Shown: positions 1 to 64,000 of the stretch, piece by piece
How positions within the stretch are numbered: position 1 is the first letter of the stretch
Layout of the letters: every line of letters begins with the position of its first letter
From: Pegea sp. RAD2-039
Taxonomy: Eukaryota > Chordata > Thaliacea > Salpida > Salpidae
DNA length: 64,000 nucleotides
Direction of reading: 5' to 3'
Assembly (NCBI GenBank): GCA_034620365.1
Contig: JAQGEQ010000201.1
Location: forward strand, 620,001 to 684,000
Made by a program: the position numbers and the translations under genes
The notes under the pieces: generated by a model
Databases searched by the model: none
What the model was told of the DNA's origin: nothing
The model's input: only the letters and a program-made list of their open reading frames with translations

Positions 1-44
1 AAGGGAAGTAGGCATCATTGTCTTGGCCACTAGAGGGGGTAAGA

Positions 45-2597
45 TTAAGAAGACAAAATAAGGAGCAAAAGATGGGAACCATTTTGATGAGATTTTCCTC
101 CGTCTGAAAATCCGTGCACTCTCATCATATGAGTCTTGAGGTAGGACGGGATTGCGAATGATTTGGTACAAACGCTGCAGCGGTGATTCTTTTCTTTGCT
201 GTGTACCGCCTGATAAAGAATCAAGGAGTGGTGAGGATCAGGGAGTGATGAGGATCAGGGAGTGATGAGGATCAGGGAGTGATGAGGATCAGGGAGTGAT
301 GGAGATCAGGGAGTGATGGAGATCAGGAAGTGATGAGGATCAGGGAGTGATGAGGATCAGGAAGTGATGAGGATCAGGGAGTGATGGAGATCAGGGAGTG
401 ATGAGGATCAGGGAGTGATGAGGATCAGTAAGTGATGAGGATCAGGGAGTAATGGAGATCAGGAAGTGATGAGGATCAGGGAGTAATGAGGATCAGGGAG
501 TGATGAGGATCAGGGAGTGATGAGGATCAGGAAGTGATGAGGATAAAGGAGTGATGAGGATCAAGGAAGTGATGAAGATCAAGGAGTGATGAGGATCAGT
601 AAGTGATGAGGATCAGGGAGTGATGGAGATCAGGAAGTGATGAGGATCAGGGAGTAATGAGGATCAGGGAGTGATGAGGATCAGGGAGTGATGAGGATCA
701 GGGAGTGATGAGGATCAAGGAGTGATGAGGATCAGAGTGATGGATCAGTGATGAGGATCAGGGAGTGATGAGGATCTGATGTCAAATGATGTTTCAGGGA
801 GTGATTCCAGCTGATCAGCAAAAGTCCACCCACATCTGGGGCACAAATGAGGTCTTTCACGCATGTGAACTCCTCGCATATGTCTTTGAAGATCGCTCTT
901 CCGACCAAATCCTTTTCGACATTCTTCACATTTATGAGGCTTACTCTAAATCGAAAATTTAATAAATAATTGAATTAATATTTGAAAATAAGAACTTACA
1001 TGAACTGCTAAGATATGTTGGCGAAGATATGAGGCTGTTTTGAAACCTTTATCACAAGTAGGACAACGATGCTGCTTGCTAGTATCTACACTATTGACAG
1101 CTACAGTCGTTGACATGTTTGGAATTGTAGTTCGCATATTGTTCATGTGATTAGCAGCTTGAACAGAACTTGTTGTGATGTTGTACATGGTTTGTTGTTG
1201 TTGGACTACACCGTGAACATTCTTGAGATGGTGTGTAAGCAAATTGGCTTTCATAAAACTTTTACCACATTGCAAGCATCTAAAGCATCAAATAACTTCA
1301 TATAAAAAAAATATTTGATTTTCATTACAGATAACAAAACCAACATTTATTTGAAAGACGGAACCTACCCGTACTGTTCAACATTTGCATGTTGTTTAGC
1401 TGTATGTGAAGTATACACATGATGATTGAGACCTACTCCGTTTTGAAAGATCGTTCCACAGTTTGCACCGTCATTAGCAACTTCTGCTCGATCATCAGTT
1501 GATGCATGAACTCTTTTGATGTGATTCTGACAACAAAATGGTTCTATTGAAGTAGCTGAGTCTTGCTGGCATCTTACTTGAAGATGCGGTGACTCATAGA
1601 AACTTTCAGGGCAAGAAGGACACTTGTGAGGTGGTTGTTGGTGGTCAGTATGGTTAAAGAAAAGAGCAGATGACTCATCACTTGCTACTGAAGAACTTAC
1701 TCCTGGAGTTGAAGTGACTATCACTACAGATCAAAATGATTTAATAAAATCATCTATTCCACCAACTATTTGTCTTTACCTGATTGATGACCAAACACAG
1801 TAGATGCAATCAGATTCGACATATCACTACTAGTTGTAGACATCAGACCGCTTTCAGCAGCAGCTTGTTGTATATAGTCTTTTGCTATTGTAGTTTGTTG
1901 CTGTTGTGTTACTGAGGCCCCAAAACCAATATTTGTATTTGTATTCAACTGCAAAGTATCTGCAGATCAAACTTAATATTAGCAAAGAAAAAGTTTTTCC
2001 AAAAACACAAAACTTTGCTTCTACAAAAGCGACCTCATAAATTATTCAGATAAAAAAAATTTCTTTGAAAGGTTACAAAATTTGAAAAATTTTAATTCTT
2101 TATTACCGTTATTCACTACAGAAGTTACAACGCTTGAAGCTGTGGCCGCCATGTTGGTTTGTTGATTTGTCACTTCATTATTCACTACAGTTACATTATT
2201 GATACCCGCCATACTAGGCAAGCTTGTGATGGGAAAAACATTTCCGTTTCTCTTTGATAGCTGGCTGGCGGGGGGGATTGATAACTGACTCAATTGTGGA
2301 AACGGATTTGCAATTTGAAACCCTTTACAGCCAGGCTGTGGTTGAAACAGTTTCAATAAAAAGTTCAAATACTTTGAATTAGTGAATGATGTTTACCAGT
2401 AAGTTAGCAGTTACCCCTCCACTAGCAGCAGCAGCAGTTGCTCCAGCAAATATATTAGCGAATCGTACTGTTGGTTGGTTGACTGTATTCAATTCAGTAT
2501 TTTTTGTTTTATTTTGATTACTTTGTTGTTGCTGTTGTTGATTATTATTATCATTTGAAACAACTGTTGTTGGGTGCCAATAGGAGTTGGTATCCAT
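45..2597 (-). CDS. C2H2 zinc-finger protein with Q-rich N-terminus, probably a transcription factor (3' end uncertain)
   Basis: Proposed exons in gene order: 2597-2397, 2335-2107, 1959-1780, 1723-1369, 1279-1000, 945 to about 800 (or on to a TGA at 745), and 209-45. The first five close in phase and encode 415 residues. The ATG at 2597 has a good context (AAGATGG). The N-terminus is rich in Q, N, S and T with a run of six glutamines. Fingers follow: a loose pair in exon 4, then CLQC...HHLKNVH, HRCPTC...HILAVH and KCEEC...HMRGVH. A further CPRC half-finger runs into the minisatellite, and HRCSVC...HMMRVH lies beyond it before a TAA at 45-47. Linkers between the later fingers resemble the TGEKP class, which suggests DNA binding in the nucleus. 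No named ortholog was recognised. How exon 6 joins the last exon is unresolved: a good acceptor (tttatcag) precedes 209, but no canonical donor is visible before the repeat. The gene may also continue beyond position 1. Confidence 0.75.
221..776. repeat. 17-bp minisatellite, about 33 units, in the zinc-finger gene
   Basis: Direct repeat of a 17-mer, plus-strand consensus gtgatgaggatcaggga, with interspersed variants (gatggagatcagg, agtaatgagg, atcagtaag, atcaagg). The minus-strand unit contains CTGATCC. Because 17 is not a multiple of 3, each frame meets a TGA about every three units, so the array cannot be translated through. Flanking finger-coding sequence at 790-805 and 215-225 resembles the unit, so the array probably grew from local sequence. 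Confidence 0.95.
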
Positions 2598-4751
2598 CTT
2601 TAAAAATAAGTTGATAAAAATATAAAAAAAATTCCAGAGGGACCTCAAGAAATTTAATGATTTTTAAATTAGAACCAGTTTTATGAATTCAAAACTCAAA
2701 AAAAATCACCAAATCTTCCAGTATTGGAAATCTATTTTTTAATAATATACCTTGAATCTTATGAATAATTTATGACATTTTGATAGAATGTACCATTTGT
2801 GGCACCTTAAATGATGCTAAGAAATAAAATCTATCTGATTATTCATATAACTAGCTGAAAATGTTATTTTTCATTGAAGCTATATAGCTTATAAAGAAAA
2901 AAACCTCCTTTAAAGCATAAGATTAAATAGTTTGATGAGAACAGAAAGTAGAGCTACAAACACAACTCTAAAATTTTATTAATATCTATTTAAAAGTAAA
3001 ACCAAATTTTCACAGAAATATATCTTTAGAAGAAGTATCAAACTTTGTAAAAGTTAAAATATTTTTAAAAAGGTGATTTTCTAAATACATTGCTCAATTA
3101 TATATTTAGCTGATATTAAAATATGGATTTTTAAACTATATAACGACAAATATTTCTAAAAAATGTTTAAATAAAGATGAAGAAAAAGTTGAGTCTTTAT
3201 TTTATAAAGTTTATCATGTAAATAATGAATAAAAAAAATGTGTTGTTTGCACTTATGTTGAAATTTAATATAGAATTATTTTTTTCAAATTTTTAAAATT
3301 ATGAATCAAAAGCTAAATTTATCAAGTTATTAATTTATAAATAAATTTATTGAATGTCTTAAAATAATATTTTATTATAATGAGCTTTACAAGAATTTGT
3401 GGAAATAGAAGAAAGAATGAATTTGAAAGATATCTAAAATTGTTATTAGAACTCAAATCAACAATTGTTAAAAAAATCTTAAAAGCTTTTTAATTTCTAA
3501 CCCTCAAAACTAATCAATTAAGAAGAATATGTTTATGTATAAACATTAGCTTAGCAACTATATCAAACTTGTTTCTTATCATAATTAAATAAATATAATT
3601 AACTAAAATAATTGTCAGTAAATAAATACTTAATATTAACAATAACAAAATTTGAAGGTTTATATTTAATGTTGAAGTTATTATATTAATTTAGATTACT
3701 ATTAACCATTTGATAATAATTTTTTTATAGAAAAAATTGAATTCTTAATTTTTAACTCACAATTCATATTTATTAATTTTAGTTTCCATAAAAAAATCTT
3801 ATCATAAAAATGTTTAATGGTCTATAAAACTTTAATTTGTTTATTGAAATTTTAGAGTGTTACAATAAATCTTATAAATTACAGCATTATTATAAAATTG
3901 CCGTTTATCTGTAATTTTTAGAAAAAATGATTGTGATTTTTATATAAAGTATTTTTATAAAACATTTTTTTATAGAATTATTTTTTTTTTGCAAAAGCAG
4001 ACCAATAAGAATTAAAAATTAGATTAGGGCAGAAATTTTGTGTAGTTAATTTTCAAGCAAATTACTATATTAAATATCCATTTTGATATATAATTCATAT
4101 TAATTTTGCAGAATTATTCATTTAACTTAAAAATACTTTTATTTGTTGATATAAAATGTTTTTGATATTAAAAGGTTTTTAATTTAAATACAATTTCATT
4201 AAATATAAAGAGTTTATAATTTCAATTTAGTGATTAAATCAGATGAACTTTTGTATTAGGTTGCATTAGTTGACATAAAAACAAATATTGGAATTTTTCA
4301 AATAATTGAATATGAGCAATTATAAACATGAATTCAAATATTAAGCTCAATTATTTAAAAATGCTTTAAAATGTTCGTTGTAATTCTAATTAGGTTCAAG
4401 TTACATGTGTTAATCACTTAGAAGACGTGAGTGAGAACAAAAACTCTGCATAGTTCCCTATAAAGAAGACGGACATTACCATTAGTTTTATTATCAGTAA
4501 AATTAACGATCATTTTTAAGGACAGTCTACTTTCTTAAGAAAATTAAAATGATTTTAAAGAAGGTATGTTTTCAGAACAAGAAGGTAATTTGTTTAAAGT
4601 TACAGTTGGCTTTCAAATACCTTTCAATAGTTCACGCGTATGAGTATTAAAACGGGCACAAAAGTTCATATGCGCAACATATCAAATGCTTATCTCCATT
4701 ATTTGTACATTTCAAGTGATGAAAATCAACCAAAAGTAAGAAGTAACTAAC
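2598..4751. other. AT-rich non-coding stretch, probably 5' intron of the zinc-finger gene
   Basis: Dense in A/T runs and stop codons in all frames, with no splice-bounded exon or repeat recognised. It lies between the zinc-finger ATG and a possible upstream untranslated exon. Confidence 0.5.
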
Positions 4752-4980
4752 CTTGATCAACTTCTTGATGATGAAGTTAAAATGTCCTAAAAAATCTTCA
4801 ATATAAATCGAAATTTAATCCTCTCTAGCTTTAAATACTTCCATAAATTTTAAGCATTTGAACAAATCTAGTTGAATAGCGCACAATCACACAAAAATAC
4901 ATCTATTGCGCGGCACCACTATAAGCACACTCACGTCGAGAATGCATTCAAGCGTTTCTATATCCATCCGCCCCTTTTTC
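4752..4980 (-). promoter_or_regulatory. Possible 5' untranslated exon and promoter of the zinc-finger gene
   Basis: On the minus strand a donor-like sequence (TTGATCAAG|GTTAGTTAC) ends a candidate exon at 4752. The stretch 4905-4980 is clearly more GC-rich than its surroundings and contains several CpGs. Position and composition suggest a promoter and first exon. No TATA box or initiator was identified with confidence. Confidence 0.3.
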
Positions 4981-5809
4981 TTTTTCAAAGTTGTGTACTT
5001 AATATATAGATTTCTAGGAAAAATGGCTACCAAAGTCAAAAAAGAATGCTCATTAGAATATTTCTTGAAATATTAATCATTAACTTTAAATTAATAAATT
5101 AAATTTTTAAATGATTAAATTAGAATAACCTTTAATTCAGCTTTTTTATTCAAAGTGGTTCTTGTGGTACAACTCCAATAGATTATATCGAATGTTAAGA
5201 TCAAAATATATTTTTTTAAAATTTAAGGTCAAAAAGGTCACTTGTGGATAAAACGCAAAGAAACTTTGATACAATATCACACTCTCTCATGCAATTCAAG
5301 GTAAAGTTGAACCGTTTCAACATTGCCACGATTGTTGATTCTGAGCTGTGATTCTTTTCTCTTTTTCAAATTTAATAAATGTAAATTCAAATTTAATAAG
5401 ATTCTAACTTGCAAATATTTAAAAGCTGGTCTGAAAAGCGAAACTGAATAAACAATCACTAATCAAGCTTCTGTTCCTCTTGCCTTTTGCTCGCTAAACA
5501 TTGTGAATGAGACTTTTTGATTGAAAACTTTGGAATCATTTCAATTGAAAGTTCAAATCAATATAATCATTTTGTTCTTGATTCGATTTAGCAATGCCTA
5601 CACTGACTTTTTGTTTTCTTGTGAAACGTTCTAATCTATTTTTACTCTATTATTTTTTACTATTCCAAAAGAACTTTCTTTGAAAATGCAACATTGAGTA
5701 ACAAGAATGGTTTTTATCTCATTGATAAGGCTGAATTTTCGATTACTTTTAGAAGGTTAGATTTTGACGAATTTTGAAATATTCACATTTTATGGTTTTG
5801 CCAAATGTT

Positions 5810-5887
5810 CATTTATTTATTATTTATTACAATAAATGTGAAGGAGGGTGTCTAAAGAGAGCACCTCTCGCTAACACACATTCTCAC
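5810..5887 (-). mobile_element. Solo LINE 3' tail insertion with target-site duplication
   Basis: 78 bp present in HPRT unit 1 but absent at the matching sites in units 2 and 3, where the flanks join directly (ccaaatgttgtcacctgg). It is flanked by ATGTT at 5805-5809 and 5888-5892. Read on the minus strand it ends in the TAATAAATAATAAATAAATG-like tail of the LINEs at 54.7 and 62.1 kb. It looks like a heavily 5'-truncated target-primed insertion made after the duplication. Confidence 0.85.
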
Positions 5888-6151
5888 ATGTTGTCACCTG
5901 GCATCAAAATCCATCACCTCTTGTGTGATTTTGTTCAAAAATATAATTCAAGTAATTTTGTTAACAAATGATCGTAAGTTTCAAGAACAATTTCCGAAAG
6001 AATTAATAATATATTTTCAGTTTAAATAGTTTCAATTTGGTTTGTTTATAAAAAACTCTAAAATTGGATTAACAAAAAATCTCTAGAAGAGAATCACAAA
6101 AGCTTTTGATTGATGTAATTTTATTGAATTTATAAAATAAACTTTATTATT

Positions 6152-7370
6152 TTACTTAGACGAATATTTCTCTATTCCTTTAGGATTCATTATGCAGAGG
6201 TGCTGAAAGGCAAAAATATTTTTAGCCAAAAAAGTCCAAGTTGCTAGTTATCACATTACTTACCTTTAAGTCTCTAAAGAATTCATTATAATCTAAAGCA
6301 TAGCCAACCAAAAAAATATCAGGAACTTCAAAACCAATATCTAAAAAAATATTGAGTTGTTGGAATATTAACTTTTTGTAAAGCAACTTAAAGAAAATTT
6401 ACAGATAAATGATAAATGAAGTGATAAGAACTTGGTAATTTAATATACAAAGTTGGATAAGATGGTTATATCTGCAGTAGGAGTTGAAGCAGCAGATTAG
6501 TTACAAGTAAAAACTCACAATGTGGTCTGTAACCAGAACTCTTCGGAGTTCGTTTAACCAAAAGACTTGCAACATTCAGCGAATGTGGATTGAAATTAGT
6601 CAACATATTCAATAACTTTTGCATGGTTTTACCAGTATCAATCATATCCTGACAAAATAAATGAATAATGAAAAAAAGTGGGAGTAAAATTGGTTTACCT
6701 CCACAACAAGGACATTTTTTCCTTCAAGATTAGACAAATCATCACTTCCAATCACTTTCACTTCTCCACTGGATTCACCATTCTTTTATTAATCAAACTT
6801 TTAGCAAATTAATTTTGATATTTGCATGAAACTAACTTGATAACTTTTCAATCTTATAAAGTCTAATGAAATTTGACATGATTTGCTACTATTTGAATTT
6901 AGCTGTGTGAGATGATGAATGAGATCATGAAAGAACTGATAACCTCCTTTTAGCACACACAAAGCCACCAATGGCTTTGAATGATCCAATTTATCAAAAA
7001 TCTCTTTAGCCATGCGTTCAGTTCTATTGAAAAATATTAATTGTTCTTATATTCGAAATTCAAGTAAGTTATTTCATACAAACCTGTCCAATATTAAACC
7101 ATGAGGTAGCATCACTGAGTCTAAATCATCCTTATAATGTTTTGGAACAGAAAACATATCGACAGAATAAAATTGAAAATTATCTTCAATCTAAAAATAA
7201 TTATTTCAATGAAAACAAGATTTCAAGAACTTCTTGGATTTATGAAATTTTCCTTAAAAGAAACAAATAAAGAATAGTTTAATGAAAGCAAAAGCTACAG
7301 AGAAATGTACTATGAAAAGGAAATAAAGTAATGCACTCACTTTGATGTAGCTAAGCTTATCTTCACCCAT
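6152..7370 (-). CDS. HPRT1: Hypoxanthine-guanine phosphoribosyltransferase, copy 1
   Basis: Purine salvage enzyme that joins hypoxanthine or guanine to PRPP to give IMP or GMP in the cytosol. Seven exons: 7370-7341, 7190-7084, 7023-6837, 6782-6699, 6648-6519, 6340-6264, 6202-6152; 666 nt, 221 residues, all phases consistent (human HPRT1 is 218). Visible motifs are [23 protein letters not shown], the flexible-loop region FIRLKSYQ, the PRPP-loop [15 protein letters not shown] (acidic pair E136/D137, D140) and [14 protein letters not shown]. The start sits in AAAATGG. The last exon ends in YSSK, different from copies 2 and 3, which end IKPKA. Nothing in the coding sequence suggests inactivity. 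Family identity is certain; orthology to vertebrate HPRT1 rather than PRTFDC1 is inferred. Confidence 0.96.
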
Positions 7371-9349
7371 TTTGATGAAACTGATAGAACAAGTATAAAA
7401 ATCTTTTACAACAAATAGCTTTTTATTTGAACTGATAAAAAAGTTAATTTTGTAAAAACGTTTTTATGTATGTTAAAGAAATTAAATAGACTTTTAACAA
7501 AACGTTTTTACAAGTTTCTATTTAAGTAAAATACTTGATATTAAAAGCTCATTTAATATAAGCAAATTTAACATATAACACCATCTAAACATCAACAAAT
7601 TAATGAGAAGTTCATTTGAACTTTAATCAATCTAAATTATATTTAGATAACCACTTAGAAATCCTTTTAAAGGTTTTAAGCAAAAATCAATAAAAATAAT
7701 TGGGAAGTTGTTATTTTATTCTCAAATAGTTACATTCATAAAATTATTTACAAGTTTGAAAAGTCTAAAACTTTTACTAATTATATAACTACTATTATAA
7801 CTAAAATGTTATTTATTCATATCAACAAAAAACAAATCATAGGTAAATATATTTTTAAAAACTAATGAAAGTAAGAAAATAAATACTGAGTAGCTGGCAT
7901 ACTTTCAATAATATCCTTTTAAAATTTTCAAACTCAAAGTTTAAAGTAAACAAGTTGACCTTAAAAAATTATATTTTTAGCTTATAGAAGAAGTATGAAA
8001 AACAAAACACACTTTATTAAATTAGTAAATTATAAAATAAATAAAAAATAATTTCAATAAATAAGTAATTTATAAGATACAAAAAAATAAATTTTAATTA
8101 TTGATAATTTCTAGAAAAAAAAACAATTTATATCCTTTTTGTTGAGTAATATTAAAGCGCTTCAAAGTCAATTAAATTAGTTAATAATTAGAAATAAGAC
8201 TGAAAGTGATTTCTATTTATTTATCACAATAGTTAATTCATTTTAAATATTAAACATCAATCTTATAATACAAACCTATAAATCTAGACCAGTTATAACA
8301 ATTACAATCATATCTTGCAGTAATTGATTCAGATTTTTTATAGAACACGCTGTTTGCTTAATATTGAATTACGACAAATTGGGGTTTTTAAAAAATAAAC
8401 CAATTTTCTATATTTTATCTTAATTTATTATCTATAGTTTTTTTATCTATTTGCATGAGTGTTGTTTCTTTGAAAACTTCAAGTGAATATAGATAAAAGT
8501 TTTTCAAGAATTCAAAAGTCAATAGTATTTTATAAAAGCAATATGCAAGTTTTTTTGTCATACTTTTAAAAGTTAGCTTGTGTGCACATTGTAATTGAAA
8601 ATTACTAGATATAACCTAAAAAAATTCAAAAGCTGAAAAATGTTATAAAAATAACCAAAAGACAACTGAAACTTGTTTTGATAAACAAAGATAAAAAAAT
8701 AGATGCATTCTTTCCTGCAATTAATCATACTTTTTTATAATTATCGTTGTATGAAAACTCAAATTTGTTTGGACAATCTCACAGCCATTATTCTGATAAC
8801 TAACAAGCTGAAAACCAAATTATATTATGCCGAAGCTTGATTCTCTCTATCTACGTTTTTAGAAAAAAAAATATTTTAGTTGTTTGAGATATAGCTCTTA
8901 GGTTTACAGTTTTGATAAAATATTATTTTTAAAGTTTATTGTGATCATTATCGATATTTTAACCTAAACTAATAACATATGATTTATACACCAAAATGAT
9001 TTTGCTGAAATGTTTTTTAACTAGCAAATGTTTGTTTACGAAAAGATATAGGGTGCCATCAACTTTCGTGTGTGATTGTTCCTGTTTCGTTATCAAATGT
9101 AAAAAATTGAGTAACAAAATCATCATTTTTTTCTGATTTAAACCTGAAATAGTTACTTTATTTGAAAAAGTACACTAATGAAGTTATAATGATTTTTTAC
9201 TATTCAAGCGTTTGAAAGTTTCTCAGTTTGTTAAAAAAGATTTAAGCATGAAGTATTTTTAAAGAATAGAATATAAATATACTAATTTATTATTAATACT
9301 ATTTATAATTTAAATTAATACTAATTTATAATACTGATAAATATTCAAT
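7371..9349. other. Upstream flank of HPRT copy 1, no gene seen
   Basis: AT-rich sequence repeated almost base for base at 12863-14840 and, more diverged, at 18352-20384. It must hold the HPRT promoter next to exon 1, but no clear core element is visible. Confidence 0.5.
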
Positions 9350-9545
9350 AATAATTGTTTCTTTCAACTGACAGCTGTAAATGACAAATAGTACATCTCT
9401 TAGAGTGAATACAATATGGCTGCGGAAAGATAATGAGACATTTTTAAGTATCACAGTTTAACAGAGATTATTGCAAGTGTAGTCAAATAAAAGTTATAAA
9501 TCAATAACAAATATAATATAAATAAACTGTCATTCAACTCGGTTT
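9350..9545. repeat. Interspersed repeat, family B (unit 1 copy)
   Basis: Contains a recognisable core (caatatggctgcggaaag, then taagtatcacagtttaacag). Related, diverged copies lie at 40495-40640 and 42296-42440. It sits directly next to the LINE coding remnant at 9640-10025, so it is probably the 3' untranslated region of that element. Confidence 0.6.
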
Positions 9546-9639
9546 ATTTGTTTTTCAAATATTACAGAACCCCCTTACGAGTCACCAACTTTGTAACTGA
9601 GGATCAAAGTCTTACATAAGTACAGTGGGGGAAGTACAT

Positions 9640-10025
9640 AGTGAACGCCGATCAATCACATTAAACCAAGAAAGGTTGAAGATGGAAGATATTTGATGGC
9701 AGTAAAGGTTTTTCAGTATGTACGTTGCTCCCAAAAGAATATTTTTGAAGTCTAGCTCTTTGAATTGTTCCTGGTATTTCTGAAATACTTTTTTTGAATT
9801 GCTTTGATGTCATTACTAGTACGCCAATCACACTAGAAAATATTTTAATTTTTACTTTCTACATTCTTCTGATTTCTGCTTCGTAATCTTTGTGTTTAAA
9901 CTTTGTTTTAATTCTTAGATATCTATAGTTGCGTTGTTTAGTACTGCTTTGATGGTGATTAACATTTTTTATTGCTTTTATAAAATTATTTGATCTTTTA
10001 GCTCTAATTTCTAGGTCTGTATTGA
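9640..10025 (-). mobile_element. Degraded non-LTR retrotransposon coding end (unit 1 copy)
   Basis: The minus-strand translation resembles the C-terminal tail of a class of LINE reverse-transcriptase proteins: a KFKHKDYEAEIRRL stretch, then KVKIKIFSSVIGVL, then TSKQFKKSISEIPGTIQRAR. Where the family usually has W before KVK there is a TAG stop, and the frame decays on both sides, so it is a dead remnant. Copies are at 15130-15515 and 20650-21050. Confidence 0.65.
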
Positions 10026-10315
10026 TGCAAAGATCCTATTAGCTTGATTTTGCTCGCTAAACATAATGAAAAATATTTCTAAACTTTTAGTTATAACTTA
10101 GATTTATTTGTTTTTAGTTTTCGCTTAATCGTTATGTTACTTATTTTTGTGTTTGTAAACTGGTTTTAAAATCTTTTTTTACTACTAGTTTGCTAGATAA
10201 AGAATAAAAACTGTAATTTTAAGGTACTTATATACTTAGAAGAGTTCATGAGTTCTAGTAATTAAACCATCTGAGTCAGGGTCACTTAAGAAGCCGGGTC
10301 AATAATGTTAATTTA

Positions 10316-11634
10316 AACATTGTGAATGAGACTTTTCGATTGAAAACTTTGGAATCATTTCAATTGAAAGTTCAAATCAATATAATTATTTTGTTCTTGA
10401 TTCGATTAAGCAATGCCTACACTGACTTTTTGTTTTCTTGTGAAACGTTCTAATCTATTTTTACTCTATTATTTTTTACTATTCCAAAAGAACTTTCTTT
10501 AAAAATGCAACATTGAGTAACAAGAATGGCTTTTATCTCATTGATAAGGCTGAATTTTCGATTACTTTTAGAAGGTTAGATTTTGACGAATTTTGAAATA
10601 TTCACATTTTACAGTTTTATGGTTTTGCCAAATGTTGTCACCTGGTATCAAAATCCATCACCTCTTGTGTAATTTTGTTCAAAAATATAATTCAAGTAAT
10701 TTTGTTAACAGAGATTTTTATATATAATTCTGCTAATTTCTTAATTTCTATACTTTCTTTGTTGTATTGAGCTTTTGATTCAAAATTCTTAAGACCTTTT
10801 CATTATCTTGCTCATCATCATAATTTTTGTTGTTTTCACTTTAAGAGCTCAGATTTTGTCATTTGCAGCCATATGTTGAATATAATAAATCGATATTAAT
10901 TTGTAAATCTAAACAACTTCCATAATAAGCGACCATCTTTTTGGTATATGCACTAAACTCATGAAAGAACCGTGATTATAAATCTTCAACTGCGTGATGA
11001 CTCTGATAGAAAAGCGTTGACTTGAAAGTTGTAGTAGACGGCAATCTTGTTTGACTTGACAGAGACGAGTATTTAATCAGTGCAAGAATGACCCATTAAA
11101 ATAAATGGTTGCATGCCAGAGATAGAACAAATAGCATGGACGGTGTCGGCTGAAGCAAACCTTTATATATTGACAAGCCATTAAAAGAATTTAAAACCAA
11201 GGATCAAAATTAAATAATTCAGCTAATTAAGAAGTAAAATAAATTACTCATACTATACTTTACAGAATGATAAAATTCTTACAAAATTAAAGCTATCTAA
11301 AATGACCATAAGTTCCAAGAACAATTTCTTACAGAATTATTAAAACATTTTCTATTTAAATAGTTTCTATTTGGTTTATTATAAAAAATTCTAAAATAGG
11401 ATTAACAAAAAATCTCTAGAAGAGAATCACAAAGCTTTTGGTTGATGTAATTTTATTGAATTGATAAAAAAACTTTATTATTTCTCTATCAAGTTTACTC
11501 ACAGAAAACTTATCTTTCATGAAATCTTTTAATTTAAGTTTATAAATTACTTAAGTTTGATATATATCAGAAAAAACTTTTGAATTTGTGTACAAAAGTA
11601 GAAAATAGAAATAAATATTATCATTACAGATTCA
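10316..11634. other. Spacer 3' of HPRT copy 2, no gene seen
   Basis: Repeated at 15806-17125. It contains about 590 bp (10715-11300) and about 170 bp (11470-11640) missing from unit 1. The shorter piece supplies the alternative HPRT C-terminus. No independent coding region was recognised. Confidence 0.5.
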
Positions 11635-12862
11635 CTAAGCTTTTGGTTTTATTGAATATTTCTCTATTCCTTTAGGATTCATTATGCAGAGGTGCTGAAA
11701 GGCAAAAATATTTTTAGCCAAAAAAGTCCAAGTTGCTGGTTAGCACATTACTTACCTTTAAGTCTCTAAAGAATTCATTGTAATCTAAAGCATAGCCAAC
11801 CAAAAAAATATCAGGAACTTCAAAACCAATAACTAAAAAAATATTGAGTTGTTGGAATATTAACTTTTTGTAAAGCAACTTAAAGAAAATTTACAGATAA
11901 ATGATAAATGAAGTGATAAGAACTTGGTAATTTAATATACAAAGTTGGATAAGATGTTTTTATCTGCAGTAGGAGTTGAAGCAGCAGATTAGTTACAAGT
12001 AAAAACTCACAATGTGGTCTGTAACCAGAACTCTTCGGAGTTCGTTTAACCAAAAGACTTGCAACATTCAGCGAATGTGGATTGAAATTAGTCAACATAT
12101 TCAATAACTTTTGCATGGTTTTACCAGTATCAATCATATCCTGATAAAATAAATGAATAATGAAAAAAAGTGGGAGTAAAATTGGTTTACCTCCACAACA
12201 AGGACATTTTTTCCTTCAAGATTAGACAAATCATCACTTCCAATCACTTTCACTTCTCCACTGGATTCACCATTCTTTTATTAATCAAACTTTTAGCAAA
12301 TTAATTTTGATATTTGCATGAAACTAACTTGATAACTTTTCAATCTTATAAAGTCTAATGAAATTTGACATGATTTGCTACTATTTGAATTAAGCTGTGT
12401 GAGATGATGAATGAGATCATGAAAGAACTGATAACCTCCTTTTAGCACACACAAAGCCACCAATGGCTTTGAATGATCCAATTTATCAAAAATCTCTTTA
12501 GCCATGCGTTCAGTTCTATTGAAAAATATTAATTGTTCTTATATTCGAAATTCAAGTAAGTTATTTCATACAAACCTGTCCAATATTAAACCATGAGGTA
12601 GCATCACTGAGTCTAAATCATCCTTATAATGTTTTGGAACAGAAAACGTATCGACAGAATAAAATTGAAACTTATCTTCAATCTAAAAATAATTATTTCA
12701 ATGAAAACAAGATTTCAAGAACTTCTTGGATTTATGAAATTTTCCTTAAAAGAAACAAATAAAGAATAGTTTAATGAAAGCAAAAGCTACAAAGAAATGT
12801 ACTATGAAAAGGAAATAAAGTAATGCACTCACTTTGATGTAGCTAAGCTTATCTTCACCCAT
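11635..12862 (-). CDS. HPRT1: Hypoxanthine-guanine phosphoribosyltransferase, copy 2
   Basis: Same seven-exon structure as copy 1: 12862-12833, 12682-12576, 12515-12329, 12274-12191, 12140-12011, 11832-11756, 11694-11635; 675 nt, 224 residues. All motifs are kept: [27 protein letters not shown] and DYNEFFRDL. Against copy 1 it has K14 for N and T22 for M, and the junction residue before IGFE is F rather than Y. Exon 7 reads into different sequence, so the protein ends YSIKPKA instead of YSSK. Exon 5 matches copy 1 (LLNMLTNFN) while exon 7 matches copy 3, so the gene itself is mosaic. It appears intact. Confidence 0.96.
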
Positions 12863-14839
12863 TTTGATGAAACTGATAGAACAAGTATAAAAATCTTTTA
12901 CAACAAATAGCTTTTTATTTGAACTGATAAAAAAGTTAATTTTGTAAAAACGTTTTTATGTATGTTAAAGAAATTAAATAGACTTTTAACAAAACGTTTT
13001 TACAAGTTTCTATTTAAGTAAAATACTTGATATTAAAAGCTCATTTAATATAAGCAGATTTAACATATAATACCATCTAAACATCAACAAATTAATGAGA
13101 AGTTCATTTGAACTTTAATCAATCTAAATTATATTTAGATAACCACTTAGAAATCCTTTTAAAGGTTTTAAGCAAAAATCAATAAAAATAATTGGGAAGT
13201 TGTTATTTTATTCTCAAATAGTTACATTCATAAAATTATTTACAAGTTTGAAAAGTCTAAAACTTTTACTAATTATATAACTACTATTATAACTAAAATG
13301 TTATTTATTCATATCAACAAAAAACAAATCATAGGTAAATATATTTTTAAAAACTAATGAAAGTAAGAAAATAAATACTGAGTAGCTGGCATACTTTCAA
13401 TAATATCCTTTTAAAATTTTCAAACTCAAAGTTTAAAGTAAACAAGTTGACCTTAAAAAATTATATTTTTAACTTATAGAAGAAGTATGAAAAACAAAAC
13501 ACACTTTATTAAATTAGTAAATTATAAAATAAATAAAAAATAATTTCAATAAATAAGTAATTTATAAGATACAAAAAAATAAATTTTAATTATTGATAAT
13601 TTCTAGAAAAAAAAACAATTTATATCCTTTTTGTTGAGTAATATTAAAGCGCTTCAAAATCAATTAAATTAGTTAATAATTAGAAATAAGACTGAAAGTG
13701 ATTTCTATTTATTTATTACAATAGTTAATTCATTTTAAATATTAAACATCAATCTTATAATACAAACCTATAAATCTAGACCAGTTATAACAATTACAAT
13801 TATATCTTGCAGTAATTGATTCAGATTTTTTATAGAACACGCTGTTTGCTTAATATTGAATTACGACAAATTGGGGTTTTTAAAAAATAAACCAATTTTC
13901 TATACTTTATCTTAATTTGTTATCTATAGTTTTTTTATCTATTTGCATGAGTGTTGTTTCTTTGAAAACTTCAAGTGAATATAGATAAAAGTTTTTCAAG
14001 AATTCAAAAGTCAATAGTATTTTATAAAAGCAATATGCAAGTTTTTTTGTCATACTTTTAAAAGTTAGCTTGTGTGCACATTGTAATTGAAAATTACTAG
14101 ATATAACCTAAAAAAATTCAAAAGCTGAAAAATGTTATAAAAATAACCAAAGACAACTGAAACTTGTTTTGATAAACAAAGATAAAAAAATAGATGCATT
14201 CTTTCCTGCAATTAATCATACTTTTTTATAATTATCGTTGTATGAAAACTCAAATTTGTTTGGACAATCTCACAGCCATTATTCTGATAACTAACAAGCT
14301 GAAAACCAAATTATATTATGCCGAAGCTTGATTCTCTCTATCTACGTTTTTAGAAAAAAAAATATTTTAGTTGTTTGAGATATAGCTCTTAGGTTTACAG
14401 TTTTGATAAAATATTATTTTTAAAGTTTATTGTGATCATTATCGATATTTTAACCTAAACTAATAACATATGATTTATACACCAAAATGATTTTGCTGAA
14501 ATGTTTTTTAACTAGCAAATGTTTGTTTACGAAAAGATATAGGGTGCCATCAACTTTCGTGTGTGATTGTTCCTGTTTCGTTATCAAATGTAAAAAATTG
14601 AGTAACAAAATCATCATTTTTTTCTGATTTAAACCTGAAATAGTTACTTTATTTGAAAAAGTACACTAATGAAGTTATAATGATTTTTTACTATTCAAGC
14701 GTTTGAAAGTTTCTCAGTTTGTTAAAAAAGATTTAAGCATGAAGTATTTTTAAAGAATAGAATATAAATATACTAATTTATTATTAATACTATTTATAAT
14801 TTAAATTAATACTAATTTATAATACTGATAAATATTCAA
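12863..14839. other. Upstream flank of HPRT copy 2, no gene seen
   Basis: Near-identical repeat of 7371-9349. No coding signal was seen apart from the HPRT 5' flank. Confidence 0.5.
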
Positions 14840-15035
14840 TAATAATTGTTTCTTTCAACTGACAGCTGTAAATGACAAATAGTACATCTCTTAGAGTGAA
14901 TACAATATGGCTGCGGAAAGATAATGAGACATTTTTAAGTATCACAGTTTAACAGAGATTATTGCAAGTGTAGTCAAATAAAAGTTATAAATCAATAACA
15001 AATATAATATAAATAAACTGTCATTCAACTCGGTT
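14840..15035. repeat. Interspersed repeat, family B (unit 2 copy)
   Basis: Nearly identical to 9350-9545, carried along by duplication of the unit. Confidence 0.6.
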
Positions 15036-15129
15036 TATTTGTTTTTCAAACATTACAGAACCCCCTTACGAGTCACCAACTTTGTAACTGAGGATCAAAG
15101 TCTTACATAAGTACAGTGGGGGAAGTACA

Positions 15130-15515
15130 TAGTGAACGCCGATCAATCACATTAAACCAAGAAAGGTTGAAGATGGAAGATATTTGATGGCAGTAAAGGT
15201 TTTTCAGTATGTACGTTGCTCCCAAAAGAATATTTTTGAAGTCTAGCTCTTTGAATTGTTCCTGGTATTTCTGAAATACTTTTTTTGAATTGCTTTGATG
15301 TCATTACTAGTACGCCAATCACACTAGAAAATATTTTAATTTTTACTTTCTACAATCTTCTGATTTCTGCTTCGTAATCTTTGTGTTTAAACTTTGTTTT
15401 AATTCTTAGATATCTATAGTTGCGTTGTTTAGTACTGCTTTGATGGTGATTAACATTTTTTATTGCTTTTATAAAATTATTTGATCTTTTAGCTCTAATT
15501 TCTAGGTCTGTATTG
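15130..15515 (-). mobile_element. Degraded non-LTR retrotransposon coding end (unit 2 copy)
   Basis: Copy of the remnant at 9640-10025 with the same in-frame stop, so the element was already dead before the duplication. Confidence 0.65.
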
Positions 15516-17125
15516 ATGCAAAGATCCTATTAGCTTGATTTTGCTCGCTAAACATAATGAAAAATATTTCTAAACTTTTAGTTATAACTTAGATTTATTT
15601 GTTTTTAGTTTTCGCTTAATCGTTATGTTACTTATTTTTGTGTTTGTAAACTGGTTTTAAAATCTTTTTTTACTACTAGTTTGCTAGATAAAGAATAAAA
15701 ACTGTAATTTTAAGGTACTTATATACTTAGAAGAGTTCATGAGTTCTAGTAATTAAACCATCTGAGTCAGGGTCACTTAAGAAGCCGGGTCAATAATGTT
15801 AATTTAAACATTGTGAATGAGACTTTTCGATTGAAAACTTTGGAATCATTTCAATTGAAAGTTCAAATCAATATAATTATTTTGTTCTTGATTCGATTAA
15901 GCAATGCCTACACTGACTTTTTGTTTTCTTGTGAAACGTTCTAATCTATTTTTACTCTATTATTTTTTACTATTCCAAAAGAACTTTCTTTGAAAATGCA
16001 ACATTGAGTAACAAGAATGGTTTTTATCTCATTGATAAGGCTGAATTTTCGATTACTTTTAGAAGGTTAGATTTTGACGAATTTTGAAATATTCACATTT
16101 TACAGTTTTATGGTTTTGCCAAATGTTGTCACCTGGTATCAAAATCCATCACCTCTTGTGTAATTTTGTTCAAAAATATAATTCAAGTAATTTTGTTAAC
16201 AGAGATTTTTATATATAATTCTGCTAATTTCTTAATTTCTATACTTTCTTTGTTGTATTGAGCTTTTGATTCAAAATTCTTAAGACCTTTTCATTATCTT
16301 GCTCATCATCATAATTTTTGTTGTTTTCACTTTAAGAGCTCAGATTTTGTCATTTGCAGCCATATGTTGAATATAATAAATCGATATTAATTTGTAAATC
16401 TAAACAACTTCCATAATAAGCGACCATCTTTTTGGTATATGCACTAAACTTATGAAAGAACCGTGATTATAAATCTTCAACTGCGTGATGACTCTGATAG
16501 AAAAGCGTTGACTTGAAAGTTGTAGTAGACGGCAATCTTGTTTGACTTGACAGAGACGAGTATTTAATCAGTGCAAGAATGACCCATTAAAATAAATGGT
16601 TGCATGCCAAAGATAGAACAAATAGCATGGACGGTGTCGGCTGAAGCAAACCTTTATATATTGACAAGCCATTAAAAGAATTTAAAACCAAGGATCAAAA
16701 TTAAATAATTCAGCTAATTAAGAAGTAAAATAAATTACTCATACTATACTTTACAGAATGATAAAATTCTTACAAAATTAAAGCTATCTAAAATGACCAT
16801 AAGTTCCAAGAACAATTTCTTACAGAATTATTAAAACATTTTCTATTTAAATAGTTTCTATTTGGTTTATTATAAAAAATTCTAAAATAGGATTAACAAA
16901 AAATCTCTAGAAGAGAATCACAAAGCTTTTGGTTGATGTAATTTTATTGAATTGATAAAAAAACTTTATTATTTCTCTATCAAGTTTACTCACAGAAAAC
17001 TTATCTTTCATGAAATCTTTTAATTTAAGTTTATAAATTACTTAAGTTTGATATATATCAGAAAAAACTTTTGAATTTGTGTACAAAAGTAGAAAATAGA
17101 AATAAATATTATCATTACAGATTCA

Positions 17126-18351
17126 CTAAGCTTTTGGTTTTATTGAATATTTCTCTATTCCTTTAGGATTCATTATGCAGAGGTGCTGAAAGGCAAAAAT
17201 ATTTTCAGCCAAAAAAGTCCAAGTTGCTAGTTAGCACATTACTTACCTTTAAGTCTCTAAAGAATTCATTGTAATCTAAAGCATAGCCAACCAAAAAAAT
17301 ATCAGGAACTTCAAAACCAATAACTAAAAAAAATATTGGGTTGTTGGAATATTAACTTTTTGTAAAGCAACTTAAAGAAAATTTACTGATAAATGAAGAT
17401 AAGAACTTGAACTTGGTAATTTAATATACAAAGTTGGATAAGATGTTTTTATCTGCAGTAGGAGTTGAAGCAGCTGATTAGTTACAAGTAAAAACTCACA
17501 ATGTGGTCTGTAACCAGAACTCTTCGGAGTTCGTTTAACCAAAAGACTTGCAACATTCAGCGAATGTGGGTTGTAATTAGCCAACATCTTCATTAACTTT
17601 TGCATGGTTTTACCAGTATCAATCATATCCTGACAAAATAAATGAATAATGAAAAAAAGTGGGAGTAAAATTGGTTTACCTCCACAACAAGGACATTTTT
17701 TCCTTCAAGATTAGACAAATCATCACTTCCAATCACTTTCACTTCTCCACTGGATTCACCATTCTTTTATTAATCAAACTTTTAGCAAATTAATTTTGAT
17801 ATTTGCATGAAACTAACTTGATAACTTTTCAATCTTATAAAGTCTAATGAAATTTGACATGATTTGCTACTATTTGAATTAAGCTGTGTGAGATGATGAA
17901 TGAGATCATGAAAGAACTGATAACCTCCTTTTAGCACACACAAAGCCACCAATGGCTTTGAATGATCCAATTTATCAAAAATCTCTTTAGCCATGCGTTC
18001 AGTTCTATTGAAAAATATTAATTGTTCTTATATTCGAAATTCAAGTAAGTTATTTCATACAAACCTGTCCAATATTAAACCATGAGGTAGCATCACTGAG
18101 TCTAAATCATCCTTATAATGTTTTGGAACAGAAAACGTATCGACAGAATAAAATTGAAAATTATCTTCAATCTAAAAATAATTATTTCAATGAAAACAAG
18201 ATTTCAAGAACTTTTTGGATTTATGAAATTTTCCTTAAAAGAAGCAACTAAAGAATAGTTTAATGAAAGCAAAAGCTACAAAGAAATGTACTATGAAAAG
18301 GAAATAAAGTAATGCACTCACTTTGATGTAGCTAAGCTTATCTTCACCCAT
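17126..18351 (-). CDS. HPRT1: Hypoxanthine-guanine phosphoribosyltransferase, copy 3
   Basis: Seven exons: 18351-18322, 18171-18065, 18004-17818, 17763-17680, 17629-17500, 17323-17247, 17185-17126; 675 nt, 224 residues. Exons 3 and 4 match copies 1 and 2. Exon 5, just after the PRPP loop, differs at four residues: L149M, N150K, T153A and F155Y. It shares T22 and the YSIKPKA end with copy 2 and keeps N14 like copy 1. All catalytic motifs are present, so the enzyme is probably functional. Whether the three copies differ in expression or substrate use cannot be told from sequence. Confidence 0.96.
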
Positions 18352-20384
18352 TTTGATGAAACTGATAGAACAAGTATAAAAATCTTTTACAACAAATAGC
18401 TTTTTATTTGAACTGATAAAAAAGTTAATTTTGTAAAAACGTTTTTATGTATGTTAAAGAAATTAAATAGACTTTTAACAAAACGTTTTTACAAGTTTCT
18501 ATTTAAGTAAAATACTTGATATTAAAAGCTCATTTAATATAAGCAGATTTAACATATAATACCATCTAAACATCAACAAATTAATGAGAAGTTCATTTGA
18601 ACTTTAATCAATCTAAATTATATTTAGATAACCACTTAGAAATCCTTTTAAAGGTTTTAAGCAAAAATCAATAAAAATAATTGGGAAGTTGTTATTTTAT
18701 TCTCAAATAGTTACATTCATAAAATTATTTACAAGTTTGAAAAGTCTAAAACTTTTACTAATTATATAACTACTATTATAACTAAAATGTTATTTATTCA
18801 TATCAACAAAAAACAAATCATAGGTAAATATATTTTTAAAAACTAATGAAAGTAAGAAAATAAATACTGAGTAGCTGGCATACTTTCAATAATATCCTTT
18901 TAAAATTTTCAAACTCAAAGTTTAAAGTAAACAAGTTGACCTTAAAAAATTATATTTTTAACTTATAGAAGAAGTATGAAAAACAAAACACACTTTATTA
19001 AATTAGTAAATTATAAAATAAATAAAAAATAATTTCAATAAATAAGTAATTTATAAGATACAAAAAAATAAATTTTAATTATTGATATTTCTAGAAAAAA
19101 AAAACAATTTATATCCTTTTTGTTGAGTAATATTAAAGCGCTTCAAAATCAATTAAATTAGTTAATAATTAGAAATAAGACTGAAAGTGATTTCTATTTA
19201 TTTATTACAATAGTTAATACATTTTAAATATTAAACATCAATCTTATAATACAAACCTATAATTCTAGACCAGTTATAACAATTACCATTATATCTTGCA
19301 GTAATTGATTCAGATTTTTTATAGAACACGCTGTTTGCTTAATATTGAATTACGACAAACTGGGGTTTTTAAAAAATAAACTAATTTTCTATACTTTATC
19401 TTAATTTGTTATTTATAGTTTATTTATCTATTTGCATGAGTATTGTTTCTTTGAAAACTTCAAGTGAATATAGATTAAAGTTTTTCAAGAATTCACAAGT
19501 CAATAGTATTTTATAAAAGCAATAAACAAGTTTTTTTGTCCTATTTTTAAAAGTTAGCTTGTGTGCACATTGCAATTGAAAATTACTAGATATAACCTAA
19601 AAAAATTCAAAAGCTGAAAAATGTTATAAAAATAACCAAAGACAACTGAAACTTGTTTTGATAAACAAAGAGAAAAAAATAGATGCATTCTTTCCTGCAG
19701 TTAATCATACTTTTTTATAATTATCGTTGTATGAAAACTCAAATTTGTTTGGACAATTTCACAGCCATTATTCTGATAACCAACAAGCTGAAAACCAAAT
19801 TATATTATGCCGAAGCTTGATTCTCTCTATCTACGTTTTTAGAAAAAAAAATATTTTAGTTGTTTGAGATATAGCTCTTAGGTTTACAGTTTTGATAAAA
19901 TATTATTTTTAAAGTTTATTGTGATCATTATCGATTTTTTAACCTAAACTAATAACATATGATTTATACACCAAAATGATTTTGCTGTAATGTTTTTTAA
20001 CTAGCAAATGTTTGTTTAACGAAAAGATATAGGGTGTCACCAACTTTACATGTGTGATAGTTCCTGTTTCGTTATCAAATGTAAAAAATTGAGTAACAAA
20101 ATCATAATTTTTTCTGATTTAGAACCTGAAATAGTTACTTTATTTGAAAAAGTACACTAATGAAGTTATATGATTTTTTACTATTCAAGCGTTTGAAAGT
20201 TTATCAGTTTGTTAAAAAAGATTTAAGCATGAAGTATTTTTAAAGAATAGAATATAATAATTCTTATTTATTATTAATACTATTTATAATTTAAATTAAT
20301 ACTAATTTATTATTAATACTAATTTTAATTTAAATTTAAATTAATACTAATTTATAATACTAATAAATATTCAATAATAACTGT
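18352..20384. other. Upstream flank of HPRT copy 3, no gene seen
   Basis: Repeat of the flanks of copies 1 and 2. It is close to unit 2 until about 19,250 and then more diverged. No coding region was recognised. Confidence 0.5.
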
Positions 20385-20560
20385 TTCTTTCAACTGACAG
20401 CTGTAAATGATAAATAGTACATCTCTTAGAGTGAATACAATATGGCTGCGGAAAGTTAATGAGACATTTTTAAGTATCACAGTTTAACAGAGATTATTGC
20501 AAGTGCAGTCAAATAAAAGTTATAAATCAATAACAAATACAATATAAATAATTTTTCATT
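20385..20560. repeat. Interspersed repeat, family B (unit 3 copy)
   Basis: Diverged copy of 9350-9545 that keeps the caatatggctgcggaaag core. Confidence 0.6.
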
Positions 20561-20649
20561 CAACTCGGTATATTTGTTTCTCAAACATTACACAACCCGC
20601 TTTCGAGACACCAACTTTATAACTGAGGATCAAAGGCTTACATAAGTAC

Positions 20650-21050
20650 AGTGGGGGAAGTACATAGTGAACGCCGATCAATCACATTAAACCAAGAAAG
20701 GTTGAAGATGGAAGATATTTGATGGCAGTAAAGGTTTTTCAGTATGTACGTTGCTCCCAAAAGGATATTTTTGAAGTCTAGCTCTGTGAATTGTTCCTGG
20801 TATTTCTGAAATACTTTTTTTAAATTGCTTTGATGTTATTACAGTACGCCAATCACACTAGAAAATAATTTAATTTTTACTTTCTACAATCTTCTGATTT
20901 CTGCTTTGTAATCTTTGTGTTTAAACTTTGTTTTAATTCTTAGATATTTATAGTTGCGTTGTTTAGTACTGCTTTGATGGTGATTAACATTTTTTACTGC
21001 TTTTACAAAATTATTTGATCTTTTAGCTCTAATTGATAGGTCTGTATTGA
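20650..21050 (-). mobile_element. Degraded non-LTR retrotransposon coding end (unit 3 copy)
   Basis: The most diverged of the three copies of this remnant. The homologous unit ends inside or at the edge of it. Confidence 0.6.
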
Positions 21051-22334
21051 AATATGATTATAGGTACATACTGCAAGACTTACAAAACTGTGCCTGTTTA
21101 AGATAATTGAATGCATTAATAAAATAAAAAAATTATTTATGCTGTAATACTAATAATTAACATTTTATATGTTTTATAAATGTTTAAACTTTCTATGATT
21201 GAAAAATTTATTTATTAGCTAAAGTTCGTTAAGATATTGGAAAACACGTGCTTACCAAAAGTACTGTTAGTGATAATAATGAATTGCTAAATATTATGTT
21301 AAGTTCAAAATATTTTTAAGTCTTTAAAAGTATTTTTGGGGCAAGAAAGCTGGAAGACTGTTTAGACATAGTCATTGAATAAAATTAATATCAAATTAGT
21401 TATATAGTTTGAAGATTTGATTGAAGTTTAAGATTTATTTATAACTAATATAATGGCAAACATAGTTTCTAATTAATTATCTAGAAATAATTTCATAATT
21501 TTAACTCTAATTATTGCTTATTTTTCTGTTTATATGTTTATGTTTTGGTTTTTTTCAGGAAAGTATTTGTTTGACGAGGATTTTATCAAATATATATTTT
21601 CAAATCGTGTTTTCATTTTTATCATGAAAGTCATGATAGCAGCCCGTAATTATTAATTAATAGAAGTTTTTTTTTAATTAAGCATCAAACAGTTTATTTG
21701 TACAACAAATATTTAGTTTATTATGCTCAATATTTGTTATCATTTTCGAAACTTTAATTTCTCAACAAAATTTTCGTAGTTTCTTTGTTTTTGAATAATC
21801 TGTAACTTTTTTTTGTGATAATATTTGTGATAATATTTGTTATCAAATATTTCTGTAATTTTTTATACTTAGTAATATAAAATTTTTGTTTCGATCACGA
21901 TATTTTTATATATATATATATGATGATACTTTTTATCTAATGTTTAAAAAACTTTTTTATCTAAAATTTTTATAAAAGTTAGTTTTTGTATCATTAATTA
22001 GAATTGATTCAAATATATCATCCATTATAGATTTCTAGTTAGTCGAAACTATGCTGATTTATTTGAAATCTATTATTGCAATGCTTTAAATCCATTGTTT
22101 TAAATTAGTTTTTTAATTTTTCATTCAATGAATGGCTGAAGTTTTAATGTTTTGTTTTATAGTTTAATATTTATTTTTTTTATCATGAAAATACTTTTTA
22201 TTTATCTCAAATAAAACATTAACCTAGTATGTTTATATTTTGTAGTTTGATTTAAATTAGTGTAATACTTTGGAAAAACAAATTATATTCAAAGTTTTTA
22301 TTTCAAGTTTTGTGATTTATAATTGAGAAGAATT
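21051..22334. other. Spacer and 5' flank of pantothenate kinase
   Basis: AT-rich, with no coding region or interspersed repeat recognised. A short TA run lies at about 21908-21922. Confidence 0.5.
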
Positions 22335-24342
22335 ATGTCTGAAAAGAAACCTGTAAATCCTTCTTGTGTTTCAAGCTCAAAAAACATAAATAGAAAATTG
22401 AAAGAACAAAAACAACCATTTCCCTGGTTTGGTATGGACATAGGAGGAACTTTAGTTAAATTAGTTTATTTTGAACCATTGACCTGTGCGGAAAGTAGCA
22501 TTAAGCAAGATGAAGCTATTTGTAATATACAAAGGTATCTAACCTGTAACGCTGCTTATGGTAAAACAGGGGTTAGAGATGTTCACCTTGAAATAAAAGT
22601 AAGTTATTATTTAAAATATATATATATATAATATATATTTATAATAATATATATAATGATTTAACAAAAAATTAAATAAAAAGTAGAAGTTCCAAACTCT
22701 TAAACTAGTGTTGCATTTGTTATGTATTTTTGCTATGAAGTATAATTTCAATCATTTATATTATTAAATGTTTTTAGGGATTAAAGTTTTTATCCAAATT
22801 AAAAAATGTCTTTAAAATATTTGATGAATTTTTAAACAATATTATTGATTAATTTATATTTGAAATTTATGAAAACATTTATTAAAGGTATTTATAATTT
22901 TAAGTGTTCTGTTAACATTTTTAACAAATCAATTTTTAATCCATGAAAAATAAATAAAATTTATCAGATAAAATGGATTTATTTTAAACTTTAAATTATA
23001 AATTAGGTATTTTTGAGTATTTAGTATCTTAATAAATTATTATATTACTGAGATGTAGATCATATAGAAATTGTGATTCTCTAATTTGAATAACTTTATA
23101 ATTAATTTATATTTTATTCAATTTGAATACACCTAAAATAAACACTTGTGTATAATTTAACTTTGTTTATTATTTATAGAATTTAAACTTACATGGGTAT
23201 AAAGGTAATCTTCATTTTATTCGGTTTCCTACTGATCAAATGGAAATCTTCATCAATATGGTGAAAGAAAAGAAGTTTGCTAATCTGATTGATGTCTTCC
23301 ACGCTACCGGGGGAGGAGCCTATAAATTTGAGAACTTATTTTTGTCAGAAATCACCATCCGTCTAAACAAACTTGATGAATTAGAATGTTTGATCAAAGG
23401 TAAGAAAATTGAACGTCTTTTAGATACTTAGATTTAATAATTTCAATTTAGGAATTCATTACATCGATCACAACTGTGATGTAAATGGTCTTGGTTCTGA
23501 GTGTTTTACTATCACTAACACTGAAGGTACAGATCCAATTATAAAAGAACCTTTTAACTTCAAGAATCCTTATCCTTACCTCGTGGCTAACATCGGTTCT
23601 GGGGTCAGTTTCATTGTGGTCCAATCCCCAACTGATTATAGTCGAGTCTCAGGTTTGAAATTTATATTTACTTTGTTAGTTTCCTGATTCCAGATAGATT
23701 TTTTAGTTTTGTAAATAATTCTTCAAACTATTTATTATTTCCTATTTGTTTAGGTACTAGCCTAGGAGGGGGAACTTTTCTCGGCTTGTGTTGTCTTTTA
23801 ACTGGATGTGAGACTTTTGATGAAGCCATTAAATTAGCTACTAATGGCGACAGTACAAAAGTAGACAAATTGGTCGGCGATATTTATGGTGGAAGCTACT
23901 CCAAATTTAATTTAGCGGAGACCGTTGTAGCTTCCAGGTAACTTGTTTAGTTGGTGACTAACAGTAGTTGAAGTATGTTTATAAAGCTTCGGCAAGATGA
24001 ATTTGAAAGAGGCTCGCGATAAAGCGAGCCGAGAAGACTTAGCAAGATCAGCTCTTGTCACCATCACCAACAACATCGGTGCAATTGCTATCAACTTAGC
24101 TGTTCGCGAGGTAATCAAGTTGTTTTTGATGATAATTTCGTCATTATGTTGCTGAATAGGGCCTTGAACGAGTTGTTTTTGTTGGCAACTTTCTCCGTTC
24201 TAATCCTTTATCGATGAGATCATTAGCATATGCGATGGAGTTTTGGTCAGCTGGGAAAACTAAAGCTCTTTTCCTAGAACATGAGGGTTACTTCGGATCA
24301 GTCGGGGCATTACTGGGAAATATCGAAATTCCTAATTCTTAA
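22335..24342 (+). CDS. PANK: Pantothenate kinase (eukaryotic type II, PANK family)
   Basis: Catalyses ATP-dependent phosphorylation of pantothenate, the first and usually rate-limiting step of CoA synthesis. Six exons: 22335-22598, 23180-23399, 23452-23652, 23754-23937, 23987-24110, 24160-24342; 1,176 nt, 391 residues, phases consistent. Motifs in order: the actin-like ATPase nucleotide loop [18 protein letters not shown] (D35, G37-T39), [14 protein letters not shown]-like segment, [91 protein letters not shown] and [18 protein letters not shown]. These match human PANK1-3 along their length. The start is the first ATG of exon 1; the short charged N-terminus has no clear transit peptide, so the enzyme is probably cytosolic. 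Which vertebrate paralog is closest cannot be decided. Confidence 0.96.
22617..22660. repeat. TA-rich simple repeat in PANK intron 1
   Basis: Runs of tatata just inside the first intron donor. The rest of this 581-bp intron is AT-rich with nothing else recognised. Confidence 0.8.
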
Positions 24343-26827
24343 TCATTTTTAAACAACTTGTAATATCCTTCAATTTATAAATGTTAATTTATTTTTCTAA
24401 TTAAAAACCATTTCCTACCTCTTGTACTAAATTAGTCAATTTTAAACCAAATTATGATTATTAGTAATTCCCAAAAATTGTTTCACCAAACCAGCCACCC
24501 GTCAACCCCAACCCTTTACAATCTTATTTTAGTTTCCAAACTTATTTGTTAAAACCTTACAAATTAAAAATAAATATTTAAATGATTCATATATATCTTG
24601 AATATTGTTTTTTTTACAAATTTTGACTGGTACAAGAGGCTCTTTGTCTGAGCTTCAACTTGTAGTTTTCAAAATAGAACTTTCCTTTTCTGTTGACACT
24701 TTTTCTTGTACTCTTTTCTGCTATGAGATTGAAGGTTGCTTTTGTTTTGTTATTGTAATTACTTTTCACTAGTTTGCAATCAATCTTTCTACCTGGAATA
24801 ATCAGGATTTAAAAATGCAGAGAAAATGAATTATGGCAATATAAAAATAAAGACCGAAAGCCACATAAACTGTTTTTTGCTAAGTTTTTATTTAAGATGC
24901 CGAAAAAGGTTTCTAACGCCAAAATCTTCATTTTCTGAGCTCACAAAGTAATCATCTATCACTAAATATGTCTCGTCATTCACGTTAAACCGAAATTTCA
25001 TTTGTGAATATATACGACAAACATAAATAGAGCTAAAATGTAAAGACTAAAACTAAATTACAAGTTTCACTTATTAGCTAAATGAAGAAATAACATTGAG
25101 TTTATGTTTGTTGAGCATTTCAACAAAAGTCGTATCTTTTATACAAAGGAGGAAATATTTCAGTGAAAGCAATAGTTTGTAAATTTTTGTAGATTTCACG
25201 TTTTGTTAATCAAAAACCTTAGCTAAGTCTCTGAACTCTTTTATTAATCTGTCGAACCGAAAGTTAACAAGTTAGTTGATAAGAACATAACTTCTAACAT
25301 CAAAAATAACTAAATCAATCTTTCTAATACTTTGTCGGAATTAAAATCAGTATTTAATGAATTCATTTTATACAAAGATACTGTGTATTATAATGTTTAT
25401 AAGCTTGTTACTTAGATTTATTTAATTTTTCAAAATCTACAAAAAATGTTACATTAATTTCTTAATTCTTAACGCATTTTCATTTTGATGGGTTCGAAAA
25501 GTAAGATTTTACCTTTAAACAAGACTCATTGTAATAAACACTCTTAGTTAAAGACCTACCTCTTAATTAAGCATTCAATTTATTAAACATTTATAGACTG
25601 ATTCCATAAGTTTTTAGCGAATGATTATCATAAATTATTTAAGTTTTTTGTTTTATTGTTTAGACGTATTTTAATCATTAACCATTTTTTGAGCTGCAGA
25701 GATATTTACGTTACAAAAATGGTTTATAAACTTATGTAAGTCTTATTTTATGTATCCAAATAGTTGTCTAAAATTATAGTAATGTCAGATGTTGGTTTTT
25801 AGAGGTCATAATAAAAAATATTTCACTTCAAAAACTGTTCACCAATAGCAGCAAAATATCCACTTGCTTCGTTTACTAGGTGGCGATATAGAGCAATCTT
25901 CAATTCAAGTTAGTCTATTGTTAAATTTGAATCATGTGGTCTGTTAGTTGTAAATTCTTGGTTAGTTTTTCTCAATTTTTACCTTATTTTTCGATCAGAT
26001 TTCATTATTTTATTATAATAATATATATTTTTTTTAATTGAAAAAAATTTAACAAATTTGTTGTATTTCAGTTGGTTTTAAAGAATATTTTGTCCGACAT
26101 TTTTATTAATAAATTATAAAATAATTTGAATTGACATTTAATGGGTAGAATGAGGCAACAGAATATTTAAACTTCAAAAAAAGGCAAATATATTTTTATT
26201 TACGAATATGGTTTTACCTTTGTATAAATAAGCTTTATTTATTTAGAATAACTTATATTCAAACAACGCTATTAATGTAAAAATAGTTTTAGTTTATTTA
26301 TTTTCTAAAAGTCCATAACTTTTCTAACAATCAGTTATTTTCTCATATTTTAGTCATTTAAAAATTTTTATAGTTTTGGCTGTTCTAATTAAGAATCTAT
26401 TAATATATACTTTTTCAAAGTTGTTTTGATATAAATCTGTCTTAAATGACTACTATTTTATCTGAAAAGTTTTAATTAAAAAAATAACTTAGATTGTATA
26501 ATTCTATTTTCTGTATCCTTTAGGTATTACTATAATCTATCTAATTTTAGCATTCTTTGAATCTTGGTTATGTTTGCTGATAATTTAATTTGGAAATTCC
26601 ATTAGCTTATAGCTAACATTTCAACTATTTTTTTATCAAAATTTTGTATAATAAAAAGCATGAAAAATGTTTACAAAAAGCTTTTACATCTATTTAACAT
26701 TTATTATGAAGTTTTTATTAGTTATTCAATTATGTTTTATTTGTTAAAATATTTATTACAAACTTTTCAATCTTAGCTTAAAGTTAAAGAAAATTAAAAA
26801 GAAATTCTTACTTGACATCTGCCTCAG
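24343..26827. other. Spacer between PANK and the USP gene
   Basis: PANK 3' untranslated sequence with a possible AATAAA near 24570, then about 2.2 kb of AT-rich DNA. No splice-bounded exon or known repeat was recognised. Confidence 0.5.
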
Positions 26828-29800
26828 ATGATGTCAAAAAAATGTGAACAAAAGTTTAAATCAAGAAGTGAAGAAAAATCTTACAATTATTCCAACAAGG
26901 TATGTTTATTTCATATTACTTCAAGTTTTTGTCGAAGTTATTTGTAAATTTGATAACTAGCTTTCAGCTTGAAGTTAGTTTTTTTTTGAATTATTAAAGC
27001 AAAAAAGCTGTATCAATACAAAGAGATTTTAGACGAAAAAAGTTCACAAATATTGTTTCCATCGCTGCTGTATTCATCTGAAATAAATTCAGTTTTTTAG
27101 ACAGCAGCAAAGTTGTTTTGAAAGAGAAAAGTTGGAAGTTGTGAGATATCACTTGTATATCAATAAATGATGAAATTTTGTTAGTTTTAAGTTTCGAAAT
27201 CGAACTAATTTCTTTCACAATCTGTGTTTCTAGTATCTACCGTTTTATACATTCTTGCCAACTTATCATGCTTAGCTCATTTTACAGCTTAATATATACA
27301 ACTGCAAACATATACAACGTATGAGTGTTGGTGAACGTCATTCTGCTGTAAGTAGAGAAAGATGGTACTGCTGTGTTTGTTTCACGACAGAATCTACAAT
27401 GGCTTGTTTAAGTTGTCCATACGTCGCATGCGGAAGGTAACACCAATCATCAAGTGACCATCCACTATATAAACAACCATTTAACAATTGCAGTTACATT
27501 AGCAACCATGCATTTGACCATTACAAAGCCACTGGTCACCATTTAATGCTGGATATTTATGAATTATTTTTATACTGTTTCAAATGCCAAGACATCGTAC
27601 TTAATGATAATCTCTCATGTGATGTCTACCATCTTCGAGAAAGTATTCAGGTGGAATAAAACTTGCTGACGTCATCGTCAAATGACATCATCACTACTAA
27701 CAGGCGATCCTCTGTAAAGAAGAAACAGGAACAACCAAGAGGGGGCACGCTATTCGTCGCGCGACTCTTACTGACCCGGAACTGAAACACAAGCAACAGA
27801 AGTATATGGACGATCTTCAAAGACGTTTCAATCTTCACAATCGCGCTGTTTACTACAACAGGTGTGACGTCATCACCGTCAATGACGTCACTCAAGAGTT
27901 GTATTTACAGATTCAGAATGGAAAGGAAGTTTTTCACAAAGTGGGGTCGATATGTTGATGACGTAATTAACCAAAGCCACGCTGCTGTAAGTGATGACGT
28001 CACTGATGACGATGCAGCTGTTTGCAAACTACAAGCCGGCAGCAATCACAAACTAGTGACGTCATCTACGCCACCTAACTGCAAACGACCGTTAATAGAA
28101 GCGAAAGAAAGCGAGAAGCTTGGTGTGACATCATCAGCGTCGGTTCGACGCAGTGAGAGAATTCAGAAGCGCGTGAAGTTAGACCAATCAGATGATTATC
28201 GGAAGCCACAATTGTGAGTAGATGACGTCATCGTCGCTACAAGTGATGTCATTGTGCGCTTCTACAGCAAAAGTATTTCACCAAAAGTAACCAAACAGAA
28301 GTTGGTGACGTCATCATCGTCATCATTTGCACGTGATCTGATGCAGCTGCGCACAAAGAGCAAATCGAGAAGCGGATCTCAACAAATCACCCCTGGAGTT
28401 ACCGGCCTCAAAAACCTCGGCAACACTTGTTATCTCAACTCCATTATTCAGGTTGGTTGGTGATGATGACGTCAACGCTTTTTCGCCTTTATATTTGCTG
28501 TTGAAATTTTCTGTTTGTTGTTTTCAAATTAATAAAGTTTGAAGGTCGAACCTCAAATATTTCACAAATGCCCCACACACCCCTTTCCTACCCCCACCCC
28601 TTGGGCCTTTCTGATTTCAGTGAAGTTTCAGAAATTTCTTTCGATGTTTTATCAACAACTTGACTAAAATGGTGTTTTGTTGTTTAGGTGCTGGGACATT
28701 TACCTCAATTTCGCGAGTGTTTGTTGAGCGCGCGTCTTTCGTTCGAATTGAATCCAGCTGACACTCACAACTGCTCAAACCGATCACGATACAAGGGATC
28801 ATCTTTCGAAACCCACCTCGCATCACCCAGTGGCACCACAACAGAACTTTGTCACCACACTCCAGGTTTGACCATTTTGCTCTTTTTCAATTGTGGCCTA
28901 CTTGAAACATCAGTAGGTCTCCATGGAGGAACTCAACAACAAATCAAGTACTCGCTTCAACATTCCAACATTGTCACTCGCAGCTCGTCTAGCAAGCTTC
29001 TCGCGTCTTCCTCGACTTCTTCACTTTGTCAGCAACTTAATGACCTCTATCACGTGATGTGGTCGGGAAAATGGAAGCTTGTGTCTCCTAACCAATTCCT
29101 CACTTCTGTCTGGAAGTCGATTCCTTCTTTCCGGGTGAGTTTCTCCTTACTGATGACGTCATCACTTAACCTTGTATGACGTCATCAGGGTTACTCTCAG
29201 CAAGACGCACAGGAGTTCTTGTGTGAACTACTGGACAAGATTGTGTTGGAATTGGCGCCAAAAAAACCGCCCTACCAGACCACATGTCGTACCAATGGAA
29301 TCTCAAAGGTTAGCGGCTTGTCACGTGACTGAAAGTCGAGCGGCGGCGACATCGATGGTGGTTTTGCAGACAGTACGATCAGTTTTTGAAGGTAGTTTAC
29401 ACAGCGAAGTAAGATGTTTAGAGTGTGGTCACAAGTCGGCGTGTGTCGAACCTTTTTGGGATTTATCGCTCGATTTCCCCAAACGATATCATTCGAGTTG
29501 CGGAGGTGCTTCGTAAGTTTGACGATCGCGTAATTATCGCTGTTGATAATGACTTTGTTGGTTAGGAGAAATGACTTTGGACCTTGTAGCTTGTTTGAAA
29601 TGTTAGATTTGTTCACTCAAACGGAACGTTTACATGGAGGGAGAGTTTATTGTTGTTCCAGTTGTAACAAATCAAATGGTACCAACTTCATTTCAACATT
29701 TTCAACTTATCAAAACGATTTTGTTGACAGATCGTAATTTGAGGCGTTCTTCAACGCGATTTAAGAAGCTCAGTGAAGCGGAAAAACAGATCAAAATCTT

Positions 29801-30454
29801 TGAACATCCAGAAGTAAAAGAGAAATATCTTCTTCCCCTCTAATCATCTTACATCAGATCCTCCGCTTTCACATCAAGAGGTTTCGATGGGGTGGGCGGA
29901 ACCATCGTGAGAAAATTGCCGTCAATGTCACGTTTCCTTCCGAACTCGATATTACCAATCACTGTATCGACGCCTCGCAGGTACCTTTCTTTGTGACGTA
30001 ATCAACGCGATTGACAAGAGTGCGTGTGCTACGTGGCGCTGTACTGACGTCACGAGCGCCATTTTACGCTTCACTAACCAACAGGTGTCAGAAACAGATG
30101 AGTATTTGTACGATTTACGCGCAGTGGTAATTCATCATGGTCGCGGGTTTGCTTCTGGCCACTACACGTCATATTGTTGGAACGAACGAGGCAGTAAGCT
30201 CCCCACACGCCCTTCGCGCTTTCAACGCGTCACAATCGCTTTCTGTAGAGTTCTGGGTCCACTGCAATGATTCAACTCTTGAACTTTGTTCTATCGAAGA
30301 CGTGATGACGTCACAAGCCTACATCCTTTTCTACTCCTTACGTCATACTTCACTGAAATGTAGCAACGATATTTCCCAGTTCGTATCCATGGACCTCATA
30401 GAAACTAACAAAGCTTGTAACCAACCAGCAGCAACAGCGGTGGTGACAAACTAG
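26828..30454 (+). CDS. USP44: Ubiquitin-specific protease of the USP44/USP49 type
   Basis: Cysteine deubiquitinase; USP44 and USP49 remove ubiquitin from histone H2B and other nuclear targets. Fifteen exons: 26828-26899, 27288-27436, 27494-27650, 27704-27861, 27911-28213, 28268-28451, 28688-28865, 28917-29134, 29189-29308, 29370-29512, 29566-29678, 29731-29813, 29858-29980, 30085-30193, 30249-30454; 771 residues in phase. The N-terminal ZnF-UBP contains C30/H32 (NCKHIQ), WYCCVC, CLSC and CFKC. Its usual CGRY is CGSY. An acidic, basic and serine-rich linker follows. The catalytic domain has the Cys box [16 protein letters not shown] (C334), [28 protein letters not shown], a CxxC zinc ribbon, [10 protein letters not shown], the His box [13 protein letters not shown] (H693) and WVHCNDS (D711). 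Exon 1 is inferred from the need for the C30/H32 pair; an ATG at 27321 would lose that zinc site. The USP44 symbol is tentative; USP49 fits equally. Confidence 0.93.
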
Positions 30455-31083
30455 TCTCAACTAATTGTTTTTCTTTCATTGTTTTTGAACTTACGTTTCT
30501 GTTAAAAAAAAGATTATATCCAATGATGTGTTTGGTTTTCGATCGAGATTTCTCAACAGTCAATTCTTAATTAAACTTATTTATCTTTCAACTTTTATTT
30601 GATTAGCTTTCAACTGGCAACTTTGATAAAAATCTTTCACAAAACTGGCAGATGAAAATATAGCCGGTAAAAGATTACTGAAATTCTTTGCTCGATCAAC
30701 TATGTAAGCCAGTTGAATTGCAATCAAACTGAAGGTACCTGCTGCTGCAAGCATTTTGGAGATTTGAAGATAGTTGTTTGCTGCTGCGTCATTGCAGCAC
30801 GAGAAACTTGGTTGGAATTCTTCTGTTGTTGATTAATTTTTGGAAATAGTTTCAACTTTGATGGCTTTTGTGAGCTGCTCAGTTTTAAACAACACAAGTT
30901 GCAAGAAAGTTGCCAAAAAGTGTGGTAAACGGATTTCGACAATTTAGTTTACTTCAACCAGAAGTTTTGTAAAAATCTGTTTGACAAATTTTTGTAAATA
31001 TTTTACAAGCTAAAAAAAACTTCGAAAAATTCCCTCTTTTAGTTCGACTACCTAAGCTCTAGTGATGACGTCACAGTATAACG
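27667..31083. promoter_or_regulatory. Cluster of 13 perfect TGACGTCA palindromes (CRE/ATF-type sites)
   Basis: Perfect copies start at 27667, 27865, 27883, 27995, 28057, 28223, 28306, 28467, 29154, 29177, 30045, 30306 and 31076. Eight are in introns, four in exons and one is 3' of the gene; I noticed none elsewhere in the window. Near-matches (TGACATCA, TGACGTAA, TGATGTCA) lie between them. TGACGTCA is the classical CREB/ATF site, but a regulatory role here is only inferred. Confidence 0.6.
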
Positions 31084-31737
31084 TAATCGGTTCGAAATAA
31101 GATTTTGAAATTTCTTATTTTGATTTGTATCAAAATTTTCACTGAGAATCTGTTGCTTTCTGAAAAGAAATTCCAAAATATTGATTTAAGTTGAACATAT
31201 GTTACATAATCTCACTGATCCCAAATAGTTTTCAGTTAACTGATTAATTAGAAGAAGAATTTTGTGATATATTTGAAACCAAACTCGACTTTTTACAAAT
31301 ATTTTATTTTGAATCAATTGTTTCGAGTATATATCCGAAATTCAGATGTTCAGGTTTTTTATGAATCAATGTAAATGAGATAATTATAGAAGAAGATACA
31401 AAAATATAAATAAATTGAAGTTATTTAAGCAGTAGGTGAGAAAGAAATCGTTTTAAAAGGAGAAAAGTTTCCTATTTATCTTCAGTTCTTTACTACTTGT
31501 TAGTCTACAGCAACCAACTTATTGAACATATGGTTAAATTGAATCAACATTTTATTGATCAAAAAAAATGAACAAAAACCTGTTCAAAACTGCTCACTTC
31601 AATCGATTCTTTTTTGTTCATCAAATTGTAAAATAAAATATTACATAATTGAAGCTACTAATCAAAGAAAAACTTCAACAAGAACGAGAGGAATATATCT
31701 AATTATATGGTTAGAAATAAGATCTTTCAGGAGATTT
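30455..31737. other. Spacer between USP and ARPC3
   Basis: Holds the 3' flanks of the two convergent genes and one TGACGTCA at 31076. A short glutamine-containing open frame on the minus strand (30724-30942) has no supporting features. Confidence 0.5.
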
Positions 31738-32572
31738 CTACATCCCTGGAGCAGATAAACTCTTCTCCATAAATCGACGCTTCACAAAACAAGACCACCA
31801 TTTGCTTACTCGGCCAGTTTCGTTATCGACCACTCTCTCTACAAGACGAGCTCCAGTTTCATGGCGAAGCTGTGAGATATATGCTTTCATCTGATCTGTA
31901 AATCACAAGCTTGTTGGTAATTAGTAATAATCATGTGACCACAAACCTGATTCTTGTCGATTTTTTGGCTTGGCGTACATGTTGTTGAGTGGGAATCCTG
32001 GATCACCAGGAATATCAAAAGGTTGGACAGCAAGATTATACATCTCTTTTTGAGCTTGAGACTTGCTAGTCACCTGATCACCAAGTTGTTAGTTGAGTTT
32101 TAAAAGGATCAATAAATGATTCACCTTTTGCAGTTTCTTCAAGCATTCACTCACATAAAGAGTGATGTAGATTAAAGTTCTGTCAGAGTCAGATTTGATT
32201 TCATAATTCCGGAAGAAGATGTTGGCTCTGAAAGATTGATTTCAAATTTCTGTAAAGTTAATTTCAAATCAAACCGGAAGTAACCAATTGTTTCATCAAT
32301 GATGTCAGTGGGATCTTGAGATGTTGGGGCAGGTCCTCTGCATTTAGTGGTGATTCTCAGAGGTAGAAGAGCGATGTTTGAAACTGATCTCGGAGCAGTA
32401 ATAGAGGAATGATAAGCCTAAAAATAAAGATTTAGAAATAATTATATTGATTTATTTTCAATAATGATCAAAAAATGGATATTTATATATTAGTATTTAT
32501 AAAAATTAATAAATAATATTCAAATGATTTGATTTAAAAAATAAATTATTCATGAAAAATACTTACAGGCAT
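31738..32572 (-). CDS. ARPC3: Actin-related protein 2/3 complex subunit 3 (p21-Arc)
   Basis: Subunit of the Arp2/3 complex, which nucleates branched actin filaments. Five exons: 32572-32567, 32417-32275, 32227-32125, 32073-31947, 31895-31738; 537 nt, 178 residues, the same length as human ARPC3. Exon 1 holds only MP. Recognisable segments include [96 protein letters not shown] and [20 protein letters not shown]. Similarity runs end to end and all phases close. No unusual feature beyond the two-codon first exon. Confidence 0.97.
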
Positions 32573-33849
32573 TTTATTATCTTCCAAAAACCAATCTAAA
32601 ACAATAAAAAAGTTAAATAAGCAAAAAAAATATTTTTTTGTAAAAACAAACATTATTTTAATAAATTAAATGAATATTTTGCCATAAATAACTTTTAGTT
32701 AAAAATAGTTTGGAAAAATTTATTATAAAATATATATGAAAGAGCTATAAGTATTCAAAATGCATTATAACATTTTAAAACTCAAATATGGTCTTACAGA
32801 CAACATTTATTTGATTAATTTGAAGAAGAAGTAACAAAAAATAATTTTTAAACAATTTCTTCATTCATTATTAATACTTATAGAAAATTTATTAATTAAG
32901 TTTGTAAAAAGTTGTTAAATCTTCACAAATATCATATTTTATACCCAGATAGATTTCATATACTAAATATTAAAGTAGTTGATTGTATCAATCAGTAAAA
33001 TGTTGAAATTACAAAAATTATTCCAACATATATTAAAAGCCTTATTAACATTAAAAATGAATGAAACTAACAAGAGTCAATAAAAGATTCTATCTTATCA
33101 AACATAATACCTAAATTTATTATTAAAATAATAATTATAGGTTAAACAAATAATATTATCACAAATAAAATTTGTGCTGATAAATATAACAAATTCAAAA
33201 TAATTTTTCAGTGAAAATAAAGTTGTTAAATAAATAATTTATTGGAATAAAAAAAGTAATTGTGTACAAATTTTACATTTAATCAATAGAACTTGAAGTT
33301 CAAAAATATATAATAAGATATAAACATAGAAAGAGAAACAAAACCCTAAATTTAATTTCATTTAGCTTTGAACTACAATGAATCACAAATTAGAAAATAA
33401 TGAGTTAAAAAGCTAAGATTATTCAACAAAAACAAACAAGAAAATCTTTGAGAAAACAGCAAACAATTCTTAAATGGCAACTTAGAAAAGCTCTACACAA
33501 AACGTATAAAAAGGAAATAAAATAAGGCGGTTCCCAAATAATTTCATTTATGATAGAATTGTACATGAAACTTTAAATAAAAAGCCCAAATTAGTACATA
33601 TCTAAGTAAACTAAAACTTACAAAATTCTTAATTAAATTTCTATGTAACTTAAAATTATTCTACCGAAAAATAATACGAAAAAATAAAAATATCTTCAAG
33701 TTATATCATTGTTGGAAATTATCTAGCCAAGTAATTTTCTTGATTATTGATTTAAAACAGACATATCAATGATAAATAGAGTATTTGAAAGTAAGTGATC
33801 GTTTTCTGAACTTAAGAGTCGCCTTATGCATTTTAAAGTTGAATCCCTA
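32573..33849. other. AT-rich spacer upstream of ARPC3
   Basis: ARPC3 5' flank followed by very AT-rich DNA with no coding region recognised. Confidence 0.5.
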
Positions 33850-34069
33850 CCAGTCTACCTAAATTATTTTGTTAACTAAAATCCAGGAGCTATCAAAAGG
33901 CAAACGCAATATCAGTCGTCCTTGTCTTTGCTTCAAAAATACCTACAAGCGCGATATGAAATCGCTCAACATCAACACTATCAATTGGGAGGATATCACA
34001 TTAGATCGCTACGAATGGCGCTCTCTTCTCTGCAAACAACTAAAAGATAGAGAAGGAAATTCAACTTGA
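33850..34069 (+). mobile_element. C-terminal coding remnant of a non-LTR retrotransposon
   Basis: An open frame at 33869-34069 reads SRPCLCFKNTYKRDMKSLNI followed by NTINWEDITLDRYEWRSLL. This is the R-P-x-x-R-(F/Y)-K-D...K-x-L-x-I...W-E-D/E...D-R-x-x-W-R signature found at the ends of many LINE proteins in animal genomes. It stops at a TGA and has no promoter or introns, so it is probably a 5'-truncated insertion. It is a different family from the elements at 35.8, 54.7 and 62.1 kb. Confidence 0.65.
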
Positions 34070-34987
34070 AAGAAAAGAAACCCCAAAAACTGTTTCTTTT
34101 GCATTTTGATGTGTCTTGCTTTATCAGTTCCTTTGCATCTCACTGTGTTTCGCTTTGTTTTCAATATCATCACTCAAAGTACATCTAGCATGGCAGATAA
34201 CTATAATTATCTGTTTTTTTTTTACTTCCTAGTAGATATTTCAAAAACTTTTTCAAAGAAACTATATGATTTGTAGAGATTTAGGAAAAAAATTGCTTAC
34301 TAGGATTTTTGTTTGTTTGAATATGTTAATAAATCGTATTAAATACTTTAATAAAATACAAGAAGCAGACAATTACAGGCTTAATATTTATACAAAAAAT
34401 TGTCAGCTGTAAAACATTTTGTGGAATTGATCTGCCTAAATTAACTATTTTTGCTAATTTATCATTTTATGTATACTTGTTACCTAAAATATTAGGGTCA
34501 ATTACTTATAGAGCTTTGATAGATATTTTTTAACCAACTGAATCTAAAAAGCTTGTTTGTTTTAACATGATAGTTCCAAAGTTCGGTTTTACAAAGTTGA
34601 ATTTTGCGCATCTGTAAAAATAGCAGACAGACAAAAATATGAGACATTTCGTAGTTTGTTCACTCCAGCTTTTACAGTAGATTTATGATAAAGTGCTAAT
34701 TATGTAAAAAGTTTGTTAAATTATATCCAATAAATTGTATAAATATAAACAATACTTTACTTTTAGATTCTCTATTTTTAAACAATCAACATTTCCAAAT
34801 AATATTTACGCACTGATTATTTATTTTGTATTCTACAAGTAAATAAAAGTTCAAAATATTAGCTTACCAAAACAATCACCATAGAAACAGAACAAACAAA
34901 AAGCAAAATAAAAAGGATTTTTCTTCAAATTTTAAGTTATACAGAAAAAATATAAAACAAGAATAATATTCTTGCAATCAATAACTT
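34070..34987. other. Spacer between LINE remnant and COX6B
   Basis: AT-rich, no features recognised beyond the 3' flank of COX6B. Confidence 0.5.
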
Positions 34988-35272
34988 TTAATCACACTTT
35001 TTTTCTTGGGGTTCTATTCTAGGAAAAAATACTCCTTCTTCAATTTGTTCATCCCATGCCTTAGTATAAACACTGGGACACATACTCTTATAAGCGTATT
35101 TAAAGTACTTGCATGGATATGTAGACTTCCCTTTTGCTTTCATCACATTGCGACATCTATGATAATCAACATAATTAGTTCTGCAATTAGCAAGTTGGTT
35201 AAATTGCTGAAATCGGGGGTCGAAAGATGGTACTTTGAAATTTCTAATCCTATCTTCAATAGTTTCTGGCAT
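34988..35272 (-). CDS. COX6B: Cytochrome c oxidase subunit 6B
   Basis: Small intermembrane-space subunit of respiratory complex IV that helps hold the dimer together. A single uninterrupted frame of 94 residues (human COX6B1 is 86). It has the twin cysteine motif C-x9-C (CRTNYVDYHRC) and C-x10-C (CKYFKYAYKSMC), plus the family segments VPSFDPRFQQFNQLANC and WDEQIEEGVFFPRI. It needs no transit peptide, because the family is imported through the Mia40 disulfide relay. The open frame has no intron, unlike every neighbouring conserved gene, so it may be a retrocopy or have lost introns. An intron in the 5' untranslated region cannot be excluded. Confidence 0.95.
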   Translation of the reverse strand: MPETIEDRIRNFKVPSFDPRFQQFNQLANCRTNYVDYHRCRNVMKAKGKSTYPCKYFKYAYKSMCPSVYTKAWDEQIEEGVFFPRIEPQEKKCD

Positions 35273-35780
35273 TACGATAGATAATTAAGCCTAGTTGAGT
35301 TAGCCTAAAACCCCAAATCATAATTTAAACAGACGACAATTTAACAGGGATTCCAAACTTTTTTTTAAATAGCTAAATAGAACAAAATATATTATTCTAT
35401 ACGATTAGAAGATTTTAATCTTTTACTTCGTTTTGATAACAATACCAAACTTAAAAATTTAATAAAATTCGCTTAGTTTCATAATTTTGGAAAAAGAGAA
35501 TATCCTTTTCCTGTCGTATCTTCACATAAAAGTAAGAAAATTATTGATTACAAATTATTTGAGGAATATTTTTCTTTTAATTTATTTAAAAATGTTTAAA
35601 TAAAATAATAAAATGTTTATCGGTAAAGAGTCCAAACTTTCATCTGGTTTTACTATAGTTATAAAAGGAATTTAATTAAAACATTATTATAATTTTGTTT
35701 TATTAACAATTTTTATACAGGTAATAACAGTTTCTAAACAGTCACTTAAATAAAAAAAATTGATGAAAAAATGTTTTGAA
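35273..35780. other. Spacer upstream of COX6B
   Basis: AT-rich, no coding signal. It should hold the COX6B promoter. Confidence 0.4.
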
Positions 35781-37107
35781 ATAATTTAATCTATCGTTAT
35801 CTTACTCAATACCAATAATCTATCTCAGATGGTTACTTTTCCGACCCAAGTTAGTGGTAATACTTTGGATCTTCTTATCACATCAAAACCGGAGAATATT
35901 ATCTACGTTGATCAAAAAGAACCGTTTGCTTTGACATGCGATCACAATATGATTGAATTCAAGCTCCATCAAACTTTTTTATGAACGTTAAAACTTCAAA
36001 CAAAATAAATTTTTATCGTGGAAATTATCATGGCATTAACAAGTTTCTATCAGATGTTAACTGGATTTCTGTTTTCAACTCTTCCGAAGACATCAATACT
36101 ATTTACTCAAGGTTTGCTAACATCGTTAAAGAGTCAATAAAAAATTCATACCTTTTAATAGAGCCAACAAAAACCACGTTTGCCCCAAAATTTAAAGAAT
36201 TTACAACATTTAAAAAACCTCCTATACAAACAAACTAAAACAGACACTTTCATCAAATCTCTGTACAAAGAACTTTATAGTTTACAAGAAATCCATTTCT
36301 AATTTCTATTTAGCAAGAGAAAGTGCAGTTTTATCTTCACCTTGCAAGAAAACGTTTTTTGGTTTCATAAATCGCAAGCTTAAGGCGAGATCTCAAATAC
36401 CTCCCCTACTTGATAACAGCGACCAACTTGTGATGGAACCAGAAAATAAAGCTGAGTTGCTAAACAATCAATTTAATAGCGTTTTTATAACCGATGATGA
36501 CAATACTCTTTCTCTCTCCTACTCCGATATTCTTACAAATGTCTCTGAGATGGCAGATCTTGATATAACGGTCAATGTGGTATCTAAGGCTATTTCTTCT
36601 TTAAAATCATCAGTTTCCAATACCCCAGATCAGATCCCAGCTTTGTTTTTAAGAAAAACTACTTCATCTTTGTCACTACCTTTATCGCTTTTCTTTAACA
36701 TGACTCTGAGGCGAGGAAGAGTTCCACAAATTTGGAAGAAAGCTGTTATTACTCCAATTCATAAAAAGGGTCTCAGAAACACCGCACTTAACTACAGACC
36801 AGTTTTGCTGACTTCAGTTATCTGCAGAACTCAAGAGCATATCATTCACAATTATATGACCAGTCACTTAACCATTTAAGCACCATCTAATATCTGATGA
36901 CCAGCATGGCTTTGTGAAACGGAGATCTTCCCTAACCCAACATTTCACTTTTCTTAATGAGTTTACAGCCCAGCTGTCGAAATACCATGTGTTACATCAT
37001 TTACTTTCTATATTTTTGGCTAAATAGATGTTATTTGTGAGAATGTGTGTTAGCGAGAGGTACTCTCTTCAGGTACCATCCTTCGCATTAATTGTAATAA
37101 ATAAGTA
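35781..37107 (+). mobile_element. Broken CR1/jockey-like LINE, copy A1
   Basis: 5'-truncated copy. It starts in the end of an endonuclease-like domain (GNTLDLLITSKPENI), then frameshifts into 35981-36238 and into a frame at 36430-36879 carrying the start of the reverse transcriptase (SNTPDQIPALFLRKTTSS, VPQIWKKAVITPIHKKG, LNYRPVLLTSV). After about 36975 it jumps directly to 3' untranslated sequence, so most of the reverse transcriptase, including the YADD box, is deleted. It ends with the family tail (gagaggtactctcttcagg, then taataaataag). Same family as the copies at 54.7 and 62.1 kb. Not mobile. Confidence 0.88.
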
Positions 37108-37489
37108 AAGTTAGTCATATAATTATTTTAATGAAGTAAAATGAATTCAAAAAAGTCTTTAGGAAGATACAAATTGCTTTTTAGATAAGAATATTATTGA
37201 TAGTGGAGATTTTAAAAATAATCTTATGACTGAACCTTTTAAAATCAGTTGATATAATAGATAATAGAAGAAACATCAAATAAAAAATCAGAAACTTGTT
37301 GGAGAACCATATTTTATTCATGTGATGTTATTACAAAATACTTTAAAATTCAACTTCAGAATAAAAAAACTTTTCAAAAACATTTTAACTTTGCCAGAAA
37401 AATTGAAGAGACTTCAAATAAGAAATATAGGAGAAATAAAAATATAAGAGTGGTTTTCTAAAGTGCAGAATAGAGGTGTTAGAATTTGA
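37108..37489. other. Spacer 3' of the small coiled-coil gene
   Basis: AT-rich, with no feature beyond the likely 3' untranslated region of the gene at 37490. Confidence 0.4.
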
Positions 37490-37696
37490 TTAAAAATTCA
37501 AGTTGGATGTTTCATTATCTTTATTTGCCTGTCTCATTTCTTCATGTTTTTGCGCAAGACGTTTTCTTAAAGCAATTTCTTCAAATTGAAGTTTCCTTAA
37601 GACATCAGTCAAGATACTTTTTAGATGATCTGTAGTTTCTTCACATTCATGAAGATTAGCTTCATACTTGTTTTCTGGAGTTTCATTAGTTGACAT
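37490..37696 (-). CDS. Small coiled-coil protein, paralog 1 (unrecognised)
   Basis: 68-residue frame, strongly charged and helical, without signal peptide or membrane segment. It shares a core with the 104-residue protein at 39723: a CEETT / CETT start, a leucine-spaced helix, then KLQFEEIALRKRLAQKH against KLQFEENSLKTAVQKH. A splice acceptor (ctattacag) lies 34 nt upstream of the ATG; the paralog has one 35 nt upstream. Both genes therefore seem to have an intron just before the coding exon. A donor-like site (CATAAAAG|GTAAAT) at about 38759 could begin that intron. I do not recognise the family. The shared motif and structure argue for real genes; expression is unproven. Confidence 0.55.
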   Translation of the reverse strand: MSTNETPENKYEANLHECEETTDHLKSILTDVLRKLQFEEIALRKRLAQKHEEMRQANKDNETSNLNF

Positions 37697-39722
37697 TTTG
37701 GAAATTTCTCAGTTTTATGAAGAAATATGTCTGTAATAGAATGAACGATAAAAACAAATAAATACATTTATATGATAAAAAATATTTTAAAAAATTATAT
37801 ATTTAAGAAACAAATGCATACTTAGATGTAGTTTGAACTAAATTATTTATACCTAGAAAATCTCATTTCAAAAAAGCTTTAAAGTGAGTGAAGATTTCTA
37901 TTCATAAAATAGCATTAAGGACTTATAGAAAACTTTAATTAGAGATATTTTGAGCATCTAAAATAAATAATAAATTCTATGTAATGTTATGAATCTATAA
38001 ACAAATTTTATTAATAAATAGAATATAATTATTAGGAAATTTCTGAACTACCAACAGTGTTTATATCAGTTTATATGAAGTTATTTCAAGATTGAAAAGC
38101 TAAATCAAGACAGAAAAATAACTAAATTGTATTTTAAAATTCTTTCTATCTTTTAGTTTTATTCAAAAACAACATTTTGAAACAAAGTTCAAAGTTAAAC
38201 AAATAATTTAATAACAAAGATTTATAAAAAAAAAAATCTTTTGAAATTGGTCAAAAATATAAAAAAATTCGTTTTTATTAAAAAATTGTTTTTTTTCAAA
38301 CAATTGTTATTAATTAATAGTTGTTAGCATCAGTTTTATTAAAAACTTCTTCGCAATTGCAAAAGTATTTTGTGATTCAGTTTGACTTTATAAAAAACAC
38401 AGTGTTCATTAACAATAACAACAATTAAAAAAATCTAATTAATCTTTTAAAAAATACTTTCAGAAATTGTTAATTATAAATAATTCAATAAACAATAATA
38501 TAAATAATAAAAATTCCCGTAAATAAAAGCACACCATTCAACTTGCGTAAGAAAGTATTCACTGCAAACATCGAAATAGTATAACAGCAAATAAGGAATT
38601 TAAATTAAACTAAAATGGTCATAAGCGATTTAATAAATGAAACCTTTAATTAGTTACTTTTTTGGTAACTTCTATAAGCTTTCATTCAAAAATATGCACC
38701 AAACAGAATATGTAAAAGCAAGTTAAGGAAAATATTTGTCAAATCAAAGTTTATTTACCTTTTATGTGGGCCAAGTTAAGTTGTAAAAGTTGGCTGGTAG
38801 TACAAAACAATTAGGTAAAATGAAAAAATAATTTTCTTTTCAGAAATAAAAAATCATTGTCATATTTGTATCACAAACTTTGTTTAAAGACACTTTGGTT
38901 AAAGTTTTAGCTTGATTTTAAAAATCAGAATAGCCTAGATCTTCTATAAGCAGAATTGTTTCAGACGTCATCTTGAACCACTTTTTCTGTGTGTTAGAAG
39001 TATATGCTGGTTTTCATACTACACTCATGCATACGCATTGGCTTTGATCATAGTAGAAAATAGCCTTCACTAAAGTATTTCTACCCTTAGGACTCACTGC
39101 TAAGTGACACTGTTTAGTGACCTGGTACAGTGACATACAGGTCAGTAGATTGTAGATTTAATGTATACTCTCACAGCCTTTACTTCTATCAAAGCAACCA
39201 CAAATCAGTAGCCTTAATTACATATATTTGGGAAAAGTACTTTCGCACCCAGTAGCTCGATAGACGTAGTACACCGAGTATTTGACGACAAGATTATCAA
39301 AGCACAATGATTCAATCAGCCTCGTCATTACTTTATATATCAAATTTACAAAGAGAGCAATCAGGTACACTTTTTATTGATCAGAAAATAGTTCAAAGAA
39401 TATGTTGGTAACTTGATGGTTACATAGGTAAGAACATTTAGAATCAGCAATAGTCATTATTTTGAAACGTTCGAAAAATTTCTAAAGCAATCACTCAAAT
39501 TTGTATAAGATTAATAATAATTTCATTAATTTTGAAAATAAAACTTTTCAAAAATCATTTCATTAAAGCAACAATGAGTAATACAAAAACCAAACTTTTT
39601 GTGAAGATGACCCAACTGAAGAAACCTTATAAAAGTTTACAAACACCATAATAATAAACGAATAATTGACCAAGATGCAATTATTCAACTTATTTTCTCT
39701 GAAGTCACTTCACTTTATTTTG
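37697..39722. other. Spacer between the two coiled-coil genes
   Basis: Probably holds the first intron and promoter of paralog 1. A less AT-rich island at about 38,940-39,330 stands out but matches nothing I know; an old repeat or a promoter are both possible. Confidence 0.4.
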
Positions 39723-40037
39723 TTATTGTTGGCTGTTGTCAAAAGCCTGGTTATTATCTGTAAGTTTATCCTGATTTTCGTTGTATTCAGTTTGCTGTTT
39801 GTTTATTTTAGTAGCTTGTTCGACCACAACATCAAATGGTGCTTGATGTTCCAAAAGATCATTTTGTTGGCTGTCATAATTAGCCTGAAGTGAAATAGTT
39901 GTCTCTTCAATCTTACTGGTTTTTTGTTGATGTTTCTGAACAGCTGTTTTTAAAGAATTCTCTTCAAATTGAAGTTTCAGGATGTAATCTTCGATTTCAC
40001 TTATTAGAGTTCGAATAGTGGTTTCACATCTATCCAT
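39723..40037 (-). CDS. Small coiled-coil protein, paralog 2 (unrecognised)
   Basis: 104-residue frame that starts at an ATG in good context (GCCATGG). The first ~45 residues match paralog 1 (CETT...I.D...KLQFEE.SL...VQKHQQK). The second half is a glutamine- and asparagine-rich helical stretch with heptad-like spacing and no counterpart in paralog 1. No signal peptide, membrane segment or cysteine-rich motif. An acceptor (tatttttacag) lies 35 nt before the ATG. The large open frame on the opposite strand (39666-39893) is probably only its shadow. Function unknown; a small self-associating coiled coil is the most that can be said. Confidence 0.55.
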   Translation of the reverse strand: MDRCETTIRTLISEIEDYILKLQFEENSLKTAVQKHQQKTSKIEETTISLQANYDSQQNDLLEHQAPFDVVVEQATKINKQQTEYNENQDKLTDNNQAFDNSQQ

Positions 40038-40494
40038 GGCTTCTATATAAATATCTTTAATATTTGAAAAACCTGTAAAAATATATTTAGATTTAATCTT
40101 TAAGTTTAAAAATAAAAATTAAGATTATTTCAGCGATTTAGAACATTTTTCAACCATTAGTCTGATAGATTTAAACGAATTTTTAAAAAGCAATTAAATA
40201 ATATTTAAATGATCTTGTAGAAAGTTAATCAAATTTTGATAATAATAAAAAAATATTTGAATTAAGATAAAAAGAGTTATAAATAAACGTTGATAAGTCT
40301 ATCAAAGTTATAACAAAATTTCCAAGTGAAAAATATAACTTATAATTCACGTAATTAGTTCAGTTTTAAATTATAAAACATATGAACCAATAATATGAGA
40401 ACAGTTTATACATTTTTCTGCCATTTGTTTTTTGGCAGGTCTTTCCTAATTATAATGTATAATATAAAATAGTTAATAAAATATCATTTTTATA

Positions 40495-40640
40495 TCTGAT
40501 TCCATGCATGATGCAGATGATAAGTTATATAGGTTTTATAGCGGACAAGAAACAATATGGTTTCAAAAAGACAATTAAAATATCTCAAGTATCATAGTTT
40601 ATCATAAATTAAAGTAGAAAAATAGTAACACTGCTGAAGC
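40495..40640. repeat. Interspersed repeat, family B
   Basis: Diverged copy of the sequence at 9350-9545: aacaatatggtttcaaaaag, then tctcaagtatcatagtttatc. Confidence 0.5.
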
Positions 40641-42295
40641 CTAAAAAATATAAGTTATCAAAAGTACAAAATATATGGGAAAAAGTAAAGAAAATAACAT
40701 TATATATCACTTGTTTTATATATGTATATTACAAAATTCCTTAAAAATAGAAAACAAAAGCAATTTTTACATAAAAGTACCATTTAGAGACATTGTTTGA
40801 CTTATTTTAAGTACATTTTAAGTTTTCATAAAATAATAATAATATTAAAAACCACTAATTGCAAATAAGTTTACAAATATAAACTTTTAATATATTTAGG
40901 AAATTCAATATCATGAAAAAGAATATAAGATCATTTAAAGTAAACATTAATCAAAAAATTAAAAGGTTAAAAACAATAATTTAAATAGTTTTTATCCTTT
41001 AAATAATTTTGGAAAACTACAATTTATTTTCAAATTATCATTACTATATTATCAACAAAACTAAGTAATATTGATATATTTTCATATAAGCATCCCATTC
41101 AGGTAGAAAGCAGTCAACTCTAAAACAGATCTTTAAAAACTTTTTTTAAACTAAAAAATATTGTTGAAAAAATCTTTAAAAAAGCCAAGATTACTTTTGA
41201 TAATGTTTTCGAATAGGTGAAGTATCAAACACAAGTCAGTAATTACTTTTTTTATTAAATATATACAATCAATTCTAGTTGATATTTTACAATTATATAT
41301 TTAATAGTTATAAATATTTATAAGATTAGATTTAAAAATTAGTTTTAAAACAACTCTTTTCATTACACTTTGATTTGAAAATAGAAGAAATTAACATTTT
41401 TTGCTTTTTTATGTAAAATATATCTAAAGTATTTGTTTTTAAACTGATAATATCTTACATGTACTGCTTTGATTTTAATTTTAAAATAGATCTCACAAAA
41501 TAAATTCACAAAAATCTCTCAACCATTTTTGTAAACAGTTGATTTCTGAATTATATTAAATTTGAATCAGTTTGTACTATTTGCTAGAAATTCTTTACAG
41601 AGTTCAAACAAATTTCATTGAAAAGTTTGTATCTTTTAATATTTTACAAAATTATGCAAACTAACTCATAACTTTACAGATAGAATTATTTTGTAAACTG
41701 CATACACACTTTAATCAAGCTAGAAGATTTTAAGAGTAATACCTTAAAACACACTTTTAGTATTCTATAAAAGTGAAAGCAAAAGGAACTGACGATGGAG
41801 TAAGACAGGTTCACTAGAGTTACTTTTTATTGGTTCCTGTCAAATAGGTTTGCAGATTAATGTTCCAAATTGACCAAACCGGTCTTTAAACCATATTATT
41901 CGTAAGATATTTAAACCAAAGTTATTCAAACACCAAAAACTCTTTATAACGTCTAGCGAATACACAAATGTAATTAAACCATCAAATTCCGGCTTTAATT
42001 TTACTGATTAATTTCATTTATTATATAAATATATATACATCTCTATTCAACTAACTCCAAAATTTTATAAATAAAAAATGATAAATTATGTGAGGAAGAC
42101 TTTTTAAATTTAATTAAATCGGAAAAGTCCTGTTCATCAGTTGAAATTTTAGTTTTTAGCACAAAATAAAAGCAACAATTTCGTTACTGATATGTTGTTC
42201 AAAAACGGAAGTAAGAACTTTAAATTATGCTCAAATTTAAGTTTGCATGTTTATTTTTTTGATTCTTACTAATACGTAAAATGCCATTTATTTAT

Positions 42296-42440
42296 TTTAT
42301 TCAAGACATGGCTGCAAATGACAAATTATACAATCCTCATGGCAAACACAAAATAATATGAGTACAAAAAGATAATGAAAAAGTCTCAAGTATCACAGTT
42401 TAACATAAATTGATGCAGAAAATAAAATAGTACAAAGGTA
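42296..42440. repeat. Interspersed repeat, family B
   Basis: Copy of the same family, sharing tctcaagtatcacagtttaa and atggctgcaaatgacaaat with the HPRT-unit copies. Confidence 0.55.
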
Positions 42441-42961
42441 GGTATAAGTTAACCAAATTAAGAGGAAAACAGAATCAATGAAGAAAATCAAGAGACTGGC
42501 ATCATTATAACTCATTTAATGACGAATATATCGAAAAAATTGAATTTTTTATGAAACTTTTTTCTATATGCAATAGAAAAGATTCTTTTTTCTCCCTCAA
42601 AATGAATCTTTCATAACTTGAATTTTTCGTTTTATTACACAGCATCACAGACAGAAAAATTATTATATCATATTATTTAAAAAATCTTTATTGTGGTAAA
42701 ATCTTCTTCTTATAAAAGGTTTTCATTTATTTAAAAAATCTCCTTAAAACGTTTAAACTAATGACTCAGTTTTTCTACAAAAGTATTTACTGAAAAACAG
42801 TTGATATATCATTTACAGATGCTAACGTCTATATGTACTCAAAGTAAGATAATTTTATGGTTCTAATTTAAATCAATTAGGAGTATATAAAGATGCTTCT
42901 TTTTGTACCATTAAGCTTATATATACAGTAATAGTTTGATTTAGTAGCAGTTTTATAGTCG

Positions 42962-43030
42962 AATTATTTATTATAGTAGATGCAAAGGAGATTGACTGAA
43001 AAGAGCACCTCTCGTAACACACGTTCTCGC
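42962..43030 (-). mobile_element. Solo LINE 3' tail
   Basis: About 69 bp matching the last part of the LINE family (gcaaaggag, then aagagcacctctcg, then aacacacgttctcgc). It breaks at the same point as the solo tail at 5810-5887. It is more diverged, and no clear target-site duplication was found. Confidence 0.7.
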
Positions 43031-46000
43031 AAATATTATAATTATATTAAATAATCTAGATGGATATATATAGAAAGATAGATGTAGTGCATCACACTTC
43101 AAGAGTCACCCTACAATATAACTGTTCATTATTATATAAAATGTAAAAGTTGAATGATGATAAAATGATGGATCATTTTTGGACGCTAGTATTTGCTGTG
43201 ATCGATTTCAGCAACAAAAATATTAATTTGATATCTTTAAAACTTATTTCATGTTGATACAGTTCTTCTAAAACTATGTAACTGCAATAATAAGTAAAAC
43301 AATAAATTTCTTTAAAAAATCAACACAAATGGTTGTTGTTCACGGACAATTTTTTAGTTTATGGTGTTTTTAAATATTCAATTTTTGGTTTTCTTGCCAG
43401 CTTCTTTCTTATTTGTTCTTTAACTTCGCCATTCTTTGCATAAGAATTTCAAAATATAATTTATTTATTTTTAGCTTTATTTTGGTATAAAGTTTCTAAA
43501 TTTAGAAGCTTTTTAGATACTTATCGAATATTGAGATAATTCGAGAACTTTCTTTTACTCAAAGTTAATATGTTGGAGATTTATTCTTAGCTTTCTTGAT
43601 AAGATTTTTCTTAATAGGTTTCTTTGCTAATTTTAGCTAATTCTTTAGCTAATTTTTCAAAAATTGCTAATTTTTGTTATTTGACATAATTTACCAACAT
43701 TAGATATTTAAATGAATATAATTTATAAATAATAAAAATATATTACATTTATTATATGTATATAAATTATATTTTGTTTCTGTGGGAACTAACTATTTTA
43801 AATGATACTTCATCATAAGACCGATCTTTAAAAGTTAATCAACATTTTTAAGAAAGTTTTGGTTGAAGCAAAAAAAATAAAGAACTTTTTGTAAATGATA
43901 AAAGTCAATCTTGTAAGCCAACTTAATGTTTATGTGTAAAGTACGATTAAACTAAAAATGAAGCTTTACACTTGTTTATTACTAGTAAAGTTGTTTAAGC
44001 AGATTTGGGATAACTTATTTTTAAATATTTATGAAATATTTTGTGAGTAAAATAAAGCTTTTGGTTTCTTTCAATATCGACGATCATCATTTACATCTAC
44101 TTGCGGTTACCAAAATTACTTTACCAAACAAACTAAAAATAACTTTCTTTTTATATTATGAAATGTTTATATATAAACAACTTTGTTAGACAACCAACTT
44201 TATTCAGTTATCGCTGTGGACGTTGATACTCAATTTTTGTTTTGTTTTGTTTCTAAATTTTGTTTTTTTATTGATTTATCATCATAATTGAAAATGTTAA
44301 GTTGTATCTACAGTTACAAAACTTTATAAACTTAGTTTAATGGCATTGTAAAAAGAAATGAGAATTACAAAAAATGTGAATTTACTGAAAGAAAAACTAG
44401 AAGCAGTTTCTGTAGTCATGTAAACATTTTTTTATCGTTTTCAAAAAGGTTTTTTGTAATAATTTGTAATGATATTTCAACAAAGTAATGAAATGATAAG
44501 CCCGAGAAATAGATGTTTAGACGGCGAAAATATGAAAAATAGAAAAGCAGATCAAGATTTACACAATGGATATGAGAGATGGTTAGACGTGAAGAAGCTG
44601 GAAAGATCTGACAAAGATGGGCATAAATTCAAGACTGCTTAAATAGGGAACTGGGCTCATAGTTACATCCTACTGATATATCGTACTTGTACGCATGTCT
44701 AAATGAAAAAGCTCGTGGTGGTTACTAAAATCATTTTATTAAAGATCAACCATAACAGAGTGTCGACAAGAAGGGTTACGGACCAACGCCCTGGGAAACC
44801 AATATCGATCCAATACCAAATCAATCTCTGCTTCATTTTAGTTATCGGACGATAATAACAAATTATTAAGATCTAGACAGGGAAAACGTCATGACCTAAA
44901 AAAGTGGCTTCAGTTTATGATGAGATCTTTCGGAGACCGGAGTTCTTTCCAGGTTAAATTAGATGATTTTAGCTTCAAACATTTCTAGGCTTACGTTTAC
45001 ATACTAGTTCCCACTACGTTATAACATATAAGTGGCTGAATTTACCACGTGCTTTATAATCATATGATTTCAAAATTTGGTGGTAAACTTTCTCATTCGA
45101 TATTTTGTATATAGTTTCCTTCACATTTATTACTTTTCTTCTATTTATTTTTAATGTACTTTATGGTTATAACTTTGCAACTGTTTTTTATTTATCTTAG
45201 CTTTAAATGTAGCTTTATTATCAGTTTATTTCTAATTTATATTGAAAATCTGAATTTGTTTGAAGTTTTTGCTAAAAATTGTTTACCTTAGTTTTCATAG
45301 CAATCAAATAAACCTAAAGAATTTGATAGTTTTTATATCTCTTAAAAACCGGTTAATTATATAAATGTTTTGAACAATATTGTAATAGTCTACTTAATAC
45401 TTAAATATTTTAAGTAGTTTTGTTCACATATCTTAATTAATTTAATTTGTTACTTACAATCATTTTATTTTAAATTGACTCAATTTTCGTGCTTTTAAAA
45501 TTAGATTTTTTGAAATAGTTGTCAGTAAATACAAATGTTAAACTATAGAAAGAAACTGCTATTACTTTGTTAAACTCACTCTACTAGTGATGTTGTCTTG
45601 CATCACTTAGCCATCATCAGCTTCTTTGGTTTGACCAAACTGATAGTTTCTACTTTTTGAATCTTCTAATAAAGTTTTACCTCTGAAATAACAAACAAAG
45701 AAGAAAACGTGTTTAGTGAGTTTATGGATCTTATTCTAAATTCAAACTGACAACTAGACTTTTATAAAGAAGCTTTATTTATTTTTTTTGAAATTGTGCT
45801 TACTTGTATTCCTATTTATTCATGGACAAGCTAGTTAATATAACTTCCTAGCTTGTTGGTTTTTACTTGATAGTTTTAGTTTTATCATGAAAAATTTAAC
45901 TTATATAAAAATTACTTTTTTCCCAAAAGTTATCATTTTTAGTTTGATTTATATATTTTTTTAAATTTTAATGTCTTTTTTGAGTGACATAATGTATAAT

Positions 46001-46353
46001 TTTAATTATAGGAAGAATGAAATAATTATATCTTAATATATATATAGAACAGCATGAATTATTAACTACTTGATAATATGATCATATTATAATATGCTAA
46101 TGGTATTGTTTGATGACTTTCGCTAATTTTATTGAGAAATTGACTTATTAATATACGTTTATAGTATTAAGATGCTTAAATATTTATATATTAGTAAATA
46201 AGATTAAAGACATCTTGTTGATTATGACAGCTTACCAGGTTTTGCAAGTTGGTACATAATTTCCAGCTGTATTTGATAATTACTGGGAACTATTTTAATT
46301 GATTTGACATTTGTAATTTCACAAAACTGCAAATTTACCAAACTCACTGAAAC

Positions 46354-47796
46354 ATGGAACACAATAAAATAACTTATGAAGCTTCTCTCTATATTTGTAA
46401 TTTAAACGAGGAAATTGATGAATTTGAGATATACAATTTGTGCAGCCCGTTTGGTGAATTAGAATCTGTCATGGTGGTACGTGATAAAGATAAAGAACTC
46501 AAATCACTGGGATCTGCTTACGTCAACTTTCTACACCGATATTCAGGTCTTTCAATTTAACGACATTCTTTTATGATAATTTAAACCAAGCTTTAAATAA
46601 CAGCTGAAAATGCTCTGAAAAAATTACACAGTCTAGAACTCCGAGGTCAACAGTTATGTGTTATGTGGAATCCTTGTGACAAAGAAATTTACAAAGCTGG
46701 ATCTGGTAACATCTTTATCAAAAACTTACCTATTTCAACAGACCCACTAAAACTTTATCAAGTTTTCTCTCCCTTCGGAAAAGTTCATTCCTGCAAAGTT
46801 TGTGAAATACTTTCTGAGTTTATTGGTTATCTGATGTTTATTGATTTTTCAGATATTTTACAACAAATCTATCTCCATGGGTTTTGGACTTGTCCACTTT
46901 GAAAATGAAGCTTCTATAGAACCTACACTAAAACATTTTAGCACCATGAGTTTGAGTGAAAATGATGTCTCTGTTTGCAAGTTTCAAAATGAATCTGAGT
47001 TAGATACTTTAGTTTCTAAGCTGTTTGTGAGTCTTTATGTTAAGAGATTCTCTAATCAATTGGATGAAACTGGTTTGAAAGAGTTGTTTCAAACATGTGG
47101 GGAAGTGAAAAGTGTTAAAGTGATGAGAGATAGTGGAGGCAAGTCATTGGGATTTGGTTATGTTAATATGTACACTCACTATGAAGCAGAAAAGGCTGTC
47201 GAAGAACTAAACGGAAAAACCTTGGAGAACGGAGGTGAATATTATATCTTATACCTGATCATGAATTTATCGTTTTAAATGATTAAAAAAAAAATTATTT
47301 TTTGTGCAGATACCCTTTGCGTTGAACGATTAAAAACTAAGGAAGAAAGATCACAAAAAGTTCAAGTATTATCGGAAAATAAAAGCGCAAACAATTCAAT
47401 CGATCATGATGCATATACTCCTCAAAGTTTGCTTAATCCTCCTAACAACAATCCAATCACCCGACCGCCACCACAAGAGGAGATAAACAAGTGTCGTGAG
47501 TGAAATGATTGTTTCATTTTAAAAATCAGTTTATCGGATTTAGTTGTTCAACTGTAAAAGCGGAGAGCAGTTAGAACTACATTTAGATTTACACTCCAAT
47601 TAAATTATTTCTTTTGGTTTTTTATTTAGATGCTGTTTTCTTTCAAAGGGCCCTTATTGTTTGCTCACCACAACAAGCTTATAAAGTAGCAAACAAGATT
47701 TTAGAAAGGAATCTTGTTGATTGTGTGTCTTTGATGGAAGATAGTTGGGAAATTGATGCCCAAATCCAAGAGATTATGATAAGTTCTGAATCTTAG
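46354..47796 (+). CDS. Divergent cytoplasmic poly(A)-binding-protein-like protein (three RRMs plus MLLE)
   Basis: Five exons: 46354-46546, 46604-46797, 46853-47234, 47310-47495, 47630-47796; 1,122 nt, 373 residues, phases consistent. Three RRMs can be seen: RRM1 from about residue 11 (RNP2 LYICNL, RNP1-like LGSAYVNF), RRM2 with GNIFIKNLPIS, SPFGKVHSCK and MGFGLVHFEN, and RRM3 with LYVKRF, CGEVKSVKVMRD, LGFGYVNM and AEKAVEELNGK. These align with PABPC RRM1-3; RRM4 is absent. A proline/asparagine-rich linker follows (NPPNNNP, RPPPQEE). The last exon resembles the MLLE/PABC domain, with KVANKILE where PABPC has KITGMLLE. Canonical PABPC is about 630 residues. It probably binds poly(A) mRNA and PAM2-containing partners, but the divergence makes both inferences. 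It may be a fast-evolving, perhaps germline, paralog. Confidence 0.85.
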
Positions 47797-48768
47797 TAGT
47801 TTTACGTAAATTACTTTTTTAAATCTTAGTTTTATTGTTTTTCTTACTTGTATTGTTGCTCGTAAAACTTCTCAATAATTAAGATTTTTCTTTAAGTACT
47901 AAAATCAAGTTATTTATCTCAGTTGTTTTTATTATACTATATGAAGTTGATAAACAAATTATAAAAATTTGTTTACATGAAGTTTGGTAGCAATGAAATG
48001 TCAATAAGAATTAAATCGCTTCAAATTCTGTCATCGTAAAAATTTCAGCTTTGTATTTTATTTAATAAAACAAAGGATTAAATTAGGATTTTTGAGTGAA
48101 GTTTAAATTTTTCTTAAACATTTTATTACTTCTAAAATTAAGCATTACTTTTGTCGAGGCTTTTCAATACTCAGAATCAAGCATTAAGACACAACACGAA
48201 TACCCCCTATCAGCAAGATTTACAATCTCCCTTCAAACTGAAATTGCATATATGCACGTTAAATAAACTAATTTCTTTTATTTTAAATTTATAAAATATC
48301 TTTTGTCTAAAACTTGTTTTATCAAATTTGTAGCAAAATCATCTTTAATTTATTTATTTCAACTTTTATTTGACAAGAATTAAAAAGTTCTATAAAAAAG
48401 TAGATTTAATTTTAAGTAATAGTTTTTATATCATTAAGTTTAAATTTTTCTAATCAAAACCGGAATAACATTTTCATGACGTTTTAAATTGATCATAAAT
48501 AGTTGAGAAAATACTTATACAAGAAGAATGAACAAATATAAGGATTTTGTAGAAATATACAAAATTAAGATGTTTTTAAGAAAAGGTTTTATATAGATCT
48601 ATAATATTGCAGAATTTTTATTAAAGATTTATAAAAAAAAGTCTTTAAATTATAAATCAGTAAAACAAGTTGGAAGACTGTTTAATTATTAATTAAACTT
48701 TTCCTTTGAAAGATTGAATGAAATGAGAGCTAAATAGAATTAATAAAAACTTTGTTTAGCAAAAGTGG
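47797..48768. other. Spacer between convergent PABP-like and receptor-like genes
   Basis: Holds the 3' flanks of the two genes. No other feature recognised. Confidence 0.5.
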
Positions 48769-51700
48769 TTAATAGTTGGACTTAAAAAATGACCAATTAG
48801 TTGACGATTTGTTTGAAATATTCATAAAATTTTCTTTGTCTCTACGAAAAAACGGTATACTACTATTACTAAAAAACCGCCGCAAAACACTTTGAGACGA
48901 AGCATCTTCGAAAAAACGTTCTACAGGATAATCCGTAGAACTATTCTCGGAGCCATGCACCTTCGATTTATTCTTACATGGCTCATAGTCTAAGACACAA
49001 ATATTTGTCAATAAATGGCTTTGTTGATCTCATCTCAAATTTATCAAACTTATTTTTGACTCATTCTATTGTTAAATAAGATCTAAAAACTCACTGAACA
49101 AGATGTAGAAGCCGACAGCGACAAAACAAGCTGAAAGAGTTACTCCTGATAATATTCCAATCGCTGAATCTGTTTGATTTTTAAAAATCACTAGATGTAT
49201 TCATTTTATAAAAAACAAATAAACTAACTTCTGGAATATCTCATTTCTTCTGCGATTGTCGAATCTATAAAAAGCCAATTTTCACTTTCATAAGCTACAA
49301 GAATAATAAAAAAAAATCTGACTTATTAAACAAGATGGACACTCAAAGCTAGACCAGTTTGCATTGTTCAGGCATAATTGAGAGGTGGCATTAACCACAT
49401 ATTCCTTAGAAGCACATGAAAATGTTCGTTCACATTTTGCACCGCAAGTTTTAGTTGGCGAGGAATAGCGTACTCTTAAAAAACGTACATCACTACAAAC
49501 ATCCAGTTGCGGGCATTCTGTTGAAAGTGTTGCATTTAATACAATTCTATAAAATAGTTTATTATTTGAATAATGGAGTAAAACTGTAAATAATCTCATC
49601 AACAAACGGTACCTTGAAGTTGAAGTGTTATCGAATAAATTGTTTTAGTGTAATAACCATTTTGTAACACTACATCAAAAATTGTATTATTATCATTAAT
49701 ATCAACAGTCGACAAATTTGCTGAAAGATTTGCTGCTTTTTGAGAAGCCATTATGAAATGAAAACTGAAAATAACTTCAGATGATAAAATTGAAATTGAT
49801 AGTTTTCAATCTCAATTAGCTAGATGCTAAAACTTAGTTTCTTGAAAGTTTGAAATAAAAAGCTTTTAGAATTATTAAAAAATGTCAACAACTTACTAAG
49901 AATGCATCATGATTTGATTGATTTTTAGTAACAAATGTAAGTAGTTGTTGCTGAGTTCTAATATTTCGAATTTAAACAAATTACAAAAGTAATTATTTTC
50001 ACCTGCCACATATAACATTTTCATATTCATAATCAAAATTTCGACAAGACAAGATAGATGTTGTCACATTGTAGTCACATTTCATTATAACCGGTGAACC
50101 CTATCAAAAAATAAAATTTAAATAAAATATTTGGAAACACAAACAAGTTTTCAACAAACTGAAAAGTCATAAATAAGACAATATAACGATAAAAAAGAGA
50201 ATTAAAATATTTCAACATCAGACTAGTCTATCAAACCTTTAAATTATTTATATTTCTAGCTCTCCATAATATATTAAAGTTGAAAGATGGTAACTGAGTG
50301 AATAGAATATTTAATTGCAGTTTAACAGGAAAGCCAATCACTTGTGAAAATGTAGGAGCAGTTGAAAGAACATCCGATATTTTATACGCTGAAAAGTTCA
50401 TGTAAAAATCGTCAACTAAAACCATTATTAAAACTGAAATCAATTGAACAAAAGTAAACATGTCAAAGTTAATTTCAGTGATGATAAATTTGAAGGTAAG
50501 TACTTTACAAGATTTAAATCACAAAATTGTATTGGACATACTTGGCTGGCAGGTGGGACATACTAATTTCTTATTCCATTCTCTATTTTCCTGACAAATT
50601 GCTCCGGTAGATGATGGATTATAAAACTTTTCAGCATCACATAAATATGTAAATGTACAATTAGTTTCACAAGGAGACTCAGAATATAAGTTCAAAACTT
50701 CTTTGGAACATTCATCAAATAAAGGACAATCTAAATAAAGATAGTTAAAGATTTATCCTAAAAATATTTGTAGTTTTAAAGTTTTGCCTAAAAATTTACA
50801 AACAGTAAATTATAAGTTGAAGTGTTATATAAAAAATTATCAACAAATTGAAGACTTTAGTTTTTCTTCTATTACTTTCAAATAAACATCTTATTAATGA
50901 CAAATGTTTTAATAATTATATAAAAACTACAAACTAAAGTTTCTATTTCAATAATCACAAGACTAATACAATATTTTAAAATAACTATTCACAAAAATAT
51001 TTATAAGATACAACAACCATCTAAAATTGGATTTTTGACAAAACTACTACTTTTAAGTTACTAAGAATCAATATCTAATAGTCTTTTAGAAAAATTAAAC
51101 CATATGTTTATTAGATAAACAAGTCAAATCAAAAATAAACATGTGTGTCTTAAATCACAAAACATGTTTCTCATACCACTACATAAAATAACTTCTCATA
51201 AACTACCTCTGACTTCAGACAAGTTCAAGGAAATCTCCACCAACGTATTAGATACCAAAGTTGCATTGTAGCTATAAATTTCAAAATGTTTCTTGATTAT
51301 TATCAAGCTGTTTTCAACTTTAACCGTTTAATTTACTTTATTTAGATTACTTAAAAAGTTACAATTCTTAATAAACATAATTTAAGAGTTAATCATAAAA
51401 CTAACAATTTGTTAAATCTGATTCTCAAGCTTTTGATAAAAATATGAAATCTTCAACCTGGAATCAACAGAATTCTGATTTGTGATGGGAGAGCAAGCCA
51501 GCACTGATTTTTCATCATTATTTTCACATTTCATAATATATGTGGAACTCTGTCAAGAAAATAAGCTTCAACAAGCAATTTACATTCCCCTAAAATTATT
51601 CTAAAAGTGATAATTTATAATTAATAAAGAATTATTAAAACTCTTTTGTAATAAAAATTCAAACATCAAACCTCTATTTTATCAGTACTTGAAGCTTTCC

Positions 51701-52308
51701 ATAATATTTCAAAGTTAAACGATGGTAAATGATTGAATATGATACTGAAATGAGAAGAAAATGGAATATTGATAGCTTGTAAAACTTTAGAAATAGTTGA
51801 TGAGTTTCTTAGTACATCATATGCTAGAAAAGAATCAAAAGTTAAGAATTAAAATATTTATTAATTTGAAGATATTTTGAATTCATTTTTTTTTGTTTTA
51901 AATATTATGAGTTGAGATAATTTGTAAATGATAGCTTGAAGGTTGAAACAGTGAAATTAACTTACAAAGACAGGTAGGACATCTCAAATCTGTATTCCAT
52001 GTAGCATTGTTTTGACAATTTGCTTCAAACGACGAAGAATTGTAAAGTTTTATAATTTCACATTCATATCTACTTCTACAACTTAAATCACAAGATATAG
52101 AAGGATTGGAAGTAACTTGTCTTCCTGAACAATTACCGACTGATGTACATTCTGGTTAAAACAGAGTAAAGATTTTGTCAAAACGTCAATTATATTAAAA
52201 TCGACCAAATAAAACCGTTGCTAGTTACTTACTGAGTTGTGAACCTAAGGCTGATAAAAAAGCTGAAAATGTTAAAAAAAATACAAAGAAAATCAAAATA
52301 TTCTTCAT
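48769..52308 (-). CDS. Receptor-like type I membrane protein with repeated eight-cysteine modules (unrecognised)
   Basis: Thirteen exons close in phase: 52308-52233, 52151-51966, 51823-51672, 51549-51458, 51271-51207, 50730-50542, 50388-50237, 50100-50003, 49764-49613, 49517-49323, 49294-49229, 49169-49095, 49028-48769; 1,758 nt, 585 residues. Residues 1-21 form a signal peptide (MKNILIFFVFFLTFSAFLSA). Module A occurs three times (exons 2, 6, 10) with eight cysteines spaced C-x5-C-x12/16-C-x3-C-x5-C-x13/14-C-x10/11-C-x2-C and a Trp before the last pair, reminiscent of sushi/CCP domains with extra disulfides. Module B occurs twice (exons 3-5 and 7-9), sharing LPSFNF(E/N)ILW and IMKC. A short stalk, a membrane helix (about 476-498, IGILSGVTLSACFVAVGFYI) and an ~86-residue cytoplasmic tail follow. 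Many NxS/T sites. The layout suggests a cell-surface receptor or adhesion protein; ligand and role are unknown. Confidence 0.82.
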
Positions 52309-54676
52309 CGGGCAATTGTAACTTCTGTAATAGTACAAAATAATTGGAAAATTATTATTTCTTAAATGATGCATTATCGATAAAAATCACTTTGAAATTT
52401 ATTAAAATAATGTAGGAGCAAGTACAGAAGTCTTTTTTATAATCTTAAGTTTTTTATAATTATTATCTTTGGTTTGTAAAACTTTTTTAAAAACTATTTA
52501 GATAAATTTATCAAAACAGTAAGTATTTACAAAATGTTGCAACAAAGTTATTACAAAATTAAACAAAAATATTTTCAATTCTAGCAATAACAAAACTTAA
52601 TAAATATCATTTTTTTTAAATACAACATGTAAGCATAAAATAAACCTGATATTAATATTATTAAATTCTTAAGATTACTTATTATTAAATTGAAAGGTTA
52701 TTGACTAAATTTTTATATAGAAAAACTTTTCTTAGATATTTTGTACTTTAATAAAAAATCTTAACATGATAAAGCAAAAGTCAGAAACAATAAAAAGAAG
52801 TAAACTCGCTCAGCAAATATACTTTTATTTTAAAGTATAAACATTTTTATCAAACTTATAAATATCAAAACAACTTAAAGAAATCAAATACTTAAAAAAA
52901 TAATTTTGAGTTCATTTGTCAATTGTAAAACTTAAATAACTTAAATTAAATAATTTTTCTAAATTTCGTGAAATATAAAGTAAATACATATACTACAATA
53001 TTATTTCATACTTGATGAAATTCCAAAGTCGAGAATCTGTTTTTTTAATATTTTTACATCGGATTATTTCTGTTTTAGCAAAATTTAATACAATCTTAAA
53101 AACCATATCGTATTGTGTTTAATTTTTTTTTTGTCAAACAGTTAAGAAACAAGATAACAATTACGAGTGTGAGTTTTCTACAAAATATTTTAACATCTAA
53201 CTAATGAAAAACCTAATAATCTAAATAAATTATTTTTTATTTTATAGTTTATAAATTATAGTTTATTTCAAAAGAAAGAAAAGTTTAAATAAATTTATCA
53301 TCAGATTTATTGTGGAACACTGATTTTACTACTTAGCCAATTTAAATTAAATCAAAACACAAGAATGGCGTTTCCAAAAAAGTTATTGCAAATTATTATT
53401 ATATGAAAAATAATAAACAATAATAAAATACCATTTCTTGATATCAATAAAACTTAAATTTATTAAACTTTCAATCATAAATTTGATTTTATAACGATTT
53501 CAAGGGGATTTTTTTGTTGCAATTATAGATATTGTAAGACTAGTAATTTTATAATTATAGTATATCAATATTATCGTAACTTATGAAACGAAACTAAGCT
53601 GATCAATCCAAAATCAAAACCTACTTTTTGAAGTAAAGGAAATGCTAAACTATTTTTAATGAGTCATAATTGTCAAATGTTAAATAAATATGGGAAATTC
53701 TTCGGTTACTTAAACTAAAACATTTATACAGATTTTAGGGTATCTATAAACAAGTGAACTTCTTAAGAAAGCAAATTTGAGAGAAAAATTAAGTAAAACA
53801 AATAAAAAAAGAAAGATTAATCAGTATATAATAAACACTGCAAGCATTTAATTTTTGTATCTAAATGCTGATTTTTTGCTTACCCACTCTTCACTGTTTA
53901 TTTTTGCTTTCTATTTACCTATTATACTTTACATTTTTCTATTTCTATACGCGTCCATTTTTACATGTCTAAACAATATTGATCAATATAAATATAAAAT
54001 GACCAATTCTTACAAATTTAATACCAGTAGAATTGGAATGATACAAAAATATTTATTTTATGAAATAAGTAAGATAGAAGTAGATAGTAGGACAACATGA
54101 TAGTTTTTCAAGAAAGCTTTACTAAGAGTAATTTTAAAAAGTGATCACTTGTCAAAATCGAAGTATTAGCTTTTTTATAGCTGCTAGTTAGACCAGTCAA
54201 AAACGACTTGACATTTGCAATCGAGGCTAATTTGCTTATAAAGATAATTGAAGTTATCAGTCTGATCTCAATGTAATAAATAATCAAGACTTACAACAAC
54301 AAAAAACCCAATGTCATTATCAATTAAACTTAGAATAACTTATTACAGTAAATCTTTCATAGAAAACTTTATTAAAAGTTAATGTAGCGTCTTAATCTTT
54401 AAAATTAAAATAGAAAAATGATGTTGAAAAAAAGTGATTAGAGTTTGGCAACATTTTCAAGCTTTTATAAACTGAAATTGGCTTATACAGCTTAAGTAAA
54501 ACTTAAAAACATCAATTTTATTTATCTTAGTAGTTTATTAATCGATTTAGCAGTCTATTAATAACCAGTAAAATGTGGTAGAAAAAGTTACAATAATTTG
54601 GATTACAAAATAAAAAATATTTTTTAAAGCTTATTCGTACGTTTTTGCCTCTCAGGAAACAATTTTCATTTGAAAT
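52309..54676. other. AT-rich upstream flank of the receptor-like gene
   Basis: Should contain the promoter. A hydrophobic open frame at 53855-54100 (plus) looks like chance in T-rich sequence. No repeat recognised. Confidence 0.45.
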
Positions 54677-56446
54677 TTATTTATTTATTACAATAAATGC
54701 AAAGGAGGGTGCCTGAAAACAACACCTCTCGCTAACACACATTCTCACAATTAACATCTATTTAGTCAAAAATATAGAAAGTAAAAGATGTACCAATGGT
54801 TTTTCGATATCACTCAAAGCATATAACAGTGAACTATTACATAGAATGTTATTAATATAAAAAAGAGAAAAAAGTCATAGTTTAGAAATGACAATGTTGG
54901 CAATATTATAACGGTTCAACTTCTTCTTGAACAACGCGAGTGATTCTGACATGACAATGTCAGAAGGCAGCTGGTTCCATGTACCAATTGTGCGATATGA
55001 GAAAAAATTCGCTCTGATTAAAGTACCATGTGATATGGGTTTATTAAGATGTAATGTGTGTCGTCTGAGTTGATATAACCTAAGGGAAGGACTAATGGAA
55101 AAGAAATCATCAAACTGAAGTTCAATTAAATTGTGGATAATTCAAAAAATAAGAATTAAGTTGTATTTAACTCGTCAAATTTCCAAAGTATTTAAATTGA
55201 AGAAGCTAAGACGATGTTTATAACTATCGTATTTATTATTAAGTTTCCTGCATACCAATCTCGTGAATGTTGCCTGAACAGATTCGATTTTTTTGATATC
55301 ACTAACTTGATATGGCACTCATGCATTAACATTGTATTTAAAAATTGGACGTAATAACAATTTGAAAAGATTGATAAAAAATCATAGGTCCTTAGAATTA
55401 AAGATCTTTATAATAAGGAAGACAAGGTTGGTTGATTTTGCAAAGATTTTGGAAACATAATCGCGTCATTTAAAGTCAGATGAAAGAGTAAGGCCAAGGT
55501 CTAGGACCGAAGATACTCGTTGAATAATAAATCTGCTGATGGAGTATTGGTTCAAGCAATTTACAGCTGGTTTACGAGAAAAAGTTATAAGTTCAGACTT
55601 GTTGGGCTGGATTCTGAGCTGCCAATTCGTAGACCAGTTTTCTACAGTGTGTAGTGCAGTTTGAAGTTTTGAAGGATTACAAGATAATAGCTTGATATCA
55701 TCTGCATACACAAACACTCTGACATCATCTACTGCTACTAATCTTCTGATGAGGTCTTCGATGAAAATTGAAAAAAGAGAAGGGGACCCAGAACAGAACC
55801 CTGAGGAACACCACTAGTGATTTGACTAGAAGCAGATAAAGATACACCAGTTTGTTGGGTTCTACCTGATAAGTAATCTTCAATCCATTGTAAGATAAAG
55901 CTGTTGATTTTTGAGTTTTTTAATACAGTAACGAGCTTAATGTGTGGGACAGAATCAAACACTTTAGCAAGATCGAGGTATATGATGTCACAAGAAGTAT
56001 TACTTTCATAATGGGCTGTAAGCTCATTAAGAAAAGTGAGCTGTTGAGTCAGGGAAGATCTCCGTTTCACAAAGCCATGCTGGACATCAGATATTAGATG
56101 GTGCTCCTTCAAATGACTGGTGATATAATTGTGAATGATATGCTGTCGAGCTCTGCTGATAACTGAAGTCAGCAAAACTGGTCTGTAGTTAAGTGCAGTG
56201 TTTCTGGGACCCCTTTTATGAATTGGAGTAATAACAGCTTTCTTCTAAATTTGTGGAACTCTTCGTCGTCTCAGAGTCATGTTTAAGAAAAGCGATAAAG
56301 GAAGTGATAGAGAGGAAGTAGTTTTTCTTAAAAACAAAGCAGGGATTTGATCTGGGGTGCTGGAAACTGATGATTTTAAAGAATAAATAGCCTTAGATAC
56401 CATATCCATCATTATGTTAAGATCTAGCATCTCCGAGACATTGTAT
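54677..56446 (-). mobile_element. CR1/jockey-like LINE, copy A2, degenerate
   Basis: 5'-truncated element on the minus strand, 3' tail at 54677 (taataaataaataaa type). Reverse-transcriptase blocks are in order but split by stops and frameshifts: STPDQIPALFLRKTTSS at 56245-56430; HLISDVQHGFVKRRSS, IIYLDLAKVFDSVPH and SGVPQGSVLGPLLF at 55738-56175; VYADDIKLL and NKSELITFSRK at 55466-55717. The C-terminal part and ~500 bp of 3' sequence follow. GVPQGSVLGPLLF and YADD are the catalytic-core signatures of CR1/jockey-type elements. It is the most complete copy in the window but not able to move itself. Confidence 0.92.
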
Positions 56447-56449
56447 GTT

Positions 56450-56724
56450 CTAGTGAGTGATCTACTTCCAGCAGACTCTATTGTAGCTTCGTCACTGGCA
56501 ATAAGTAAAGTTTCAAGTTTTTGACTGAAACAAGCTACCTAAAGAAATTAGTTTTCACTGCAAAATCTTTGTAGGTGCGGCTTCCCTTGCACAACATATC
56601 TACAAATCATTTAAACTGGAAGATCTCAATATTTCAAAAGTTTTGGAGAGGAAAGGTGCTTGTTACATTTTTTTTATTATTGATTGCTTGCTGACACCAT
56701 CTTTAACAAAATTAAATTAAACCA
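56450..56724 (+). pseudogene. Fragment of a second lipoxygenase gene
   Basis: About 270 bp matching 59,845-60,118 of the intact lipoxygenase: the end of exon 8 (SDLLPA...VASSLAIS), the intron after it, all of exon 9 (KSFKLEDLNISKVLERK) and the start of the next intron. Splice signals and frame are kept, but the rest of the gene is missing. The left edge abuts the 5' end of the LINE at 54677-56446. Differences include amino-acid changes (LAQHIYKSFK against IVRHAYKSFR), so it is an older paralog rather than an assembly duplicate. Confidence 0.82.
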
Positions 56725-57430
56725 AATTTCTAAAATTCTATTTTGAAAATGTTTATTACCATTGAAGTAATATTTGAGTAGTTCATTAAAACAAGTCATA
56801 ATAGTAATTCATAATTAAACAGTCGATAGAATTCTATTCTGTCCACAAAAATCTACAAAGAATAATTACAGCATTTTGAAAAATACCGGTTATAGACACG
56901 GTATACAGCAAAAATCTGATTCATACCTAAAACAAATGATTTCATCATAAAATAATTTTGTCTTAGAAGAACTTCTATACCATTCGAAAAACAGGAAGCG
57001 GAAAGACTCATCTCAAACCAATCTTCTTTATAAAACGAGTTTAATTAATCTCCCGACTTAGAGGGACTATGAATGCTTAATGTAGAGACATAATAAAGAC
57101 TATTGAGATTAGATATTATTCCGGTTTTATTTTTATATAAAATAAGTTGATATTTTAATTGAAATTTACACAGATTTTGTTTTATGCCTTTACTAACGTT
57201 AGCATAGAAAAGAACAGTTTCAAAGTTTGTAAGATCTTAGAGAAAAAAGGTGGCTAAAGATTTCTATTAAATAAACAGTTCAAATTTATAAATTAAAAAC
57301 ACTTTTTTGAAGTGTAATAAAAAATGATTTAAAAACTACTAATTTTAAAGCTTATAAGAACAGCTTGTTAAAATTTCAAAACTAAGCAAGTTTACAGTTT
57401 GTAGGAGACACGCCCTCTAAGTAAGTCAGA
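56725..57430. other. 5' flank of the lipoxygenase gene
   Basis: No further lipoxygenase exon homology was seen after 56724. Presumed promoter region of the gene at 57431; no core element identified. Confidence 0.45.
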
Positions 57431-60400
57431 ATGTCTTATTGTAGTGAACCCTTCAGTCCAGATGACAACAAAACCCATACCAACTACATGATCACCATTA
57501 AGGTAAAAGCAGTGAATACCAATTAATATTGTTCAAGGTTAACTTATTACTACTTTAAAAAATTTTTTTTATAGTTTTATAACTTTTAACAAGAACACTT
57601 CCTTTTAGACTTCTGGAGCATATTTAGACGCAGGAACTAAATCAACGATTGAACTACAGTTTGTTGGAGATCAAGATGACAGAGAAACATCAGCAATTGA
57701 ACTAAATGAATTGCTTGAAACTGGTTTTAACCCTGGAAATGTTCATAGAGTAAATCGACAACTAGAAGATGTTGGAAATATCATAATGGTGAAAATAAGT
57801 ACGTTCACCTCTAAAGTTTTAACGAAAAATGGATAATTTTGTTATTATTATTTCTGTATTCAATGCAATATTGAAGAAAAAAAGTTAAAAAAATATTTAT
57901 GTGATCTTCACAGGGCTTAAAAACTGTCTTAGTACGGATAATTGGTTGTGTGATTGGATTGAAGTAACTGTTCATCGTGAACGTTATCGATTTCCAGTCT
58001 ACTCTTTCATTGAGAGTGAAGCTCAAGTCTGCACAGGAAAAGGTATTTGATTAAGAGTTGAGTGACTGGAAACAAAGCATCAAAAAACTAATAGCTTGTT
58101 TTAGATTTAGTAATGTAAACAATTGAATTGTTGTATTTATTGCTAAATACTTTATTAAAAAATTAACTTTTCTTCAGCTTCTTTGCCACAAAATGAGACT
58201 GATTCTATTTTGAAACTTCAACGAGAAGAAGAGATTGAATCAAATAAGAAGCAGTTTCGTTGGGTAACTGAAAATAATAACAAGTTTAAGGGGTTTCCAA
58301 GATATGGAGATTATGATTCGTATAGTGCTTTGCCAAACATATTCAAACGATATACAGTTCGAGATAGAGATTTTCAAAATCATAAATTAGAGGCGATCAC
58401 TAAATCGACTTACGAATATGGTGAAAATTAGAATTTACATTTTACTTTAATTTCTAAAGATGGTGAAAAAAAGACTTAAAAATATACTTCATACTTAAAA
58501 AAACTTTAGTCTTACAATTTCTCTTTCTAAAATATTTTATTTTTAAGCAATTTGTTATTCAATTGAAAGTTTCGAAGATTACCATCATTTATCTGATGCC
58601 TTATCACCACCTTCAAACAACTTTAATCATGAGTAAGTTAAAGAACTATTATTTGATTGCAAAAAGTTTTGGAATTTAACTTATCATATTTAATAAAGCT
58701 GGAAAAAAGATTTAGTTCAAGGCTGGCAGATACTAAACGGTGTTTATCCTACTGCTTATGAGTTGTGTAAGGAAATACCAAGTTATTTTAATGTAACTAA
58801 TGAAGCCTTGAAAGAAATAATTGGTGACAGGACAATTGATGATTTGATTGAAGTGAGTGTTAAAGATTGAAGTTGTTGGTATAGTGTCTACTTTATTTTA
58901 TCAAAAGTATTTTTAAAGCTGTTTATGAAAGAGACTTGCTGAACTTTAACCCAGAAATATAGGAAGATTCTTCTATAGTAATCACTTTATAGTTATTTTA
59001 GAAACAAAGTCTTAGAATTGTCGTTTCTCTAATTATTTCAGCTTACATGTACTAGTTAATGAAATATTTATAAATCTTAAGAAGGTATTTATTTACTGGA
59101 GTTATATTTAAAGAACGATGTATTTTTTTAATTTGATGCAAATAATGATTTGGATAACCCATATAAAGTATTTACTAAATCTTCTGACTTTGAAACGAAT
59201 TGAAGAGATGATTTAATCTTTGTTTAACAGCGTTATTGTTTAATTATCTATTTATCTTTTTAGTTAGTATTAGAATAGCATAATATAGTTATTTATAATT
59301 TATTAAATAATTTAATTTTGCAAATATTCATGAATGCTTATATTAGAGAAGTTAAAATCCTGATTACACATAGAAAGGAGAATTGTACATCTCAAACTTT
59401 AGTGAAGTATTTGGGACAGCCGCTGACATCAAGCGAGTCAAAGGTTCATCTGGTGCTGATGCTGTGTGTCCTCCTGCTATAGCTCTTTTCCTAAATGATT
59501 CTAAGGGGTTTCGACCAATTGCAATCCAATTAAAGCCAGATGATCCTGAATACTTGTTTGTTGCTGATGATGGATTAGGTTGGCTGTTGGCCAAAATGTA
59601 TTACAGATGTTGTGTATCCAATTACCACGAAGTAATTAAAGTTTTAGATAACGAATACTTTTCTATCAGTAACTAAAGGTGTTAATTTTTCTTTTATCAG
59701 TGGATAATGCACTTCTTGTATACCCATAACGTCATGGAGCCTTTTTGTATCTCCTTGTTTCGTTGTCTTCCGAGATGTCATCCAGTTTATAAACTACTTC
59801 GACCACATCTACGAACAGTTGTTGCAATCAACACTAATGCTAGGAGTGATCTACTTCCAGCAACTTCTCTTGTAGCTTCGTCACTGGCAATAAGTAAAGT
59901 TTCAAGTTTTTGACTGAAACAAGCTACCTAGAAAAATTAGTTTTCACTGCAAAATCTTTGTAGGTGCGGCTTCTATTGTAAGACATGCTTACAAATCATT
60001 TAGACTGGAAGATCTCAATATTTTAAAAGTTTTGGATAAGAAAGGTGCTTGTTACATTTATTTTATTATTGATTGCTTGCTGACACCATCTTTAACAAAA
60101 TTAAACTAAATCAAATTCCCAGGTCAAAACATTTAACTCAATTTTGTTGTTTAAAGGAATCAAACCTGCTAACTTTACAAACAATTGGTATGCAAAAGAC
60201 GCGTTGGCTATTTGGAATGCCATCCAAAACTATGCCACTGATATTTTGAAGATTTATTACAAGAATGAAGAGGTTGGAATTAATTTTTAGAGCTATTTTT
60301 TTAATATGCAACTAATGGTATTTCATGAATTATTTTCTTAATATATTAATAATAGCACAAAGTTAATGCTAAATAGTATTATATTTATATTAAAGAAAAT

Positions 60401-61599
60401 GCAAGTTTAAATCGATTTATGTTATAGGATGTAAAGAATGATTCTGAATTACAAGATTGGAATAAAGATTTAACAAAGGAGGGCTTTGGATGTAGTGCGA
60501 CAAATGATAAGGGGTTTTCACTTTCCGAGATTAACATGGAACAACTGGTATTTATAAAACTATCATAAAAACAGTTTAGTGTTAAGTTGGTGAAATTACG
60601 TTATAAGTATTGAAAAGTATTTTGCCGACATGAATTGATTTAAGTTTCATATGTTTATGATTGTTAACATACAATGAAAAATAGTGATGAGACAGACTTA
60701 TTATATCTGAATGAAAACTTAGAAAAACTTTAGAAAAAAATATTGATGAGTATTCTTATAGAATATAAAAATTAGATTGAATCTTTTAGTTTCTGGAAAT
60801 ACTTACAACTAAAAATTTCACTAATGTTTACAAGAATTCTTTAATACAGATTGAGATTTGTACAATTGTCATATATACTGCTTCAGCTCAACATGCTGCT
60901 GTGAACTTTGGACAATATCAAACTTATATATTTGCTCCATCCTCACCAGCAATCATGAATAAAGAAGTTCCAAAAAACACTGAAGTAAGAACAACGAAAT
61001 TGTTTCACTGACAAAGCATTTCAAAAGTACACTAAAAAATAATTTAATTGAAAAGATATTATGGTTCTAAAATATTCAAATTTGATTTGTTTTTTTTCTT
61101 CAAATATGGATTTCTAATTAGTTTGCACTTGTTTAGAACATAACAATGAAAAGAATTCTGGAAAGTTTGCCCTCAATCTCACAAGCAATCTTTATAAATG
61201 CTTTCACAAATACGCTTTCTCAATTTTCAGAAGCTGAAGTAAGTATAAAATCGGAAAGGTTTTATTTGTAACAGTTTGTAAAAACAAGAAAATTGTTTTA
61301 ATTTTCTTTCAAGCATAGATAGGCGGCTAAGTTTTTGTTTTGACTATAAGTTCTGACTCATCACTTAGCTAGCTTTAAAATCTTAATTTTGTGTTTGAAA
61401 TGAACAATTTCAACTGCAGGTTTACTTGGGTAATTGGAAAGAAAATTGGTTTACGGAATGTGAAGCAACAGAAGCTCAAGCTGAATTCAAACATCAATGT
61501 GAGCTTCTACATCATGAGATTAAAATGAGAAACCGAAAGTTGGAGCGCAAATATGAATATCTTGATCCTATTCAAGTCCCAGACAGCATAGCTATTTAG
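57431..61599 (+). CDS. PLAT-domain lipoxygenase
   Basis: Non-heme iron dioxygenase that adds O2 to polyunsaturated fatty acids, giving hydroperoxides for eicosanoid-type signals. Fourteen exons: 57431-57502, 57609-57798, 57914-58042, 58178-58420, 58548-58632, 58699-58852, 59374-59631, 59701-59893, 59964-60044, 60157-60272, 60428-60547, 60850-60984, 61137-61238, 61420-61599; 685 residues (mammalian enzymes about 660-675). The PLAT domain spans about residues 15-125. The catalytic domain has LVQGWQILNGVYPTA, PIAIQLKPDDPEYLF and WLLAKMYYRC. All five iron ligands are present: H381 and H386 (HFLYTH), H562 and N566 (AQHAAVN) and the C-terminal I685 (VPDSIAI). Spacings between ligands match human 5-LOX closely. 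The stereocontrol position (INTNAR) is Ala424, as in most S-lipoxygenases. No signal peptide; the PLAT domain suggests membrane association. Positional specificity cannot be read. Confidence 0.96.
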
Positions 61600-62053
61600 C
61601 AAGTAGCTAGTGTTCGATCTAAATGTATTTTATTTTACCCAGAAAACAATCTAATGTTTGAGGATTACGTAACATACATTTTCAAACTTCCTAAACTTAT
61701 TTTACTCTAGAAAGAGATAATAGAAATATAAGAAATAATACTCATTGCTTTACGTTGATCGAATAATCTATTTTTTGTCGTATGTCTGTTACTTGATGGT
61801 AAATAAATATTAATCTGGTTTATTATTTATACAGAAATGCTGACTTGAGAATTTTCAATAGAAATTATTATTCCATTTGAACAAGTTTCATTTTATTTTA
61901 ATCTCCTTTTGATGGGTTCATTTCACAAACAGGAAATTAATAGTTAAAGACTTATAAGCCAAAGTCTAGCTATGAGCTGTGATGCATGGTTACATGTCAT
62001 CGTTGATAAACAATAATTCCTCAGTTTTTGAGTATCTAGTTACATTTATTTTC
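61600..62053. other. 3' flank of the lipoxygenase gene
   Basis: Contains AATAAA at about 61802, a plausible polyadenylation signal. Nothing else recognised. Confidence 0.5.
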
Positions 62054-63230
62054 ATTTAATTATTACAATAAATGAGAAGGAGGGTGCCTGAAAACAACAC
62101 CTCTCGCTAACACACATTCTCACAATTAACATCTATTTAGTCAACAATATAGAAAGCAAAAGATGTAACAATGGTTTTTCGATATCACTCAAAGCATATA
62201 ACAGTGAACAATTACATAGAATGTTATTAATATAAAAAAGAGAAAAAAGTCATAGTTTAGAAATGACAATGTTGGCAATATTAAAACGGTTCAACTTCTG
62301 CTTGAACAACGCGAGTGATTCTTAAATGACAATGTCTGATGGCAGCTGGTTCCATGTACCAATTGTGCGATATGAGAAAAAATTCGCTCTGATTAAAGTA
62401 CCATGTGATATGGGTTTATTAAGATGTAATGTGTGTCGTCTGAGTTGATATAACCTAAGGGAAGGACTAATGGAAAAGAAATCATCAAACTGAAGGTCAA
62501 TTAAATTATGGGTAATTCAAAAAATAAGAATTAAGTTGTATTTAACTCGTCGAATTTCCAAAGTATCTAAATTTAAGAAGCTGAGACGATGTTTATAACT
62601 ATCGTATTTATTATTAAGTTTCCTGCATACCAATCTCGTGAATGTTGCCTGAACAGATTCGATTTTTTTGATATCACTAACTTGATATGGCACTCATGCA
62701 TTAACATTGTATTCAAGAATTGGACGTAATAACAATTTGAAAAGATTGATAAAAAATCATAGGTCCTTAGAATTAAAGGTCTTTATAATAAGGAAGACAA
62801 GGTTGATTGATTTTCCAAAGATTTTGGAAACATAATCGCGTCATTTAAAGTCAGATGATAGAGTAAGGACTAGGTCTAGGACCGAAGATACTCGTTGAAT
62901 AATAAATATATTGATGGAGAATTGGTTCAAGCAATTTACAGCTGGTTTACGAGAAAAAGTTATAAGTTCAGACTTTGTGGGCTAGATTCTGAGCTGCCAA
63001 TTCATAGACTAGTTTTTTACAATGTTTAGTGCAGTTTGAAGTTTTGAAAGATTACAAGATAATACATACAAAGATAAATAAAATAAATACAAGATAATCA
63101 TTTGCATACACAAACATACTGACATCATCTACTGCTACTAGTCTTCTGATGGGGTCTTCAATGAAAATTAAAAAGAGAAGGGCACCCAGAACGGAACCCT
63201 GAAGAACACCACTAGTGATTTGACTAGGAG
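62054..63230 (-). mobile_element. CR1/jockey-like LINE, copy A3, truncated
   Basis: Shares the 3' ~1.1 kb of copy A2 at high similarity, from the tail at 62054 to the SGV-QGSVLG reverse-transcriptase box near 63200, where it is cut. It carries a small private expansion in an AAATAAAATAAATAC stretch near 63070, next to the YAD(D/N) region, which reads YAND. Dead copy. Confidence 0.88.
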
Positions 63231-64000
63231 TAATAAATCGCTTTTTTAAAAACATTTTGATAATAAAGTAAAGAACTTATATGAAGCAGTAGTTTTAAAA
63301 TAGTTTTTATGGCTAAAACTTTATGATTAAAATTGTATATATACTTTTTACTAAATTGAAATTTGCATAGAAATAGCAAACATCTCATATTTTTTCTGAA
63401 CTACAAAAAAAAAACTTCATTTTTATCTTTGTAAATCTTCTTGCTGAATACCGAGCATTAAAGCATTCTTTGGTTGTTAACATAAACAACTTTTTGCTAA
63501 TATGCGCTGTATAACCAATTAAAGTTGTAAATGATTTTGAAATAAATATTAAATATGATTAACTTAAGTTAAGATTGATTAGATAATTTTAAAAATACAT
63601 TTTTATAATTTTAAATATTGAAAAATTGTAATGTTTTCAAAACACTTTTTCATATTTTAATTGCTATAAATTATTTACTGATTGTTTGAAATATATTTGA
63701 ATGATAAGAAATGAATAAATTTTAAAAAGTTTAATTTTTAGCAGATTTTTGTTTAATTAATTCATAATATCTGGCTCAAAAATATTTTGTTTATATTTGG
63801 GTATATCACTATTTATGCAATGTTTCCAAATATATTTATAAATTTTCTTATTCTATTTATAATGATAGTTTAGTGATTAAGCTGAGAAATATTGTAAAAA
63901 AAATACTGCTGTTGTTTTTGACCAAATTGTATACATTTATTTTAACAATTTTGTCAAATTGAATCAGTTTAAATAAAATTAAATTGTTTTTCATACTTTG
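63231..64000. other. AT-rich right edge
   Basis: No coding region, repeat or splice-bounded exon recognised. Confidence 0.5.

Follow-up and report, generated by a model that had tools for sequence, protein, structure and literature searches.

Sushi domains (CCP, SCR; PF00084) serve, among other roles, in complement control and in selectin adhesion, and six-cysteine sushi domains are also found in selectins. A sushi domain is usually encoded by a single phase 1-1 exon. The SRCR domain, of about 100 residues, has a different fold. Its group B shares with the modules described below the number of eight cysteines (PMC10855680). In Botryllus, sushi-containing receptors act in allorecognition: the fester co-receptors are proteins of 520–610 aa with an Ig domain, a sushi domain, two further Ig domains, a membrane helix and a long tail, they constitute a family of 53 loci, and no signalling domain is known in either fester or uncle fester (PMC12065747). 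Secreted CCP proteins can mimic a cytokine, as described in PMC10516467 for the TGM proteins of Heligmosomoides polygyrus, which contain three to seven tandem CCP domains that are strongly diverged, hold four or six cysteines, retain distant sequence similarity only and are encoded by two exons each.

The gene described here runs from 52308 down to 48769 on the minus strand of a 64,000-nucleotide stretch of DNA (the window; positions 620001–684000 of contig 76 in an assembly of 105.7 Mb and 387 contigs). Its predicted product contains three eight-cysteine modules of a seemingly new kind; according to profile and spacing comparisons, these are very probably diverged forms of the sushi/CCP domain. 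In common with the sushi domains of CD46, C1s, C1r, CR1 and C2, each module comprises about 60 residues in one phase 1-1 exon, and has four canonical cysteines with fitting spacing, an aromatic residue two positions before the second of them, a tryptophan before the last pair and a proline next to the last cysteine; it differs in having four extra cysteines and a score below the Pfam cut-off, and its copies are separated by another domain instead of being strung directly together. With 32 six-cysteine sushi domains from the same genome the modules share extra cysteines between the first and second canonical cysteines, a Cys-Ser after the second cysteine and a C-x3-C pair, whereas they differ in a shorter first loop and an additional cysteine three before the last one, giving eight in total. 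Compared by description with the fester family and its co-receptors, the predicted protein is likewise a cell-surface molecule with sushi mixed with other extracellular domains, but the former have Ig domains beside a single sushi domain (PMC12065747). The TGM proteins resemble it in the divergence of their CCP domains and differ as secreted mimics. Unlike SRCR group B, the module gave no match to a Pfam SRCR family; none was found among the matches of the protein at E ≤ 10.

The exon chain was rebuilt from the sequence and stayed open throughout its 13 exons, with all 12 introns of the GT-AG type (Table 1). The order given by an earlier sequence-only reading was recovered from the chain and its hydropathy: a signal peptide, an eight-cysteine module and an intervening module, the same pair again, a third eight-cysteine module, a stalk, a helix and a tail. 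The intron phases were, from exon 1 onward, 1,1,0,2,1,1,0,2,1,1,1,1, and a repeat unit made of one cysteine exon and three further exons was present twice with the same intron order and phases (1,1,0,2). Exons were richer in GC (32.3%) than introns (22.3%). Alignment of exons 3 and 7 at 47 codons gave pS 0.55 and pN 0.29, and the three pairwise comparisons of the cysteine modules gave pS 0.50–0.70 and pN 0.38–0.50; such values are what duplicated coding exons look like. The repeated phases, the excess of pS over pN, the GC contrast and the restriction of the PDB matches to CCP proteins (see below) argue for a gene structure beyond chance.

Table 1. Exons of the receptor-like gene in the window, in the order of transcription.
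Feature	Position	Strand	Basis
Exon 1, start codon and signal peptide, residues 1–26	52233..52308	-	Open frame, donor GTAAGT, hydrophobic residues 4–22
Exon 2, eight-cysteine sushi-like module 1, phase 1-1	51966..52151	-	Profile, spacing and shuffle tests
Exon 3, intervening module 1, first part	51672..51823	-	Pairs with exon 7
Exon 4, intervening module 1, middle part, two Cys	51458..51549	-	Intron phases as exon 8
Exon 5, intervening module 1, last part	51207..51307	-	Alternative in-phase start 51271
Exon 6, eight-cysteine sushi-like module 2, phase 1-1	50542..50730	-	Profile, spacing and shuffle tests
Exon 7, intervening module 2, first part	50237..50388	-	Pairs with exon 3
Exon 8, intervening module 2, middle part	50003..50100	-	Open frame, intron phases
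Exon 9, intervening module 2, last part	49613..49764	-	Intron phases
Exon 10, eight-cysteine sushi-like module 3, phase 1-1	49323..49517	-	Weak Pfam sushi match, module residues 7–62
Exon 11, stalk	49229..49294	-	Alternative in-phase acceptor gives 49264..49229
Exon 12, membrane helix	49095..49169	-	Hydropathy peak, mean 2.12 over 19 residues
Exon 13, cytoplasmic tail and stop codon	48769..48989	-	Open frame; 72-residue tail

The chain had been described as a 13-exon model that closes perfectly to give 585 residues. The open exons and GT-AG introns bear out the first part of this statement, but two junctions, the acceptors of exons 5 and 11, have alternative in-phase solutions, and the length has to be corrected: AG acceptors throughout give a predicted protein of 584 residues, the start of exon 5 at 51271 gives 572 aa, and the start of exon 11 at 49264 gives 574 aa. 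The gene is real in outline, and the exact 585-residue protein is not established. As first drawn, the intron between exons 10 and 11 is 28 nt long; the second acceptor of exon 11 extends it by the 30 nt between the acceptors to 58 nt. As a yardstick for intron length, a sushi array on contig 249 of the same genome was used, in which 16 of the 23 gaps between the listed sushi hits were short (<140 nt). A single phase-1 frame-keeping GT-AG solution, of 48–62 nt, was obtained for nine of these short gaps, and several solutions for the other seven, four of which included one of 24–38 nt. Because the single-solution gaps span 48–62 nt, the 58-nt version of intron 10 appears likelier than the 28-nt version, which is probably too short.

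Recounting of the cysteine gaps gave 5,12,3,5,14,11,2 for modules 1 and 2 and 5,16,3,5,13,10,2 for module 3, exactly the spacing C-x5-C-x12/16-C-x3-C-x5-C-x13/14-C-x10/11-C-x2-C noted before. The accompanying remark that the module is like a sushi domain with eight cysteines was right and understated, in that the profile, shuffle and spacing tests point to a sushi-derived module and not to a new one. A Pfam scan of the protein gave no family above its cut-off; PF00084 matched module 3 at E 0.55 and 11.1 bits, below its cut-off of 20.7, over module residues 7–62 and profile positions 4–56 of 56, and modules 1 and 2 gave no Pfam sushi match at E ≤ 10. A match of module 1 to zf-C6H2 (E 0.0012; 19.4 bits, with the cut-off at 30) was set aside, its alignment being limited to 22 residues that end at the CPTC of that module. 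The three-module profile scanned against 177,635 distinct PDB sequences at E ≤ 10 returned CCP-bearing chains only: 10 distinct sequences from five complement proteins, CD46/MCP (two), C1s (four), CR1 (one), C2 (one) and C1r (two), all of which carry CCP domains. The E-values, from 0.028 at best to 0.96 at worst, were weak one by one, and six of the 10 chains had no single stretch passing E 10. When the columns of the profile were shuffled with Cys and Trp fixed, three shuffles gave 0, 2 (SP15 and listerin) and 0 PDB matches; the loss of the matches indicates that residues beyond Cys and Trp carry signal. Since the score is below the Pfam curated cut-off, the modules are, by these profiles, sushi-derived and not formal members of PF00084.

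Sushi models were also built from the genome itself, from 32 six-cysteine and 90 four-cysteine domains picked by spacing pattern. With the HMMER bias correction off, the modules outscored nearly all of 3000 shuffles, the real score being reached by 0 to 74 of 3000 Cys/Trp-fixed shuffles across nine tests; with the correction on, they fell to 8–16 bits, with a bias of 7–10 bits. HH-suite comparison of the modules with sushi gave a local probability of 51–64% over 28–30 columns and 2–4% in global mode. Most module–sushi alignments covered the C-terminal half only, and the four-cysteine model aligned module 2 from residue 4 to 60. Searched through the whole genome, the module consensus retrieved the three modules themselves and, next in rank, a sushi domain on each of contigs 38 and 262, at E-values (0.44 and 0.47) that are not significant by themselves.

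With C1, C5, C6 and C8 taken as the canonical cysteines, the spacing is 28/14/14 in modules 1 and 2 and 32/13/13 in module 3, which fits the sets from the genome itself, with 27–35, 13–16 and 12–15 in the four-cysteine set (n = 90) and 25–28, 13–22 and 11–15 in the six-cysteine set (n = 32), a comparison in which both sets were preselected by a broader spacing pattern and C5 and C8 are assumed to be the second and fourth cysteines. The aromatic residue two before C5 is Tyr, Tyr and Phe in the three modules, and its counterpart before the second canonical cysteine is present in 89 of the 90 four-cysteine and 22 of the 32 six-cysteine domains. The Trp between the third and fourth canonical cysteines is invariant in the three modules, which end in CPTC, CPTC and CPSC, with Pro before the last Cys. 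With the six-cysteine model and in a MAFFT alignment, it was C4, and not C5, that fell on the second canonical cysteine; we prefer C5 because the spacing and the aromatic residue would fit it. The two schemes imply different extra disulfides.

The two intervening modules are 36% identical to each other and have in common a motif LPSFNF-x-ILW and a Cys pair ten residues apart. They had no Pfam match at E ≤ 10, and the PDB sequences gave six incoherent weak matches (CheY and others) with a best E of 0.55. Their exons 7 and 9 had no copy in the whole genome outside the receptor gene. We read the intervening module, tentatively, as beta-rich. An fn3 search of the genome showed only fn3-rich giant frames; arrays of this kind on contig 1, at about 737000–836000, form open frames of up to 6547 residues, which may be read as titin- or twitchin-like and taken as the mark of an animal genome.

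Ordinary sushi domains are frequent in this genome. At least 150 PF00084 matches were obtained (150 scored of 638 candidates), all those listed being over the cut-off and many in tandem arrays; none of the listed matches was on contig 76, which holds the window. The arrays of four- and six-cysteine domains are on other contigs, and some of their repeat units are nearly identical (contig 30, for example), which suggests recent array expansion. In 152 kb of such arrays, a model scan identified 178 distinct full-length domains, 104 of them with four cysteines, 41 with six, 17 with five, 12 with three or fewer and four with seven. Extra-cysteine domains are common in this sample, and none of the 178 had eight cysteines or ended in C-x2-C, in a scan that could miss domains as diverged as the modules and in a limited fraction of the genome that had been selected for its sushi arrays. 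Nor did the eight-cysteine spacing turn up when these loci were searched for it directly. As far as sampled, the eight-cysteine form would be peculiar to this gene.

No paralog was found in the whole genome (105.7 Mb) with five exons (the three cysteine modules and exons 7 and 9) and one module consensus as the only queries and with the best candidates alone scored, so that distant paralogs may be missed. In the 10 kb flanking the window on either side, tblastn returned a single match (E 0.79) and hence no paralog. A weak match of module 2 on contig 39 (E 0.79) was discarded after the surrounding sequence was read as unrelated. A 26-nt inverted match between 45710–45735 and 49075–49100, at the donor of the membrane exon, had hinted at a convergent paralog; tblastn of the protein against the window revealed no matching exons there, the region 41000–46400 was also read, and the match was attributed to chance.

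The window is AT-rich, mostly 22–31% GC in 2 kb steps. Among the neighbours of the gene are frames for a C2H2 zinc-finger protein, a ubiquitin hydrolase and an RRM protein, as well as tandemly repeated HPRT-like frames and a reverse-transcriptase element. The zinc-finger frame adjoins a minisatellite at 220–776, which has a 17-nt unit and about 33 copies. Between 5900 and 22000 a stretch is present in three copies about 5.49 kb apart (e.g., 7686, 13178 and 18667) and includes the HPRT-like frames at 11880–12215 and 17372–17704 (both on the minus strand), the latter with 23.4 bits to Pfam Pribosyltran, just under the cut-off of 26.3. The ubiquitin carboxyl-terminal hydrolase frame at 27786–30270 (UCH, 27.9 bits at 29911–30267) lies in an island of 44% GC. 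Pieces at 54676–63230 are repeated about 7.4 kb apart with 95%, 90% and 93% identity, and a reverse transcriptase frame is found at 55741–56244 (minus strand; RVT_1, E 2.8e-18); a frame resembling it at 36214–36876 (plus strand) had no Pfam match at E ≤ 0.01.

The predicted protein begins with a signal-peptide-like hydrophobic stretch (mean Kyte-Doolittle value 2.43) and has one further hydrophobic helix, near residue 492 in a numbering shifted by one. Thirteen N-glycosylation sequons are located in the first 488 residues, which correspond to the ectodomain. In the tail none of the seven patterns tried was found (ITIM, ITAM, YxxPhi, NPxY, acidic dileucine, PxxP and TRAF). The protein is apparently a type I single-pass membrane protein, as judged from this predicted topology.

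Other readings of the locus were weighed against this one. A pseudogene, or a model with wrongly joined exons, is very improbable: two junctions are not unique, but every exon is open, all introns are GT-AG, the intron phases are kept between the repeat units and pN is lower than pS in exons 3 and 7. Alternatively, the protein could be secreted, if exon 10 is read through to a stop codon inside the supposed intron and the exons for the membrane helix and the tail form part of another transcript or of an alternative isoform. The frame of exon 10 does continue for 13 residues past the last Cys of module 3 before it stops (window 49288–49515, minus strand), and the intron as drawn is only 28 nt long; nevertheless phase 1 is maintained into exons 11–13, which encode a good membrane helix, and the 58-nt intron is available. 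We consider this reading unlikely, and retention of intron 10 would yield a secreted isoform. For the modules themselves, a separate fold that resembles sushi merely in the last cysteines and the tryptophan would agree with the score under the Pfam cut-off, the mostly C-terminal alignments and the low global HH-suite probability. It is made distinctly unlikely by the Cys/Trp-fixed shuffles, which lose the PDB matches and mostly score lower against the own-genome models, by the fit of the C1–C5 spacing and of the aromatic residue before C5 to sushi, and by the span of the four-cysteine model over module 2.

As to function, an immune or allorecognition receptor for self/non-self or microbial ligands, comparable to the Ig/sushi fester family of Botryllus and its co-receptors, would be consistent with the sequons of the ectodomain and with a type I layout and size close to those of the co-receptors, and fester and uncle fester, too, are without a known signalling domain (PMC12065747). 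Against it, no paralog was found with the exons and consensus searched, so that a multigene immune family is not favoured; no Ig domain appeared in the Pfam scans (of the full protein, and of the intervening modules at E ≤ 10), and the tail has no ITIM, ITAM or YxxPhi pattern. An immune role is possible, nothing here favours one specifically, and we hold this receptor type to be a rather doubtful candidate. There is little chance that the gene encodes an orphan recognition receptor in which a new four-disulfide sushi subclass and an undescribed spacer domain serve self/non-self or partner recognition in one invertebrate lineage.

The explanation that we regard as probable is a single-pass type I cell-surface glycoprotein whose ectodomain would bind an outside ligand in adhesion or recognition. 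Its ectodomain would consist of a sushi variant, a spacer, a second sushi variant, a second spacer, a third sushi variant and a short stalk. The three cysteine modules probably descend from ordinary sushi/CCP domains, with C1, C5, C6 and C8 kept in the expected pairs C1–C6 and C5–C8, and the gained C2, C3, C4 and C7 could form two extra disulfides and give a stiffer domain. Most likely the ectodomain would bind another protein or a glycan outside the cell, in a role of adhesion or recognition. The layout is that of a cell-surface binding protein, from which such a function may be suggested. Because the tail lacks any motif tried, signalling, if any, would proceed via a partner.

The sequence-only reading recognised no family with this architecture, a statement that holds for Pfam and PDB sequences and is to be limited to these libraries. 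An eight-cysteine sushi domain was not found in the titles, abstract beginnings and passages of the open-licence literature. What appears to be new, as judged from these comparisons, is a domain of sushi origin that has four additional cysteines and belongs to an architecture for which Pfam and PDB sequences gave no counterpart. Such a domain, with twice the canonical number of cysteines, would alternate, in three copies, with a domain unmatched in Pfam and PDB sequences, in a genome otherwise rich in ordinary sushi arrays. Profile-based annotation would miss the module, since it lies below the Pfam cut-off. Should the fold be confirmed, the CCP scaffold would be known to span a wider range, and the gene would provide a candidate surface receptor to test.
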